A DNA stretch of 64,000 bases, taken from NCBI GenBank assembly GCA_945860295.1, contig CAMAQH010000011.1, positions 1-64,000 of the forward strand, given 5' to 3'. The notes below the pieces were generated by a model. It did no database searches, was not told where the DNA came from, and saw only the letters and a program-made list of their open reading frames with translations. The position numbers and the translations under genes were made by a program. The DNA is from Prosthecobacter debontii. GTDB lineage: Bacteria; Verrucomicrobiota; Verrucomicrobiia; Verrucomicrobiales; Verrucomicrobiaceae. This document shows positions 1-64,000 of this stretch, piece by piece (positions within the stretch are counted from its first letter, which is position 1; every line of letters starts with the position of its first letter).

Positions 1-1188
1 CAAAGCACGACCCAGAGTGCCGGTGAGCCAGAGGTAATGATCGGACGGCAACTGAGGTTCGGTGAGGAAGCCGTCGGTGCCGATGGGTGCATTGGAGGTT
101 GTTTTGAAAATGGCGGTGCCTTCATCCAGTTCATCAAACATGGCGACGTAGAGCATGGAACTGCCGCCGGCGATGCGCTTGCTGGCCTGATTCCATAGGA
201 ACTCTCCTCCGAGTCGTGGGATGGCATTCAGCGGGGCATCGACTCCGCGCATCTTGCTCAGATTCCGCCAACTGAAGCCGGGAAACACGACAGGCAGGTA
301 ATCCTGATCATGCTCGCGACACCACTTAGCGTCAGCTTCATGCACTTTGCCAATCATCTGCGTGGCATTCTCAGGCGAGTGATAACGACCGACGGCCCAG
401 GGACTGATGATGTCCGCGCTTTGCAGCACTTCGTTCAGCTTTGGATCGCGTGTGGCATCGCCTTCCAGAGTGCGCCAATGCCAGGGCACGCCAGCCATGA
501 CGGTGAGTTTGCCGAACTCGGGATTGTCATGCAGGAAGCGCAGCAGAGCGTGACTCTCATCAAGTGTGTAGTCGCGACCATCATTGAAGCCGATGCCCCA
601 GACGGCGACGACGGGCTTGCCTGCATGGCGTTGATACGTCGGATCATCGAGAATGTGCAGCTCGGTGCGCAGTCGCTTCCAGTCTTGCATGATCACAGAT
701 TCGAGTTCGCCTGCTTTGAGTCCGCTGAGGTCATACATCACGGACCAAGTGCGGCCCGTCGCTTTGGCGCTATCGCGGACATGCTGCAAAACAGTGTCGT
801 GATGCGCGCGGAAGCGTTTGTCCTTCAATACGGTGCCGAAGCGCTGGAGGAAGACACCGTCGATTCCATGTTCCTTCATCCATTCGAAGTGCCGACGAAC
901 CGTCTTCGGATGCGCGGAGCTATGAACCTGCGCCGCCGTGCCCTTGGCAAGCTTCAGCGGCGTGTCGAATCGCTCATCGGCATCAAGCTCCGAGACATCC
1001 GGCCAGAGGTCGATGTGGCACTGCCCCGGCTTGTTGAAACCGTAGTGAACCCAGCCGAGATTTGAGCCATCTGTCGGCGTGGCAAACCAACCCTGATAAC
1101 CGCACATGACTTTGCCGAAAAGCGTGGCCGGATCGGCAGCGTGTAGGAGGCTGGTTGCGAAGATCGAGGCAAAAAGCAAAGTGCGCAT
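1..1188 (-). CDS. GH71/99-like secreted glycoside hydrolase, C-terminus cut by window edge
   Basis: An open frame runs from ATG at 1188 leftward through base 1 without a stop, so 396 codons are visible and the end is missing. The N-terminus (MRTLLFASIFATSLLHAADP) is a signal peptide followed by a mature start, so the protein should be exported. The following GYQGWFATPTDG and WVHYGF segments are typical of the TIM-barrel proteins annotated as glycoside hydrolase family 71/99-like. Later segments (HFEWMKEHGIDGVFLQRF, AGKPVVAVWGIGF) read as barrel strands with aromatic and acidic residues. Substrate is not predictable; characterised relatives act on alpha-mannans or alpha-glucans. Rightward frames in this region are antisense shadows. 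It ends against the asd gene on the same strand with 46 bp between them. Confidence 0.75.
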   Translation of the reverse strand, partial: MRTLLFASIFATSLLHAADPATLFGKVMCGYQGWFATPTDGSNLGWVHYGFNKPGQCHIDLWPDVSELDADERFDTPLKLAKGTAAQVHSSAHPKTVRRHFEWMKEHGIDGVFLQRFGTVLKDKRFRAHHDTVLQHVRDSAKATGRTWSVMYDLSGLKAGELESVIMQDWKRLRTELHILDDPTYQRHAGKPVVAVWGIGFNDGRDYTLDESHALLRFLHDNPEFGKLTVMAGVPWHWRTLEGDATRDPKLNEVLQSADIISPWAVGRYHSPENATQMIGKVHEADAKWCREHDQDYLPVVFPGFSWRNLSKMRGVDAPLNAIPRLGGEFLWNQASKRIAGGSSMLYVAMFDELDEGTAIFKTTSNAPIGTDGFLTEPQLPSDHYLWLTGTLGRAL

Positions 1189-1234
1189 CAGGCTGTCACC
1201 TTATGCGCACTTTGAGAGGTTTGTGAAATGAGGA

Positions 1235-2260
1235 TTACACCAGACACTCCGCGATTTGCACCGCATTGAGCGCGGCTCCTTTGAGGAGCTGATCACCGAC
1301 GACCCAGAAGGAGAGTCCATTGTCCAGGGCGCAGTCGAGGCGGAGACGGCCGACGGCGCAGTTGTCGCGACCGGCGATGTCGAGGGCGAGCGGGTACTGC
1401 TTGTTAGCCGGATCGTCGATCACATCTAGGCCGGGAGCTTTACTCAGGATTTCACGGGCTGCGGCGACAGTGACGGGCTTTTCAAATTCAGCGCTGATGC
1501 TGATGCTGTGAGCGCGGAAGACTGGAATGCGCACGCAGGTCACGGAGGCGCGGAAGTCCGGGTGATGCATGATCTTGCGGCCTTCGTTTTCCATCTTCAT
1601 CTCTTCTTTCGTATAACCAGATTCGAGGAATGAATCGACATGTGGGATGGCATTGAAGGCGATCTGATGGGGATAGACGGTTGGCTTCGAGTCGAGCTTA
1701 GCCGCATCCCAAGCGCGGTTTTCGCTGGCCCATTCGCGGGACTGCTTGGCGAGTTCCTCAATGGCCTGCGCGCCGGTGCCGGAGACGGCTTGATAGCTGC
1801 TGGCGATGATGCGCTTCACGCCGAAGGCTTGGTGCAGCGGATACAATGCCATGAGCGAGATCGCAGTGGTGCAGTTTGGGTTGGCGAGGATGCCCTGATG
1901 GCCCTTTACATCGGCGGCATTGATCTCTGGCACCACGAGAGGGACTGAGGGGTCCTGACGGAAGTAGGAGGAGTTATCCACCACCACAGCACCAGCTTTC
2001 ACCGCGTGTGGGGCGAAGTCGCGCGAGATGCCAGCACCGGCGCTAAACAGGGCGATGTCCACCCCAGCGAAACTGTCGGCGGTGAGTTCCTTGATGGTCA
2101 CGTCCTCACCTTTGAATTTCATGATCTTGCCGGCGCTGCGGGCGCTGGCGAGAAGGGTGAGTTGGCCGACGGGGAATCCGCGCTCTTCGAGGCAGCGCAG
2201 CATTTCCACTCCCACCGCTCCGGTGGCACCGACGACGGCGACGTGTTTCAGGTTACTCAT
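1235..2260 (-). CDS. asd: Aspartate-semialdehyde dehydrogenase
   Basis: Catalyses NADPH-dependent reduction of aspartyl phosphate to aspartate semialdehyde, the branch step to lysine/diaminopimelate, threonine and methionine, in the cytoplasm. The 341-aa length is normal. The N-terminal Rossmann loop GATGAVG is at residues 11-17, the catalytic cysteine is C130 in NPNCTT, and a conserved arginine/histidine segment (RIPVFRAHS) lies near residue 245. It is transcribed away from transketolase, with a 192-bp divergent spacer. No other amino-acid biosynthesis gene is adjacent, so it is probably a single-gene unit. Identification is secure. Confidence 0.95.
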
Positions 2261-2360
2261 GTTGGTGTGTTCTTGGTTTGGGGAAAAAGGGCGCGCAGAT
2301 TAGGAGCAAACGCAGGGAATGCAAGGAGCAGGGGCACTGTCACGGCTTCGTTTTTCGGCC

Positions 2361-2388
2361 TTGAAAACGACCTCTGCTCCCGTAAAGA
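2361..2388 (+). promoter_or_regulatory. Weak sigma70-like promoter candidate upstream of transketolase
   Basis: TTGAAA at 2361-2366 and TAAAGA at 2383-2388 are separated by 16 bp, 64 bp upstream of the transketolase start. The spacing is slightly short and the -10 is imperfect, so this is only a candidate. Confidence 0.2.
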
Positions 2389-2452
2389 ACAGGCCTCCTG
2401 CGTCTGGCCGCCTCCTGCGCCTCATTCAAATCATAGATCCCTGCTCCTGCTC

Positions 2453-4429
2453 ATGAATAATGCCCTCCTCGCCCAAGCCGCCAATGAAGCCCGTGGTCTC
2501 GCCATGGACGCCGTCCACAAGTGCTCCTCTGGCCATCTCGGTCTGCCGCTAGGCTCCGCTGAAATCGGTGCCGTGCTTTTTGGCGAAAGCCTGCAATGCG
2601 ATCCTGCCGATCCGACATGGCTTAATCGCGACCGTTTCATTCTGAGTGCAGGGCACGGCTCCATGTTCATCTACTCCTGGCTGCACCTCAGCGGCTATGC
2701 CGTGACGATTGATGACGTTTCAAATTTCCGCGTGCTGCATTCCATCACTCCGGGTCACCCCGAGTTCCGTGAAACCCCAGGCGTGGAGTCCACCACCGGC
2801 CCTCTCGGGCAGGGTATCGGCAATGCTGTTGGTTATGCGCTCTCCGGCAAGATGGCTGCAGCTAAGTACAACACGGCTGATCACAAGATCATCGACAACC
2901 ACATCATCGCTCTCGCGGGTGATGGCTGTCTCCAGGAAGGTGTGGCTCGCGAAGCCGTGGCTTTTGCCGCGCACAATCAGCTCGATAATCTGATCGTAAT
3001 CTATGACTCCAATGATGTGACTTTGGACGCCATGGCAAAGCTCACTCAGAGCGAAGACACACAGGCGATCTACACGGCCATCGGTTGGAATGCGGTGACC
3101 ATCGACGGTCATGATCTCGACGCCGTGAGCGCTGCTGTCGCTGCCGCTAAGAAGAGCGACAATGGTAAGCCCACGATCATCATCGCCAAGACCATCATCG
3201 GCAAAGGCATCCCCGAAGTCGCAGGCACCGCCAAGGGCCACGGTGAAGGCGGCGCTAAGTTTGCTGATGCCGCCAAGAAAGGTCTCGGCATCCCCGAAGG
3301 CACGCATTTCTATGTGAGCGATGCCGTGAAAGCTTACTTCGCTGAACTCAAATCCAAGCGCGCTGCGGCTCATGCCGAGTGGAGTGCGACCTTCGCCGCA
3401 TGGAGCACCGCCAATGCCGCGCTTGCTACTGAACTCGATGCTGCTCGCAACGGTAGCCTCAGCGCCGAAGACCTGCTCAAAGTTATCCCTGAATATCCGT
3501 CTGAAGGCAAAGCCGCCACGCGCAACAGCGGTGGCGAGATCCTCAATCATCTGGCGAAAGCCGTGCCAAATCTTATCACCGGCAGCGCCGACCTTTTCGG
3601 CTCCACGAAGAACTACATCACTGGTGGTGGTGATTTTAGCGCCAGCAACCGAACAGGTCGTAACATTTGGTTCGGCATCCGCGAGCACGCCATGGGTGCG
3701 ATTTGCAACGGCATCGCCTATGACGGCCTCTTCCTCGGAAGCTGCGCCACCTTCCTCGTCTTTGCCGACTACTGCCGCCCGAGCATCCGCCTCGCAGCAC
3801 TGGCAAAACTGCCCGTGACTTACATCTTCACTCACGACTCGGTCGGTGTGGGTGAAGACGGCCCGACGCATCAGCCTGTGGAAACCGTCAGCGGCCTGCG
3901 CGTCATCCCGAATCTCGACGTCATCCGCCCTGGCGATGCCGAAGAAGCCGCCGCTGCCTTTGCCGCTGCCTTCAGCCGTGCTGATGGCCCCACTCTGCTC
4001 GCCTTGAGCCGCCAGGATTTGCCGCATCAAGGTGGAGCCAGCGCCGCGACCCGTCGTGAAGGCACGCTCAAAGGTGGTTATGTCCTAGTGAAGGAAACTG
4101 CCCCACTAGAGGCCATAGTCATCGCCACTGGTTCTGAAGTTCAGTGGGCCGTCGAAGGAACCAAAGGCAAGCCCGGCGTCCGCGTCGTCAGCCTCCCATG
4201 CTTCGAGCGCTTTGATCGTCAAGACGCCGCGTATCGCGAGTCCGTCCTACCAGCAGCCTGCACCAAGCGCGTCGCTATCGAAGCCGGTGTCTCCGGTCTC
4301 TGGTGGAAATACGTCGGCACCCAGGGCCAGATCATCGGCATCGACCGCTTTGGCATCAGCGCCCCCGGCAACACTGTCTTCAAAGAACTCGGCATCACCG
4401 CCGACGCCGTCGCAAAAGCGCTGGCATGA
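2453..4429 (+). CDS. tkt: Transketolase
   Basis: Thiamine-diphosphate enzyme of the non-oxidative pentose phosphate pathway that transfers two-carbon units between sugar phosphates. The frame is open from 2006, but the first 149 codons have no family similarity and lie antisense over the asd start. ATG at 2453 gives the normal 658-aa protein beginning [20 protein letters not shown]. Visible landmarks are the ThDP-binding GDG at residues 156-158 ([10 protein letters not shown]), [13 protein letters not shown] at 115-127 and the pyrimidine-domain stretch [14 protein letters not shown] strong intrinsic terminator follows 45 bp after the stop. Confidence 0.95.
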
Positions 4430-4431
4430 GT

Positions 4432-4461
4432 GTAGGCCGGGTTTTCCAGCCCGGCTTCTAC
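4432..4461. repeat. Imperfect hairpin (REP-like candidate) after transketolase
   Basis: GCCGGG at 4436-4441 pairs with CCCGGC at 4450-4455 around an 8-nt loop. Outer GTAG and CTAC also pair if two Ts bulge. It begins two bases after the tkt stop, just before the real terminator. It could be a dispersed repeat or part of 3'-end processing; a single copy does not decide. Confidence 0.35.
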
Positions 4462-4473
4462 CTCAAACTCCCC

Positions 4474-4501
4474 AAAGGAGGCTGGCAACAGCCTCCTTTT
4501 T
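4474..4501 (+). terminator. Intrinsic terminator of transketolase
   Basis: A perfect 10-bp stem (AAAGGAGGCT at 4474-4483 with AGCCTCCTTT at 4490-4499), a 6-nt loop and a run of Ts to 4501, with another TTTT at 4503-4506. This is a textbook rho-independent terminator for the rightward tkt transcript. Confidence 0.9.
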
Positions 4502-4517
4502 GTTTTAACCTCGACTC

Positions 4518-4797
4518 ATGCCCAGACGATAACTTCGCCACCCACATCAGGTCACTGACTGGCTCCATGAGTGGGGAGCCAAGTTGCAGGAACACGCCTC
4601 GATGATTCTCATTGGCTCTGCGGGACTGCTTTGGCACGCGGCCGGGATCGGCCGAGATGATCCTTTGCCAGAGAACAGCATGGATGTGGGCCCTGTGACG
4701 GACAGTGATGCCGTGGCTTAGCTGGCTTACGACGCATTGATCGGCTGCGAGTTTCAGGCCGTCGTCGCCACCACTTCATGGACGAAATGTGTTTCAT
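4518..4797 (+). pseudogene. Degraded nucleotidyltransferase-like gene relic
   Basis: One frame starting at ATG 4518 reads as protein across two in-frame stops: MPRR, stop, then WLHEWGAKLQEHASMILIGS, continuing through LLWHAAGIGRDDPLPENSMD to a second stop, then LAYDALIGCEFQAV before it breaks down. The hydrophobic ILIGSAGLL followed by LPENSMDV.PVTD resembles small nucleotidyltransferase-fold proteins (DUF6036-like) common in this phylum. That assignment is from memory of the family and is moderate at best. The stops and the missing C-terminal half show it is inactive. It fills the gap between the tkt terminator and ppk2. Confidence 0.5.
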
Positions 4798-4841
4798 GAA
4801 TGGCTGCCATCCTGCACGATGCGAGGCATTCTTTATCTCTC

Positions 4842-5729
4842 ATGAAACTCAAGATCGAACTCGACGACTTCCGTGTGCCTGATGGCAAACCTTTCCGAAT
4901 CGCCAAGGCGAAGACAAAGGGGAGCAAATTTTACCGCGATGATGCACACTATGAGGAGTTGATCGGTCAATTCAGAATCGAGATCGATGACTTGCAGCAG
5001 AAGATGTATGCGCAGGATCGGCAGGGACTGCTGCTGATTTTTCAAGCGATGGATGCCGCGGGAAAGGACAGCACAATCAAGCATGTGATGAGCGGGGTGA
5101 ATACGCAGGGCGTGGAGTGTTATGCTTTCAAGCGCCCCACGGATAATGAACTCGATCACGATTTTCTCTGGCGCACTTCGAGGGTGATGCCGCCGCGCGG
5201 ACGGATCGGCATTTTCAATCGCAGCTACTATGAGGAGGTGCTGGTCTGCCGGGTTCACCCGGAGATCGTGACGAAGATCCAGAGACTGCCGGCGAAGACG
5301 ACGAAGAATGTGGATAAGCTTTTTGCAGATCGGCTGAAGGACATTCGCAATTTTGAGGCCTACAGCCACCGCAATGGCATACGCATCGTGAAGTTCTTTC
5401 TCCATGTGTCGAAGGAGGAGCAGAAGAAGCGCTTCCTGGCGCGAATCGACACGCCGAGCAAGAACTGGAAGTTCGAGGAGGGCGATGTGAAGGAGCGTGG
5501 TTTTTGGAAGGAGTACCAGCATGCTTATGAGGATGCCATCTGCACGACGGACACAGAAGACTGTCCCTGGTATGTCGTCCCGGCTGACGACAAGAAGAAC
5601 ATGCGCCTCATCGTGAGCGCGGCGATTCTGCACGAGATGCAGAGCATGAAGTTGAAGTATCCCGAACTGCCTGCGGAGCAGAAGGCACACTTGGAAGCGG
5701 CGAAGAAATTTCTGCTAGCTGAAAAGTGA
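4842..5729 (+). CDS. Polyphosphate kinase 2 family phosphotransferase
   Basis: PPK2-family enzymes move phosphate between inorganic polyphosphate and nucleotides. The P-loop is DAAGKDST at residues 71-78, followed by IKHVMSGVNTQG, DHDFLWR and the lid-type motif FNRSYYEEVL (125-134), all hallmarks of the family. ATG at 4842 is preferred over the open frame beginning at 4800 because it yields a 295-aa protein starting MKLKIELDDF, the usual length. The pattern matches the PPK2 group often annotated as polyphosphate:nucleotide phosphotransferase; whether AMP or ADP is the acceptor cannot be read. No ppk1 or exopolyphosphatase is nearby. Confidence 0.9.
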   Translation: MKLKIELDDFRVPDGKPFRIAKAKTKGSKFYRDDAHYEELIGQFRIEIDDLQQKMYAQDRQGLLLIFQAMDAAGKDSTIKHVMSGVNTQGVECYAFKRPTDNELDHDFLWRTSRVMPPRGRIGIFNRSYYEEVLVCRVHPEIVTKIQRLPAKTTKNVDKLFADRLKDIRNFEAYSHRNGIRIVKFFLHVSKEEQKKRFLARIDTPSKNWKFEEGDVKERGFWKEYQHAYEDAICTTDTEDCPWYVVPADDKKNMRLIVSAAILHEMQSMKLKYPELPAEQKAHLEAAKKFLLAEK

Positions 5730-5782
5730 CCACTCACTTCTTCCCTTGCCACGCCCAAGCCACCTCATAGACTGCGCCCCTC

Positions 5783-6457
5783 ATGGATGACGACATCCCC
5801 AAAGATATTCCAGATGACATCGTGAAGGAGGCCTCAGGCGGCATCCCGACGCGCAAGACCCTGATCGAGCGGTTGGATAACTGGTCCGATTGGTCGAGCT
5901 GGGATGAATTTTATCGCATCTACTCCGGCTTCGTTTTCCATGTGGCCCGCAAGTCCGGTCTGAGTGATGACGAGTCGAATGATGTGGTGCAGGAGACCTT
6001 CATCGGCGTAGCGAAGAATCTGCAAAAGAAGAAGTTCGACACGAGCCTGGGCTCTTTTAAATCCTTCCTGCTTAATCAGGCGCGTTGGCGTATTTTGGAC
6101 CAGTTTCGCCGCCGCAAAAAGCAGCAGAGCCGTGAGGCGAATTTATATGCGGATGAAACCGATGAGCGTCGCACAGCACCGATTGACCGCTGTGCTGATC
6201 CGAACGGGATGGCGCTGGAAAAGCTCTGGGATAAGGAGTGGCAGGACAAGGTCATGGACATCGCTCTGCGGCGCGTGCGCACGCAAGTGTCTCCGCGCCA
6301 ATTTCAGATTTTTTCTTGTTACGTCCTGAAGGGCTGGTCGCCTGAGCGAGTGAAAAAAGAACTCGGCGTGAATGCCGCGCAGGTGTACTTGGCCAAGCAT
6401 CGTGTAGGACGCATCCTCAAACGTGAGGCTGCGAAATTAGCTGCAGAAGAGCAATGA
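5783..6457 (+). CDS. RNA polymerase sigma factor, ECF-like
   Basis: A 224-aa sigma70-family protein. Region 2 is visible around residues 50-110 (DDESNDVVQETFIGVAKNL, then a helix ending in LDQFRRRKKQ). Region 4 helix-turn-helix is near 175-220 (SPRQFQIFSCYVLKGWSPER then KELGVNAAQVYLAKHRVGRI). There is an N-terminal extension of about 30 acidic residues and a longer than usual linker. No anti-sigma gene is adjacent. The next gene downstream encodes a DNA-binding-type basic protein, with a 16-bp palindrome between them. Regulon unknown. Confidence 0.85.
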   Translation: MDDDIPKDIPDDIVKEASGGIPTRKTLIERLDNWSDWSSWDEFYRIYSGFVFHVARKSGLSDDESNDVVQETFIGVAKNLQKKKFDTSLGSFKSFLLNQARWRILDQFRRRKKQQSREANLYADETDERRTAPIDRCADPNGMALEKLWDKEWQDKVMDIALRRVRTQVSPRQFQIFSCYVLKGWSPERVKKELGVNAAQVYLAKHRVGRILKREAAKLAAEEQ

Positions 6458-6498
6458 ACGTTATGACCGAAAGCAGTTGCTAACTAACGCCTTGATCA

Positions 6499-6514
6499 TG
6501 TGGTTAGAACCACA
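6499..6514. promoter_or_regulatory. Palindromic operator-like site
   Basis: TGTGGTT and AACCACA form perfect 7-bp arms around a central AG, 41 bp after the sigma-factor stop and 62 bp before the next ATG. The 2-nt centre is too short for an RNA hairpin loop, so a protein-binding operator is more likely than a terminator. Confidence 0.4.
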
Positions 6515-6576
6515 CTTTCAGGTTGCGGACATTCCTGACACATCCACTATCTGGGCCCTTTCGTAACAACAAATCT

Positions 6577-7242
6577 ATGCGCCGCCGATCCAACCCACTC
6601 TCTGAACGTAACATTAAGCGTATCGACACCCGCCCGGATGCGATCAAGCAAACTCACGGCTTCCAGGTCTGTATTTCACGCGACGGTTCTTTGCACACCA
6701 AACACTTTTCTGACAGCCTCTTTGGCGGGATCAAAGGTTCGCAAAAGAAAGCGCGCGCTTACCGTGATGCGATGCTCGCCGAAATGCCGCCCCTTGAAGC
6801 GAGCCGTATCGCTCACACCACGAACGCTAAAAACAAGAGTGGTCATGTCGGAATCTCCTACCGCAAATACAAGACTGCCAAAGGCAAAACCACACGCTTG
6901 ATCGCCGTGTCTGTCCGCGCTGAAAAAGGTAAGACCGTCTCACGCGTGTATCGTTACACGAAGGAAGATCACGACAAGGTGCTCGCCGAGGCGATCTCCT
7001 TCCGTGAAGATCTGCTACTCGAGCGCTTGAAGCGTGAGGGTGGCGTCACTGGTATCATCAAGGCCAAGGTGCCGCTTGCTGACAAGCCGAAGAAAAAAGC
7101 CGGTAAAGCGGTGAAGCTTACTCGGACTAAGAAGGCGGACAGGGTTGCTGCTCCAGCCAAGAAGGCGGTGAAGAAGGCTGTTCCAGTCAAGAAAGCGGCT
7201 CCTGCAAAAAAGGCCGCTAAGAAAGCCAAGGGCCGCAAATAG
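6577..7242 (+). CDS. AP2-like DNA-binding protein with lysine/alanine-rich H1-like tail
   Basis: A 221-aa basic protein. Residues about 80-140 contain NKSGHVGISYRKYK and a following strand-helix stretch that resemble the bacterial AP2 domain (NxSGxxGV/ISxxK). An earlier stretch (GFQVCISRDGSLHTKHF) may be a second, weaker AP2-like half. The last 60 residues are repeats of KKA, PAKKA and VKKA, as in histone H1-like and nucleoid proteins. ATG 6577 is chosen over an upstream TTG at 6523 because the TTG extension has no domain similarity and would start close to the palindrome. Bacterial AP2 domains are usually fused to homing endonucleases or integrases; here the partner is a chromatin-like tail. 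Likely a DNA-bending or nucleoid protein, by inference. Confidence 0.7.
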   Translation: MRRRSNPLSERNIKRIDTRPDAIKQTHGFQVCISRDGSLHTKHFSDSLFGGIKGSQKKARAYRDAMLAEMPPLEASRIAHTTNAKNKSGHVGISYRKYKTAKGKTTRLIAVSVRAEKGKTVSRVYRYTKEDHDKVLAEAISFREDLLLERLKREGGVTGIIKAKVPLADKPKKKAGKAVKLTRTKKADRVAAPAKKAVKKAVPVKKAAPAKKAAKKAKGRK

Positions 7243-7260
7243 CCCGCATTCGTTTCGTTT

Positions 7261-7306
7261 CCAAAAAGCATTCTGCCTGAGTGATCGGGCAGGATGTTTT
7301 ATTTTT
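7261..7306. terminator. Bidirectional intrinsic terminator
   Basis: CATTCTGCC (7269-7277) pairs with GGCAGGATG (7288-7296), with one G:T wobble. Rightward it is followed by TTTTATTTTT, leftward by CTTTTTGG. It sits between the convergent AP2-like gene and the short frame downstream of opgH, so it can end both transcripts. Confidence 0.85.
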
Positions 7307-7310
7307 CGGC

Positions 7311-7508
7311 CTACTTGTTGATTAGGCCTTTCTCCTTGAGCAAGGTTTGGGTGCGGGAAACTAAGTAGCGCTTACTCGTGGCCGAGCAGTTGGCAAATGG
7401 TGGTATGAGGAACATTTGATCGACCGTCCAGAACCCTGTAACAGGATCAGTGACAAGCGGCTGCGTTTTGATTTGGGCTACGACTTCAGGGGAGAGGATC
7501 TGGTGCAA
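7311..7508 (-). CDS. Small ORF in frame with, and directly after, the opgH stop codon
   Basis: The reading frame of opgH ends with TGA at 7509-7511 and continues in the same frame for 65 more codons, from TTG at 7508 to a stop at 7311. The predicted peptide (LHQILSPEVVAQIKTQPLVT, then DPVTGFWTVDQMFLI) looks like real protein: balanced composition and predicted helices. It lies inside the opgH transcript, because the terminator comes only after it. It is either the original C-terminus of OpgH cut off by a nonsense change, a stop-codon readthrough extension, or a tiny separate gene. No family is recognised and no ribosome-binding site is obvious. Confidence 0.4.
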   Translation of the reverse strand: MHQILSPEVVAQIKTQPLVTDPVTGFWTVDQMFLIPPFANCSATSKRYLVSRTQTLLKEKGLINK

Positions 7509-9650
7509 TCAGGCTGGCTCACGTTGCGCAAGTGTGTGGGTAAAGGGACTGCTAGCAGCGAGATTGTACTGGCGGATAGCAGTTGCCCAAAAAGGAGCGA
7601 GTTCGTGATCGCGAGCCGACCAGAGGCGATAATGCAGATCGGTCACCGTTTCCGTATCATGGATCATGGCCTTGATTTCCTGGGCGTTGAGCGCTTGCGG
7701 ACCTTGCTGGATGAGACGCTTGGCGATTTCATCAAGGTAAGAGCGTGAGACGTCGATGCTCTTGCGGCGACGCAGCAGACTGACATGCAGACCATTGACA
7801 TACGGGTCCAAACAGACCTGCAACAGTCCGTGATGTTTTTCGAGTTCTGGAGGAAGATGAATGCGGCCTTTGATCTCAGTCAGGTTGTCATTCATCATCG
7901 CCAGCACACTCGGCGGATCAGTTTCCTCAGGCGTGAGGAAGAGCCCGAAACGCAAGCCTGAGCGCCTGCCGGATACCATGATTGCCACGGGGATAGCTAG
8001 CAGAAGCGAGACGAGGATCGGGCAAAACCAAAGGAAGAAACTGTGTGAGACAAACCAGCCGATGGTGCCCCAGATGACAGCGATGATACTCACGCCCCAA
8101 AAGGTGAAGAACACCTCAGCCCAGTCCACACCACCATCGAGTTTGCGGCGTTGAGTGACCCAGCGCACACCTTTTCCTAGAACGGTATATACCACGAATT
8201 GGGAATGAAAAATCATGAGCACCGGTGCCATCAGTGTGAAAACCACGGTGTCCGCCATGCTGCTGATGAAGGTGAGCAGGCGCAGTTTCAGCGGCTTGAA
8301 TAAGCGACCAGTGATGATTTCATCCAGCAGGATAGTCAGCTTCGGCAGGAAGATGAGCATGGCCGTGACGCCGAGTAAAATCTGCTCAGCGCGCACCGCT
8401 TGTGCGTCCACATGCGGCAGCGGCGTGGCGGCCAGGAAGGTCGAGAAAACGAGAAACAAGAACCACAGCAGACTGCTCGCGTAGCTAAGGATGCCGTGGG
8501 CGAAATTCACTCGACTCATCGGGTGCCAGCCTTTGGCAAAGAGCAGCCAAAAGTGCTGCATGTTTCCCTGACACCAGCGGCGGTCGCGCTTGAGCATATC
8601 CACCAGTGTGGGCGGACCTTCTTCATAGCTGCCGCGATTGGTATTGAGTAGCCGCACGGCGTAACCAGCTTTGCGCATGAGAGCCGCTTCGACAAAGTCA
8701 TGGCTGAGGATGTGCCCACCAAAAGGCTCTTTGCCGGGCAGCGGAGGCAGGGCGCAGTATTTGATGAAGGGCTCCAGTCGCACAATGGCGTTGTGGCCCC
8801 AGAAATTTGCCTCGCCGCACTGCCAGTAGTCCAGTCCAGCCATGAAGGGCGGGCCATAGAGCGCTTGGGCAAACTGCATCACACGGCCGAGCAATGTTTC
8901 AGCACCGATCTGTTTGGGGAAAGTTTGTAGAATGCCGATGCCGGGATTCTTCTCCATGATACGTGCCATGCTGGTGATCAAATTACCGGACATGAGGCTG
9001 TCCGCGTCCAGTACGAGCATGTAGCGGTAGCGCTTGCCCCAGCGGCGGCAGAAGTCGCTGACGTTGCCGCTTTTGCGGTTGATCGGCTTGCGGCGCTTGC
9101 GGTAAAAGATGCGGCCAAAGGCATTGAGCTGACGGCAGAGTTCGAGCCAGGCAGTCTCTTCTTCGATCCATTGACTCGTCTGATTCGAATCACTCAGAAT
9201 AAAAAAGTCGAAGTTCTTCGAGTGGCCCGTTTGCTCCAGGGAAAGGTAGATCGCACGCAGGCCCTCGAACACACGCGTCACGTCTTCATTGAAGACAGGC
9301 ATGATGATCGCCGTGCTGGCAGTTATATCGGCATCGTGATCTTCAGGCTTCAGTGTGCGCCAGAGATTCAGCGAGTCTGGCTTGGGCCGATTCATCAGCC
9401 ACACACCGAAGAGCGCGGTCCAGAAGCCGACATTGAGTTGGTAATAAAGTGGCAGAAACACTGCCAGCAGCGCCCACTCTGACCAGCGCATCCCATGCTC
9501 AGAAAGGAAGGCATACATCAGCCAAGTGCCGACGATGGTCCCCAGGCCAACAAAGGAAAAGAACGTGGCACGCCGCATCCGAGCGATCCGCGGCGGCGGC
9601 ATCCCGGCAGTGGCATTGATATTGGCCGTCTGGGCTCCGATGACACTCAT
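7509..9650 (-). CDS. opgH: Glucans biosynthesis glucosyltransferase OpgH (MdoH)
   Basis: Inner-membrane GT2-family processive glucosyltransferase that makes the linear backbone of osmoregulated periplasmic glucans from UDP-glucose. Visible features: two N-terminal membrane helices (about 28-50 and 58-86), the GT2 start IIMPVFNED at 115-123, DADS at 215-218, the catalytic region GGHILSHDFVEAALM near 311-325, RDRRWCQGN (the QxxRW equivalent) at 355-363, and a further cluster of membrane helices at about 380-560. At 713 aa it is shorter than the roughly 850-aa E. coli protein. The start overlaps the stop of the preceding gene by 4 bp (ATGA), indicating translational coupling. No opgG is present in the window. 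Confidence 0.9.
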   Translation of the reverse strand: MSVIGAQTANINATAGMPPPRIARMRRATFFSFVGLGTIVGTWLMYAFLSEHGMRWSEWALLAVFLPLYYQLNVGFWTALFGVWLMNRPKPDSLNLWRTLKPEDHDADITASTAIIMPVFNEDVTRVFEGLRAIYLSLEQTGHSKNFDFFILSDSNQTSQWIEEETAWLELCRQLNAFGRIFYRKRRKPINRKSGNVSDFCRRWGKRYRYMLVLDADSLMSGNLITSMARIMEKNPGIGILQTFPKQIGAETLLGRVMQFAQALYGPPFMAGLDYWQCGEANFWGHNAIVRLEPFIKYCALPPLPGKEPFGGHILSHDFVEAALMRKAGYAVRLLNTNRGSYEEGPPTLVDMLKRDRRWCQGNMQHFWLLFAKGWHPMSRVNFAHGILSYASSLLWFLFLVFSTFLAATPLPHVDAQAVRAEQILLGVTAMLIFLPKLTILLDEIITGRLFKPLKLRLLTFISSMADTVVFTLMAPVLMIFHSQFVVYTVLGKGVRWVTQRRKLDGGVDWAEVFFTFWGVSIIAVIWGTIGWFVSHSFFLWFCPILVSLLLAIPVAIMVSGRRSGLRFGLFLTPEETDPPSVLAMMNDNLTEIKGRIHLPPELEKHHGLLQVCLDPYVNGLHVSLLRRRKSIDVSRSYLDEIAKRLIQQGPQALNAQEIKAMIHDTETVTDLHYRLWSARDHELAPFWATAIRQYNLAASSPFTHTLAQREPA

Positions 9651-10225
9651 CTTAGTAAAAGGTAAAGATAACCCAGCACCGCGCCGACGATGCTGATGAG
9701 GATGGCGTAGCGTAGGATTGGGTGGCGGCCCAGTCGGTCAAAAGTGTCCTCAGCCACTTCAGAGACAATGCCCAGATCCATGTCACGCGGCGTCATCTTG
9801 CTGACCTGCATTCCAGGACCAGAGGCTCGAATGGCGGAGCGCATAGCCTCCATCATTTCTTGGGACAGATTATCTTTATCGAGGAAAAAATTCGGCCAAC
9901 GTGCCGGTCCACCGCTGAGGTGAAAGCCCAGCCTTCCCGCGGCTTCGAGCTGCGACTCATTCAGATTCATATCACTGTAAATAGCGCCCAGCCATTCCTT
10001 CAACATGCGCCGCGCCTCTTCGATGCTATGCGCCGTTGGCGTGCGCTTTGTATCCAGCTTGTGAGCTGCCGCCGCACGGCGCAGCGTTTCGAGAATGAGC
10101 TGGGTGCGCCGGATACGGTTGTGCAGTTGGTAAGACCGGAAGTAGTCGGCGAGGCGCGCATACGCCTCATTCCACTCCTCCTCAGTCCCAGTCTCGGGGG
10201 CGAATTGAATATTGACGGCTTCCAT
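9647..10225 (-). CDS. Uncharacterised membrane-anchored protein coupled to opgH
   Basis: A 192-aa protein of unrecognised family. Residues 1-165 are charged, helix-rich and soluble-looking (EEEWNEAYARLADYFRSY, a stretch of Arg/Leu helices, DMDLGIVSEVAEDTFDRLG). A single membrane helix follows at the extreme C-terminus (YAILISIVGAVLGYLYLLLR), giving a tail-anchored topology with the bulk in the cytoplasm. Its stop overlaps the opgH start as ATGA, so the two are made together. It probably assists or regulates glucan synthesis at the membrane. It is not OpgG or OpgC: there is no signal peptide and there are no multiple membrane spans. Confidence 0.75.
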   Translation of the reverse strand: MEAVNIQFAPETGTEEEWNEAYARLADYFRSYQLHNRIRRTQLILETLRRAAAAHKLDTKRTPTAHSIEEARRMLKEWLGAIYSDMNLNESQLEAAGRLGFHLSGGPARWPNFFLDKDNLSQEMMEAMRSAIRASGPGMQVSKMTPRDMDLGIVSEVAEDTFDRLGRHPILRYAILISIVGAVLGYLYLLLR

Positions 10226-10950
10226 GAGTACTCCGAGTGGAGCGTGTCGGAGAATGCGCGGGAATGACGATTGGGGAAGCGGAAAGATTCACGCACAAAC
10301 CATGGCTACCCAGGTTTCATTTTGATCGGCTAGGTTCTAAATACTGGAATCTCGCCATTTGAATCACCTGACCCCTGCTGCCCCGGCAACGCTATTTATC
10401 GCTCGCCTGCATCGGTCAAGGCTCCAGTCTTGCCATCGGTCTTTATGCGCACGGTGTCTAAGCGTTTTTTCATCCGCTTGCCATTCACAAACGCAGGCCT
10501 GAAGGGCTGCTGGCCACTGACACTGGCCAAACTTTGCTTAATTTCGTCCCTGCTAGCACTACTCTTTTTTAGAAGGCTGCGCAGTTCAGATTTTAAAAGT
10601 TGGATATCGAGCACGGCCTTTTTCTATGCCAGCACGGAGCAAGCCAATCAAGAATCATTTGCTGACAAATTTTTGGGCTTGTCGGTGAATGTCCCAGTTG
10701 GGACTCTTCAAGCCGATCCAGCACTGGCATCTGAATCGTGATCTGAGGCTTTCAAAACTCGGTGCCAGTCGCGGCTTTTTAGGTCTCGGCGTAGGAGTAG
10801 ATGGCTTCAAGGGGCCGATTAAAGACATCAAGTTCGGACCACGATACGTCTTTGGTCTGGCCAATTATGGGTTTTTTCGGCGACTGCTCTGTTGGCTGGA
10901 GTTGGCCGGGCTGTGCAGCAAGCGCTGAGGTGAGTTTGAAGGCTCGGCTC
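10226..10950. other. Decayed non-coding stretch with possible DUF4236-like scrap
   Basis: No convincing gene lies here. Short frames on both strands lack consistent coding character. One rightward frame at 10689-10868 contains LRLSKLGASRGFLGLGVGV then GPRYVFGLANYGFFRR, a spacing of Leu-Ser-Lys, Gly-rich turns and a terminal aromatic-Arg that recalls DUF4236 domains. It has no start or signal and runs into an unrelated tail. I treat the stretch as decayed DNA in front of the TgpA relic. Confidence 0.25.
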
Positions 10951-11226
10951 ATGCTGCTGGCGCTGGCGCTGTGGCTGCGGCGACTAGCGCGCCACCGTGA
11001 TCCCCGGGCGCGTGCTTGGCAGCGGCTGTCTCTAAAACTCTAGCGACTGGGTGCTCCGACTCGTGCCATCAATGAAGGTCCGCTGAGCTACGCCTTGCGT
11101 GTTGCGGTGGCTCGGCCTGCGTTGGCAGATGAGATTCGTCGGCTGGCAGGCATCTACGCTTTAGGACGCTACGGCGACGGTTCAGAAAGGCACGAATTCG
11201 AGCGCTCAATTCAACGGCTGCGCTGA
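10951..11226 (+). pseudogene. C-terminal relic of a TgpA-type transglutaminase (DUF3488/DUF4129)
   Basis: The frame from about 10951 reads a hydrophobic helix (MLLALALWLRRLARH), then DPRARAWQRLSLKL, an in-frame TAG at 11041-11043, then RLGAPTRAINEGPLSYALRV, continuing to LAGIYALGRYG and a stop at 11224-11226. This is the characteristic end of membrane-bound transglutaminase-like TgpA proteins: last membrane helix, then a helical domain with WQRL.xKL.RLG....EGPL.YA.R. The preceding 500 or more residues, including the catalytic domain, are absent. The internal stop makes it dead even as a fragment. Confidence 0.7.
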
Positions 11227-11227
11227 T

Positions 11228-11292
11228 CGGCGGCGAATCCGCCGCTCAATCTCGGCGGTGCTAGGAATGATTATTCCGTAGCACCGCCGAGA
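11228..11292. repeat. Two adjacent strong hairpins (REP-like)
   Basis: First hairpin: CGGCGG (11228-11233) with CCGCCG (11239-11244), 5-nt loop. Second: a perfect 14-bp stem, TCTCGGCGGTGCTA (11250-11263) with TAGCACCGCCGAGA (11279-11292), extended inside by GGAAT/ATTCC around a GATT loop with one bulged G. There is no T run on either side. The stop codon of the leftward small gene lies inside the second stem. This looks like a REP-type or mRNA 3'-end element rather than a classic terminator. Confidence 0.65.
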
Positions 11293-11512
11293 ACTGCGAC
11301 TGGCGTCCACCAACCCCCCCCGGAGCGATGGAACTTCCAGAAAGTGTTTTAGCAGTGGCCTCGTCTTCCACCATGATCCGCTTGGCGGTTGGTGGGCGGG
11401 CATTCTGCGTCTTCGCTTCTTCAGCCGAATCCTGCAGCGTGACGATCATCTTCGAAGCGCCAAAGGCAGAGCCAAGGACGAGGATAGAGAATAGGATGTA
11501 GCGCCAAGGCAT
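11261..11512 (-). CDS. Small single-span membrane protein, unknown function
   Basis: 83 aa. An N-terminal hydrophobic segment (WRYILFSILVLGSAFGASKM, about residues 3-22) forms a membrane anchor or signal peptide. A short, polar, low-complexity tail rich in Ala, Glu and Ser follows. It is divergent from the sulfatase gene across an AT-rich spacer that contains TTTAATT-TGG-AATTAAA. Its final codons and stop are built into the 14-bp hairpin at 11250-11292. No family recognised; translation is plausible but unproven. Confidence 0.45.
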   Translation of the reverse strand: MPWRYILFSILVLGSAFGASKMIVTLQDSAEEAKTQNARPPTAKRIMVEDEATAKTLSGSSIAPGGVGGRQSQFSAVLRNNHS

Positions 11513-11669
11513 GGTCGGGAGAGCGATTTAATTTGGAATTAAAAAAAGCGTATCAACTTGGCCTCGGAAGATCACCTTACCGTTTGGTAATGATTTGCGT
11601 GACGGGTCAATTTTGCTAGATGCAGCATCGTCTCTGCGTTCATGGCGCCTCCTATTCATCCCACCTCAA

Positions 11670-12956
11670 ATGCGCCGTAGCCTCCTCACTCTCTCCTGCT
11701 CTTTGATCTGTCTTTTGACCCGTGCCGCAGACGCGCCGCCAAACGTCGTCATGATCATCTCTGACGATCATTTATGGAGCGACTACGGATTCCAGGGCCA
11801 CCCGCACATCCAGACACCGAACCTCGACAAGCTTGCCAAAGAAAGCCTCACCTTCACCCGTGGCTATGTGCCCAGCAGCCTATGCTGCCCTAGCCTCGCT
11901 AGCATCATCACCGGTCTTTATCCGCATCAGCATAAAATCACCAGCAACGACCCCGGTGCACCCGCAGGCATGAAGCCCAGAGAATTCCAGGCCAGCCCAC
12001 TCTTCGATGCCGGGCGCGAGATTATGAGCAAGCATCTCGAAGCCGCCGGCACGCTGCCTTCACGTCTGGCTGCCAAAGGCTACCTCAGCCTGCAAACCGG
12101 CAAGTGGTGGCAGAAGCATTACTCACGCGGCGGCTTCACCAGCGGCATGACCAAAGGCGGACGTCATGGCGATAGCGGGCTCGACATCGGCCGCAAGACC
12201 ATGCAGCCCATCTATGATTTCATCGGCGAAGCGAAGACCGCCAACAAACCCTTCCTCGTCTGGTATGCGCCCATGATACCTCACGATCCGCATACGCCAC
12301 CGCGGCGTCTCTTTGACAAATATAAGGACAAAGCCCCGAGCGGGCACATCGCCAAATACTGGGCCATGGTCGAGTGGTTCGACGAAACCTGCGGTGCTTT
12401 GCTAAAGCATCTCGATGACCAGGGTCTGCGTGAGAACACCATCGTCGTCTATGTCTCCGACAATGGCTGGATCACCAACCCCAAGACCGGCCGCTATGCC
12501 GAAAAATCCAAGCAGAGCCAGTACGATGGCGGCTTGCGCTCCCCCATCATGCTCCGCTGGCCCGCCAAAGTGCAGCCCAAAATGTCGGACGTACTCGCTA
12601 GCTCACTCGACTTCGCGCCGACCATCCTGAAAGCCGCCGGACTCGAACCCACGAAAGACATGCCCGGCATCAACCTGCTGGACGAAGCCGCCGTCAGCGC
12701 CCGCAAGACGATCTATGGCGAATGCTTCACGCATAACTTTGTCGATATTGAAGTCCCCTCCACCAGTCTCAAATGGCGCTGGATGATTGATGGCCACACC
12801 AAGCTCATCGTCCCCAACAAAGCCAATCAGCCCGATGATGTAATCGAACTCTACGACCTCAAAGGCGACCCCACCGAGGAGAAGAATCTCGCCAGCGACC
12901 AGTCCGCCAAAGTCACTGAGTTGACGGCAAAGTTGGATGCTTGGTGGAAGCCTTGA
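11670..12956 (+). CDS. Secreted sulfatase-family protein with non-canonical CCPSL active-site motif
   Basis: Alkaline-phosphatase-superfamily S1 sulfatase, 428 aa. ATG 11670 gives a clean signal peptide (MRRSLLTLSCSLICLLTRAA) before the mature start NVVMIISDDHLW; the frame opens earlier at 11595 but that extension is not signal-like. Metal-ligand Asp pairs appear in SDDH (31-34) and SDNGW near 279. The formylglycine motif, normally C-x-P-S-R, reads C72-C73-P-S-L76, so the arginine is leucine. TGLYPHQHK follows in the usual place. In this architecture the enzyme would remove sulfate esters from polysaccharide in the periplasm or outside. Whether the altered motif is still matured to formylglycine is open. 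No true formylglycine-generating enzyme is encoded in this window. Confidence 0.85.
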   Translation: MRRSLLTLSCSLICLLTRAADAPPNVVMIISDDHLWSDYGFQGHPHIQTPNLDKLAKESLTFTRGYVPSSLCCPSLASIITGLYPHQHKITSNDPGAPAGMKPREFQASPLFDAGREIMSKHLEAAGTLPSRLAAKGYLSLQTGKWWQKHYSRGGFTSGMTKGGRHGDSGLDIGRKTMQPIYDFIGEAKTANKPFLVWYAPMIPHDPHTPPRRLFDKYKDKAPSGHIAKYWAMVEWFDETCGALLKHLDDQGLRENTIVVYVSDNGWITNPKTGRYAEKSKQSQYDGGLRSPIMLRWPAKVQPKMSDVLASSLDFAPTILKAAGLEPTKDMPGINLLDEAAVSARKTIYGECFTHNFVDIEVPSTSLKWRWMIDGHTKLIVPNKANQPDDVIELYDLKGDPTEEKNLASDQSAKVTELTAKLDAWWKP

Positions 12957-12963
12957 GTGCGTC

Positions 12964-13131
12964 TCACGGAATGTCCGTCTCAGCACCCAGGTGCCCATTG
13001 CGGAAGAGCCATGAGGCGGACTGGTAGAGTGAGATGGTGTCTTCGAGTTGGGGCTTGAGTGCTCCGGTTTTATCGAGTGCGATGTTGCCGATCATGAGAT
13101 CGACTTTGCCGAGAGTGGACAGATATTTCAT
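12964..13131 (-). CDS. 55-residue ORF, possible gene remnant
   Basis: ATG at 13131 to TGA at 12964 on the minus strand encodes MKYLSTLGKVDLMIGNIALD followed by KTGALKPQLEDTISLYQSAS and WLFRNGHLG. The composition is protein-like and the region is otherwise empty. A second short frame upstream (EYLRINAKQGREVS) ends in an ATGA overlap with it, which suggests a frameshifted remnant of a longer leftward gene. Family not recognised. Confidence 0.3.
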   Translation of the reverse strand: MKYLSTLGKVDLMIGNIALDKTGALKPQLEDTISLYQSASWLFRNGHLGAETDIP

Positions 13132-13186
13132 GATACTTCTCGCCCTTGTTTGGCATTAATGCGGAGATACTCGACCACGACTTTTA

Positions 13187-14509
13187 ATGAATTTCCCCTT
13201 CTCAAAGATCAGCCTCCTGCTCGTGCTGCTAAGTTCCTGCGTGAGTTTTCAATCACGCCCACTTACCGCAGAGCAATCCAACGCGGACTTCAATACGCGC
13301 AGCTTGAGCGATCCCGGCCTGCGCAGTTTTCTCGCCGAACAAAAAGCTGTAAACGGCTCGTGGACGGTGGATCGTCTCTCACTCGCTGCAGCGTATTTTC
13401 ACCCCGATGTCGTGCTGGCACGGGCGGAGGCCGATGAAATCGCTGCAGGTATCAAGACGGCGCAGATGCGCCCAAATCCGGTCTTCACCTTCTCGCCGCA
13501 GTATGCCAGCTTCCGTGCGCCAGCTCCCACGCCCTGGTTTTTCGGCCCCAGCCTTTCGGTGCCCATCGAGACCGCAGGCAAGAGGTCGAAGCGCACCGAA
13601 CAAGCCCTCGCTGCTGCCGAAGCCGCACGCTGGCGAGTTTCCGCACGAGCTTGGGCAGCACGTTCTCGAGTGCGAGCCGCGATGCTGGAACTGCACGGCG
13701 CTCGCGAAAACATCCGCCTGCTGGAAACCGAGCAAAAGCTCCACGACGATGCCATCAAGAAACTCACCGCGCAGATGGAGGCAGGCGATGTGTCGCCTTT
13801 TGAGTTGACGCAGGCCCGACTGATGCTGAATCGAACGCGTCTGGCTCTTCAAGACGCGCAACGCACCTCGACCACGGGTGAAGCCCGGCTGGCAGCGGCA
13901 GCAGGCCTGCCTTTGAGTGTGATCAAATCGGTGCGGCTCGATTTCTCCGCCTTTCAGCGACTCCCCGAGCCGAGCAACAGCCGCAAGCGTGCCCTCACTC
14001 AGCGGGCGGATTTGATGGCGCTGCTGTCGGATTACGCGGCGGCGGAAGCATCGCTCAAACTCGAACTCGCCCGGCAGTATCCCGACATCAATGTCAGCCC
14101 CGGCTACGACTACAACTCCGGCCAGAACCGTTGGCAGCTTGGATTGAATGTCGCGCTGCCACTTAATCGTAATCGTGGTCCCATCGCCGAAGCCGAGGCA
14201 CGTCGAATCACCGCCGAAAAACGTTTCCTCGCTCAGCAAGGCACGATCCAAGGTGAACTCGACATCGCTCTCGCCGCGTATCATGCCTCTAGAGCCAAGG
14301 CGGCCACCGCGGCTCAACTCGCCCAAGAAGCCGACGCTGCGTCTGAAACGACTCAGAAGATGGTGGAAGCCGGCAATGTCTCTGCGCTCGAACTCACCCG
14401 CCGCCAGATCGAAGCCAGCGCCGCGAAAGTCGCGCTCATGGCTGCTAACATCGAGGCTCAGACTGCTGCCGGTGCGCTCGAAGACGCCATGCAATCTCCT
14501 CTCCGCTGA
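13187..14509 (+). CDS. TolC-family outer membrane efflux lipoprotein (CzcC-like)
   Basis: 440 aa. The N-terminus LLLVLLSSC is a lipobox, so the mature protein is probably a lipid-anchored outer-membrane channel. Two long Ala/Glu/Arg-rich coiled-coil repeats (about 80-230 and 265-435) with PNPVFTFSP and YPDINVSPGYDY before the beta-barrel segments are the duplicated TolC/OEP layout. It is the first gene of a three-gene tripartite efflux operon, with the adaptor starting 3 bp after its stop. The family in heavy-metal systems corresponds to CzcC/CusC. A long leftward frame over this gene is antisense shadow. Confidence 0.88.
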   Translation: MNFPFSKISLLLVLLSSCVSFQSRPLTAEQSNADFNTRSLSDPGLRSFLAEQKAVNGSWTVDRLSLAAAYFHPDVVLARAEADEIAAGIKTAQMRPNPVFTFSPQYASFRAPAPTPWFFGPSLSVPIETAGKRSKRTEQALAAAEAARWRVSARAWAARSRVRAAMLELHGARENIRLLETEQKLHDDAIKKLTAQMEAGDVSPFELTQARLMLNRTRLALQDAQRTSTTGEARLAAAAGLPLSVIKSVRLDFSAFQRLPEPSNSRKRALTQRADLMALLSDYAAAEASLKLELARQYPDINVSPGYDYNSGQNRWQLGLNVALPLNRNRGPIAEAEARRITAEKRFLAQQGTIQGELDIALAAYHASRAKAATAAQLAQEADAASETTQKMVEAGNVSALELTRRQIEASAAKVALMAANIEAQTAAGALEDAMQSPLR

Positions 14510-14512
14510 TTT

Positions 14513-15475
14513 ATGAAACGACTTCTTTTCTGCACCCTCCTTGCCGTGCGACTCAACGCCGCCGATGCCGGAGGCTCTGCGCCTGCTACCCTCACGAAGG
14601 AGGGCGATCTCGTCATTCTCACGCTCAAGCCGGAGGCTGAGAAGGCGCTGCGTTTGAAGGTCGTCGCCGTCGAGAAGCGCACCATCCCCGCCGTGCGTCT
14701 TTTTTCCGGCGAGGTCGTCACACCACTCGCGGCTGAGGGCAAGCCCGTCGCTCCGTTGCTCGGTGGCACGTTGGATGAAGTGCTGCGCCTTGCCGATCTC
14801 CAAGCCGCTGCCGATGGCCGCATCCTGCAAGCGCAGGTGCAAATGGATGCCGCGAAGATCGCCGTCGAACGTGCGCAAAAAATGCTCAGTGCCGAAGCGG
14901 GTAGCGTGCGCGGTGTCGATGAAGCCAAAGCCACACTTCAGCTTGCTGAAGCCGCCATGACTACTGCCAAAGCCCAGCGCAATCTCCTCGGCGGCACCCT
15001 CGGCCAAAGCCCGCGCCGATGGGCACGAGTCGCCATCTACAGCGGTGAATCTGCGCTCCTCGACACGAACGCAGACGCCAGCATCCGCACCCTCGGCTCC
15101 GCCAAACCACAAAGCGCCAAGCCCGCCGCCGGACCACCCACCGCTAATGCTTTGACCAACACCATTGACTGGTATTACGAACTTCCAGCCGATACTCAAC
15201 TGCGAGCAGGAGAGCGCGTCGCTGTCGAAATTCCCACACTCGAAAGCAAGCTCGAAGCTCTCGTTATTCCCACCAACGCCGTGCTTCATGACATCCACGG
15301 AGGCCAGTGGGTCTATGCGCAAACCGCCGATCACACCTACTCGCGCAAGCGCATCCAAGTCGCCCGACTCGCAGGCAGCGACGCTGTCTTATCAAGCGGC
15401 CCACACGCAGGTACCAAGATCGTCACCGACGGCAGCGCTGAGTTGTTCGGTACGGAATTCATGACCGGAAAATAA
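14513..15475 (+). CDS. RND efflux periplasmic adaptor (membrane fusion protein)
   Basis: 320 aa with a signal peptide ([19 protein letters not shown]). The coiled-coil hairpin is visible around residues 90-165 ([19 protein letters not shown], then [20 protein letters not shown]). Beta-barrel and membrane-proximal segments are at about 220-320 ([39 protein letters not shown]). It bridges the inner-membrane pump to the outer-membrane channel. It is shorter than typical CzcB/CusB adaptors, and the halves of the lipoyl domain flanking the hairpin are reduced. No metal-binding His/Met/Cys-rich tail is seen. Placed between tolC-like and RND genes with 3-4 bp gaps. Confidence 0.85.
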
Positions 15476-15479
15476 CGCC

Positions 15480-18400
15480 ATGCTGAACTCCATCGTCTCT
15501 TGGGCGCTGAACATGCGCGTGCTCGTTGTCGCGGCGGCGCTGGCGCTGCTCTTTGTCGGCATCAATGCAACGAAGAACGCACCGCTGGATGTCTTCCCCG
15601 AGTTCGCGCCGCCGCTGGTCGAGGTGCAGACGGAAGCTCCCGGCCTTTCCACTGAGGAGGTCGATGCGCTCGTCACCGTGCCTTTGGAAAACTCGCTCAA
15701 TGGCCTGCCGTTCCTCAAAACCATCCGCTCGAAGTCCGTGCTCGGCCTCTCGTCTGTGGTGATGATCTTCAACACCGGCACGGACATCCTTAAAGCACGC
15801 CAACTCGTGCAGGAGCGGCTGAACCTCGCGCAAAACCGCCTGCCCGCCGTGGTGAAGCCGCCGGTGCTCATGGCTCCGTATTCGTCTTTGAGCCGCGTTT
15901 TGAAAGTCGGGCTCACTTCCAAGACGCTTGATCAAATGGCGCTCAGCGAACTCGCGCTATGGACCATGCGCCCGCGTCTCATGTCTGTGTCCGGCGTGGC
16001 AAACGTCGCCATCTGGGGCCAGCGTGATAAGCAGTTTCAAGTTCTCGTCGATCCGCAGAAGCTGCGCGCTGCCGGTGTGACGCTGGATGCGATCACAAAG
16101 GCGGCAGGCGATGCGGCGGTGATCAGCGCGGGTGGTTTTATCGACACACCGAACCTCCGTCTCAGTGTCACACAACTCGCGCTCATTAACACGCCGGAGG
16201 ATCTCGCGCGCACCGTCGTCGAGTTTCGCAATGGCGCGCCTGTTCGCCTCGGCGATGTCGCGGAAGTGAAGGTTGGTCATCCACCGCTCATCGGTGATGC
16301 GGTCATCAACGATGGCGACGGCATTCTGCTCATCGTCGAAAAGCAGCCATGGGGAAACACGCTCGATGTCACCACGGGTGTTGAGAAAGTGCTGGAAGAG
16401 ATGAAGCCCGCGCTGCCCGGCGTCATCATCGACAGCACCATCTTCCGCCCCGCCACCTTCATCCAACTCTCGATCGATCATCTCACTGAGGCGTTGTGGC
16501 TCGGCTGCCTGCTCGTTGTCGTCGTGCTCGCTCTCTTCCTCGGCGACTGGCGCACCACCATCATCAGCATCACCGCCATTCCGCTGTCACTCGCCATCGC
16601 TTTACTGCTGCTGCGCTGGCGAGGTGAGACAATCAACACCATGATCCTTGCGGGCCTTATTATCGCCCTCGGCGAAGTCGTGGATGATGCCATCATCGAT
16701 GTGGAAAATATCCTGCGCCGCATGAGGCAAAACGCCTTGCTCGCCAATCCGCTGCCGAAGTTCAAAGTCGTGCTCGATGCCTCGCTCGAAGTCCGCAGTG
16801 CCGTTGTCTATGCCAGCGTCATCATCGTGCTCGTGTTCGTTCCCGTGTTCTTCCTGCCGGGCCTTGCGGGCACCTTCTTCAAGCCGCTCGCGCTCTCCTA
16901 CATCCTCGCCATCACCGCCTCACTCGTCGTGGCGCTCACGCTCACGCCTGCGCTGAGTTTGATGCTGCTCAAAGTGAAGTCGGGTGCTCATCGCGACGCG
17001 CTGCTCTCACGCGGTATGAAGGCTATCTATCGCAGCATCTTGCCCGTCTTTGCTCGCAGCCCATGGATGGCGCTTTTCATCCTCGCGCTCGCCTTCACCG
17101 GCACGGGCTGGGTTTGGCACACGCAGCTCAAAGAAGAGTTCCTTCCAAGCTTCAAGGAGCGCGACTTCCTCATGCACTGGCTGGAGAAACCGAACACCAG
17201 CGTCGAGGCCAGCAAGCGCATCACCATCGCCGCCGCCACCGATCTCATGAAAGTGCCCGGCGTGCGCAATCAAGGCGCGCACATCGGCCGTGCCGAGGTG
17301 GCGGATGAAGTCGTTGGCCCTGACTTCACTGAGCTTTGGATCAGCCTCGATCCAGATGCACTTTACGACGAGACGATTCACAAAGTGCAGGCCGTTGTCG
17401 ATGGCTACCCCGGCCTCACCCGTGACCTGCTCACCTTCCTGCGCGAGCGTATTAAAGAGGTACTCACCGGGGCCAGCGCCAGCATCGTCGTGCGCATCTT
17501 CGGCCCTGATCTTGATCAACTCCGCACCCACGCCATCGAAGTCGGAGCCGCTCTCAAGGATGTGCCAGGTGTCAGCGCATTGAAGGTCGAATCCGTGGTG
17601 CAGGTGCCGCAGATCACCGTCAAACTGCGGCCCGAAAACGCCGCGCTGTACGGCCTCACCGCCGGACAAGTTCGCCAAGCAGTGACCACGCTGATCAGCG
17701 GGCGCAAAGTCGGCGAAGTGTATCAAGATCAGCGCGTCCACGATGTTACCTTCTGGAGTGTGCCGAGTGTGCGAGCCGATTTCACCACGCTGCGCGAGCT
17801 CCTCATCGCCACGCCCAGCGGCGGCCATGTGCGGCTCGCCGATGTCGCTGATCTAGCCATCGTGCCCACGCCAAACGCCATCAAACGCGAAGGCGCTTCC
17901 CGCCGCATTGACGTGACCTGCAACGTCGCTGGACGTGCCCTTGGCGATGTCGCCCGCGAGATCGAAGAACGCATCGGCAAGCTCACCTTCGCACGCGGCT
18001 ACCATCCCGAAATCCTCGGCGAATGGGCAGAACGTCAAGCTGCACAAAGCCGGCTCGGTTGGCTCGCGCTTGCTTCACTCGCTGGCATCCTTGTCTTGCT
18101 ATTCGCCGACTTCCAATCCTCGCGCCTAGTGCTGCTCATTGCACTCACGTTACCCTTCGCACTCATCGGCGGTATGATGGCCGCATGGTTCGGCGGTGGC
18201 GTGCTCTCGCTCGGTTCCCTCGTCGGTTTTGTCACCGTGCTCGGCATCGCCGCACGCAACGGCATCCTTCTCGTCAGTCACTACCGCCATCTTGAAAGCG
18301 AAGAAGGCCACGCCTTCAGCCTCTCAACCGTTTTGCAAGGCAGCGAAGAACGCCTCATCCCGATCCTGATGACTGCTGCCACTGCTGCGCTCGCGCTGCT

Positions 18401-18551
18401 GCCGCTCGTCCTTAAAGGCGATGTCCCTGGCAACGAAATCGAACGCCCAATGGCTCTCGTCATCCTCGGCGGTTTAGTGACGAGCACACTGCTCAATCTT
18501 TTTTTGCTCCCCGCGCTTTATGCGCGGTTTGGGAGTCAGCGTAGCCGATGA
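15480..18551 (+). CDS. RND efflux permease, heavy-metal (CzcA/CusA) type
   Basis: 1023-aa inner-membrane proton-driven pump with the duplicated RND layout: helix 1 ([15 protein letters not shown]), porter loops, helices 2-6, then the same again. [20 protein letters not shown] and [20 protein letters not shown] are typical HME-RND N-terminal signatures. The fourth-helix motif [13 protein letters not shown] carries the acidic pair needed for proton relay. C-terminal [19 protein letters not shown] is also typical. Substrate specificity (divalent or monovalent metal) cannot be fixed from this motif alone. Last gene of the efflux operon. Confidence 0.92.
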
Positions 18552-18611
18552 TCTGCATCCAAGAGCGGCGGTTGCTGGTAGATAGCCGATAGTGCATTAT
18601 GCTGCCCAACC

Positions 18612-19913
18612 ATGTTCCCAACACGCGCCGCCTACTTTTCAGATGCCACCCACTTGCTGCGGTGGACTGCGCTGGCCGTGCCAGTTGCGGCGCTCGCAGG
18701 TTCGGCGACGGCGCTCTTTCTTTGGGCGCTGGATGAGGTGACGAAACTTCAGTGGGCACATCCTCAGTTGCTTTGGTTTTTGCCCGTCGGTGGCGTGGTG
18801 GTGGGACTCTTGTATCACTACTTGGGTAAAGGCTCCGACAAGGGCAACAACCTGCTGATTGATGAGATTCATGAACCTGGCGGTGGCGTGCCGACGCGCA
18901 TGGCTCCGCTAGTTTTAATCGGTACACTAATGACGCATCTTTGCGGCGGGTCCGCTGGACGCGAAGGCACGGCGGTGCAGATGGGTGGTAGCCTGGCTGA
19001 CATGCTCGTGCGCTTGTTTCGACTCGGGCACGAGAGTCGGCGGCTGATGCTGATGTGCGGGATTGCGGCGGGTTTTGGCGCGGTCTTTGGCACGCCACTG
19101 ACAGGGGCAATCTTTGCCATGGAGGTTCTGGTGATTGGACGTGTGCAATACGACGCACTGATCCCGGTTCTCATCGCCAGTGTGGTCGGAGATGCGACAT
19201 GCTCCGCGTGGGGGATTCATCACACTGTGTATCATTTGGATGTGGTGGCGAACGCTGGGTCACACGCTCCGCTGGAAGCCCTTCTGCTCGGCAAGGTGGC
19301 GCTGGCAGGCATCGCTTTTGGGTTGGGCGGGCGGTTCTTTTCCGAGATGACACATCGCATGCAGCGCGGCTTCGCAAAGTTGATTTCCTATGAGCCGCTG
19401 CGTCCGGCGCTGGGCGCGGTGATCGTGATTGCGCTGGTTTATCTCATGGGCACGCGGGACTACCTCGGACTCGGTGTCACGCCACCACCGGACGGGCAGG
19501 TGTCGATTGTGACCTCTTTTGAATCAGGTGGAGCATCGCCACTAAGTTGGCTTTGGAAAACGATCTTCACGGCTGTCACTCTATCCAGCGGATTCAAAGG
19601 TGGCGAGCTCACGCCGCTGTTCTTTATCGGTTCAACGATGGGGAATGCGCTGGGTGCGCTGATGCATGAACCGGTGGCGCTGTTTGCCGCGCTGGGCTTC
19701 ATCGCGGTTTTTGCGGGTGCCGCGAATACACCGTTGGCCTGCACCGTGATGGGCATCGAATTATTCGGTGCACACTACGCGGTCTATTTCGCCGTGGCCT
19801 GTTTTGTCTCCTACTTTTTCAGCGGTCATGCGGGCATTTATCGGGCGCAGAGATTGGGGGTGCCCAAAAATAATAGGCCCGTTCAACTCGCCACTCCTCG
19901 TCGCAAGGAGTGA
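18612..19913 (+). CDS. CLC-family anion/proton antiporter, fluoride-exporter (CLC-F) type candidate
   Basis: 433 aa, around ten membrane helices. Residues 116-120 are GREGT, the CLC gating-glutamate motif (E118). Where chloride CLCs have GSGIP with the chloride-ligand serine, this protein has KGNNLLIDEIHEP (77-89). GFGAVFGTPLTGAIFAMEV and FKGGELTPLFFIG complete the pore. Loss of GSGIP and the GNNLI-type replacement are, to my knowledge, features of the bacterial CLC-F branch that exports fluoride, which fits the common annotation as voltage-gated chloride channel family protein in this phylum. Direct substrate evidence is lacking. I looked for a fluoride riboswitch in the 60-bp leader and did not find a convincing one. 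Confidence 0.82.
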   Translation: MFPTRAAYFSDATHLLRWTALAVPVAALAGSATALFLWALDEVTKLQWAHPQLLWFLPVGGVVVGLLYHYLGKGSDKGNNLLIDEIHEPGGGVPTRMAPLVLIGTLMTHLCGGSAGREGTAVQMGGSLADMLVRLFRLGHESRRLMLMCGIAAGFGAVFGTPLTGAIFAMEVLVIGRVQYDALIPVLIASVVGDATCSAWGIHHTVYHLDVVANAGSHAPLEALLLGKVALAGIAFGLGGRFFSEMTHRMQRGFAKLISYEPLRPALGAVIVIALVYLMGTRDYLGLGVTPPPDGQVSIVTSFESGGASPLSWLWKTIFTAVTLSSGFKGGELTPLFFIGSTMGNALGALMHEPVALFAALGFIAVFAGAANTPLACTVMGIELFGAHYAVYFAVACFVSYFFSGHAGIYRAQRLGVPKNNRPVQLATPRRKE

Positions 19914-19926
19914 TGGATGAAATGCT

Positions 19927-20520
19927 TTATCCGCGCCTCCGCTCCAACAAGTTCATCATCAGATAGCCGAGCATGATGGCAGTTTCTTCGCCGTTGGAAC
20001 TGTCGCCGATTTTTTCGAGTTGAAAGCGGCCTTCAAAGAACGCGGCTTGTTTTGTTAGGCGCATCACTGGCGTGCCGTCGATGCGAGAGGCGAGATACTT
20101 CGGGTGAAAGAGGTAGCTGCTGAGGAAGCCTATGATGGGGATTTCGCTGATGAAGCCGTCGAGCAGCTTGGCCATAGGATTTTCTTCGCGGATGGAAAAG
20201 ACAGGCGTGGTGGAGCCGGGACCGAAGACATCGTAGTGAGCACTCCAGAGACTACGCATTCCACGGCGGCCAATCGCGCCAAGCTCGTGGCCTGATGGAT
20301 CATGGAAAGTGTATTTGGCGGACCAGTCGATGATGCGGTCAGCTTCAATGGTGCAGAGGAGTTGCTGGCGGGTGTCGTCAGTGTGGACCTCGACTTTCTC
20401 GCGCAGGCGGAAGAGCTTTTGCTTTACATAGCAGACGGTTTTTCCATCCGCGTCCTCGACGTAGATCTGAGGGGAAAGGGCGAGGAGCTTGAAGCGAAAG
20501 GAGAGTGGATAGTTCATCAT
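19927..20520 (-). CDS. LURP-one-related / tubby-like scramblase-fold protein
   Basis: About 197 aa from ATG 20520, which starts MMNYPLSFRFKLLALSPQIY; an upstream ATG at 20574 adds 18 unrelated residues. Alternating strands with FKLLALSPQIYVEDADGK, CYVKQKLFRLREKVEV, CTIEADRIIDWSAKYTFHD and a central hydrophobic segment (SEIPIIGFLSSYLF) match the LURP-one (DUF567) fold, a beta-barrel around a central helix. Bacterial members have no settled function; membrane-lipid association has been proposed for the superfamily. It converges on the CLC gene with 13 bp between stops. Confidence 0.75.
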   Translation of the reverse strand: MMNYPLSFRFKLLALSPQIYVEDADGKTVCYVKQKLFRLREKVEVHTDDTRQQLLCTIEADRIIDWSAKYTFHDPSGHELGAIGRRGMRSLWSAHYDVFGPGSTTPVFSIREENPMAKLLDGFISEIPIIGFLSSYLFHPKYLASRIDGTPVMRLTKQAAFFEGRFQLEKIGDSSNGEETAIMLGYLMMNLLERRRG

Positions 20521-20607
20521 GACGAGGCGGATGATGAATGATTTCCGCGCCAAGACACACAAAAATTTCGCCATCTGACGTTAAGCGGGTGTCCACTGAC
20601 TGTCCTC

Positions 20608-21183
20608 ATGTCCGCCGCCTTCAATTGGAAACAATACTTTGACCAGATCGCCCCGAATCTGGTGCTGTATGCACGCCAGCTCACACCAAGTGCGGCGGAT
20701 GCTGAGGACGTGGTGCAGATGGCCTTTGTGCGCTGGTGGCGGCGTTTCCCAGATGGCGATACGGAAAATGTCCCACTGCTGTATGCGGCGGTGCGTACCA
20801 TCGCCCTGGATCAGCGGCGCAGTGACACGCGAAGGGCGAAGCGCGAGCTGGCCTCAGAGATCACGCTGATGCATGAAGATGCGCCGATCTTTGATCCATC
20901 TCCCGAGACGAAAGAGGCGGCTTCTATTGTGACCGAAGCGCTTTCTAAAATACCTGAAGAGCAGCGCGAAGTGGTGACGCTGAAGCTCTGGGGTGGACTG
21001 ACTTTTCAAGAGATCGCCACGGCGCTGGGCATCTCCATCAACACGGTGTCCGGACGCTACCGCTATGCTTTGAACGCGCTGCAAAAACAACTCGCACCGC
21101 TGAAGGATGATCTCGCTATGGAGACGAGTCGCCCGCCGGCAAATCTGCTGAAATTTAACTCTGCCAAGGAGGCACTGCCATGA
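20608..21183 (+). CDS. ECF RNA polymerase sigma factor
   Basis: 191 aa. Region 2 at about 25-85 (SAADAEDVVQMAFVRWWRRF, then AVRTIALDQRRSDTRR) and region 4 at about 112-165 (IPEEQREVVTLKLWGGLTFQ, EIATALGISINTVSGRYRYA) are clear. The usual compact ECF layout has no extension. Its stop overlaps the start of the downstream membrane protein as ATGA, with a strong ribosome-binding site inside its own 3' end. This is the arrangement of a sigma/anti-sigma pair. Confidence 0.9.
   Translation: MSAAFNWKQYFDQIAPNLVLYARQLTPSAADAEDVVQMAFVRWWRRFPDGDTENVPLLYAAVRTIALDQRRSDTRRAKRELASEITLMHEDAPIFDPSPETKEAASIVTEALSKIPEEQREVVTLKLWGGLTFQEIATALGISINTVSGRYRYALNALQKQLAPLKDDLAMETSRPPANLLKFNSAKEALP
21166..21172 (+). 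promoter_or_regulatory. Strong Shine-Dalgarno that fixes the overlapping start
   Basis: AAGGAGG lies 7 bp before ATG 21180. It supports that start even though it overlaps the sigma-factor stop, and it is stronger than the leaders of most genes here. Confidence 0.75.
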
Positions 21184-21638
21184 ACGACCACGATATTGAA
21201 TCCCTGCTGACATCCCTTTCACCCGCACGACCCAGCGCTGCGCTAGTTCAGAGTGTGGACCGCGAACTCGAGCTGGACCTGAGCTGGGCACGCGCGCCAA
21301 AACGCACGACGCCGCGCTGGTTCATGCCAGTGATGTGGAGCTCGTTAGGTGCGGCTGCGGCAGTTTTGGTTATGAGCAGCATGTCGGTTAATGAGATCAA
21401 CTCCAGCCCTGTGGCGCTGGCTCAGGCGACTTCTGTGATGCCGGTGAGCACGATCCGTGAGGTGATGGATGCTCAGGACGAGGGCATCCAATACAACGAC
21501 ATTTCTCGCCTGCCTGAGCAGCATGTGAAGCTCGTCTCGTTTGAGCGCCACACTTGGATCGACCCGCGTGACGGCGCGCACATCACAGTGGAGATGCCGC
21601 GTGAAGACAGCGTGATCTTGCCCGTAGCTTTTCAATGA
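21180..21638 (+). CDS. Putative membrane-anchored anti-sigma factor
   Basis: 152 aa, family not recognised. A cytoplasmic N-terminus of about 50 residues (DIESLLTSLSPARPSAALVQ, then VDRELELDLSWARAPK) precedes one membrane helix (WSSLGAAAAVLVMSSMSV, about 60-77) and a periplasmic C-terminus of about 75 residues. Position directly after and overlapping an ECF sigma gene, single-span topology and small size all point to an anti-sigma factor. No zinc-binding HxxxCxxC motif is visible, so it would be a non-ZAS type. Function is inferred from context. Confidence 0.65.
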   Translation: MNDHDIESLLTSLSPARPSAALVQSVDRELELDLSWARAPKRTTPRWFMPVMWSSLGAAAAVLVMSSMSVNEINSSPVALAQATSVMPVSTIREVMDAQDEGIQYNDISRLPEQHVKLVSFERHTWIDPRDGAHITVEMPREDSVILPVAFQ

Positions 21639-21666
21639 TTTTTTTAAAACCCCAAACAATACCCAA

Positions 21667-22764
21667 ATGAAAATCCAACTCATAGCCCTGACCCTGATGG
21701 CCGGTCTGTTGGCACTGATGAATGTGCCTGCATTCGCCCAAGAAAAAACCACAGCACCCGATGCGCCTAAAGAGGTGAAGCGCCCGGAATCACCGCCGAC
21801 TCCCGAGCGTCCGCGCCCACCACGTCCGGCAGATGAAAAGCCGACGGCCTATCTGGGTTTGCTCACCGGCCCCGTGAGTCGAGAGCTGCGCGCGCAGTTT
21901 GGATTGGCGGAAGGCTTTGGCCTGCAAGTGGCCGAAGTAATGCCGGAGTCACCCGCGAAACAAGCGGGCCTCAAGGAGCATGATGTGCTGGTGACTTTTG
22001 AAGATCAAAAGCTCGTGAATATGGAGCAACTTCAGACGCTGGTGCGTGCTAAGAAGAAGGATGATCAGGTGACGCTCTCCATCATTACGGGCGGTCAGCC
22101 AAAGCAAGTGACGATCAAGATCGGTGAGCGCATGATGGCCGTGAATCATGAGCGATCACGCGGCTTCATGCCGGGTTTCCCAGGCATGCACAGCGGTGGT
22201 GAGTGGGGCAGCATGGAGCCGTGGAGGGACGCTGGCGAGGAGTTCCAGCGCCGCACACATGAGTACCAGGAGCGCGTGCAGGAATGGAATCGCGATGGTC
22301 ACCGTGGGCCTATGCCCCAGCCACCGATGTTTGAAGGTCCAGGCCGCTGTGATGGCGAGCATCGTGAGGTCGATCGGGGTCCGCGCGATGGCGAAAACCG
22401 CCGCTCGGGTCCGTCTGATGCACCCAAGGGTGAAGCGCGCAGTTCCGCGCATAGCGAATCCCATCAAAGCGCGAACATCACGCGAAGTGATGACTCCGGC
22501 ATTTACAGCCTGCGTCGTGAAGATGGTCGCCAAGTCTTCACCGTGAAACCCAAAGACGGTGAAGGAAAAACCTGGCCGGTGAATACCGACGAAGAGCGCG
22601 CCGCGGTGCCGGAACCGTTCCGCAACAAACTGCGCGAAATGGATGAGATTCGTAGTAACATGCGCCGTGATGAAGGTCCGCCTCGCGATGGCCAGCGCCG
22701 CTCTGAAGTGCCACGTGAAGGCAAGGACGCAGTGCCGCCGACCAAGCGCCCCGGTGGCGCTTAG
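21667..22764 (+). CDS. Periplasmic PDZ-domain protein with charged low-complexity tail
   Basis: 365 aa with a clear signal peptide ending AFAQ. A Pro/Glu-rich linker leads into one PDZ domain at about 58-155 (AYLGLLTGPVSRELRAQFGL, then VMPESPAKQAGLKEHDVLVT). The rest is Arg/Glu/Pro/Gly-rich (HEYQERVQEWNRDGHRGPMP and similar), probably disordered. No serine-protease triad is present, so it is not DegS or DegP. It follows the sigma/anti-sigma pair by 28 bp and may act as a periplasmic sensor or scaffold for it. Confidence 0.8.
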   Translation: MKIQLIALTLMAGLLALMNVPAFAQEKTTAPDAPKEVKRPESPPTPERPRPPRPADEKPTAYLGLLTGPVSRELRAQFGLAEGFGLQVAEVMPESPAKQAGLKEHDVLVTFEDQKLVNMEQLQTLVRAKKKDDQVTLSIITGGQPKQVTIKIGERMMAVNHERSRGFMPGFPGMHSGGEWGSMEPWRDAGEEFQRRTHEYQERVQEWNRDGHRGPMPQPPMFEGPGRCDGEHREVDRGPRDGENRRSGPSDAPKGEARSSAHSESHQSANITRSDDSGIYSLRREDGRQVFTVKPKDGEGKTWPVNTDEERAAVPEPFRNKLREMDEIRSNMRRDEGPPRDGQRRSEVPREGKDAVPPTKRPGGA

Positions 22765-22786
22765 TGGCAGTTTTAATCCTGCAGTG

Positions 22787-22819
22787 AGAGGCATGAGGCG
22801 CTGAGTCTTATGCCTCTTT
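22787..22819 (+). terminator. Possible intrinsic terminator after the PDZ gene
   Basis: AGAGGCAT (22787-22794) pairs with ATGCCTCT (22810-22817) around a 15-nt loop and is followed by a short TT then GCTTG. The stem is good but the T run is short. Confidence 0.45.
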
Positions 22820-22857
22820 GCTTGTCAGGCTCTGAAGCCTCATGCATGAAGGTCGAG

Positions 22858-23244
22858 ATGAGTTTTAATGATCCAGGTTTTCTATTCTCTAATCGCCCAA
22901 CAGAACGTGAGCGTGATGCTGAAAAGGCCGCTAGGGAGTGGCAGCGCGAGTCGGTGCGAAGCTGCTATAAGTGGGCGACGCGGCTCGTGGTGTTGACGAT
23001 GCTTTTTGTGGCACTGCCCACAGGGCTTGAAAGGTGGCACTGGCAGGTCGTGATCGGCGCGGCCTGCATGATCAGCCTTCTGGGTGCCGTCATGCTGTGG
23101 AAACGTGCGCTGTCGAATGGATTGATCTGCCTCGTCTTCGCCTGGGGTATCCTGCCCGGCTGGATCTATGCTGCACCGACCGTGACCAAAGTGGTGCGTG
23201 AGAAGTATCAGGTGATCGCCAAAGAATGGGAGCGCGTGCTGTAG
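22858..23244 (+). CDS. Small multi-span membrane protein, unknown function
   Basis: About 128 aa from ATG 22858 (MSFNDPGFLFSNRPTERERD). That start is preferred over 22810, which lies inside the preceding terminator-like stem; AAGGTCGAG just upstream can serve as ribosome-binding site. A charged N-terminus precedes three hydrophobic segments: LVVLTMLFVALPTGL, WQVVIGAACMISLLGAVMLW and GLICLVFAWGILPGWIYAA. No family recognised. Its stop is followed by two stacked hairpins. Confidence 0.6.
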   Translation: MSFNDPGFLFSNRPTERERDAEKAAREWQRESVRSCYKWATRLVVLTMLFVALPTGLERWHWQVVIGAACMISLLGAVMLWKRALSNGLICLVFAWGILPGWIYAAPTVTKVVREKYQVIAKEWERVL

Positions 23245-23287
23245 CCTCCCATTCCACAGGAGGTAGGGCAGATGGTTCGCCATCTGC
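23241..23287. repeat. Tandem hairpins after the small membrane gene
   Basis: CCTCC/GGAGG at about 23245-23263 is followed by a perfect 8-bp stem GCAGATGG (23268-23275) / CCATCTGC (23280-23287) closed by a TTCG tetraloop. A TTCG loop is exceptionally stable in RNA. No T run follows. It could be an mRNA-stabilising 3' end or a dispersed repeat. Confidence 0.6.
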
Positions 23288-23487
23288 GGGTACGCAGCGT
23301 TCAGCAGGCCGATATTGTCACGCGAACAGGCCGTTTCCACCAGCACCTTCATCACATTCACCATGTGATTGGCCAGACGCTGATTAAAGATGAAGCGCTG
23401 GTTCTTGGGGAAGCCCTCCACAGGGTGCAGCACCCATCCAGTGAGGTCATACCACTTCTCCAGCGGTATGGTTGGGTCATTCGGCAG
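23250..23487 (-). pseudogene. Remnant of a four-helix-bundle (bAvd-like) protein gene
   Basis: Reading leftward from 23487, one frame gives LPNDPTIPLEKWYDLTGWVL, then HPVEGFPKNQRFIFNQRLAN and HMVNVMKVLVETACSRDN. The pattern W.L...V..FPK.QRF...QR......V...L.E is that of four-helix-bundle proteins of the bAvd family, accessory proteins of diversity-generating retroelements that also occur alone. There is no start codon in a sensible place, homology fades after about residue 60 and the frame then runs into the TTCG hairpin and a neighbouring gene. The original N-terminal part may be split over another frame (23490-23686). No reverse transcriptase is near. Confidence 0.5.
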
Positions 23488-23695
23488 GGATGGCGTGGCG
23501 CCAAAACAGAAGGCGGAAATAGAAAAATTCCTGACGAAGAGGTATCGCCAATGAATGGATAAAGATCAAATCGAAGACTCTGGTATCCAAGTGCCCAGCT
23601 GATTCGATTGAGTGAACGCGGAAAGTCGATGAACCAATGGGTAAGAAAATGAATGACAAGAAAATTTCAGAATACTCATAACTCATTGTTAGTCT

Positions 23696-24736
23696 TCAGC
23701 ACTTCACAGCGGTCATGAAGCCACGATCTGCGACGGTATCCTGATATGGGCCGACATCGAAACCAAGTTCATTGAGGACCGCACCGTATTCAGCAAGCGA
23801 GTAGCATTTACCCTGTGTGATGTTCATCAGCAGCGCGGAGTATTCAGCCACAGGATGTGGCCCCGTTTTGTCATCGCGGATGAAGGCATCATGAATGATG
23901 AGCAATCCTCTAGCGGGTAGCGTCTCAGCCGCTTTGACCAAAAGCGCACGCATCTCAGGCACATCCCAATCGTGTAGGACATTGGAAAGTAGTACGATGT
24001 CCGTCTCAGGCCATGCGACTTTAAACATGTCACCACTCGCGACTTGCACGCGATCCGTGAGGCCATGCTTCGCGATTTCTTTCCGCACGATCACATCCAC
24101 CGGCGGCTGCTCCAGCACCGTGGCGCTGAGCTGAGGATGTGCGGCGACCATAGTGGACGAGTAAATGCCTGAGCCACCACCGACATCCAGCAGATGACGA
24201 CGCCCACCGAGCAACGGCGTCATCGCTTTAGCCAAATACTGACCAAAGATCATGCCCCGGCTATTCATGAGGTCAGTAAAACTGCGGGCAAAATCCTCGT
24301 CCAGCATCGACTCATGCCAGTCCTTAGCATCAGTCTTGGCCTGCCAGTTCGCAGGCTTACCCGTGCGCAGGACTTTCAGAAAGCCCTGAACGATCGGCGT
24401 ATCCTGAATCGGCGCATAATACGGACCCAGATACCAAGGCGAGCCTTTCACCAAGTGTTCCCGTCCCAACTGCGCCAGATGATGCCCGCCCGCAGCATCC
24501 GTCGTGAGGAAACCATTCGCGCGGCACAGCGTCAGCAGCACATCCGTAGGCCGCGCCGTGAAGTCGAAGTGCTTGCAGATGTCCGCATCCGTGACCCCAT
24601 CGTTATGATCTAACCAAGAGAAAAAATCAAAATGCATCAGCGCCGCCGTGATCAGCTCAGCTCCATACTGCCGATCCCTCAGGCGGAGAATTTGAGCAGG
24701 ATCAGTGGCGGGGAGGATGGCGAGTGGATGGGTCAT
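23696..24736 (-). CDS. SAM-dependent O-methyltransferase (family 2)
   Basis: 346 aa with the two-part layout of plant- and polyketide-type O-methyltransferases. An N-terminal helical dimerisation/winged-helix domain (about 10-100) is followed by a Rossmann domain with motif I DVGGGSGIYSS near 170, GDMFKV, the catalytic-His region LSNVLHDWD near 245, and GLLIIHDAF. It methylates a hydroxyl on a small molecule, acceptor unknown. No biosynthetic partners are adjacent, so it could equally serve secondary metabolism or quinone modification. Confidence 0.82.
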   Translation of the reverse strand: MTHPLAILPATDPAQILRLRDRQYGAELITAALMHFDFFSWLDHNDGVTDADICKHFDFTARPTDVLLTLCRANGFLTTDAAGGHHLAQLGREHLVKGSPWYLGPYYAPIQDTPIVQGFLKVLRTGKPANWQAKTDAKDWHESMLDEDFARSFTDLMNSRGMIFGQYLAKAMTPLLGGRRHLLDVGGGSGIYSSTMVAAHPQLSATVLEQPPVDVIVRKEIAKHGLTDRVQVASGDMFKVAWPETDIVLLSNVLHDWDVPEMRALLVKAAETLPARGLLIIHDAFIRDDKTGPHPVAEYSALLMNITQGKCYSLAEYGAVLNELGFDVGPYQDTVADRGFMTAVKC

Positions 24737-24796
24737 GGAAGAAGGCAGGGCAAGGTTGAAGCCCCAGTGATGAAGTTAGCTTGTTGCTAGCATGCC

Positions 24797-28875
<4,079 letters not shown>

Positions 28876-28934
28876 GCCAGAGTCAGACGCATCAGGTATC
28901 GATGAACTGTCTTACTATCTCAAAGGTTCATCGG

Positions 28935-29010
28935 CAGCGTGGAGCGCGGCCAGCGGTACGAGCAGCAGGGCGGCTTTGCGGGAGCGGTCGTCGCTGAGCC
29001 AATCGACGGC
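28935..29010 (-). pseudogene. Chimeric scrap: end of a DUF4838-like gene joined to a signal-peptide sequence
   Basis: The leftward frame reads VDWLSDDRSRKA and then ALLLVPLAALHAADEP. The first part matches WLSDDRARKA at the C-terminus of the DUF4838 gene (DNA at 29924-29960, about 32 of 37 bases identical by eye). The second part is a signal-peptide core like those of several secreted proteins in this window. The join makes no sense as a protein, so it marks a past deletion or recombination. Confidence 0.5.
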
Positions 29011-29016
29011 TAAAAA

Positions 29017-29591
29017 TTAAACCACAGACTCTTCGATTGCCTTTTTGAGGAGTTCAACGCCGCCGACCTCTTCGGCGCTGGTGCGCAACAGTTCGAGATC
29101 GAGTTTGCCCTCATTGAGTCGCAGCACACCGAGGAGTCGCTCCATTGGCGCTGCGAGTCCTCACCGCCGAGTCGATACCACTCCAGCTTGGCAATCACGA
29201 TATTTTCGGCGCAACAAACGGAGGCCTCCACGTCGCTTCCCTCCGCCACCAACATTTTTCGTGACATCGCGAATTCGCCGCCATCAAAGCGTCGTAACTT
29301 GGGAAGAAAAACGTCTACTTTCATCGCGGTGTCGAAGTGGATAAGATTGAAGGCTGAACGCGCCTGCATGGGCTGCATGATCGCACCTTCGTCTGCACAC
29401 CAAGCGTCACCGAGTCTCTTTAAAAACGGCTTCACCTGCTGAGGGCGCTAGTCAGCCATGATGTCGGCATCAAACGTAGCCCGGGGGATGCCGTGCACGG
29501 AACTGGCCAGCGATCCACCGAGAAACCAGCGCACACCCATCTCATCAAGGATGGAAGCCGCCGCCGAAGCTGCTTTCAGTGTGTCATCCAT
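29017..29591 (-). pseudogene. Nucleotidyltransferase-like gene with a nonsense codon and a frameshift
   Basis: From ATG 29591 the frame reads MDDTLKAASAAASILDEMGV, then RWFLGGSLASSVHGIPRATF and DADIMAD. Here GGS...D.D is the nucleotidyltransferase active-site pattern. A TAG follows, then the same frame continues QQVKPFLKRLGDAWCADEGA, and later FNLIHFDTAMKVDVFLPKLR and AKLEWYRLGGEDSQRQW. At that point the frame shifts and the neighbouring frame supplies RLLGVLRLNEGKLDLELLRT to a stop at 29017. Pieced together it is a complete protein of about 190 aa of the type annotated as nucleotidyltransferase/DUF6036. Two independent lesions make it inactive. It overlaps the small intact gene upstream by 8 bp. 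Confidence 0.7.
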
Positions 29592-29832
29592 GCGAGTTCA
29601 GCGGGCCGTAAACTTTCAATGCCAGTTCCGTACCGAGAACGCGCTCGGCCATGAGGCGATTCAGGTCTTGCTCGCTGCAATCGGGATACTGCCTGCGTAA
29701 ACCAGCACGGCTCATTTCGCGCACCGACTGACTCCAACCCAAAGCCATGGACAGCCGACGTGTCGGGCTCATGGCTCTCAGAGCACTCAGACGGACCTGT
29801 TCGGCTTTGGCGGTGGTGTCATTCATCTTCAC
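29584..29832 (-). CDS. 82-residue partner protein upstream of the broken nucleotidyltransferase
   Basis: A small basic, helical, soluble protein (ALRAMSPTRRLSMALGWSQS, then DCSEQDLNRLMAERVLG). No domain is recognised. It overlaps the start of the nucleotidyltransferase pseudogene, so the two once formed a translationally coupled pair. This gene is intact. Start could be ATG 29832 or the ATG two codons later. A paired role, regulatory or toxin-antitoxin-like, is only a guess from architecture. Confidence 0.6.
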   Translation of the reverse strand: MKMNDTTAKAEQVRLSALRAMSPTRRLSMALGWSQSVREMSRAGLRRQYPDCSEQDLNRLMAERVLGTELALKVYGPLNSHG

Positions 29833-29891
29833 TGATTCGTGTCATACAATGCCTCAAATCGCAACCAACACTCCAGCACTATGGAAGCACT

Positions 29892-32840
29892 TCACTTCAC
29901 CGCTCGCAAAGACTGGAGACCTTGCTCGACAGCCTTGCGAGCGCGGTCGTCGCTGAGCCATTCGAGGGCGTTGGTGAGGTCGGACTCGGCTGATTTGGTG
30001 TTCTTGGTGATGAGGTGGGCGCGGCCTCGCAGGAGGTAGCCGTCGCCACGCTTCCAGAAGGGCCACTTGGTGAGGTCTTCGTTGGCGAACTCGGTGACGA
30101 CCTGTGGTGCCTTCGACTGCGCGAGGAGGGCTTGCATCTGTGCGGTCTTTTGCACTGCGGGGATTGGGATGCGGGCGGCGATGGACTCGGCTTGGGCGAA
30201 GTCTTTGAGTGCGGCGGCGGAGGCTGCGGCTTGTTCGAGCGTGGCGGACTTTTGGAAGTCGTTGGGCTTGCCTTCGGCCAGGGCGAGATGGGCGGGGAGA
30301 GACTCGGCGGGCTGGCGGAGTTTGGCGGCTTCGCGGAGGGCGATGACGAAATCGGTGACGGATGGATCGGCATCGAACTGATGCGAACGGCCATCGTAGA
30401 AATACGCGAACTTCATGGGCTCGTGGAAGGTAGCGGTGCCGGTGGGTGAGAGGGCGCTGAGTTCTTGGCCGTCTTCGCGGATGCGCTGACGGCATAGGTT
30501 GACGTGCCAGGGCAGGCTCTGCGTGGGGTGGCGGCCGATGACTTGATGAAGTGGATCGTTTTCATCTTGCGTGACGGGGATGCGGATCTCGATATCCCAG
30601 TGGCCATCCTCGATGTGCGTGGCGACTTCGGCTTTCGCATCCCAGCCGAACCACTGGCCGCGCGGTGCACCGCGATCGAGATCAACGATGGCACCGGAGG
30701 GACTGATGGCAATGCTGTAGTAGGAGTGCGTTTCTGTGGCGATCGCGATCTCCACGGCATCGCCATACCAGATCGCTTGGTCACCGTTTTTGGTGGCGGT
30801 GTTGTTGGGCTTCTCGCCGGGGTGTTCGTCGCAGCGGATGGCAAAGCAGACGCTGTTTCCCTGCCAACCCGCTTTGTAGCTCGTGCCGAAGATGGGTTGG
30901 CGACCGGTCTGCAATTCGCGAAACTTGCCCGTGGCAGCAGCGGGGCATTTTTGCCAATACGCGTCGTCGAGTTTACCATCAATGACGATGCCAGTCGCAT
31001 CGCCCACGAGTCGCACGGCGGGCAGTGGGCCGCGCTTTTGGCCTAGCTGCTGGGACTTCATGCGCATGCCTTTGAGGAAGTCGTCGATGAGGGCAATGCG
31101 TTTGCCATAAACGCTCGCGGCATCGGCTTTCGACTGCGCTTTCTCGAAAAGCGCGAGCGCGGTATCGGCCTTCGTTTTGTCTTCATCCATCGAGGTCCAG
31201 TTCGACTCGCAGTAGGTGAAGAACGCGAGCATCTCTTGCTCGGCGGGACCGTAAAACAGGTGGCAATACTCGCGGAACATGGCGTCCACGTCTGCGTCCT
31301 TGCCGCCCCAATAACTGCGCGCGGTGAAGTAAACGAGGAAGTGATTGAAGCCGATGCCGACCTTGTCGAAATCGTTGCGAACGGTGAGCCAGATGTCTTC
31401 GCCCTGCGACATGCCTTTGGTGGCGTTCACCGTGTCGCCAATCGCATGCGGCGCGAAGGATGGAAGATACCAACCGCGATCGGTGAAGGGATAGTTTTCG
31501 AAGTTGATGATCGGATTGCCGGTCTTCTTCATCCACGCGGCACGCAGGGCCTCGGGCGCTGCCTCGCCTTCGGTTTTGACGCTGGATTTGCTCACCGGCC
31601 TGCGTCCGCCGACGATGCTCACGACCACATTAGGCTCGAGCTTTTCAATCTTCAGCGGTGGCAAGGTATAGACGCCATATGCGCAGTTGAGCACTTTCGC
31701 GTGCGGATGCGTCTTCGTGATTTCCTTCGCCACGCGATTCACAAAATCCCACACGTAATCGCTGAGCAGGCCGCGGTCGTTGCGCTCGGGCGAATCCTTG
31801 CCTTTGCACTTCTCGCATTGGCAGATGGAGGTGTAGCCATCGGGTGGCATGATGGAAACGCTCTCGAACTTGTAGGTATCGAGTTGCGCCCGCGCACAGC
31901 GCACGGTCTCGCGGAAGAGTTCATCATTCGAATAGCAAAGCTGATTCTTGCTGGAGCCGGGCGTGTAGTGGCGCTTCCCGCCGTAAAGTGCGAACCACTC
32001 CGGATGCGCGGCGAAGGTGGCATCATTGCCAGTCATCGTCGCCAGGCCATGCGCGACTTGTAACTTGTCGTCATTGCGCGTGCCGAGACGCATGGCCCAC
32101 TTTGACGTCTCGGGGCCGACGGTGCTGAAGCGGATGTTGAACTGCCGCAGCGCGAAGTCCGGGCGCACCGTTTCATCAAGTTTCGGCAAAGGAATGGTCT
32201 TCATCGAAGGCAGCACTTCACCCAACTCGCCCGGCAGATACCAGCGCGCTCCGAGCTTGTGCAAAAAGCCGCACACCGCATTGAAGCTTCCGCGTTCATC
32301 GAGGCCCCAGACACTGAGCGTTTCATTCTTCGCCGTGACCACACCCTCCGGCTTGCCGATGTTGCCCGGCAGCTTGAGCCGGTTCTTATACAAGCCCTTG
32401 CTCGGCATGCCCCAATGCGAGTTCGTGAGCGTCTCCCATTCCGCCTGCGCACGCTTGATGTCCCCATTGTTTTGCGCAAACGGAGCGATGGGCGTGAAGT
32501 CGCTATCATCGCCAATGAGCACCATCCAATCCGCGCCAGTCGCGATGCGATACGCGCCGTGCGGCAGCCCATTTGCCGTGATCGGCGACTGCGCACTGGC
32601 CCCGATGAAAATCTTCACTGCTTTGCCCGAAGCCTGCGTCACGATGGGCAAACGAGCGCCGCTTATCTTCACGATATGATCCTGCAACTCCTGCGCTGCG
32701 AGTCGTGTGGAGCGCTGTGGTTTGTCACTGATGATGATTTCAGCACGTGGCTGGCCGTTCTCGACGAGAAAGGTATCGGCAATCGCAAGCGGGGAACCGA
32801 GACCGTAGCTAATGAGGGTGAGAAGAGAATGGATTCGCAT
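29892..32840 (-). CDS. Large secreted DUF4838 protein with C-terminal carbohydrate-binding-like domain
   Basis: About 982 aa from ATG 32840, which gives a signal peptide (MRIHSLLTLISYGLGSPLAI) and is better than the ATG nine codons upstream. Residues about 30-130 resemble the N-terminal alpha/beta domain of GH67-type proteins (TRLAAQELQDHIVKISGARL). About 195-560 is the DUF4838 region, with a TIM-barrel look and a Cys cluster CQCEKCKGKD. About 635-830 resembles a CBM9/DOMON-type beta-sandwich (VIDGKLDDAYWQKCPA, WYGDAVEIAI, DGHWDIEIRIPV). A helical tail follows. Probably a polysaccharide-acting enzyme of unknown substrate. It is isolated between relics rather than part of an operon. Confidence 0.8.
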   Translation of the reverse strand: MRIHSLLTLISYGLGSPLAIADTFLVENGQPRAEIIISDKPQRSTRLAAQELQDHIVKISGARLPIVTQASGKAVKIFIGASAQSPITANGLPHGAYRIATGADWMVLIGDDSDFTPIAPFAQNNGDIKRAQAEWETLTNSHWGMPSKGLYKNRLKLPGNIGKPEGVVTAKNETLSVWGLDERGSFNAVCGFLHKLGARWYLPGELGEVLPSMKTIPLPKLDETVRPDFALRQFNIRFSTVGPETSKWAMRLGTRNDDKLQVAHGLATMTGNDATFAAHPEWFALYGGKRHYTPGSSKNQLCYSNDELFRETVRCARAQLDTYKFESVSIMPPDGYTSICQCEKCKGKDSPERNDRGLLSDYVWDFVNRVAKEITKTHPHAKVLNCAYGVYTLPPLKIEKLEPNVVVSIVGGRRPVSKSSVKTEGEAAPEALRAAWMKKTGNPIINFENYPFTDRGWYLPSFAPHAIGDTVNATKGMSQGEDIWLTVRNDFDKVGIGFNHFLVYFTARSYWGGKDADVDAMFREYCHLFYGPAEQEMLAFFTYCESNWTSMDEDKTKADTALALFEKAQSKADAASVYGKRIALIDDFLKGMRMKSQQLGQKRGPLPAVRLVGDATGIVIDGKLDDAYWQKCPAAATGKFRELQTGRQPIFGTSYKAGWQGNSVCFAIRCDEHPGEKPNNTATKNGDQAIWYGDAVEIAIATETHSYYSIAISPSGAIVDLDRGAPRGQWFGWDAKAEVATHIEDGHWDIEIRIPVTQDENDPLHQVIGRHPTQSLPWHVNLCRQRIREDGQELSALSPTGTATFHEPMKFAYFYDGRSHQFDADPSVTDFVIALREAAKLRQPAESLPAHLALAEGKPNDFQKSATLEQAAASAAALKDFAQAESIAARIPIPAVQKTAQMQALLAQSKAPQVVTEFANEDLTKWPFWKRGDGYLLRGRAHLITKNTKSAESDLTNALEWLSDDRARKAVEQGLQSLRAVK

Positions 32841-32891
32841 CGTGCTACCGAAACGAATGATCCACATAGCTTGTTACGCTTTATAGGAGCG

Positions 32892-33297
32892 TCACTGCCG
32901 TTTTGACCACGCCCAGCGGAAGAGATTCCGTGCGTCGGCATCACGTGCTTCTTCGGAGGTCGCGCCAAGAATGACGACATGGAGTCGATCACCACTACGC
33001 TGGCCACTGGCGATGATGCAATGCCCAGCTTGATTGTGAGGCCGGTCTTGATGCCATTATAGCCGAGGTCGAGAGCAAGGAGCGCATGGGAGTTTTTCCA
33101 CACGGCTTGGCGCGTCGTGCCATCGGCTTTTTCACGAGTGCTTCATGGTGACTTGTGGCCACGGCCTGACCTAACGTGGGCATCTGCATGGCAGTGTGAG
33201 CCAGCATGGAAAGATCATGTGCCGTGGTGGTTTGATCTTCCTCAGCGCTGAAGGCGGCAGTCGCGATGAGCGGCATGAAAATCAGTGAATGTTTCAT
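32892..33297 (-). pseudogene. S11 D-Ala-D-Ala carboxypeptidase relic with its catalytic core deleted
   Basis: ATG 33297 opens a signal peptide (MKHSLIFMPLIATAAFSAEE) joined directly to TTTAHDLSMLAHTAMQMPTL, the segment that follows the active site in peptidase S11 proteins. Residues carrying SxxK and SxN are missing, presumably by an in-frame deletion. After HHEALV the frame shifts: WKNSHALLALDLGYNGIKTG carries the KTG box, and a further shift yields HCIIASGQRSGDRLHVVILG and TSEEARDADARNLFRWAW to a stop at 32892. Several frameshifts plus the missing core make this a clear pseudogene. Confidence 0.7.
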
Positions 33298-33351
33298 GGT
33301 TTCACTGAGTGGCCATGGATTGTGCCCTAGTTTTTCGTGGCCGTTGGCCTG

Positions 33352-33372
33352 CGCCCCCTTATCAGGGGCGGA
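33352..33372. other. GC hairpin downstream of the Tat oxidoreductase gene
   Basis: CGCCCC and GGGGCG pair around a short TTATCA-type loop, with outer CTGC/GCAG able to extend the stem imperfectly, about 15 bp after the stop at 33387 in the leftward direction. There is no T run, so terminator function is doubtful. Confidence 0.3.
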
Positions 33373-33386
33373 GGCAGCACGGATGA

Positions 33387-34724
33387 TTAACCGTCGATAC
33401 TCCAGCCTTCGCGGTATTGTTTGCCCATGAAGACATTTGCTTCGGGTGTGTCGGGGCTGGTGCCGGTTTTGGGATCGTATTTGATCTTCTTGCCGACTCG
33501 ATAGGCGACGAGGCCAAGGAGCATCTGCTCGATCATTTCGGAGCTGTAGCCGAAGTCGCAGGCGGTTTTCTTGCTAGGATCACGGCAGGCATCGAACCAT
33601 TGTTTTTGGAAGACGCCCACGGGTGGCAGCAGGGTTTCTGCGGTGCGGGGTTTGTAGTAACTGAGATCCGCGTCGTCGCCAAAGGGTAGAATCATACGCG
33701 AGTCGAAGTCGGCGACCAGGAAACCTTTGGTGCCTTTGAACATGGCGCCGTGCCCAATTTTGGCGAGGTCGATGAACGGCTTCGGCGAGCGCGGCATAGC
33801 ACCACCTTGATACCAGCTCACCGTAATCGGACCGCGCCAGTCATTGGCGGGATGATCGAAATGAGACTCGCATTCCACCGGCGTGACATCGGAGTTCATC
33901 GCCTCACCTTTGGCATCGGCAGAAGTTGGGAGCTTGGCATCTACAGCGTTCCAGAGCAGATCCATGGTGTGGCTGCCCATGTCACCGATCTGACCCGCGC
34001 CGAAGTCCCAGAACATGTTCCAGGAAAGGCAGTTCGCACCCGCATTGCCGGAGAAGTAAGCGGGGTTGTAAGGATGATATGGCGAAGGGCCGAGCCAGAG
34101 GTCGTAATTGAATCCTTTCGGCGGCGCACCTTCTTCGGGGAAGTAACCGGGCTTGGGCAGCTTACGATTGCCCCAAGCATAGGCAGACTTCAGTTCGCCG
34201 ATGGCACCATCGCGGACGAGTTCGCGCACGCGATTAAAATTCTGTTGGGCATGACGCTGCATGCCCACCTGCGTGGCCAGCTTGCCTTTCTTGCTTTCCC
34301 ATGTGGCCCGCACGGTGCGTGCTTCATTCACCGTGATCGCCAGAGGCTTCTCACAATAGACATGCAGGTCACGCTTCAGCGCCCAGTTGGCGATGAAGGC
34401 GTGCGTGTGATCGGCAGTGCAGATCACGACGGCATCGAGGCCTTTATGATCCAAGCACTTGCGCCAGTCGGTGTAAGTTGTGGCACCTGGAAAACGCTTC
34501 AGCGCATCTGGAAAGCGGGCTTCATTCACATCGCATAGCGCGACGACATTTTCTTCTGAGATCGCATCGTAATGTGCAAGCCCACGGCCCCACACGCCGA
34601 TGAGGGCGACGTTGAGCTTATTGCTGGCCGCGTTTTTACCGAACAATGGACGTGTAATCATGCTGCCAGCGACGAGACCGGCTGCGCCGACAAAGCGGCG
34701 ACGTGAGAGAGGTGGTGTGTTCAT
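33387..34724 (-). CDS. Tat-exported Gfo/Idh/MocA family oxidoreductase
   Basis: 445 aa from ATG 34724; an open frame continues upstream to 34910 but is not protein-like. The N-terminus has a twin-arginine signal (LSRRRFVGAAGLVAGSM), so it is exported folded, probably with its cofactor bound. The Rossmann domain has VALIGVWGRGLAHYDAI and then the family motif HVYCEKPLA near residue 135. The long C-terminal domain contains WNMFWDFGAGQIGDMGSHTM. Exported Gfo/Idh/MocA proteins are frequent in Planctomycetes and Verrucomicrobia and are thought to act on sugars, some by cofactor-recycling glycoside cleavage. It diverges from the SDR gene across 118 bp. Confidence 0.88.
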   Translation of the reverse strand: MNTPPLSRRRFVGAAGLVAGSMITRPLFGKNAASNKLNVALIGVWGRGLAHYDAISEENVVALCDVNEARFPDALKRFPGATTYTDWRKCLDHKGLDAVVICTADHTHAFIANWALKRDLHVYCEKPLAITVNEARTVRATWESKKGKLATQVGMQRHAQQNFNRVRELVRDGAIGELKSAYAWGNRKLPKPGYFPEEGAPPKGFNYDLWLGPSPYHPYNPAYFSGNAGANCLSWNMFWDFGAGQIGDMGSHTMDLLWNAVDAKLPTSADAKGEAMNSDVTPVECESHFDHPANDWRGPITVSWYQGGAMPRSPKPFIDLAKIGHGAMFKGTKGFLVADFDSRMILPFGDDADLSYYKPRTAETLLPPVGVFQKQWFDACRDPSKKTACDFGYSSEMIEQMLLGLVAYRVGKKIKYDPKTGTSPDTPEANVFMGKQYREGWSIDG

Positions 34725-34842
34725 GGAATATTTAGATCGGACTGTAAGAATGAGTTCCTTCGCGCAAATCAGCAAACCTAAAAGTCGAAAGACTCGCTTC
34801 AACGGGCTTTGCCTCTGAGTAGCTTGTGACATACTGCCGCCC

Positions 34843-35598
34843 ATGGATCTCCACATAAAAGGGCAGTCAGTTGCCGTCATCGGCGCAGGAAACGGTATTG
34901 GTCGCGCCATTGCCGCAGGCTTTCTGGCAGAGGGCTGCCGCGTGTTGGGTTTTGATTGTCAGAAGACTGCCGACTTCATCACCGAGGGAGATGTGACTGA
35001 CCTTGAAGCCGTGCAGGCTTTTGCGGCTGGATTTGAGCAGGTGGATCACGTCATTTTTTGCGTCGGTGTGGGTTCGGGGAAGTTTGGTTTCCCCTTTTGG
35101 AATGTGCCGCCATCCGACTGGGCACGTGTGCTGGAGATCAATCTGATCGGTGCGGTGAATGTAGCTCATGCCTTTGCCCCAAAACTAATCACACGAGGCA
35201 GTGGTTCAATGCTCTTCCTCGTTTCCGTCGCTGGGCAAATGGGATCGCAGACGGACCCTCCTTACAGCGCCTCGAAAGCTGGGCTAATCAACTTCACTCA
35301 ATGCGCTGCTAAGGATCTCGGGCCGCACAACGTCCGCGTGAATGCGCTCGCTCCAGGCATGGTGAATACGGAGCTGAATCAGTCCATCTGGGCCGCAGGG
35401 CAGGCGAAACTATTGGAAGCTAATCGCGTGAGCTTTGACGACTGGGCGGCAGAGAAGATCAAAAAGGTCTCTCACCTTGGCCGCTGGCAGATGCCCGATG
35501 AGTATGCCGCGATGGCCTGCTTTCTCGCCTCCGATCACGCGAAGAATATCACTGGCCAGACGATCAACATCGACGGCGGGCAGGTGATGCATGCGTAA
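34843..35598 (+). CDS. Short-chain dehydrogenase/reductase
   Basis: 251-aa classical SDR. Cofactor loop GAGNGIG at about 16-22, DVTDLEAVQ, the central INLIGAVNVAHAF, catalytic Ser in FLVSVAG and Tyr/Lys in YSASKAG near 144-149, then VRVNALAPGMVNTEL. The acidic residue after strand 2 (FDCQ) favours NAD. It may oxidise a sugar acid or alcohol, judging from the neighbouring dehydrogenases. It converges with the next gene, leaving 20 bp between stops. Confidence 0.88.
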   Translation: MDLHIKGQSVAVIGAGNGIGRAIAAGFLAEGCRVLGFDCQKTADFITEGDVTDLEAVQAFAAGFEQVDHVIFCVGVGSGKFGFPFWNVPPSDWARVLEINLIGAVNVAHAFAPKLITRGSGSMLFLVSVAGQMGSQTDPPYSASKAGLINFTQCAAKDLGPHNVRVNALAPGMVNTELNQSIWAAGQAKLLEANRVSFDDWAAEKIKKVSHLGRWQMPDEYAAMACFLASDHAKNITGQTINIDGGQVMHA

Positions 35599-35618
35599 AA
35601 CGAATGTCCAAATTCGCT

Positions 35619-36491
35619 CTACTCATACAGCCGAAACAGTCCGCTGTGATCCAGATCACCAAACCCCTTCTCATGAACAAACGTCTCCCACTGTGCGAGC
35701 GAGTTCTTCAGCGTCGGTGAATCCAGGCCAACGGAATCTGCGAGCTGACACATCAACCGCACGTCCTTGAGTTGCAGCGTCGCGCGGCCTCCCGGCACAA
35801 AATCACGCCGCACCATGCGGTCGCCATGCAGATCGAGGATGCGGCTTTCAGCGAAACCACCGAGCAGAGCTTTGCGAACCAGCGCGGAATCCACGCCGGA
35901 AAGCTCTGCCAGTCGCAAAGCCTGTGCCACGGCATCAATCGTCTGCGCGACGATGAGTTGATTCGCGAGCTTCGTGACCTGTCCGCTTCCGCTTGGGCCG
36001 AGATGGGTGATGTTTTTGCCGACGACCTGGAAGATGGGCAAAGCACGCTGGAAGTTCGCATCACTGCCACCAGCCATGATCGTGAGTGATGCCGCTTCCG
36101 CACCGACTTGACCGCCTGAGACTGGTGCATCGACCCAGTTCACTCGTTTCGCGAATTCCTTCGTCTCTGGCACACCCGTGGTGCCGAAGTCGATGATGAG
36201 CGCGTCCTTGTGCAGGCCTTCAATCATACCGCCTTCACCAAACACCACCTTCTCCACGACATCCGTCATCGTCAGATTGATGCAGAGGATGCCCGGACCG
36301 ATTTCGCGTGCCAGATCGGGCAGCGAGGCAGCGCGTCTCATGCCCATCGCGACTGCAGCCAAAGCTGGCGCATCACTGCGATTCCAGACCACGACATCGG
36401 CCCCGGATTCATGGAGATGCCGTGCATTGGCCCGGCCCATATTGCCGAGTCCGACGAATCCGATCTTGTGTCCTGCGAGTGGCTTGTTCAT
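35619..36491 (-). CDS. 3-hydroxyisobutyrate dehydrogenase family oxidoreductase (LtnD-like candidate)
   Basis: 290 aa from ATG 36491 (MNKPLAGHKIGFVGLGNMGR). The Rossmann loop GLGNMG is at 14-19, the substrate loop DAPVSGGQVGAEA near 120 and the catalytic lysine in GSGQVTKLANQ near 170, the classical beta-hydroxyacid dehydrogenase layout. The family covers 3-hydroxyisobutyrate, tartronate semialdehyde and L-threonate dehydrogenases. Its divergent partner looks like D-erythronate dehydrogenase, so a role with four-carbon sugar acids is attractive but inferred. The 56-bp spacer to that gene must hold both promoters. Confidence 0.87.
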   Translation of the reverse strand: MNKPLAGHKIGFVGLGNMGRANARHLHESGADVVVWNRSDAPALAAVAMGMRRAASLPDLAREIGPGILCINLTMTDVVEKVVFGEGGMIEGLHKDALIIDFGTTGVPETKEFAKRVNWVDAPVSGGQVGAEAASLTIMAGGSDANFQRALPIFQVVGKNITHLGPSGSGQVTKLANQLIVAQTIDAVAQALRLAELSGVDSALVRKALLGGFAESRILDLHGDRMVRRDFVPGGRATLQLKDVRLMCQLADSVGLDSPTLKNSLAQWETFVHEKGFGDLDHSGLFRLYE

Positions 36492-36547
36492 ATTCGTCGA
36501 ATTCACATCAGGCAGCGTCTGATGGCAAACTCCTTCCCAACTCACAC

Positions 36548-37516
36548 ATGAAAATCATCATCACCGGCGGCGGCGGCTTTCTTGGCTCGCAGCTCTGTCA
36601 GAAGCTACTCGAACGCGGCACCTGGTGCGGCAAGCCGATCACCGAAATGGTGCTGCTAGACGCCTTTTTTCGCGCAAAGCCGACCGATACAAGAGTGCAA
36701 CAAGTGACGGGTGACATTGGCGACCGGGCCACGGTTTTCGAGGCCACGGGCTCGAAGTTCGACGTGATCTTCCATCTCGCTTCGATGGTCAGTGGCGAGT
36801 GCGAAGAGCGTTTTGACGATGCGATACGTGTGAACCTAGACGGCGGCAGAAATGTGTTTGAAGCAGCTAGAGCAGCGGAAGGCAGGCCGCGTGTCATCTT
36901 CGCTAGCAGCGTGGCCTGCTACGGTGGCTTAGACATGTCTCAGATGATGTCAGACATCACGAAGCAGCTCCCACAAACAACCTACGGCATGACCAAGGTG
37001 ATGTGCGAGATGATGCTGAACGATCACACTCGCAAAGGCCACTTCGATGGCCGCAGCGTGCGCCTGCCTACCGTGATTGTGCGTCCCGGTAAGCCCAACG
37101 CTGCAGCCTCAAGCTGGGCCAGTGGTATGTTCCGCGAGCCGCTCAATGGAGAGCAATGCCTGTTGCCGATTCGTCGTGATCAGCCGCATCCGATGACGGG
37201 TTATCGCACCGTGATCGAGTCGTTCATCGCTTTGAGTGAAGTCGAAGAATCTAAGCTTGGCAAGGACCGTGCCTATGTGCTGCCAGCGCATCGTGTGACA
37301 CCGCAGATCGCGGAGAAGGTCATCAATGAGGTGGCTGCCGAGCGCGGCATCAAGCTGGGAGCTATTGTGGATGCGTTTGATGCACGCATTCAAGGCATCG
37401 TCGATAACTGGCCGCAGCAAGTGGATGCCGCGCGTGCCATCGCCCTTGGACTGCCTCAACCGCCAGAATTGAAGGTGATCGTGAGTCAGTATCTCGAAGA
37501 CTTCAGTTCACTCTGA
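36548..37516 (+). CDS. NAD-dependent epimerase/dehydratase family protein, D-erythronate dehydrogenase-like
   Basis: 322 aa from ATG 36548 (MKIIITGGGGFLGSQLCQKL); the upstream open frame is antisense to the neighbour. The extended-SDR loop GGGGFLG is at about 7-13, HLASMVSGECEERFDDAIRV near 78-97, a Ser at FASSVACYGG and the YGMTK catalytic Tyr/Lys near 145. The pattern, especially the HLAS.VSGE stretch and LPTVIVRPGKPN, resembles DenD, which oxidises D-erythronate at C2. No OtnK/OtnC/OtnI homologues are in the window to complete that pathway, so the name is withheld. Confidence 0.8.
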   Translation: MKIIITGGGGFLGSQLCQKLLERGTWCGKPITEMVLLDAFFRAKPTDTRVQQVTGDIGDRATVFEATGSKFDVIFHLASMVSGECEERFDDAIRVNLDGGRNVFEAARAAEGRPRVIFASSVACYGGLDMSQMMSDITKQLPQTTYGMTKVMCEMMLNDHTRKGHFDGRSVRLPTVIVRPGKPNAAASSWASGMFREPLNGEQCLLPIRRDQPHPMTGYRTVIESFIALSEVEESKLGKDRAYVLPAHRVTPQIAEKVINEVAAERGIKLGAIVDAFDARIQGIVDNWPQQVDAARAIALGLPQPPELKVIVSQYLEDFSSL

Positions 37517-37517
37517 G

Positions 37518-38669
37518 CTACTGCGTGATCCACTCAAGATTGAAGCGGGCAACTTGGACGTCTGCCTTGCCCTCATACAAACACAGCACCGTGCCGTCAG
37601 GCAGCACGGCTAGGTCGGAGTAGGCGCTGGGGCCAGGATCGAGGGTTTTGTTGACGGGCCAGGTCTTCCCGTCGTCGTGACTGAGTTTGATGCTGAGGTT
37701 CTCACGCTTGCCCCGTCCTACGGGGACTTCCTTGCCGTCTTTGTCGAGCTTGAGTATGTGCGGATTGGAGAAGATGAGGGTGCCGGGCTTCGATGGATGA
37801 GCGGCGATGCTAGCCATGCAGATGGGCTCCCAAAGTTGTTCATGGAAGATGGGCTTGGTCCAGTTGCGCGCGCCGTCTGGGCTGGTGGTGATGATCTTGC
37901 GATTCGCTTTCGACGCGCTGCGTGAGACGAGCATCACGCGGCCATCGGACAGTTCGGTGATCATGGTTTCATTGGGGTTACCAAAGTCGCCTTCGTTCGG
38001 CAGGCAGAGATCTCCGGCTTGCCATGTCTTGCCATGATCATCGCTGAAGATCGAGGCGGCCGCAGAGGGTCCATGATCGCCCTCTTTACCATAAGCGAGC
38101 CAGATAGGCACCACGAGGCGTCCGCTTTTGATTTGGATGCCATGGCCGGGACCAGTGGCGATGACTTTCCAATCGACCTTCGCGCGGAAGGGCTCAAACG
38201 AGGCCGTGATGTCCACGGGTGCGCTCCAAGTTAGGCCATCATCAATGCTGCGCATCGAGTAGCAGCGGGCGTAGTTGATGCAGTAGAGGAACTCGATGGC
38301 TCCCGTTTCACGATCCACGATGGCGACGGGATTGTTCACCGTCTGTTCGCGCTCGCCGCCTTCGGCTTTGCGTGGGTTGCCTTCAAGGCGCGCTCCCGTG
38401 TGTGCGATCTTTTGGCTGTTCTCCCAAGTCTTCCCGCCATCCGTGGAGCGGCGCAGATGGATCTCGATCTCGCCCCAGTCAGAGCTGCTGTTCTTGCGCG
38501 CCTCGGCATAGGCGAGCACGGTGCCTTTTTGAGTGACGACGATGCCTGGGATGCGATACCGGGCGATGCCGTTTAAGCGTGGTGGAAAGACTTCGGTTTT
38601 TTCAAACAAGGGCTCGGCGGCGGTGAGTTGCAGAGCAGGAAGGAGAAGTGAGAAGAGGATCGTTTTCAT
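37518..38669 (-). CDS. Exo-alpha-sialidase-like protein with YRIP motif
   Basis: 383 aa with signal peptide (MKTILFSLLLPALQLTAAEP). ARYRIPGIVV near residues 36-45 supplies the (F/Y)RIP arginine of the GH33 arginine triad. EARKNSSSDWGEIEIHLRR carries the acidic residue that usually follows. Asp boxes: STDGGKTW, SIDDGLTW, SDDHGKTW, SPDGARNW, SHDDGKTW. This is the layout of a catalytically competent six-bladed sialidase propeller, exported to the periplasm or outside. It is the last gene of the leftward block and ends 1 bp from the stop of the convergent epimerase gene. Confidence 0.85.
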   Translation of the reverse strand: MKTILFSLLLPALQLTAAEPLFEKTEVFPPRLNGIARYRIPGIVVTQKGTVLAYAEARKNSSSDWGEIEIHLRRSTDGGKTWENSQKIAHTGARLEGNPRKAEGGEREQTVNNPVAIVDRETGAIEFLYCINYARCYSMRSIDDGLTWSAPVDITASFEPFRAKVDWKVIATGPGHGIQIKSGRLVVPIWLAYGKEGDHGPSAAASIFSDDHGKTWQAGDLCLPNEGDFGNPNETMITELSDGRVMLVSRSASKANRKIITTSPDGARNWTKPIFHEQLWEPICMASIAAHPSKPGTLIFSNPHILKLDKDGKEVPVGRGKRENLSIKLSHDDGKTWPVNKTLDPGPSAYSDLAVLPDGTVLCLYEGKADVQVARFNLEWITQ

Positions 38670-38702
38670 GGTGAGTGCTTATGATTTACACCGCAAGAGA
38701 GT

Positions 38703-39908
38703 TCACTTAGAAGTTAGCCATTCGAGATTGAAACGAGCGAGAGTCAGCCGACCCCCAGCGAAGGCCGCTAAACCTGTTTTTTCTCCGCTCCGGCCATAGA
38801 AGCAGAGAATGGTGCCGCTGTGCGTGACGGCGATGTCGGAATACATGCTGGGACCGTCTTCGATGAGTTTGTTGATCGGCCAAGTTTGAGCTTCATCGCG
38901 GCTGAGTTTGACGCTGACGTTCTTGCGGGTTCGGCTTTTGCCGGGCTCGGGCTTGCCTTTGGTGACGTCGAGGTTGTGGGGGTTGGAGAAGAGGATGCCG
39001 TTCTGATCGCCATAGTTGTAGCGCACGATGCCGCCCATGCAGATGGGTTCGAGCAGCTCGTCGTCGAACTTCGGTGCGCTCCAGTTTGTGGCTCCATCGG
39101 GACTGGTCATGACGAGTCGGCGATGCGCTTTGGATTCGCTGCGCACGTTGAGCATGACGCGGCCATCGTTGAGTTCGATGGCGACGGTTTCGTTGGGGTT
39201 GATCCATTCATCGGTGCATGGCACGGCGATGTCGCCAGCCTTCCATGTCTTGCCTTGGTCATCGCTAAAGATGGTCGCGGTGACGCTGGGGCGATGCGCA
39301 TTGCCGCCTGTGCCAGTGGAGAGCCAAACGGGCGCGACGAGTCGGCCATTCTTGAGCTGGATGCTGTGGTTCGGCCCGGTGGCGAGCACTTTCCAGTCGT
39401 AGTCTTTTTTGAAAGCATCAAACGCAGCGGTGATTTCGATAGGTGCGCTGAAAGTGAGGCCATCGTCCTCGCTTCGCTGGTAGAAGCAACGCTCGTATTC
39501 GAGGCAGAAGAGCATGTGAACGGTGCCGTCTTTGTCAGCAATGAGCACGGGGTTGTTGTAGGTCACGTCGTTGGGATCGACGTTCTTCATCTTCAGCGCG
39601 AAGGGGTTCTTCACCTTCGGTCCTTCCACGTTCGCGATGTTCTTCGCGGCGCTCCATGTTTTCCCATCATCGGTGCTGCGCCGGAGCAGGATGTGGATGT
39701 CATCCCAATCGCTGACACCAGCGGCACGCTTGCGCGCCTCGCACCAAGTCAGCACAGTGCCCTTGGCCGTCACGACGACACCGGGGATGTGGTAGAGACT
39801 GTAAGCGGGATTGTCGCCGACGATGAAGAGGTCTTGTTTGTCGATGAACGGCTCGGCCGCGTTGATTAGACCACTAAGGGTGAGGATGAGGGCGGCGATG
39901 TGTTTCAT
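38703..39908 (-). CDS. Sialidase-like protein with arginine-to-histidine change in the RIP motif
   Basis: 401 aa with signal peptide (MKHIAALILTLSGLINAAEP). It is a close relative of the downstream gene, same length class and same order of Asp boxes (STDDGKTW, SEDDGLTF, SDDQGKTW, SPDGATNW, SRDEAQTW). The motif that should read YRIP reads SLYHIPGVVV, replacing the first catalytic arginine with histidine. Other parts of the propeller are conserved, so it may bind or cleave a different non-carboxylated sugar. A tandem duplicate with diverged function is likely. Gap to the next gene is 33 bp. Confidence 0.82.
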   Translation of the reverse strand: MKHIAALILTLSGLINAAEPFIDKQDLFIVGDNPAYSLYHIPGVVVTAKGTVLTWCEARKRAAGVSDWDDIHILLRRSTDDGKTWSAAKNIANVEGPKVKNPFALKMKNVDPNDVTYNNPVLIADKDGTVHMLFCLEYERCFYQRSEDDGLTFSAPIEITAAFDAFKKDYDWKVLATGPNHSIQLKNGRLVAPVWLSTGTGGNAHRPSVTATIFSDDQGKTWKAGDIAVPCTDEWINPNETVAIELNDGRVMLNVRSESKAHRRLVMTSPDGATNWSAPKFDDELLEPICMGGIVRYNYGDQNGILFSNPHNLDVTKGKPEPGKSRTRKNVSVKLSRDEAQTWPINKLIEDGPSMYSDIAVTHSGTILCFYGRSGEKTGLAAFAGGRLTLARFNLEWLTSK

Positions 39909-39928
39909 AGAAGATTTAATGTGCGCGG

Positions 39929-40912
39929 TTAAATGATGCCGTTGACGACATTTTCGAGCGGTTCGCCCGTCACCGCAGCTAGTGCGATGCGTGCAGAGGT
40001 GCTGCGCATTTCGATTTTCGATTCCACGCTACAAAACGCCGCATGGCAGGTGGCGATGAGATTGGGCGTGGCGGCTTCTTCTGCGGTGCGCAGTGGTTCG
40101 TCTTCGATGACATCGAGTCCTGCGCCGGCGAGACGACCTTCGCGTAATGCTGCTAGGATGGCGGGCTTTTTGATGATGGCTCCGCGTGCGGTGTTCACGA
40201 CAAAAGCGCCGGGCTTGAGCAGCGAAAGCTCGCGTTCGGCAATGAGGTGGCGTGTTTCATTATTGAGCGGGCAGTGGAGCGATAAGACATCGGTTTGCGC
40301 GAGGAGTTCATTCAGCGTGCGAACGCGTGTGAGGCCCACGGCTTTGTCCGCGCCATTCGGTAGATACGGATCATGGAAGATGACACGGAAGCCGAGTGCC
40401 TTCGCCCGCAAGGCTGTGGCCGTGCCAATGCGGCCAAGACCGATGATGCCGAAGGTGAGCGTGCTGAGGCGGCGGAGCTTGGGGCCGACTTTGATGTTCC
40501 AGCCGAGTTGTTTGGCTTCTTGATCGAGCGGCAGAATTTGGCGACACAGAGACATGGCGAGTGCGATGGCGTGATCGGCGACTTCCTCGGTGCCGTAATC
40601 GGGCACGTTGCAGACGGCGATGCCACGCTCACGAGCCGCAGCGATGTCCACGCTGTCGAAACCGACGCCGTTGCGAATGATGGCGCGGCAGTTTTTGAGT
40701 TTGTCGATACCGGCAGATGTTAGCGGCATGTTGTGCCAGATGATGAAGGCGTTCGCACTAGCGATCTCGTCATCGAGATCGGCATCCGTGTCGCAGAGAT
40801 GCCGTGTGACCTTGGCTGCAGTTCCGATGATGGCTTTCTCAATGGCAGACTCTGCATCGCCTTGTGGAGCGGTGCGCCAGTCGATGATGGCGATGTGGGC
40901 GGTGGTGGACAT
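39929..40912 (-). CDS. D-2-hydroxyacid dehydrogenase, C-terminal-binding-protein-like
   Basis: 327 aa, cytoplasmic. NAD-binding GLGRIGTATALRAKALGF near 150, catalytic Arg in NTARGAIIKKPAI near 235, Glu in DVIEDEPL near 262 and His in CHAAFCSVES near 289 complete the Arg-Glu-His set. It is closest in layout to the CtBP/phosphoglycerate dehydrogenase-like group. It probably interconverts a 2-hydroxy and 2-oxo acid produced from sugar breakdown. It lies between secreted glycan-degrading genes with 13-20 bp gaps, so it is co-transcribed. Confidence 0.87.
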   Translation of the reverse strand: MSTTAHIAIIDWRTAPQGDAESAIEKAIIGTAAKVTRHLCDTDADLDDEIASANAFIIWHNMPLTSAGIDKLKNCRAIIRNGVGFDSVDIAAARERGIAVCNVPDYGTEEVADHAIALAMSLCRQILPLDQEAKQLGWNIKVGPKLRRLSTLTFGIIGLGRIGTATALRAKALGFRVIFHDPYLPNGADKAVGLTRVRTLNELLAQTDVLSLHCPLNNETRHLIAERELSLLKPGAFVVNTARGAIIKKPAILAALREGRLAGAGLDVIEDEPLRTAEEAATPNLIATCHAAFCSVESKIEMRSTSARIALAAVTGEPLENVVNGII

Positions 40913-40925
40913 GTGTTGAGGGGAT

Positions 40926-41792
40926 TTACTTCACCCAAAGCAGAATGGGAGGCGTTCCTGCGATGACGGTGGTGTCGATTGTTTTCAGTTGAGGCTCGAC
41001 GGCGTTGCCAGCGGTCAGGGGCATGATTTCGGAGCGCAGGATGGTGGCACCTTGGAGATCGAGAGAGACATTTTCACGAGTGGCATGCCAGGCGGCGAGG
41101 ATTTTGGGGGCATCGGGTTTCTCCGGTGTGAACTCAAAGAGATAGCCGTCTTTCTCGGACTTCAGAATGGCTTTGCTGAAGCGGTAGTCGGCCAAGTGCT
41201 TCAGCATCCATGCAATAGCGTGGTAGCTGGGCTTGGGCTGGAAGTTGCGAGTGATGCCGGAGCAGGCATGGAAGGCTGTCTTGAGCTTCGGATTGCCTTC
41301 GTGAATGCCCGCCGCCATTGCTTTGAAGATGCGCAGGTAGGTGGCGTCGTCGATGTGCCCAGGCTCATTGCCAATCTCTACGGTATCGACAAACGGATAC
41401 TTCCCGCCGGGTCCGAAGTGCTCCGCAAAGCCTTTGGCATAGGCCTGCGCATCGCGCTCGATGTCCTTCCAGTCCTCAGCCTTTATGTCATCAAACTGAA
41501 GGCAGACACTGATGCTCAAACCCTTGTCATGCCATCCACGATAGACCTGCTCCCATGACACGCGATTCTTCGCGAAGGGCCACTCCGGCATGACGGAGGT
41601 GTCTTTGCCCAAATCCCACTTCACTGGATGATAGTCACGCACCACACGGCACACCGGCTGATAAAGCTCTGGTTTAAACAGTACGGTGTGACCACAAAGG
41701 CCGACGAACTCGCGAAACAACGGACGCTGGGGTGCCTGTGCCAAGACGCTCGTGCCTATTGCAACCAGGAGGGTTGTCAGAAAAAGATTCAT
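40926..41792 (-). CDS. Secreted clan GH-A-like glycosidase with an apparent internal deletion
   Basis: 288 aa from ATG 41792, which overlaps the stop of the preceding gene; the frame upstream to 41966 is not protein-like. A signal peptide ends at LAQA. VKWDLGKDTSVMPEWPF and GLSISVCLQFDDIKAEDW look like barrel strands, and the clan GH-A acid/base motif appears as GNEPG with E143. In this clan the nucleophile glutamate lies 80-150 residues later, on strand 7. Here the sequence passes from KLKTAFHACSGI (about 170-180) straight into FQPKPSYHAIAWMLKHL, a late-barrel helix, and then the C-terminal beta domain. So strands 5-8 and the nucleophile appear to be missing. Confidence 0.6.
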   Translation of the reverse strand: MNLFLTTLLVAIGTSVLAQAPQRPLFREFVGLCGHTVLFKPELYQPVCRVVRDYHPVKWDLGKDTSVMPEWPFAKNRVSWEQVYRGWHDKGLSISVCLQFDDIKAEDWKDIERDAQAYAKGFAEHFGPGGKYPFVDTVEIGNEPGHIDDATYLRIFKAMAAGIHEGNPKLKTAFHACSGITRNFQPKPSYHAIAWMLKHLADYRFSKAILKSEKDGYLFEFTPEKPDAPKILAAWHATRENVSLDLQGATILRSEIMPLTAGNAVEPQLKTIDTTVIAGTPPILLWVK

Positions 41793-42397
41793 CAAGGCTT
41801 CGCCTCGCCGCTGATCTTGAGGTTGCGGACTTTCACCGTCTGTGAGGCTGCGAGCCAACTGCGGCTCTTCGCTGTGGCAAGAAAGGCGTGTTGGGCGCGG
41901 AGTTCGGTGCCATCGAGACGCGCGGCCATTTGATCGCCTTTCCACTCGACGCGGAGCTTGTGCCACTCGCCCTGTTTCACGGCGAGCGGGATTTGCGCGA
42001 TGGTATGAGATGGTTTCACCGAGTCTTCCGCGATGCTTAGGCCCTTTGCATTGATCACCACGCGGCCGACATGTTTATCCGAATCACAGCCCACGAGGAA
42101 CGATCCAGCTCCATCCCAACGGAACTCCAATTCAATCAACGCACTGGCCAAACCAACTTTGTGATGCAGCACCGGGATGTGTTTCTCCGCTGGGATGTCC
42201 ACGACGCTGAGCGCGCCATCCGCAGGAACCCATCGGCCTTTTGCCGTCACAAACGGTGCCACCAACGGCTCGGCAAAGCTCGGTGCGGCGATGACGGGCA
42301 GCGCCGTCACATACAGCAGTGGTTTGTCCGCCTGAGCCAAGACTGCTGTGGCGAATGCAAAGCTAAGAAGTGCGATGCGTGTGAAGAGTCGATTCAT
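41792..42397 (-). CDS. Secreted lectin-fold (LamG/DUF1080-like) protein
   Basis: About 201 aa from ATG 42397 with a signal peptide (MNRLFTRIALLSFAFATAVL). The mature part is all-beta: IELEFRWDGAGSFLVGCDSD, then GEWHKLRVEWKGDQMAARLD and VKVRNLKISG, the jelly-roll rhythm of concanavalin-A-like domains used in DUF1080 and LamG proteins. It probably binds or processes glycan outside the cytoplasm. It overlaps the next gene by one base (TGATG) and follows a second lectin-fold gene by 10 bp. Confidence 0.65.
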   Translation of the reverse strand: MNRLFTRIALLSFAFATAVLAQADKPLLYVTALPVIAAPSFAEPLVAPFVTAKGRWVPADGALSVVDIPAEKHIPVLHHKVGLASALIELEFRWDGAGSFLVGCDSDKHVGRVVINAKGLSIAEDSVKPSHTIAQIPLAVKQGEWHKLRVEWKGDQMAARLDGTELRAQHAFLATAKSRSWLAASQTVKVRNLKISGEAKP

Positions 42398-42407
42398 GAG
42401 AGTGCAG

Positions 42408-43103
42408 TTATTGTTTCGGCGAAGTGGCCTCAACGTGAACGTCGTCGATCTCGATCCCTTTCTCGCCACCGTTCTGCATCCACAGCAGCTTGCGTTTACC
42501 GGCGTTGAAGTTCGCCCGGCTTAACGACTTGCTCCAGAGCTTGCCGTCGATGCTGAGGCTGACTTGCTCGCCCTGAAAGACAAGTTTCACCTCGCGCCAG
42601 TTATTGCTTTTAAGGTCCACTTTTTCCAGCGGAAAGTGCTCATTCAATCGATATAAACCACTGACCTTATCTGCAGGCCGATTGTTCTGACGAAGCGGAT
42701 GATTCGCGTCTTTGGAATGCGCATCCACCTCCAGTTGCACACCCTCGCGTAGCAACTTCACGCGCAGCATGTGATCCTCGCTGCCAAAGCCATCATCGCC
42801 ATCAACGAAGAACCACAACATGCCGCCATCGGCGAGATGACGATAGCGGAAGGAGATCGTGAGGTCCTTGCCCTCCACGCCCAAGTAAACCATCGGCGGA
42901 TACTTCCCCCCGCTCGATCCCCGCGTCCACAGCACGCCATCGCGCGCCTCCGTATTCTTGTTCGGGATTGGCGTGATAAAACGCTTGGCATTGAAGTCCG
43001 TGCCAAAGGTTTCATGGATCGGCGCGGGGGCCGGATCGGTGGCGTGAAGTGCAGCGAGTGGTGAGAGCAGTAGAAAAGTGAAAAGTTCGAGGATGTGTTT
43101 CAT
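42408..43103 (-). CDS. Secreted concanavalin-A-like (DUF1080-type) protein
   Basis: 231 aa from ATG 43103 (MKHILELFTFLLLSPLAALH), whose signal core LLSPLAALHA recurs in other exported proteins here. Beta-sandwich segments include KDLTISFRYRHLADGGMLWF, NNWREVKLVFQGEQVSLSID and EIDDVHVEA. This matches 3-keto-disaccharide hydrolase/DUF1080-like sandwiches. Catalytic activity cannot be assumed. Upstream in-frame codons to 43232 are not convincing. Confidence 0.65.
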   Translation of the reverse strand: MKHILELFTFLLLSPLAALHATDPAPAPIHETFGTDFNAKRFITPIPNKNTEARDGVLWTRGSSGGKYPPMVYLGVEGKDLTISFRYRHLADGGMLWFFVDGDDGFGSEDHMLRVKLLREGVQLEVDAHSKDANHPLRQNNRPADKVSGLYRLNEHFPLEKVDLKSNNWREVKLVFQGEQVSLSIDGKLWSKSLSRANFNAGKRKLLWMQNGGEKGIEIDDVHVEATSPKQ

Positions 43104-43213
43104 GATGCTATGGCAACTTGAACGTTTTTGCTGCTGCTGCATTTCATTACGGATGAATATCCTCCGGCGAATAGACGTGAGTGCGAGCGCGAGCGCCCTC
43201 CTGCCGCCAGCCT

Positions 43214-43882
43214 CTAAACCCAAAGCCGCCATACGCGGTCCTGCTGCTCCTTCATAGGCGCTTTAGCCAGCCACTTCTCAGTGGCAGCACGCGCCTTTTC
43301 CACCTGCGGAAGTTGCTCGGAAGTCGCGTATTTTTTCAGCTCCATGAGCACGAGCACAGTATCGCCGATCAACGATGCCTGCATCGGCGCACGACGGCAT
43401 GAAGCCCGCCACAGGCCATCTTCGAGCTTAGGCGCAGCCTTTGGTTTTCGGTCGCTCGACTTGGCCGCGCCTTGGATCTTGAGCATGCAGGTGACCATGG
43501 AAGTCGTAGTCTGGTCAACAGGCCGTTGGTCCAGACTCAAGGCCCTAAAGCCAAACGCGGTGGTGCCCGCGCCGCCAGCGAGGTGTTCGCCCGCGTCCAT
43601 CGCCTTGATGCTGCGCTTGAAGAAACGGTGCGTGGTATCCGCCTGAGATTTCAGCCACTCCTTGTCCAAAGGAAAGCCGACCCGCGCACCCTCAAACGCC
43701 GCCAGCATCGGCAGCGTCTGGTGATGACAGGAAAAGCATGTCTTGTTATCCTGCCAATCACTCGCCGCCTGCTTCACTCGTGCCAGACCACGCCGCGTGG
43801 CCGACTCGACATCATTAGGTGCTACAGCGAAAGCGTGGCTGAAGCTGAAAATTGATATCAAGAGGGCAATAACACCGTTCAA
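43214..43882 (-). CDS. Secreted CxxCH protein resembling a truncated prenyltransferase/squalene-cyclase-like repeat protein
   Basis: 222 aa with signal peptide (MNGVIALLISIFSFSHAFAV). KTCFSCHHQTLPMLA holds a c-type heme motif C49-F-S-C52-H53. The following helices (GLARVKQAASDWQ, FFKRSIKAMDAGEHLAGGAG, LKIQGAAKSS) resemble the alpha/alpha repeats of the secreted terpene-cyclase-like cytochrome proteins of Planctomycetes and Verrucomicrobia. Those are usually much longer, with further QxxDGSW-type repeats. Here the protein stops early (DRVWRLWV), so it is probably C-terminally truncated. Confidence 0.55.
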   Translation of the reverse strand: MNGVIALLISIFSFSHAFAVAPNDVESATRRGLARVKQAASDWQDNKTCFSCHHQTLPMLAAFEGARVGFPLDKEWLKSQADTTHRFFKRSIKAMDAGEHLAGGAGTTAFGFRALSLDQRPVDQTTTSMVTCMLKIQGAAKSSDRKPKAAPKLEDGLWRASCRRAPMQASLIGDTVLVLMELKKYATSEQLPQVEKARAATEKWLAKAPMKEQQDRVWRLWV

Positions 43883-43955
43883 CGTTAGCCGCGGTCGCTT
43901 GATAAAGATGGCCGAGGTGAAAGTAACGAGTGTGGAGATCGAAATAGTCTGCGCT

Positions 43956-45299
43956 TCATGGCTTTTTCTTTTTGAAGCGATTCATCGCTACAGCCTCCGA
44001 AAGCACCTGCACCATGCGCTTCTGAATGTTGGCGGCTAGCTGCATCGAGGTAGCCACTTTCGCACGGGCTTCGACGCGGTTTTCGTTCAGTGGTCTGAGT
44101 TTCTCCCAGAGCTCTTGGCCGGTGGTTGCGCCGCTTTCAAAGACCCAATCGCTGAGGCCGATGTCGCGGAACATCTGGCCTTTCGCGGTGTCGGCTGGAT
44201 TGCGGACATAAAAGGCCGGCGTGCCCTGCGAGAGTGCGATGATGGGCGAGTGGCACTCCGCGCTGACCACGGCGACGGCACGGGCATAGACGGACGCCGC
44301 TTCGTTGGCGAGCCAGAAGGTGTCTCGCCAGACGACGTTGGGTTTCACGTCGGCGGGCAGCGGGTCAAAGAGATGCTCCTTGGCCACCGCGATCTCATAG
44401 GTCATCTCGGGACAAACGATAACTTTCAGTCCGGTCTCACGCACCCAGAGAGTGATGAGGTCGCGCAGCGGCGCTTGGTCGCGGGCGGCGTGCTCGGCAT
44501 TGATCGCATCGATCTTGTAGTCGCCCTCGTCGCGCGGCAGATCATTCACTCGATAGTAAGGCGTGTAGCGTAAACGCGGCAGCACGCAGATGAATTTTCC
44601 TTGCTCGACGCCGATTCGCTTTAGCCAGCTCTGAGCCCGCTTTTCATCGTGCACAGCTATGCCAAAAGTGCCGTCGAGTCCGAACTCAACGATGGGCGTG
44701 CGCAGCTTTTGGCTCTTCAAATACTGGAGCGAATAAGTGTCGCGGGCGAAGACGAAGGATGCGCCATCAAAGATCTCGCGGGATTTGTAGTGAGCGTCGA
44801 AATGAGTCGCTGGCAGTTTCGCCATCGCGTCGCGCAACTCCTCCAGCGTGCCGCCGTCCGGCAGCGTCGTGCGGCTGCTGATGGGATCGAAGTGCGAGCC
44901 GAAGAAACCATACGGCCTGCCCGTCTTCGCCCACGTCTGAAACGTTTTCGCATGACGCGCCGGAGTGATGAAGATGTCCGCGTCCTTCCAAGCTTTCGCC
45001 AGAGCAGGCGAGGAAGCTACGCCCGCCTCATCAACCTCACCCTCGGCGATGCGCAGTTTTGGAAACGCGCGTAAAAGCATCTCCCGCTCGCGCTCATGAA
45101 GTTGCCACGGCCAGAGTGTCACCGTCGCCTCTGGCAGATGCTGATACAGTAACCGAATCGTCCCCGGCACGCGGCCACTGTCGCCGATGTTTTCAAATTG
45201 AAGCGCCTCACGCAGAAGGATGTTAGGCGCATCGTAGGCGTGCATCACGGCTAGTGGAGCGAGTAGCAAGGCGGTGAGGAAGTGGAGTCGAGAGGGCAT
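43956..45299 (-). CDS. Polysaccharide pyruvyl transferase family protein with a signal peptide
   Basis: 447 aa from ATG 45299. Signal peptide MPSRLHFLTALLLAPLAVMH. Then ILLREALQFENIGDSGRVPG (the N-terminal loop of PS_pyruv_trans), DIFITPARHAKTFQTW, VVCPEMTYEIAVAKEHLF and VSAECHSPIIALSQGTPAFY near the C-terminus, all typical of the family, a GT-B-like fold that transfers pyruvate as a ketal to sugars. Family members usually work in the cytoplasm on lipid-linked sugars. A secretion signal makes the enzymatic reading doubtful and suggests a repurposed, exported protein. Confidence 0.72.
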   Translation of the reverse strand: MPSRLHFLTALLLAPLAVMHAYDAPNILLREALQFENIGDSGRVPGTIRLLYQHLPEATVTLWPWQLHEREREMLLRAFPKLRIAEGEVDEAGVASSPALAKAWKDADIFITPARHAKTFQTWAKTGRPYGFFGSHFDPISSRTTLPDGGTLEELRDAMAKLPATHFDAHYKSREIFDGASFVFARDTYSLQYLKSQKLRTPIVEFGLDGTFGIAVHDEKRAQSWLKRIGVEQGKFICVLPRLRYTPYYRVNDLPRDEGDYKIDAINAEHAARDQAPLRDLITLWVRETGLKVIVCPEMTYEIAVAKEHLFDPLPADVKPNVVWRDTFWLANEAASVYARAVAVVSAECHSPIIALSQGTPAFYVRNPADTAKGQMFRDIGLSDWVFESGATTGQELWEKLRPLNENRVEARAKVATSMQLAANIQKRMVQVLSEAVAMNRFKKKKP

Positions 45300-45372
45300 G
45301 GATAGGCTATTTCGCGACCTGCCGCTCATTCTTTGCGACCGAAGGAAAAGCGAGTCAGCGAAGCCATTTACC

Positions 45373-46806
45373 TCAACCAACGATCTCCTTGATCACATGC
45401 CCGTGCACGTCGGTTAGCCGGCGATTGATGCCGTTGTTGTAGAAGCTGAGTTTCTCGTGATCGAGTCCGAGCAAGTGCAGCGCGGTGGCGTGGAGATCGT
45501 AGCAGTAGGCGGGATTCTCGGCGGCTTTATAACCGAGGTCGTCAGTGCTGCCGTAGGCGGTGCCACCTTTGATGCCGCCGCCAGCCATCCAGGCGGTGAA
45601 GGCACCTGGGTTGTGGTCACGTCCTTTGCCTGCGCCTTGCGCTGCGGGTTGACGACCGAACTCGCTGGTGCAAATGACGAGCGTGCTGTCGAGCAGGCCG
45701 CGTGATTTGAGATCGGTGAGCAGCGCGGCAGCACCAGTGTCGAGAATGGGGCCCCAGTAGCCGTGGTCGCGCACGAGGTCTTCGTGGCTGTCCCAGTTCG
45801 GGCGGATTTTTTTCGCGCCGGTGTTTTCCGCACCACAGAAGATCTGCACAAAACGCACTCCACGCTCGACGAGTCGGCGGGCGAGCAGGCATTGGCGGCC
45901 AAAGGTGCCGATGTCTTCGTGATCGAGATTGTAGAGCTGCTTGGTGGCGTCGGATTCGCCACGCAGATTGGTAGCGTCAGGGGCGCTGAGTTGGAGGCGG
46001 GCGGCGAGTTCGTAGGCGGCGATGCGGGCCTCGAGTTCGCTGTTGCCCGTGCGCTCGGCGGCATGGGCGTGGTTCAGCGTTTGGAGAAAATCGCGGCTGG
46101 TCTGCTCGGTCTGGCCGCGGAGATGGGCGAAGTTTTTCGACGGGAATAGATCAGCGATGGGCGGCTTCTCGACATCAGTTTGCAGCGTGGTTCCCTGATG
46201 AATCGCAGGCAGAAAACCCGCGCCCCAATTGATGACACCGCCGGGCGGAAGCCCGCGCGGATCGGGCAGCACGGCGAAGGCAGGCAGGTCATCGCTCACA
46301 CTGCCGAGTCCATAGGTGACCCACGCGCCCATGCTGGGAAAGCCAGGCAGGATGAAGCCGCTGTTCGCCATAAACATCGCTGGTCCGTGCAGCGCGGTTT
46401 TGCTCTGCATGGAGTGAATGAAGGCCATGTCGTCCACGCGTTGCGCGAGCTTGGGAAAGAGGTCGCTGATCCAGCGTCCACACTCGCCATGTTGGTGGAA
46501 GGGCCACCAGCTCTGCTGACAATTGCCCGGCTTCGAGGCGAAGAACTGCAGCTTGCCATCGGCATCAAAGGGTTTTCCCTGACGCTTCACCAGCTCCGGT
46601 TTGTAGTCCCAGGTATCGACATGTGAAAGACCACCTGGGCAGAAAATTTGGATCACTGCCTTGGCCTTGGCGGGATGATGCGAGCTCTTGGGCGCGAGCG
46701 GATTCGTTGCTGCGCTGGCATCGCGATGCAGCAGAGAAGCGAGGGCGGTTCCTGTGAAGCTGTGTAGGAAGTTGCGACGTGAGGAGCTGGAAAGGAGAGT
46801 ATTCAT
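45373..46806 (-). CDS. DUF1501 (sulfatase-superfamily-like) exported protein
   Basis: 477 aa. The N-terminus SSSRRNFLHSFTGTALASLL is a twin-arginine-type signal. Typical DUF1501 landmarks: VIQIFCPGGLSHVDTWDYKP, DDMAFIHSMQSKTALHGPAM, ERGVRFVQIFCGAEN, NWDSHEDLVRDHGY, VICTSEFGRQP, GRDHNPGAFTAWMAGGGIKG and TALHLLGLDHEKL. These place Asp/His metal ligands as in alkaline-phosphatase-like folds. DUF1501 genes are usually paired with a PSD1 cytochrome gene; this one is not, but two PSD1 genes lie upstream in the same block. Confidence 0.88.
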   Translation of the reverse strand: MNTLLSSSSRRNFLHSFTGTALASLLHRDASAATNPLAPKSSHHPAKAKAVIQIFCPGGLSHVDTWDYKPELVKRQGKPFDADGKLQFFASKPGNCQQSWWPFHQHGECGRWISDLFPKLAQRVDDMAFIHSMQSKTALHGPAMFMANSGFILPGFPSMGAWVTYGLGSVSDDLPAFAVLPDPRGLPPGGVINWGAGFLPAIHQGTTLQTDVEKPPIADLFPSKNFAHLRGQTEQTSRDFLQTLNHAHAAERTGNSELEARIAAYELAARLQLSAPDATNLRGESDATKQLYNLDHEDIGTFGRQCLLARRLVERGVRFVQIFCGAENTGAKKIRPNWDSHEDLVRDHGYWGPILDTGAAALLTDLKSRGLLDSTLVICTSEFGRQPAAQGAGKGRDHNPGAFTAWMAGGGIKGGTAYGSTDDLGYKAAENPAYCYDLHATALHLLGLDHEKLSFYNNGINRRLTDVHGHVIKEIVG

Positions 46807-46824
46807 AAGGTGTGAGCTCGAGAA

Positions 46825-49143
46825 TTAATGAATCCAGATGGCTTTGCCCGTGCCGCCTTTTGGTGTGGTCATCGGGTAGTTGGTGTTGGGCTTTTGCTCG
46901 ATGATGCGGACGACTTGCTCGATGGCCAGATCGGTCTGGGCATCACGAAACCGAACGCCGGTGACGCTGACATTGCGCACGGTGCAGTCGAGGTCGGGAG
47001 AGAAGATTTCGGTCCATTTCTCTGGCTTGTTCTGACCTCCGCTCTTGTAGGTCACAGACTTCGGCCCGATAGCGAGGAGGTGCCATTCAGGAGTGATGTG
47101 ATGATTCACGCGAACGTTGTGAATGGAGAGTCCGGCGGTGTTCGCGTGGAGTTCGATCTGACCGGGTTGGTTGAAGGTGAGGTCTTCGAGGCGGAGGTTC
47201 TTCACGGTGCCAACTCCGATGCTGAAGTCGTTGTCACGACCGAGTTCGAGGTTCGGCTGGTCATAGAGCTTGAACTCACGAATGTCCGTGATGCGGCGCA
47301 GCGTGATGTCGCTGATGGGGCAATCGAGCGTGGTGCCATCATCAAAACGCTTCACGCCGGGCAGGATGCGGATGGAATTGGCCGCAGGCACACCTTTGGG
47401 CGCTCCGGTGACGTCTTCGATGACGATGCGTTTGATGGGGCCATAGCTGGGCGCGTAGTTTTTCCATTCCCAAGCATTCAGCGCGACATTGTCGTCATGC
47501 GAATCGCCACGCACGCCGCGGATGAGGCCATCACTGGCGGGGCCGTTCACATGCACGCCGTCGCGGCGGTGGTCTTCGAGGGTGATGTTTTCCACGGTGA
47601 ACTCATGCGCGTTCGCCAGATGCACACCGAAGGGCCTGCTCTGCCGAATGGTGACGTTCTTCACCGAGACGCGGCGGACGTTTTGCAGCAGGATGACGCC
47701 GTGCGTGCCGAAGGCGAGATTCTCCTTTGCGGAATGGCCGCGGTTGTTGCCATTGCTGGCCACGGCGGTGGCGAGTGTGCTCCAAATACCGCCTTCGACG
47801 GTGATGTCCGTATCGAGCGGCAGATCGGCGGGCACGGGCTTGGTGTTCAAGGTGACGACATGCTCGTTGCGCACCATGCAGGTGTTAGAGTCAGGCTTGA
47901 GGCGAATCTCGGCGGTCGGATCGGCGCTGAGTTTTTGACCGGATTTCAAGACGAGCGGGCCATCGAGGTAGTAGGGCTGGTCTCGTGCGGGAATGTGCAG
48001 CGTTCCCTGGGCGTCGAGCGTCGCTTGCATGGCCTGCGTCCACACTTCGGCGGTGACGTTGCGCGTTTCGACTTTTCCGGAAGCGTCCGGCCACTGCTCG
48101 GTCCAGGTTTCGCTGCGGACGAGTGGCTGGAAATCGGACAGTTTCTTGGCGGCCGGTATTGGCAGATTGTCCGACGCCTTGAGATAGCCCAGCGACACGA
48201 AGAAGGCGTCCAGCTCGCGAATGATGCGGTGGAAGCATCGAGTGACTTCCTCGCGTGGTTCGCCCTTGCCGCGCCCGGGATTAAAAAAGCCGTGCGGCTG
48301 GCCTTCGTAGGCTTTCAGTTCGCAGCGATTGCCTGCGGCAGTCATGGCTTTGGCAAAGAGTTCCACCGTGGGGAATGGCACCGCCTCATCTTTCGTGCCG
48401 TGGAAGAGAATGCTCGGAGGCAATCCCGCACGGACGAAATGATAGGGAGATATCTCCTGCGGTCGCCCATCGGTGCGGGCGCGGATATCGGCGATTTTTT
48501 CATCTGAAAGCAGCCCGGGATGACCTTCCACCGGCGAGAGCACCACGGCTGGATTAAACAACGCGAGAGCGTTCGGCATGGAGCTGACCTCCGTGTGATC
48601 TCCGTCCTCGAAACCCGGCACCATCGCCACCGCCGCAGCGAGATGACCGCCAGCGGATTCACCTCCCGCCACGATGCGGTCGGGGTCAATGCCGAGACGC
48701 CCGGCATTGGCACGAGCCCAACGAATCGCTGCCTTCGCATCGCGCAGGCAATCCTGCGGGATGACCCCGTGGCGGCTCAGCACCCGGTAGTCACACGGAA
48801 TGGCGACCATGCCGCGCTGCGAGAGGTAAAGCGATTGCGGCAGGAATTGTCCCGGCGATCCACCTTTCCATCCGCCACCAAAGAAGAACAACACCGCCGG
48901 GCGTCGCTCTGAGGCTCGATGATTCGGCGGTGTGAAGATGTAAGCATTGAGCTTCACACCGTTCACCTCCCGATAAACCTCCACGCTCGCCCCTGGCATC
49001 TCCGGCGGGTATTTCCAACTCACAGGCGGCTCAGGAAGATCATTAGCGGCGTGCAGCGCGACCAGCGGCTCTAGGAGCAGGAGGGTGGTCAGCAGGAGAC
49101 GACAAAAAGATGCGTGGCAGAAAAATGGGCTCCGGGTCTTCAT
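46825..49143 (-). CDS. Secreted alpha/beta-hydrolase (BD-FAE-like esterase) fused to a right-handed beta-helix
   Basis: 772 aa from ATG 49143 with signal peptide ending at LHAA. Residues about 45-330 are an esterase: oxyanion HGGG-type loop as FFFGGGW (87-93), nucleophile Ser163 in GGESAGG, acid in GTKDEAVPF and His in EGQPHGF near 295. Residues about 400-760 form a parallel beta-helix of pectate-lyase type with repeating NVTIRQSRPFGVHLANAHEF and ENITLEDHRRDGVHV. An esterase of this type removes acetyl, feruloyl or similar groups, and the helix would bind or cleave a uronic-acid polymer. The order esterase then beta-helix in one chain is unusual. Confidence 0.82.
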   Translation of the reverse strand: MKTRSPFFCHASFCRLLLTTLLLLEPLVALHAANDLPEPPVSWKYPPEMPGASVEVYREVNGVKLNAYIFTPPNHRASERRPAVLFFFGGGWKGGSPGQFLPQSLYLSQRGMVAIPCDYRVLSRHGVIPQDCLRDAKAAIRWARANAGRLGIDPDRIVAGGESAGGHLAAAVAMVPGFEDGDHTEVSSMPNALALFNPAVVLSPVEGHPGLLSDEKIADIRARTDGRPQEISPYHFVRAGLPPSILFHGTKDEAVPFPTVELFAKAMTAAGNRCELKAYEGQPHGFFNPGRGKGEPREEVTRCFHRIIRELDAFFVSLGYLKASDNLPIPAAKKLSDFQPLVRSETWTEQWPDASGKVETRNVTAEVWTQAMQATLDAQGTLHIPARDQPYYLDGPLVLKSGQKLSADPTAEIRLKPDSNTCMVRNEHVVTLNTKPVPADLPLDTDITVEGGIWSTLATAVASNGNNRGHSAKENLAFGTHGVILLQNVRRVSVKNVTIRQSRPFGVHLANAHEFTVENITLEDHRRDGVHVNGPASDGLIRGVRGDSHDDNVALNAWEWKNYAPSYGPIKRIVIEDVTGAPKGVPAANSIRILPGVKRFDDGTTLDCPISDITLRRITDIREFKLYDQPNLELGRDNDFSIGVGTVKNLRLEDLTFNQPGQIELHANTAGLSIHNVRVNHHITPEWHLLAIGPKSVTYKSGGQNKPEKWTEIFSPDLDCTVRNVSVTGVRFRDAQTDLAIEQVVRIIEQKPNTNYPMTTPKGGTGKAIWIH

Positions 49144-49209
49144 ATTTTTGCCGGACATTACTTTGTCGGTCTTATGAGAGTGAATGGCGAGGTGTTTCAT
49201 CAAAGGTGG

Positions 49210-50493
49210 TCACTTCATCGTCTTCGCTATCGCATCCACCTCGCTCATCTTGAAGCGAACGCTGACGATGGAGCAGCCGATGTCTTCTTTCCGGTAGTTC
49301 GCATAGGTCGTGGCGACGATGGTGCCGCCGGGGAGCAAGTGCAGGCCGGGGTAGAAGCCGTCTTTGAAGGTCTTCAAAAGACTCACACGATACTGACCTG
49401 GTTTGCCTTGTTTGATGTCATCGTAAGTGCCGACCCAGGCAATGAACCCGGCTTTGTCTTTCGACTGCGGCGAGGCGTTGCGAAAGACGATGACCATGCG
49501 CCCGTCGGGCAAAGAGATGCCGTGGTGTCGGTCGCCGGTGAGTCCCCACGGCGTGTCCATGGGTTGAGACCATGTCTTGCCTTCGTCGCGGCTGAACATG
49601 ACGAGGCTCGTGCCGCTGCGGCGGTTCTCTCGCATCAGGCAGCAGAGTTCGTCGCCATCGGGCGAGCGGAAGACGTAGGGCTCGCAGGGGTGCTTGCCGT
49701 CGAGTTTGGTGCCGTCGCAGGCGATTGTGGGCGCGGACCAGGTGAAGCCGCCGTCGCGGGTGATGGATTGTAGCACTTGCAGCGTGCCTTCCTCGCCGAT
49801 GCCGCTGCCGCGATGGAAGAGGCCGAGCGTTGAGCCGTCCTTCAGCCGCACGATGCTGGAGAATGTCATGATGCAGCGAAAGGGATCGTCCTTGCTGATC
49901 GGTCCGCCGATGGGCGGTAGCTCGCGCCAGGTCTTGCCATCGTCCTCGCTGACGATGCGCGGCATGAAGCCCTCGTGACGGCCTGCGATGAGCTTGGGGT
50001 TCTCCTTGTCGGTCAAGGTGCGTGCGGCAAAAACCCACAGCCGCTCTTTGCCCTGCGGATCGGTGATTCGATAGATGCTCGGGCAGTTCTTGAAGTTGAC
50101 GTAGTTCGGCGGCAGCGCGTCGTCGATGCGCTTCCAGGTCAGCCCCGCGTCCTCGCTGCGAGCCATCGGCCCCGCGTGGCCGCCGTGGCCGAGGTTCCAG
50201 ACGCAGAAGATCGTCTTGTTGTCCGCCAGCATCGCCGTGGTCGGATGCGCGTGATACTCGCCCGGCTTCGGCGAACCGCGTGCGATGACGATTTGCCGCT
50301 GTGTGTCCTCGGAGAGGTCGATGTGCTTCAACGCCTCACGGTGCTGCTGCCACAGCGCCTTCTTTTCAGCAGGCGCGGATTCCCATGCACGTTTCGCGGC
50401 CTTGGTGGCGTTCGCGACCTCGGGCTTCGCTTGGGCGAATGCGGCCAGCGGCGCAAGCAGCAGGGCGGTGAGGAAGGTGAGGTTGTGTTTCAT
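49210..50493 (-). CDS. Secreted sialidase-like BNR protein
   Basis: 427 aa from ATG 50493; upstream codons to 50682 overlap the neighbouring gene and are not used. Signal peptide MKHNLTFLTALLLAPLAAFA, cleavage near AQA. A helical insert of about 45 residues precedes the propeller. Asp boxes SEDAGLTW, SEDDGKTW, TRDGGFTW and SRDEGKTW mark the blades. No (F/Y)RIP motif is seen, so it is a divergent member of the sialidase clan and sialic acid need not be its substrate. Confidence 0.8.
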   Translation of the reverse strand: MKHNLTFLTALLLAPLAAFAQAKPEVANATKAAKRAWESAPAEKKALWQQHREALKHIDLSEDTQRQIVIARGSPKPGEYHAHPTTAMLADNKTIFCVWNLGHGGHAGPMARSEDAGLTWKRIDDALPPNYVNFKNCPSIYRITDPQGKERLWVFAARTLTDKENPKLIAGRHEGFMPRIVSEDDGKTWRELPPIGGPISKDDPFRCIMTFSSIVRLKDGSTLGLFHRGSGIGEEGTLQVLQSITRDGGFTWSAPTIACDGTKLDGKHPCEPYVFRSPDGDELCCLMRENRRSGTSLVMFSRDEGKTWSQPMDTPWGLTGDRHHGISLPDGRMVIVFRNASPQSKDKAGFIAWVGTYDDIKQGKPGQYRVSLLKTFKDGFYPGLHLLPGGTIVATTYANYRKEDIGCSIVSVRFKMSEVDAIAKTMK

Positions 50494-50507
50494 GGCTGTG
50501 CTGTGAT

Positions 50508-52682
50508 TCACTTCTTCGGCGCAGGTGCTGGGGCTTTGACCCACGCGAGGTTGAATGCGTAGTGGTTCCGGCTGGTGACGAGCTCGATATTTCCAGCACG
50601 GCTCTGTGTGGCCGCAAGGTAGCTGGTGGGTTCGGCGAGGGTGTCGCTGATGAGGAAGGGCGTTCGTTCCTTGGTGATCCACTTCCGCTCCGGTCCACCG
50701 GGTGTGATGAGTCGTCGGTCAGGCCAGGTCTTGCCTTCGTCGTAGCTGACGGCGGCGAAGAGGCCGTAGCCTGTGTAGTCGCCGCCGGTGGATTTGAAGA
50801 CGAGGCCCTTGCGATTCCGCCAGTCCCGCCATTGGTCAGTGAAGGAGCAGAACACCAGTGGACCTTCTTTGAGTCGCAGCAGGACGCTCTTTTGAGCGCT
50901 GCTCACGACGGGGAACTCGCTCATGCCCCACTGCCATGTTTTGCCGCGATCACTCGAATAGCTCACGGGCGTCCGGTTCTCGAAACGAGCCTGCTCTTGC
51001 ACGGGGTCAAGCCGTGAAAAGGCCATCCAGCGCCCGTCGGCGAGTTCCACCATGGCGGGATGGTAGCCGGCGATGAATGATCCGCTGTTGCCGGGCCTGA
51101 CGTCATCGCTGCCACGAATCCTGCGACCGTGCTGCTGCCAGCTCTTGCCACCGTCCTCGCTGACCATGACTTCAAAGAGGTCATACGGGATCGCCAGGAC
51201 GCCGTCTTTGGTGCGCATCAACTGGTTGGCGTAGTCTCCGGCGGCACGGAAGAACTCCGGCTTCGACCAAGTGGCTCCGTTGTCAGTGGAGTGACGCAGG
51301 CTCTGACACCCGGACTTATAATACACGTCGTCGAGGTGATAGAGAGTCTTGTCTCCGTCCCACCAGAGCTGCGGCGCTCCGTCCAGCACATCGGCCGCAT
51401 CATAGAAGGGCGACGCGGGTTCCCATTCCTTCGCACCGAAGCGCAGTCGTGACGCTGCGTGCGAGCAGGTGAGGTCCGTTTCGGCGGGAGTCGAAACCCA
51501 TGCCGCGAGCAAATCACCATTCGGGCATTCGGTGATCGTCATGCAATGATTCTCACTGCAATACACCGGCCCGACTGCATCATCCGCGACATGCACCAGT
51601 AGCTTCGGTCCTTCGAAGAACGGCTCATTGGCGGGCTGCGGCACGATGCGCGGCACAGTCTGGCTAACGTTTTGCGCATTCAGCGGTGGCGGTGCTTTGG
51701 GTAGCAAGGTTCCTTTTGGAAGCTCACCCTGCACGACGCGAAACCCCATGCGATCAAACGCATCGTATGGCACCCGTGAACCCCGATTCGCCGAGCGCAG
51801 GAAGCGGATGAGCGAGGAATGAAATCCACCCCGGAACACGCGGAAGTCGCCATCCACACGCCCGAGCGGGTCTGTCTGCGCAACGCCTTCATACACCCCA
51901 TACCAGTCGCTGCACCACTCGGCCAGGTTGCCGTGCATGTCGTGCAGGCCCCAGGCATTCGGCGTCTTCTGTGCCACGCGCAATGAACCCGCCGCATCAT
52001 GTCTGGCGTTTTCATGAGTCCATGAACCGCCGACGAGTTCACCATACTTCAAACCGGCCATCGCTTTTTCTCCCGCCTTCCGCCAATCATACTCCTGTGG
52101 CATCGGCCCGGACGGAAAATAGGCAACGCGAAGATTCTCATCCCCAAACCACTTCTGGTGAGCATCCGGTAGCTTTTCGCCCGTGTTGAAAAGCGTCGTC
52201 GTGCCCCCGCGGCACGCATACTCCCACTCCGCCTCCGTCGGCAGGCGATACGTTTTGCCTTCCTTCTTCGAGAGCCACTCGCAGAACTCGACCGCCTTGT
52301 GCCATGAGATGCCGCTGGCCGCATCTTCATCCGCAGGCTTCGACTTCGCATCGCGCATTTTGAAACCGGGATCAAATTGCCAATACTGCGCCACCGTCAC
52401 TTCGGTGACACCCATCAGGAACGGCTGCGTGATCGTGACCCGGTGCGCCGGCTTCTCATCGAAGTCGATTCGATTGAAGTCCTTATACATCTCCCCGAGC
52501 CGCTTCTGCCCCATATAATCCTCCAGCGGCGGACCGTCCTGACCCATGGTGAACGTGCCAGCTTCAATGCGCACAAGCTTCATGCCGATGGAGTTGATGA
52601 TGGGCTCGGCGCGTTGGCCGACGGAATGCACCGAAGAAACGGAAACGATGAGAGGGATGAGGAAAAGGGGGATGGGTTTCAT
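50508..52682 (-). CDS. SUMF1/FGE-like domain fused to a sialidase-like propeller (copy 1)
   Basis: 724 aa from ATG 52682; the frame is open to 53438 but that part lies inside the next gene. Signal peptide, then a SUMF1-type domain at about 28-320 (MKLVRIEAGTFTMGQDG, YRLPTEAEWEYACRGG, NAWGLHDMHGNLAEWCSDWY, FRVFRGGFHSS). The active-site cysteine pair of true formylglycine-generating enzymes, which follows GGSW, is absent: GGFHSSLIRFLRSANRG contains none. Residues about 370-710 are a BNR propeller (STDNGATW, SEDGGKSW, SSDRGKTW, SYDEGKTW). It therefore probably binds rather than modifies. It is a tandem paralogue of the next gene upstream, 11 bp apart. Confidence 0.82.
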   Translation of the reverse strand: MKPIPLFLIPLIVSVSSVHSVGQRAEPIINSIGMKLVRIEAGTFTMGQDGPPLEDYMGQKRLGEMYKDFNRIDFDEKPAHRVTITQPFLMGVTEVTVAQYWQFDPGFKMRDAKSKPADEDAASGISWHKAVEFCEWLSKKEGKTYRLPTEAEWEYACRGGTTTLFNTGEKLPDAHQKWFGDENLRVAYFPSGPMPQEYDWRKAGEKAMAGLKYGELVGGSWTHENARHDAAGSLRVAQKTPNAWGLHDMHGNLAEWCSDWYGVYEGVAQTDPLGRVDGDFRVFRGGFHSSLIRFLRSANRGSRVPYDAFDRMGFRVVQGELPKGTLLPKAPPPLNAQNVSQTVPRIVPQPANEPFFEGPKLLVHVADDAVGPVYCSENHCMTITECPNGDLLAAWVSTPAETDLTCSHAASRLRFGAKEWEPASPFYDAADVLDGAPQLWWDGDKTLYHLDDVYYKSGCQSLRHSTDNGATWSKPEFFRAAGDYANQLMRTKDGVLAIPYDLFEVMVSEDGGKSWQQHGRRIRGSDDVRPGNSGSFIAGYHPAMVELADGRWMAFSRLDPVQEQARFENRTPVSYSSDRGKTWQWGMSEFPVVSSAQKSVLLRLKEGPLVFCSFTDQWRDWRNRKGLVFKSTGGDYTGYGLFAAVSYDEGKTWPDRRLITPGGPERKWITKERTPFLISDTLAEPTSYLAATQSRAGNIELVTSRNHYAFNLAWVKAPAPAPKK

Positions 52683-52693
52683 GACTTGGTGAT

Positions 52694-54724
52694 TCACTTC
52701 TTCGGCGCGGACGGCAGTTGTTTGATCCACGCGAGATTGAACGTGTAGTGCTTGCTGCTGGTGACTAGCTGGATGCGGCTGTCGCGCGTCTGCGTGATGG
52801 CAAGGTAGCCGTTGGTGTTCGCAGGGGAGCCGTTGGCGTTGGTGAGGCGTTCTTCGGGGCCGATGATGAGGCGGCGGTCGGGCCAGGTTTGGCCTTCGTC
52901 GTAGCTGACGGCGGCGAAGAGGCCCACGCCGGTGAATTCGCCATCGGTGCTCTTGAAGGTCATGCCTTTGCCGCCGAGACCTTTCTTCAGATCGCGGGCT
53001 TGGTCGGTGAAGGAGCAGAGCACGATGGGGCCTTCTTTGAGCCGCAGGAGCACGGGGCGCTGCGTGTTGCTCACGACGGGGAACTCGCTGGGGGCATAGC
53101 TCCAGGTCTCGCCCAAGTCGCTGGAGTAACTGACGGGCATCTTGAAGCCGAAGATCTCTTGGTCTGCCACGTCGTCGAAGCGACCCATCGCCATGAGGCG
53201 TCCGTCGGCGAGTTGCACGAGCGGCGCATGGATGCCGGCGATGCATGGGCCGTTGCCGCCGGGGCGCACGTCGATTTTGTTGCTGCGCCAGGCTCCGTTT
53301 TGTTTCCACGTCTGGCCGTTGTCGCGACTGATGACGATGGAATGATTGTCGATCGCGATGGCGAGCACGCCCTCGCGGGTGCGAATGAGGTTGTTGCTGG
53401 TCTCGCCTGCTGGGATGAAGACCTTGGCCTTGCTCCACGTCGCGCCGTTGTCCGTGGAGGTGCGGAAGAGCACGTCGGCAAAGGCGCGTGATTCAGCGAA
53501 GTGGATGATGGTTTTGTCGCCGTCCCACCGGAGCTTCGGCGCGTGGTCGTTCACATCGGGTGCGTCCCAGAAAGGCGAGGGCGTTTCCCAATCCTTCGCG
53601 CCAAAACGAAGGCGGTTCGCGCCGTTGGCGAGTTCGGGTCCGGGTTCGCTGACGCAGGTGAACCAGGTGACAAGCAGATCGCCGTTCGGACACTCAGTGA
53701 AACCGGGGCTGTGATTGTGCCGGGTAAAAAGCGGACCGACTTCCCCAGGCGGAATCTGGCGGTAATTTCGCGGTCCTTCCATGAAGGGCATGTCATTGGC
53801 CGGCGGTGTGATGTTAGGCACTTGCTGGCTGACGTTCTGCGCGATCATCGGCGGTGTCGGTGGCGGCAGTGTCATGCCTTTCAGCCACTCGCCCATGACG
53901 ACGCGGAAACCGACCCAAGGGCTCGCGGAATCGGGAATCCAGCCTCCACGATTCGCTGAGCGAACCATGCGCGTGAGCATCGAGTGACTGCCACCGCGGA
54001 ACACGCGGAAATCGCCGTCACTGCGGCCCAGTGGGTCGGTTTGGTCACGGCTCTCATAAGGTCCATACCAGTCGGTGCACCACTCGGCCACGTTGCCATG
54101 CATGTCATGCAGGCCCCACGCATTTGGAACCTTCTGCGCAACGCGAAGCGAGGTCGCGCCCTCCTGCCACGCATACTCGGGCGGCATTTTGCCATCGGGG
54201 AAATACAGCTCACGCCAGCCTTGGCGGCCAAACCACTTCTGATGCCCTGTCGGCAACGTGTCGCCCGTGTGGAAAAGCGTCGTCGTGCCCGCACGACAAG
54301 CATACTCCCACTCCGCTTCCGTCGGCAGATGATAGGTCTTACCTTCCTTCTTCGAGAGCCACTCGCAGAATGCCGCTGCCTTCGTCCAAGTGATGGCATT
54401 CACAGCTTCATCGTCCGTGCCTTTGCCCTTGCGAAAGCCTGGCTCGAACTGCCGGAACTGCCCCAGCGTGACCTCGGTGACGCTCATGTGAAACGGTTGC
54501 GTGAGCGTCACGCGATGCACCGGCTTCTCATCCCAATCCGCCGACCGAACCTCCGCGTGATGCGTCGCCATGTTCCCATTGCCCGCAATCGGCTGCCCGT
54601 CCTGGCCCATCGTGAACGTGCCTGACTGGATGGGCATGAGTTTCATGCCAATGGAGTTCGTGATGGGCTCGGCTGCGTGCATGGGAGTGAACAGCAGGGC
54701 GACGAGGAGGGTGAGTCTTGTCAT
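52694..54724 (-). CDS. SUMF1/FGE-like domain fused to a sialidase-like propeller (copy 2)
   Basis: 676 aa from ATG 54724. Same architecture as the downstream copy: signal peptide MTRLTLLVALLFTPMHAA, SUMF1 domain at about 20-280 (YHLPTEAEWEYACRAGTTTL, NAWGLHDMHGNVAEWCTDWY, RVFRGGSHSM at 242-249) without the FGE cysteine pair, then a propeller with STDNGATW, SRDNGQTW, SSDLGETW and SYDEGQTW. C-termini are nearly the same (FNLAWIKQLPSAPKK here, FNLAWVKAPAPAPKK in the other). It follows the PSD1 gene by one base, implying translational coupling. Confidence 0.82.
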   Translation of the reverse strand: MTRLTLLVALLFTPMHAAEPITNSIGMKLMPIQSGTFTMGQDGQPIAGNGNMATHHAEVRSADWDEKPVHRVTLTQPFHMSVTEVTLGQFRQFEPGFRKGKGTDDEAVNAITWTKAAAFCEWLSKKEGKTYHLPTEAEWEYACRAGTTTLFHTGDTLPTGHQKWFGRQGWRELYFPDGKMPPEYAWQEGATSLRVAQKVPNAWGLHDMHGNVAEWCTDWYGPYESRDQTDPLGRSDGDFRVFRGGSHSMLTRMVRSANRGGWIPDSASPWVGFRVVMGEWLKGMTLPPPTPPMIAQNVSQQVPNITPPANDMPFMEGPRNYRQIPPGEVGPLFTRHNHSPGFTECPNGDLLVTWFTCVSEPGPELANGANRLRFGAKDWETPSPFWDAPDVNDHAPKLRWDGDKTIIHFAESRAFADVLFRTSTDNGATWSKAKVFIPAGETSNNLIRTREGVLAIAIDNHSIVISRDNGQTWKQNGAWRSNKIDVRPGGNGPCIAGIHAPLVQLADGRLMAMGRFDDVADQEIFGFKMPVSYSSDLGETWSYAPSEFPVVSNTQRPVLLRLKEGPIVLCSFTDQARDLKKGLGGKGMTFKSTDGEFTGVGLFAAVSYDEGQTWPDRRLIIGPEERLTNANGSPANTNGYLAITQTRDSRIQLVTSSKHYTFNLAWIKQLPSAPKK

Positions 54725-54725
54725 T

Positions 54726-57698
54726 TCAGTCGAGGTAAAGGAACTCGTTCGCATTGATGAGCATCCGGCACAGCGCGAAGAGACCTTGCTCGGTGACGAG
54801 GGGCGTGGCGGCTTGCAGTTCGGCGGCGGTGGCATCGCGCTGGAAGGTGAGGGCGAAGGCGCGGCGGATGGCGGCTTCGCGGGAATCGGTTTCGTTTTCG
54901 ATGCGGGTGACGAGATGCTGCGCCTGCTGGAGCATGAAGTCGTTGTTGCTGAGCGTGAGCGCCTGCAAAGCGGTGGTCGTGTTCACACGGGCGGGCGTGA
55001 GATTGGCCGGGTCAGGACAATCAAGTGTGGACAGGAACTGGTGTGGCGTGGTGCGCACGATGAAGCGGTAGATGCTGCGCCGCCATAGCTCAGGCTTGTC
55101 CGGTGTGAGGTAGTCGTAGATAGGCGCGTAGGCTTCGGTGTATTTGAAGTCGCGATAGCCAGGACCGCCCATCTCGAGATTGAGCGTGCCGCTGACAGCC
55201 AATACAGCGTCGTGCAATGACTCGGCATCAAGACGGCGCGGGTTTTGGTGGGAGAGGAGGCGGTTGGCGGAATCCAGGAGCGATGGAGTATTGGCGGGCC
55301 GGAGTGATTCATTTCCAATAATTCCGTTCTCCTTCACTCCATCACTCCGCTGCTGATAAGCTACGCTCATCATGATGAGCTTATGCATGTGCTTCACCGA
55401 CCAGCCGCTTTTCAAAAACTCATCCGCAAGCCAGTCGAGCAATTCGGGATGCGAGGGTTTGTCGCCGCCGAGACCGAAGTCGCTTGGCGTGGTGACAAGT
55501 CCCTGGCCGAAGTGATGATGCCAGAGCCGATTCACCAGCACGCGGCGCGTGAGCGGATTGTCGGGATGTGTAATCCACTCGGCAAGAGCACGGCGGCGCT
55601 GACCTTCCGGCGTGGCCTTGTCGCCAAGAGTGACGGGCGCATGTTTTGCCCAAGCGAAAGCGGTAGGCACGACTTCTGCGCCTTCATCTTCGGGATTGCC
55701 GCGTCGCTGCACCTTGATGACGGGCGGTTTTTCCTCCGAGACAACGGCATACACTTTGGCAGGCTCAGGCAGAGCTTTGAGGTCGCCTTCGATCTTCTGC
55801 ACCTCAGCACGGAGTCTCTTCAATTCAATTGTAGCGGCCTCGGTGAGGCGGCTTTCGGCGACTTCGGGCACGAGCTTTGGATCGCCGATGAAGAGGAGAT
55901 CGTTGCCGATGCCATCGCTGCCGTCGGTGGCGATGAGAGTGAGCGTCTTCGCCGACGCGGGCAATTCGATGTCGAGCACGGCTGTCTCGTCTTTACGCAA
56001 CTTGAGCTTTTGGAACTTCAACTCGGTATCGACGAAGACCGTGATGTCAGCGCGGCTCGCGGCGGCTTCTTTGGACGCTCCAAAGCCAACGTGACCGCTG
56101 AGTCGCATGGCGGCGTGGCCGCTTAGCTCACGCAGCTTCACGAGGTCAAAGGTGATGCCGCTGTTCGCGTGCATGGCGAGCATGGTGTGGCCTTTAGCGG
56201 CGAAGTCGGTGTCACCCAGCTTTGTGCTGCGCTGCGCATTCAGCGGGCGGTTCGCGATGGTGTCCCAAAAGTGGCCACTGGTGGCGGGAACACCCTTCAC
56301 TTCTTGTTTGGCGTCCACGGTGACGGTTCCTTTGCCATCGGCCACGAAGACCCACTTCACGCCTGGCACGTTCTCCACCTTTTGCAGACGGTTCGTCATC
56401 AGGTCGCGATGGTAGCCGAGCGTGTCCTTCGTGACAGAGCCGTTGCGCAGGTCGATACCGGAATCCTTCGGAATGAGTGTGGCGAGTTCAAGACCTTCCC
56501 CCGCGAGCTTAGCGATCTGTGCTCGTATTTGCGTGAGCCTTTTGCCAAGGCGATCTTTCTCAGTAGCAAGTCGCTTGGATTCCACCGCGCTGACTTCGCG
56601 CTCGCCCCGCTTCACGCCCGCAAAGACCGACCACATGCTGTAATACTCCTGCTGCGTGATGGGATCCAGTTTATGGTCGTGACAACGTGCGCAATTGATC
56701 GTGATGCCTATTGTGGAGGTGATGACCTGCGTGACCATGTCATCGAGATCGCCTGCGCGAGCTGCGCGCTTGAGCATGTCGCTCTTCGTCTCCACTTGAC
56801 CCACAAAATCCCAAGGACCCGCCGCCAGAAAGCCGGTGGCGATGACCGCCTTTTGGTCGTCGGCACGAATGATGTCGCCTGCAATCTGCTCGCGCAAAAA
56901 CTCATGGTAAGGCTTGTCCGCATTCAGCGACTCAATGACGTAGTCACGATAACGCCACGCATTCGGCCGAAGCTGATCGCGCTCAAAGCCATGCGTGTCC
57001 GCATAGTGTGCGATGTCCAGCCAGTGCCGCGCCCAGCGCTCGCCGTAGCGCGGTGACTTTAGCAACTCATCCACCAGTTTCTCGTAAGCCTGCGGGGCCG
57101 TGTCGTGGACAAACTGCTCCACTCGCTCCGGTGATGGCGGCAATCCAGTGAGATCAAATGAGAGCCGCCGGATGAGTGTGCGACGGTCTGCTTCGGGTGA
57201 CATTGATAGACCCTTGGCACTGAGTGAGGCCTTGATGAAGCTGTCGATGGAGAGCTGTTCAGTCTTCAACCCGAGAGTTTCGGCTAAAGCCGAAGCCACT
57301 TTCACCGGCTGCACCGACCAATGCTGCAGCCGCTTGTCCACAGCAGCCTCGTGGTCCGCATCATTTTCTGGCCACACCGCACCGCTTTCGATCCACGCCT
57401 TCACCGTCGCGACTTGCTCTTCGGAAAGCCGCTCACCTTTGGGCGGCATGCGCTCGTCATCGTCCGTGGAAATGATTCGCTGAAACAGCGGACTCTTCGC
57501 CACAACACCGGCCATCAGCACCGGTCCATCATGACCGCCCTTCAGCGCATATGGCTTCGCATCAAGGCGCAACTCGCCCTTCTGCTTTTTAGCGCCGTGG
57601 CACTCGATGCAGTGCTCCCGCAGTAGAGGGCGGATCTCACGGTCAAAATCAACGGCTAGAGCAGAAGTAGTGAGGAGTACAAAAAAGGCAGTTTTCAT
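54726..57698 (-). CDS. PSD1 and planctomycete cytochrome c domain protein (DUF1549/DUF1553), copy 1
   Basis: 990 aa, exported (MKTAFFVLLTTSALA). The planctomycete cytochrome domain has C30-I-E-C33-H34. DUF1549 (PSCyt2) spans about 150-360 with RRLSFDLTGLPPSPERVEQF and a second CxxCH-type element INCARCHDHKLDPI. A middle beta-rich insertion at about 450-580 resembles a lectin-like sandwich. DUF1553 (PSD1) covers about 690-980 with NPLTRRVLVNRLWHHHFGQG and SDFGLGGDKPSHPELLDWLA. Function is unknown; such proteins pair with DUF1501 and are thought to take part in redox or polysaccharide processing at the cell surface. Confidence 0.88.
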   Translation of the reverse strand: MKTAFFVLLTTSALAVDFDREIRPLLREHCIECHGAKKQKGELRLDAKPYALKGGHDGPVLMAGVVAKSPLFQRIISTDDDERMPPKGERLSEEQVATVKAWIESGAVWPENDADHEAAVDKRLQHWSVQPVKVASALAETLGLKTEQLSIDSFIKASLSAKGLSMSPEADRRTLIRRLSFDLTGLPPSPERVEQFVHDTAPQAYEKLVDELLKSPRYGERWARHWLDIAHYADTHGFERDQLRPNAWRYRDYVIESLNADKPYHEFLREQIAGDIIRADDQKAVIATGFLAAGPWDFVGQVETKSDMLKRAARAGDLDDMVTQVITSTIGITINCARCHDHKLDPITQQEYYSMWSVFAGVKRGEREVSAVESKRLATEKDRLGKRLTQIRAQIAKLAGEGLELATLIPKDSGIDLRNGSVTKDTLGYHRDLMTNRLQKVENVPGVKWVFVADGKGTVTVDAKQEVKGVPATSGHFWDTIANRPLNAQRSTKLGDTDFAAKGHTMLAMHANSGITFDLVKLRELSGHAAMRLSGHVGFGASKEAAASRADITVFVDTELKFQKLKLRKDETAVLDIELPASAKTLTLIATDGSDGIGNDLLFIGDPKLVPEVAESRLTEAATIELKRLRAEVQKIEGDLKALPEPAKVYAVVSEEKPPVIKVQRRGNPEDEGAEVVPTAFAWAKHAPVTLGDKATPEGQRRRALAEWITHPDNPLTRRVLVNRLWHHHFGQGLVTTPSDFGLGGDKPSHPELLDWLADEFLKSGWSVKHMHKLIMMSVAYQQRSDGVKENGIIGNESLRPANTPSLLDSANRLLSHQNPRRLDAESLHDAVLAVSGTLNLEMGGPGYRDFKYTEAYAPIYDYLTPDKPELWRRSIYRFIVRTTPHQFLSTLDCPDPANLTPARVNTTTALQALTLSNNDFMLQQAQHLVTRIENETDSREAAIRRAFALTFQRDATAAELQAATPLVTEQGLFALCRMLINANEFLYLD

Positions 57699-57704
57699 CG
57701 CGGT

Positions 57705-60569
57705 CTATTCGATATAAAGCAGTTCGTTGGCATTCAGGAGGGCGCGGCAGAAGGCTTCGGGGCCGTGGGCGGTGATGAGTTGGGTGGCGGCTTGATGTTC
57801 TTTGGCGGTGGGGTCGCGCTGAAAGGCGAGGTGATAGGCTCGGGTTATGGGGTCGCTGGATTGAATGCGGGCGGAGAGGAACTTCGCCATGTCGAGAGTG
57901 AAGCTGTGGTTGAGCAGTGTGAGGGCTTGCAGCGGCGTGGTCGTATTGGCGCGCTTCGGCGCGGCGAAGGCGATGTCTGGGAGGTCAAAGTCATTGAGGA
58001 CATCGACGACACTGGCGCGGGCGTTTTGATGATAGACGGTGCGGCGGTAGGTCTCGGGGCCGTGGACATCGAGCGGGAAGTAGGTGCAGACGTTGTTCTG
58101 TGTGAACTTGTAGAGGCGGAAGCCTGGGCCGCCTATGGGTTCGAGTTTCATTTGGCCTGCGACGGTGAGCATGGTGTCGCGCAGTTCCTCGGCGCTGAGG
58201 CGGCGTGGCGGGAATCGCCAGAGCAGGCGGGCGGATTTATCGGTCTTTAAGCCTTTGGTTAGGCTAGATGGGACCGATGGGATGGAGGATGCTTGCTGAT
58301 AGGTTTTTGAGAGCAGTATCTCGCGGTGGAGGGCTTTGATTTTCCAGCCGTTGGCGACGAGCCGAGCGGCAAGGTAGTCGAGGAGTTCGGGATGCGTGGG
58401 CTTGCTGCCGAGGAAGCCGAAGTCGCTGGGAGTATCAACGATGCCAGTGCCGAAGTGATGCTGCCAGACACGATTGGCGAGCACTCGGGCGGTGAGTGAG
58501 TTGTCGTTGCTGGTGATCCATTGGGCCAAAGCCAAGCGGCGCTGGCCTTCATCGGTATCAGGCTTGAGCTTATAGGGCTTGGTGACTTGATCGAGCACGG
58601 CGAGACTGGCAGGGACAACGAGATCGCCAGGCTTCATGGGGTCGCCACCTTTGTGGACGGTGGTGGGCTCAGGGGGTTGCTTGTGCGTGCCGACCCACAT
58701 TTGCGGCAAGGCTGGCACGGCATTGATTTTTGCCTGCGTTTTCGCGATGTCGCGATTCAAAGCAGTGAGGCGAGTTTGCTCATCGGCGGTGGTGACGCTG
58801 CGGCGGGCGTGCTCGATGCCGTGGGCCGGCGTCCAGGGCTCGCGGCCTTCGCTAGTGGCGACGGTTTTCCATGTGGTTCCATCTAGACTGACTTGAACTT
58901 CATACTCGGTGGGTGTGGCACCGCGTACCTTGCTTTCATCGGTATCGCGATCACCGCGTGCATTGATGAAGGTGATGCGCTGAATAGTTTCAGGCTTAGC
59001 CAAGGTGAGCTTGAGTTCGGGTGGGTTGCCGATGAACCAAGCCTCGCCGCGTTGGCCGTCGATGCAGTATTGCGGTCCATAGGCTTCAGGGAAGTCCTCG
59101 GCGGTGGCGGACTTGGCTCCTTCGGCTTGGGTGCCATTGCTGGCGAGGGCGACATTGCGATTGTCGCTGCTCCAGACCTGGAACTCGGTGAGCTTGCCAC
59201 CGCCGATCTTTGCAAGCTTGCCTTGGTAATCGTTGGTGAAGCTTTGGATGACGAACTTGATGTATTTGGCTTTGATGGGTGGAAAGGTTTCGTCGGTGCC
59301 GAATTGGTCGATTTTAGGCCGCTGGAACTGCATCTTCGCAAAGGCTGCTTTGGCGCGGGTTTCGATGTCGGCATCGATTTTATCACGCTCGGTTTGCTGG
59401 CGCTTCAACTGGGCGTTGAGCGGTTTCAATGCTGCGGTATGCGCGCTGCGTTGCTCTGGTGTGGTGACGACTCGCCGGCCATGCGTGACACCTTCAAAGG
59501 CGGCACGGAGTCGGTAGTAATCCTCGGTGGGGATAGGATCAAACTTGTGATCGTGGCAGCGGGCGCAGTTGATAGTTAGGCCGAGAAAGGCTCCGCAGGT
59601 GGCGGTGATCATGTCGTCGATGGTTGCTGCGCGGATGTTTTTCTGCGCGACGACATCGCCATTTCCCACATCATCATAAGGCCCAGCGACGAGGAAGGCG
59701 CTGCCGACTTCGATCTCGGGTTTGTCTTTGCCGATGACATCACCCGCGAGGTGCTCGGCGATAAACTGATTGAAGGGTTTGTCGTCGTTGATGGATTTAA
59801 TGACGTAGTCGCGAAAGGGATAGAGGTCGTCGATGACGAAGTTTCTCTCAAAGCCATTGGACTCCCCAAAGCGGACGACGTCCAGCCAATGACGGCCCCA
59901 GCGTTCTCCGTAGCGGGGTGAGGCGAGGAGTCGGTCGATGAGGTCCTTATTAGCTCGTGTGTTGGTTTGGCGGTCCTTCACGAAAGTTTCAACCTCCTCC
60001 GGTGATGGCGGGAGACCATGCAAATCATAAGTCACTCGACGAATGAAGGTGCGTGGGTCAGTGGGCGGACTGAAATCGAGGCCTTTTTCTTTGAGCTTGG
60101 TGGCGATGAAGTCGTCGATACTGCCTGCGGTCTTGAGGTCAGTTTTATTGCGTTGGAGGGACCACCAGGATTTGTCGCCGCGCTTCGCTTCGATCTTCAC
60201 GCCATCACGGGGATCGGGTGCTCCCATTTTGATCCATGTGACGAGATCGGCGATGACCGCATCTGGCAACTTGGGTTTCTTTGGCGGCATCTCCATGTCG
60301 GCTTCGAGATGCTGCACGGTGCGGATGAGCAGGCTGGCTTCCGGCTTGCCAGGGACGATGATCGGATCGCCACTGTCGCCGCCTTTTTCCCAGCCTGCTT
60401 TGGAGTCGAGGTAGAGATTGCCTTTGAGCTTCTTCGCCTCGGCGCTGTGACAGGAATAACAGTGCTCCACCAACACAGGCCGCACCTTTTGTTCAAAGAA
60501 AGCGATGCCAGATGGATCGGCAGCTAGGACGGTGGAGGAGAGGAGGAGAGTGAGAGCGAGGGCTTTCAT
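57705..60569 (-). CDS. PSD1 and planctomycete cytochrome c domain protein (DUF1549/DUF1553), copy 2
   Basis: 954 aa, exported. Heme motif C37-Y-S-C40-H41, then KLKGNLYLDSKAGWEKGG. DUF1549 has RRVTYDLHGLPPSPEEVETF and INCARCHDHKFDPI. The insertion at about 440-560 is a discoidin/F5-F8 type C-like domain (KYIKFVIQSFTND, PPELKLTLAKPETIQRITF), unlike copy 1. DUF1553 follows (NSLTARVLANRVWQHHFGTG, SDFGFLGSKPTHPELLDYLA). It is sandwiched between DUF1501 (3-bp gap) and copy 1 (6-bp gap). Two stacked copies with different binding inserts suggest different ligands on one scaffold. Confidence 0.88.
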   Translation of the reverse strand: MKALALTLLLSSTVLAADPSGIAFFEQKVRPVLVEHCYSCHSAEAKKLKGNLYLDSKAGWEKGGDSGDPIIVPGKPEASLLIRTVQHLEADMEMPPKKPKLPDAVIADLVTWIKMGAPDPRDGVKIEAKRGDKSWWSLQRNKTDLKTAGSIDDFIATKLKEKGLDFSPPTDPRTFIRRVTYDLHGLPPSPEEVETFVKDRQTNTRANKDLIDRLLASPRYGERWGRHWLDVVRFGESNGFERNFVIDDLYPFRDYVIKSINDDKPFNQFIAEHLAGDVIGKDKPEIEVGSAFLVAGPYDDVGNGDVVAQKNIRAATIDDMITATCGAFLGLTINCARCHDHKFDPIPTEDYYRLRAAFEGVTHGRRVVTTPEQRSAHTAALKPLNAQLKRQQTERDKIDADIETRAKAAFAKMQFQRPKIDQFGTDETFPPIKAKYIKFVIQSFTNDYQGKLAKIGGGKLTEFQVWSSDNRNVALASNGTQAEGAKSATAEDFPEAYGPQYCIDGQRGEAWFIGNPPELKLTLAKPETIQRITFINARGDRDTDESKVRGATPTEYEVQVSLDGTTWKTVATSEGREPWTPAHGIEHARRSVTTADEQTRLTALNRDIAKTQAKINAVPALPQMWVGTHKQPPEPTTVHKGGDPMKPGDLVVPASLAVLDQVTKPYKLKPDTDEGQRRLALAQWITSNDNSLTARVLANRVWQHHFGTGIVDTPSDFGFLGSKPTHPELLDYLAARLVANGWKIKALHREILLSKTYQQASSIPSVPSSLTKGLKTDKSARLLWRFPPRRLSAEELRDTMLTVAGQMKLEPIGGPGFRLYKFTQNNVCTYFPLDVHGPETYRRTVYHQNARASVVDVLNDFDLPDIAFAAPKRANTTTPLQALTLLNHSFTLDMAKFLSARIQSSDPITRAYHLAFQRDPTAKEHQAATQLITAHGPEAFCRALLNANELLYIE

Positions 60570-60572
60570 GGC

Positions 60573-61964
60573 TCAAGCGAGAATGTTCTGAATCACATGT
60601 CCATGCACATCCGTGAGGCGGCGGTTGGCGCCGTTGTGGTAGTAGGTGAGCTTTTCGTGATTGAGCCCGAGGAGATGAAGGACGGTGGCGTAGAAATCAT
60701 AGACCGTGGCAATATCGACGGCAGCGCGGCGGCCAAAGTCGTCTGTCTCACCATAGCTCACGCCGCCTTTCACACCCGCGCCCATCATCCAAGTGGTGAA
60801 GGCGTCGGGGTTGTGATCGCGGCCGCTGGTGCCGTCTTGATGTGTGGGCATGCGGCCAAACTCGGTGCACCAGATGATGAGCACGTCGTTTAACATGCCT
60901 CGCTGTTTCATATCGGTGAGCAGTGCTGCAGTGGGTTGATCAAAGATGGGGCAATGGCGCTCGTAGTCAGCCTTCAGCGTTTTATGCGCGTCCCAATTGA
61001 GCAGGCCATCGACGGCGCTAGCGCGTGAAGCGCAGTAAAGGCTGACATAGCGCACGCCTTGTTCTAGGAAGCGGCGGGCGAGTAGGCAATTTTTGGCATA
61101 CGCGGCCTTGAGTTTGTTGCTGTCGTTGGTGCCGTAGAGGTCTTGGATGTGTTGGGGTTCACGCGAGAGGTCGCTGACTTCAGGCGCGGTCAGTTGCATC
61201 TTGGCGGCGAGTTCATAGGCGGCCATCCGAGCGCGGAGTTCGTCATTTTCAGCGTGAGCGGCGGCGTGCTCAGTATTGATGAGCTTTAAAAAATCACGCG
61301 TGGCTTTCTCAGTACCCACGGAGATCGAGGCGGGCCGAGCGAGATTGCGCAGTGGCTGCTGGGCAGCCATGGAGATGCCTTGATACTCGGCAGAGAGGAA
61401 GCCGTTGCTCCAATTGGCTTTGCCATTCGGTGGTTCACCGCGCAGGTCCTGAATGGAGATGTAGGTGGGCAATTTATCATTCAGACTGCCGAGACCGTAA
61501 CTGACCCACGAGCCTGCGCTCGGGAAGCCATCACGGGTGAAGCAGGAGTTCATATTCACACAGCCCGGACCATGCGTGTTGGTGCGACTGGTCATGCTGT
61601 GAATGAAGGCCATGTCATCGGCATGACGCGCCAAGTGCGGCAGCATGGAGGTCATCATTTTGCCAGACTGACCCGCTGGCAGAAAGTCCCAGGGCGGCCG
61701 CATCAAATTGCCGTTCTTACCCTGGAATGTGACCTCGGCCGCGCCAGGAAGTGGCGTGCCATGATACTTCTCCAGCATCGGTTTGTGATCCCAGAGATCG
61801 ACATGCGATGCTGCGCCTGGACAGAAGATTTGCAGCACTTGTTTAGCCTTCGGTGCAAAGTGCGGCTGATGCTTCGGGGCATCCGCCATGAGGCGAGAAA
61901 GAGCCACACCCGTGAGTCCGGTGGACATCTGACTGAGAAATTGGCGACGTTGGAGAAGGTTCAT
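60573..61964 (-). CDS. DUF1501 exported protein paired with PSD1
   Basis: 463 aa. Twin-arginine-type N-terminus LLQRRQFLSQMSTGLTGVAL. Core motifs: VLQIFCPGAASHVDLWDHKP, DDMAFIHSMTSRTNTHGPGC, GVRYVSLYCASRAS, NWDAHKTLKADYERHC, IIWCTEFGRMP, GRDHNPDAFTTWMMGAGVKG and ATVLHLLGLNHEKLTYYHNG. It overlaps the regulator stop by 4 bp (ATGA), so regulator and structural genes are on one message. It forms the classical DUF1501-PSD1 pair with the next gene. Confidence 0.9.
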   Translation of the reverse strand: MNLLQRRQFLSQMSTGLTGVALSRLMADAPKHQPHFAPKAKQVLQIFCPGAASHVDLWDHKPMLEKYHGTPLPGAAEVTFQGKNGNLMRPPWDFLPAGQSGKMMTSMLPHLARHADDMAFIHSMTSRTNTHGPGCVNMNSCFTRDGFPSAGSWVSYGLGSLNDKLPTYISIQDLRGEPPNGKANWSNGFLSAEYQGISMAAQQPLRNLARPASISVGTEKATRDFLKLINTEHAAAHAENDELRARMAAYELAAKMQLTAPEVSDLSREPQHIQDLYGTNDSNKLKAAYAKNCLLARRFLEQGVRYVSLYCASRASAVDGLLNWDAHKTLKADYERHCPIFDQPTAALLTDMKQRGMLNDVLIIWCTEFGRMPTHQDGTSGRDHNPDAFTTWMMGAGVKGGVSYGETDDFGRRAAVDIATVYDFYATVLHLLGLNHEKLTYYHNGANRRLTDVHGHVIQNILA

Positions 61965-62653
61965 GATTGAGCGACCTTTCGATTTTTGAGGCCCAAATCG
62001 TTACGGGCATTGAGGAGATGCTTCCTCATGGCTGTAGCAGCGGCACTGCCATTGCGGGACATGATAGCCGTGAGAATTTTGCTATGATCGGCAACGGCCT
62101 TGTCTTTCGTGACTAGGCGATAGCCGTGGCTAAGGCTGGTCTGCAAAAGATCAGAAAGTGACTGCATCAAGAGCGCTCCGATTTTATTCCCCGAAACATC
62201 GGCGATGAGGCAGTGGAACTCCATGTCGGCGAGAACCTGTGTCTCAAAGTCCAGGCAGTTTTTGAGGCGTTCGTGAGCAGCTTTGAGTTGCCTGAGTTCG
62301 ATGGCGGAGGCTCGTTCAGCGGCGAGTCGTGCGTTTTCGGGTTCGAGGGCGAAGCGGACTTCGGTGAGTTGGACGAGGCGCTGCTTTTCATCGGGCACGA
62401 GCATGTGGACCGCGCTACTCAGTGGCTTGTGAAGTTTGTCCACGACCTTCATGCCGCTGCCCTGGCGGATTTCGAGCAGGCCTTGGAGTTCGAGACGTTT
62501 CGCGGCTTCGCGAATGACACTGCGGCTGACGCCGAACTGGGCGGACATGTCACGCTCGGTCGGCAGGCGGTCGGTGGTGTGAGCGCGTGCCAGTGTGATG
62601 ATGCGGCGGCTCACAGCATCAACAAGAGAGGGTGATTGGGCGGTGACAAGCAT
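61961..62653 (-). CDS. GntR-family regulator, FadR subfamily (FCD domain)
   Basis: 230 aa. The winged helix-turn-helix at about 10-75 includes TDRLPTERDMSAQFGVSRSV and IREAAKRLELQGLLEIRQGS. The all-helical FCD ligand domain at about 90-220 carries the metal-ligand pattern: Asp and His in DMEFHCLIADVSGN, His in VADHSKIL and His in RKHLLNAR. FCD regulators usually respond to sugar acids or other carboxylates and repress catabolic genes. A perfect FadR-type palindrome sits 6 bp upstream of its ATG, which argues for autoregulation and control of the downstream glycan genes. Confidence 0.92.
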   Translation of the reverse strand: MLVTAQSPSLVDAVSRRIITLARAHTTDRLPTERDMSAQFGVSRSVIREAAKRLELQGLLEIRQGSGMKVVDKLHKPLSSAVHMLVPDEKQRLVQLTEVRFALEPENARLAAERASAIELRQLKAAHERLKNCLDFETQVLADMEFHCLIADVSGNKIGALLMQSLSDLLQTSLSHGYRLVTKDKAVADHSKILTAIMSRNGSAAATAMRKHLLNARNDLGLKNRKVAQS

Positions 62654-62659
62654 GGCGAT

Positions 62660-62676
62660 AATTGGTCAGACCAATT
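62660..62676. promoter_or_regulatory. FadR-type operator upstream of the GntR gene
   Basis: AATTGGTCAGACCAATT is a perfect palindrome of 8-bp arms around one base and contains TGGTCAGACCA, the consensus-type core bound by FadR-subfamily GntR regulators. It lies 6 bp before the regulator start codon, so bound protein would block transcription or translation initiation. Confidence 0.85.
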
Positions 62677-62724
62677 TGGATTGAAGCAAATACGACAAGG
62701 TTTGTTTTCTTCTATCTACTGAAC

Positions 62725-63729
62725 TCAGCGGAAGCCAAAGGCATCTGCGAGCGCTAGACATTCGCGCACGGGCTTCATGCCGCCGGAGGGTGTGGGATGG
62801 GATAGCGATGCGGCGGCAGTGCAGACAGCGAGGCGGAGTCGATCTGCGAGCGGCCAGCCTTCATGCAAAGCATAGAGCAATCCTGCGGCGAAGGCGTCCC
62901 CGGCACCGGTGGCACCTTGGCTGTAGCCTGATGGAAGCAGTAGTGATGGCTGGAAGTGCTCGTCATTTTCGCGAGTGCAGGCAGCGGCTCCGTGCTCGGT
63001 GTGAATGGTGACGGTTTGACGAACGCCAAGCGCCAGCAGATCACGCGAGGCGGTGAGAAGTGCGGGGCCATCGTTTGAAGAGATGGTGCGATTCAGCACA
63101 CGCGAGGCTTCGATCTCATTGATGATGAGATGATCGGTGTGCGGCATGGCGCTGAGAGCGATGTCTCGAAACTGCGGATGCTCGGTGCTCACCATGTCCA
63201 CGCTGGTTTGTAGTCCCGCTTGTGTGGCGGTTGCTAACAAATGAGCAGCGTGAGTGCGACCGTCGGCGGCGAAGCTGTCCATGTGATCGAGCAGCATGAG
63301 GTAGCCAAGATGCAGGATGCGTGCGCGGGTCTGGCTGACATCGCAATGACTCTCATTGAAGAGCGCATTGGCTCCGCGCTGATGGAAAAAGGTGCGTCTG
63401 CCAGTGCTCTGCACCGTCATGGCATCGGTGTAGGATGTGGAGCGTTCAAGGCTGAGATGAAGCTGCGCGGCATCTATGCCATGAACCTCGCAGTCCTGGC
63501 GAATCCAGCGCCCATTGGCGTCATCGCCGACGAGTCCACAGGCTGCGAGCGGGAAACCTGCCTGCATCGCAGACAGGTCTTTGAGCACATTGTAAGGGCC
63601 GCCGCCGTTGGCCTGCGACTCGCTCAGGATGCTGGCCAGCATGTCCTGCTCGGGATACGCGTCGATGATCTTCACGTAATCCACGATGAAGTTGCCTGCG
63701 GCTAGAATGCCAGAGCGCTGCGTGCTCAT
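62725..63729 (-). CDS. PfkB-family carbohydrate kinase
   Basis: 334 aa cytoplasmic ribokinase-fold kinase. N-terminal GNFIVDYVKIIDAYPEQDML and the Gly-rich substrate loop SQANGGGPYNVLKDLSAM near 35-55. The C-terminal PfkB signature GATGAGDAFAAGLLYALHEG near 273 holds the anion hole and catalytic Asp. It phosphorylates a sugar, probably one released by the encoded glycan system. Sugar identity (fructose, ribose, 2-keto-3-deoxygluconate) cannot be told. It lies 5 bp after the oxidoreductase and 71 bp before the regulator. Confidence 0.88.
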   Translation of the reverse strand: MSTQRSGILAAGNFIVDYVKIIDAYPEQDMLASILSESQANGGGPYNVLKDLSAMQAGFPLAACGLVGDDANGRWIRQDCEVHGIDAAQLHLSLERSTSYTDAMTVQSTGRRTFFHQRGANALFNESHCDVSQTRARILHLGYLMLLDHMDSFAADGRTHAAHLLATATQAGLQTSVDMVSTEHPQFRDIALSAMPHTDHLIINEIEASRVLNRTISSNDGPALLTASRDLLALGVRQTVTIHTEHGAAACTRENDEHFQPSLLLPSGYSQGATGAGDAFAAGLLYALHEGWPLADRLRLAVCTAAASLSHPTPSGGMKPVRECLALADAFGFR

Positions 63730-63734
63730 GAACG

Positions 63735-64000
63735 TCAGAGTGAGATGACGGAACCCGTGCGTTGCGACTCCAGAGCGGCAGCGAATATCTCATGCGTGGC
63801 GACGGCTTCCTCAGGTGTGGCGCAGCCGAAGCGGCCTCCGAGTTCGCCTGCTCGCTCCATGAGATAGGCGGCCCACATTTGCTGGATCACATCAGGGAAG
63901 CCAGGCTCGAAGATGCCGCCGGTCACGGTTTTGAAAGGCGTGCCGAAACCCAGCTCGGTGCGCTTCCACCACTGCTCTTTGCCACGCTCGAAGATCCATA
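63735..64000 (-). CDS. Gfo/Idh/MocA-type oxidoreductase, C-terminal part only
   Basis: A frame open at the right edge ends at 63735; 87 residues are visible (WIFERGKEQWWKRTELGFGT, then IFEPGFPDVIQQMWAAYLME, ending ATHEIFAAALESQRTGSVIS). The closing pattern, a helix with A.HEIF.AAL.S..TG..I.L, is the usual end of Gfo/Idh/MocA proteins, so a sugar-type dehydrogenase is likely. The N-terminal Rossmann domain is outside the window. The stop is 5 bp from the kinase start, so the two are co-transcribed. Confidence 0.6.
   Translation of the reverse strand, partial: WIFERGKEQWWKRTELGFGTPFKTVTGGIFEPGFPDVIQQMWAAYLMERAGELGGRFGCATPEEAVATHEIFAAALESQRTGSVISL

Follow-up and report, generated by a model that had tools for sequence, protein, structure and literature searches.

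A conserved family of SUMF1–propeller fusion proteins with an altered sialidase-type pocket in Prosthecobacter and its relatives

Two adjacent genes of Prosthecobacter debontii encode proteins in which a domain with the fold of the formylglycine-generating enzyme (FGE) is joined to a sialidase-like propeller. They belong to a conserved family of fusions with an altered sialidase-type pocket, assembled from known parts. The window analysed here is a stretch of 64,000 nucleotides (assembly GCA_945860295.1, contig CAMAQH010000011.1, positions 1 to 64,000). Automatic annotation is expected to label such genes "formylglycine-generating enzyme" and "sialidase"; judged by their residues, the two proteins are probably neither. 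With moderate confidence, sequence comparison and structural modelling suggest a glycosidase propeller of altered specificity linked to a pseudo-FGE binding or docking module, serving a glycan-use operon.

Gene B (52694..54724, minus strand; open reading frame, choice of start and Pfam) encodes 676 amino acids and gene A (50508..52682, minus strand; open reading frame and Pfam) encodes 724. The ATG of B at 54724 and the end of the A stop codon at 50508 coincide exactly with the limits given in the preliminary description, and its motifs were equally exact. The start of A was taken at the ATG at 52682, a listed longer open reading frame starting at 53438 being set aside as it overlaps B. B consists of a hydrophobic N-terminus, a SUMF1/FGE-like domain, a proline-rich linker containing AQNVSQ and a six-bladed BNR/sialidase-like propeller, and A has the same layout. 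Judged by eye, the hydrophobic N-termini of both proteins look like signal peptides. The PF03781 (FGE-sulfatase) domain occupies 53897..54634 in B (138 bits, E 1.5e-40; also matched to human FGE by Foldseek) and 51732..52577 in A (123 bits, E 1.6e-37), and the PF13088 (BNR_2) match lies at 52781..53683 in B (E 1.4e-9), where the first propeller strands begin just upstream of the match, and at 50589..51518 in A (E 1.2e-10), all on the minus strand. These Pfam matches are above their cut-offs and the predicted folds agree with them, so the earlier claim that each protein joins a complete SUMF1/FGE-type fold to a BNR propeller holds. In both genes the two halves share one frame with no stop between them. 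A and B share 54% identity across 703 alignment columns.

In the SUMF1 half of both proteins the cysteine loop of FGE is replaced by RGGxH(S/T). According to the alignments, the loop is RGGSHSMLTRMVRSANR in B (residues 243-259; 53948..53998, minus strand) and, by sequence and alignment, RGGFHSSLIRFLRSANR in A (51783..51833, minus strand). It contains GGFHSSLIR in A and GGSHSMLTR in B versus GGSYLCHDSYC in solved FGE; the solved structure 6muj has RGGSYLCHDSYCNRYRVAARSS at this place, and the loops of A and B are about three residues shorter and free of Cys. The FGE fold is thus present while the active-site Cys pair that follows the GGS motif is absent. Each SUMF1 domain, in A and B alike, still has three cysteines. 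Those of B were aligned with human FGE: C120 and C143 align with "AYC" and "EYSC", C216 aligns with the Thr of "EWT", and none falls within the GGS loop. No Cys occurs in the stretch corresponding to B residues 243-262 in any of the 55 family members; 11 of 32 members have a Cys four residues ahead of RGG, A and B not being among them. His247 (B) is kept in 54 of 55 members, and Arg243, Arg255 and Arg259 in 32/32 rows. The best Foldseek match of the B model is human FGE (1y1g, E 1.3e-15, TM 0.69 by target), with PvdO and TvpA also listed, and profile searches with the SUMF1 halves returned FGE, PvdO (E 3e-28), PorK (E 2.2e-27), TvpA (E 9.5e-25) and SUMF2. Foldseek, the profiles and the missing cysteines agree with the earlier reading of this half as an FGE-type C-type-lectin fold without FGE chemistry: as modelled, it is a domain that has kept the fold and lost the chemistry. 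It may bind a glycan, and by analogy protein docking has equal precedent. In PMC12421860, PorK is presented as an FGE fold put to new use, lacking both cysteines and acting as a docking hub, and PMC5006420 presents the FGE-type fold as a ligand-binding scaffold in DGR proteins.

The loss of cysteines, on which the interest in these genes was originally founded, turned out to be ordinary. A Cys pair at FGE spacing is missing from all 13 PF03781 matches in the source genome; one of them (L006) has two cysteines after the GGS motif, nine residues apart instead of five. Among the domains of relatives, a non-random sample made up of the best 29 of a much longer list, four have C-x4-C at the loop (L093, L094, L095 and L114), each of them belonging to another family within the order. 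Nor did any of the 45 viral FGE-like domains long enough to include the loop have the pair; this set was drawn from 79 loci, of which 27 apparent repeats were not entered and 5 were removed as alike, and two of the 47 left end before the loop. As the absence of these cysteines is common in PF03781 domains of these bacteria and of viral contigs, it does not mark out A and B and was rejected as a special feature. Diversification of the DGR type was likewise ruled out for A and B: RGGxH and RSANR rank with the most conserved stretches of the family, and hypervariable residues in the C-terminal CLec loop, a DGR trait, are not present; a genuine DGR elsewhere in the source genome was used for contrast. 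Pfam found no reverse transcriptase among the 17 window proteins scanned.

The structure of B was predicted from 55 sequences, with 37 added viral FGE-like domains among the inputs. The model has a mean pLDDT of 77.6 and a pTM of 0.80, with low confidence at residues 158-174, 182-190, 327-335 and 624-635; an earlier model from 20 sequences had a mean pLDDT of 55.4 and values below 50 at residues 143-272. Foldseek and VIA-align recognise in the final model the two folds anticipated in the preliminary description, that of FGE and a sialidase-like propeller, which is six-bladed. Foldseek matched the second half to sialidases, and in VIA-align the propeller scored about equally with 1eur (Z 30.9, 295 residues, 2.5 A) and 7lbu (Z 31.7, 312 residues, 3.0 A). 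The 50 matches listed by VIA-align are all to propellers, so that the FGE fold rests on Foldseek and the profiles. Profile searches with the propellers matched GH181 and GH33 sialidases, with GH181 (8axi, 9eob) best. The Asp-box (PF02012) was detected at E up to 0.01 in 20/20 members, A remaining under its curated cut-off.

In GH33 sialidases an arginine triad, a Tyr/Glu nucleophile pair in which the Glu activates the Tyr, and an acid/base Asp form the catalytic set. These roles match those given in PMC12018670. In GH181, Glu218 positions the catalytic water and Gln350/His349 replace the Tyr (PMC10067855). The pocket was mapped through the window gene 37518-38669, which can be aligned with 1eur over almost its whole length (E 4e-41), and then with hhalign. 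By hhalign, His338 stands at Arg1 of the triad, His499 at the Glu of the Tyr/Glu pair and Arg515 at Arg2. The GH181 alignment, with the numbering offset set by hand, likewise pairs Glu218 with His499 and R234 with R515, and it places R305 (Arg3) at Gly599. The GH33 triad is therefore not present, Arg2 (R515) being its sole remainder. Nor is the Tyr/Glu pair kept: His499 stands for the Glu, and the Tyr was aligned with Tyr640 only by hand, from the motifs YxxxxxxxDG and FNLxW, hhalign having placed the stretch otherwise. The acid/base Asp probably corresponds to Glu360, again by hand alignment. At the region of GH181 His349-Gln350, which the profile alignment left outside, most family rows have GYLA or SYLA.

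The altered pocket is nearly invariant. His338, Glu360, Arg371 and Arg373 occur in 55/55 of the sequences aligned (43 clusters at 90% identity); in non-gap rows His499 is found in 54/54, Arg515 in 53/54, Tyr640 in 53/53 and Gly599 in 50/53. Among the 16 PF13088 rows of the source genome, nine (eight proteins) have Glu at the Glu motif, both fusions have His, and the remaining five comprise two with Pro and three without a clear motif; the Glu is thus not universal in the superfamily. Two GH33-like genes of the window, 37518-38669 and 38703-39908, share the propeller superfamily and the contig with A and B, and they have no SUMF1. The former keeps YRIP, Glu234, Arg250 and Tyr350. The latter has YHIP, with His for Arg1, but keeps the Glu, Arg and Tyr, so that the change of Arg1 to His is not unique when taken alone. 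The second half had been described simply as a hydrolase, a label under which the replacement of most of the GH33 catalytic set goes unseen.

The cross-genome search proposed at the outset revealed the fusion as a conserved family. Within the phylum, the two BNR halves matched in 13/387 genomes, the window's own included, and in 11 of these 13 SUMF1 lay in the same frame; it was not found at the loci of G178 (L073) and G385 (L074, near a contig end). A search of genome_contigs gave 13 loci, 13/13 with SUMF1, one of them split in two ORFs and two cut by contig ends, in a search whose seed patterns lie within the linker and so favour fused members. By title they belong to Prosthecobacter, the nearest with 94% across the BNR half, to Verrucomicrobiaceae, Chthoniobacter and Opitutia MAGs, and in one case to a Planctomycetota MAG. 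In the genus, 36/48 genomes match the propeller profile. Among 30 genus loci (one per genome, window included), SUMF1 lies beside the propeller in all 30 and in frame in 29; in the thirtieth (L220) it is upstream in another frame. The other six matching genomes gave no locus, their matches being weaker or partial (the sole match in G433 had E 4e-21). The searches overlap, and of the 30 genus loci one is the window and five repeat aligned sequences, so these counts are not to be summed. For the alignment, L062, L075 and L079 (repeats of the window genes or of L076/L068) and L073, L074 and L077 (without SUMF1) were dropped at first; among the genus rows, L211, L212, L218, L223, L227 (the window) and L239 were dropped as repeats and L220 as frame-broken, and 23 new rows were kept. 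A second, shorter fused ORF of L224 was left out of the counts. The unfused relative L073 shows the same pocket residues as the fusions, which indicates that the propeller can occur alone and that SUMF1 is an added module.

Tandem copies recur in the family, with three in L083 (one broken) and two each in L085, L086 and L090. Three A-type genes of other genomes are 89-93% identical to A, and between B and a B-type gene the identity is 92%. In a tree printed without support values, A groups with L083_984, L086_4651 and L090_3555, and B with L080 and L081. A recent tandem duplication was ruled out by these separate clades and by the contrast between the mutual identity of A and B and their identities to relatives. 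The two genes had been taken for a tandem duplication that diverged: tandem paralogy stands, a simple recent local duplication does not. Both halves are under purifying selection. In eight pairs of relatives, dN/dS was 0.085-0.17 for SUMF1 and 0.08-0.30 for BNR, with one BNR pair covering 137 codons only, from a broken ORF. Between A and B it was 0.19 for SUMF1 and 0.35 for BNR, rough values since dS exceeds 1.

A and B are surrounded by closely spaced genes of the minus strand. A GntR/FCD regulator (61961..62614) stands first, and a DUF1501 gene (60573..61964) overlaps it by 4 bases. Two genes for PSCyt1-PSCyt2-PSD1 proteins come next, one with an F5/8 type C match (57705..60569) and one, adjoining B upstream, with an NPCBM match (54726..57698). 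The genes upstream of B are 1 to 6 bases apart; 11 bases separate B from A and 14 bases A from gene C (49210..50493), which encodes a BNR_2 protein of 427 amino acids without SUMF1. Further downstream lie a gene with BD-FAE/carbohydrate-esterase-like and beta-helix parts (46825..49203; start codon uncertain, beta-helix and GH28 matches both under cut-off) and a second DUF1501 gene (45373..46806). With gaps of 1-18 bases or overlap throughout, the genes from GntR to the second DUF1501 gene look like one operon. At the 13 genome_contigs loci that hold the fusion, the neighbours include a homologue of gene C in 8, sulfatase-like genes in 7, PSCyt/PSD1 in 4, DUF1501 in 4 and an esterase in 3. On the contig itself, the sulfatase match above cut-off that comes closest to the operon, at 11739-12641, is some 33 kb away, so that the link to sulfatases rests on the relatives; a sulfatase match of 108 bases under cut-off lies at 77371-77478. 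The gene company as a whole (esterase, beta-helix, PSCyt/PSD1, GntR and the sulfatases of relatives) suggests that a complex, probably decorated glycan is used. No viral relatives were found for either gene C or the BNR half. Another propeller fusion of the window, of BNR_2 with a GDSL lipase, is encoded at 27139-28875.

We propose that A and B are probably secreted and act within this putative glycan-use operon. The propeller would most likely be an exo-acting glycosidase descended from a GH33-type fold, with a pocket rebuilt around His338, Glu360, His499, Arg515 and Tyr640, without the arginine triad and with a His where GH33 has the Tyr-activating Glu. Such a pocket makes ordinary sialic acids unlikely as the preferred substrate, and a different sugar end, perhaps sulfated or uronic, may be recognised instead. 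The SUMF1 module, itself fixed, would bind a glycan or dock a partner protein from the same operon and thereby hold the propeller at its substrate; the constant RGGxH (His 54/55) and the absence of the module from L073 suit such a role. In a more specific and tentative version, which is possible but which we would not favour, the propeller founds an unrecognised GH family within the sialidase fold, with a Tyr-His centre instead of Tyr-Glu and without a carboxylate-binding arginine triad, and in Verrucomicrobiota the pseudo-FGE docking module brings it to a sulfated glycan.

Other readings start from the same residues. It seems unlikely that the propeller is catalytically dead and that the whole serves as a glycan-binding or scaffold protein of two modules, with one binding face on SUMF1 and the other on the propeller. 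A lectin-like pseudo-enzyme is conceivable with two arginines of the triad (Arg1 and Arg3) and the Glu of the nucleophile pair all replaced, and PorK provides a described case of an FGE fold turned into a pure docking hub (PMC12421860). However, the replacing residues are invariant (His338 55/55, His499 54/54), alongside Glu360, Tyr640 and Arg515 (53/54), and the unfused relative carries the same ones, where drift would be expected of a dead pocket. A rebuilt pocket that hardly varies favours a functional enzyme of different sugar specificity over decay. That the propeller is simply a GH33-like or GH181-like exo-sialidase of the ordinary kind, able to cope with the substitutions, is quite improbable. 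By profile, its nearest solved relatives are indeed sialidases of these two families, and GH181 is active despite a replaced Tyr and one replaced Arg of the set (PMC10067855), but GH181 keeps two arginines and Glu218, whereas here His499, Gly599 (for Arg305) and His338 (for Arg1) occupy these places.

For the SUMF1 half, a second enzymatic activity of PvdO, EgtB or FGE-like oxidation type, on a substrate from the same locus, has very little probability in our estimate. Its appeal lies in the NCBIfam PvdO scores (80 bits for B, 76 bits for A) and in the constant Arg243, Arg255 and Arg259 (32/32) and His247 (54/55). The PvdO cut-off is 500 bits, though, and the structural protein GldK gives 84 bits for B against a cut-off of 350. 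EgtB-type enzymes have a DinB domain bearing the iron ligands; Pfam finds no DinB domain in A or B, and the FGE Cys pair is missing.

The family can be compared with several known systems. FGE (human 1y1g, S. coelicolor 2q17, 6muj) shares the fold and domain length of the SUMF1 half and differs in its Cys pair, in the loop that is shortened to RGGxH(S/T) in A and B, and in the propeller fused to them. The secretion-ring lipoprotein PorK/GldK, the pyoverdine-maturation protein PvdO and the DGR variable protein TvpA, all matched by profile, are FGE-type folds with other uses. None of them is known to carry a propeller. PorK, as described in PMC12421860, likewise lacks the catalytic cysteines. 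GH33 (1eur) has in common with A and B the six-bladed propeller, the Asp-box repeats, Arg2 and, by hand alignment, the Tyr, while in A and B Arg1 has become His, Arg3 Gly, the Glu of the pair His and the acid/base Asp probably Glu. GH181 of Akkermansia (8axi, 9eob) comes from the same phylum and has R234 where R515 is kept; its Gln350/His349 and Glu218 contrast with the GYLA motif, Tyr640 and His499, and its C-terminal CBM-like domain has no counterpart in A and B, in which the propeller ends the protein. In a limited literature searched for the domain architecture, no paper on a SUMF1-sialidase fusion was found by title and start of abstract. The A/B family would give the repurposed FGE folds a further setting, probably one of glycan degradation. 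With an altered pocket that is nearly invariant and a family common in the genus, screening substrates could assign a function to the whole locus type, which also holds other uncharacterised PVC genes (PSCyt/PSD1, DUF1501).

Sulfatase maturation in these bacteria presents a separate puzzle. The source genome has 75 PF00884 matches, with a Cys-type motif in 25 of the 30 loci read, some of them overlapping. None of its 13 PF03781 matches has the FGE-spaced Cys pair and TIGR03942 (anSME) gave no match. Among 39 genus genomes, TIGR03942 is above cut-off in two, with some match, nearly always weak, in 27; a canonical FGE query at 1e-25 matched three of the 39, all three without the Cys pair. A missed gene (the genome is 95% complete, and the FGE matches read were the stronger ones) or another maturation route may explain this. 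A and B were rejected as the missing sulfatase maturase, as they have no Cys pair and their propeller half occurs in only 13/387 genomes of the phylum.

Other SUMF1 genes of the source genome show different arrangements. A DGR lies within positions 1-9000 of contig C46 (locus L210), with a variable repeat at 3415-3556, a template repeat at 3711-3852 and the reverse transcriptase at 4429-5430. The variable repeat is part of a caspase (Peptidase_C14)-SUMF1 protein, the RVT_1 gene follows, and the repeats differ at 23 positions, every one of them a template adenine (18 A to G, 5 A to T). Cytochrome-like CxxCH motifs precede the SUMF1 domain in a gene of contig C10 (81114-81863; L004), and on contig C16 (L009, L011) two SUMF1 domains lie in one frame of one protein.
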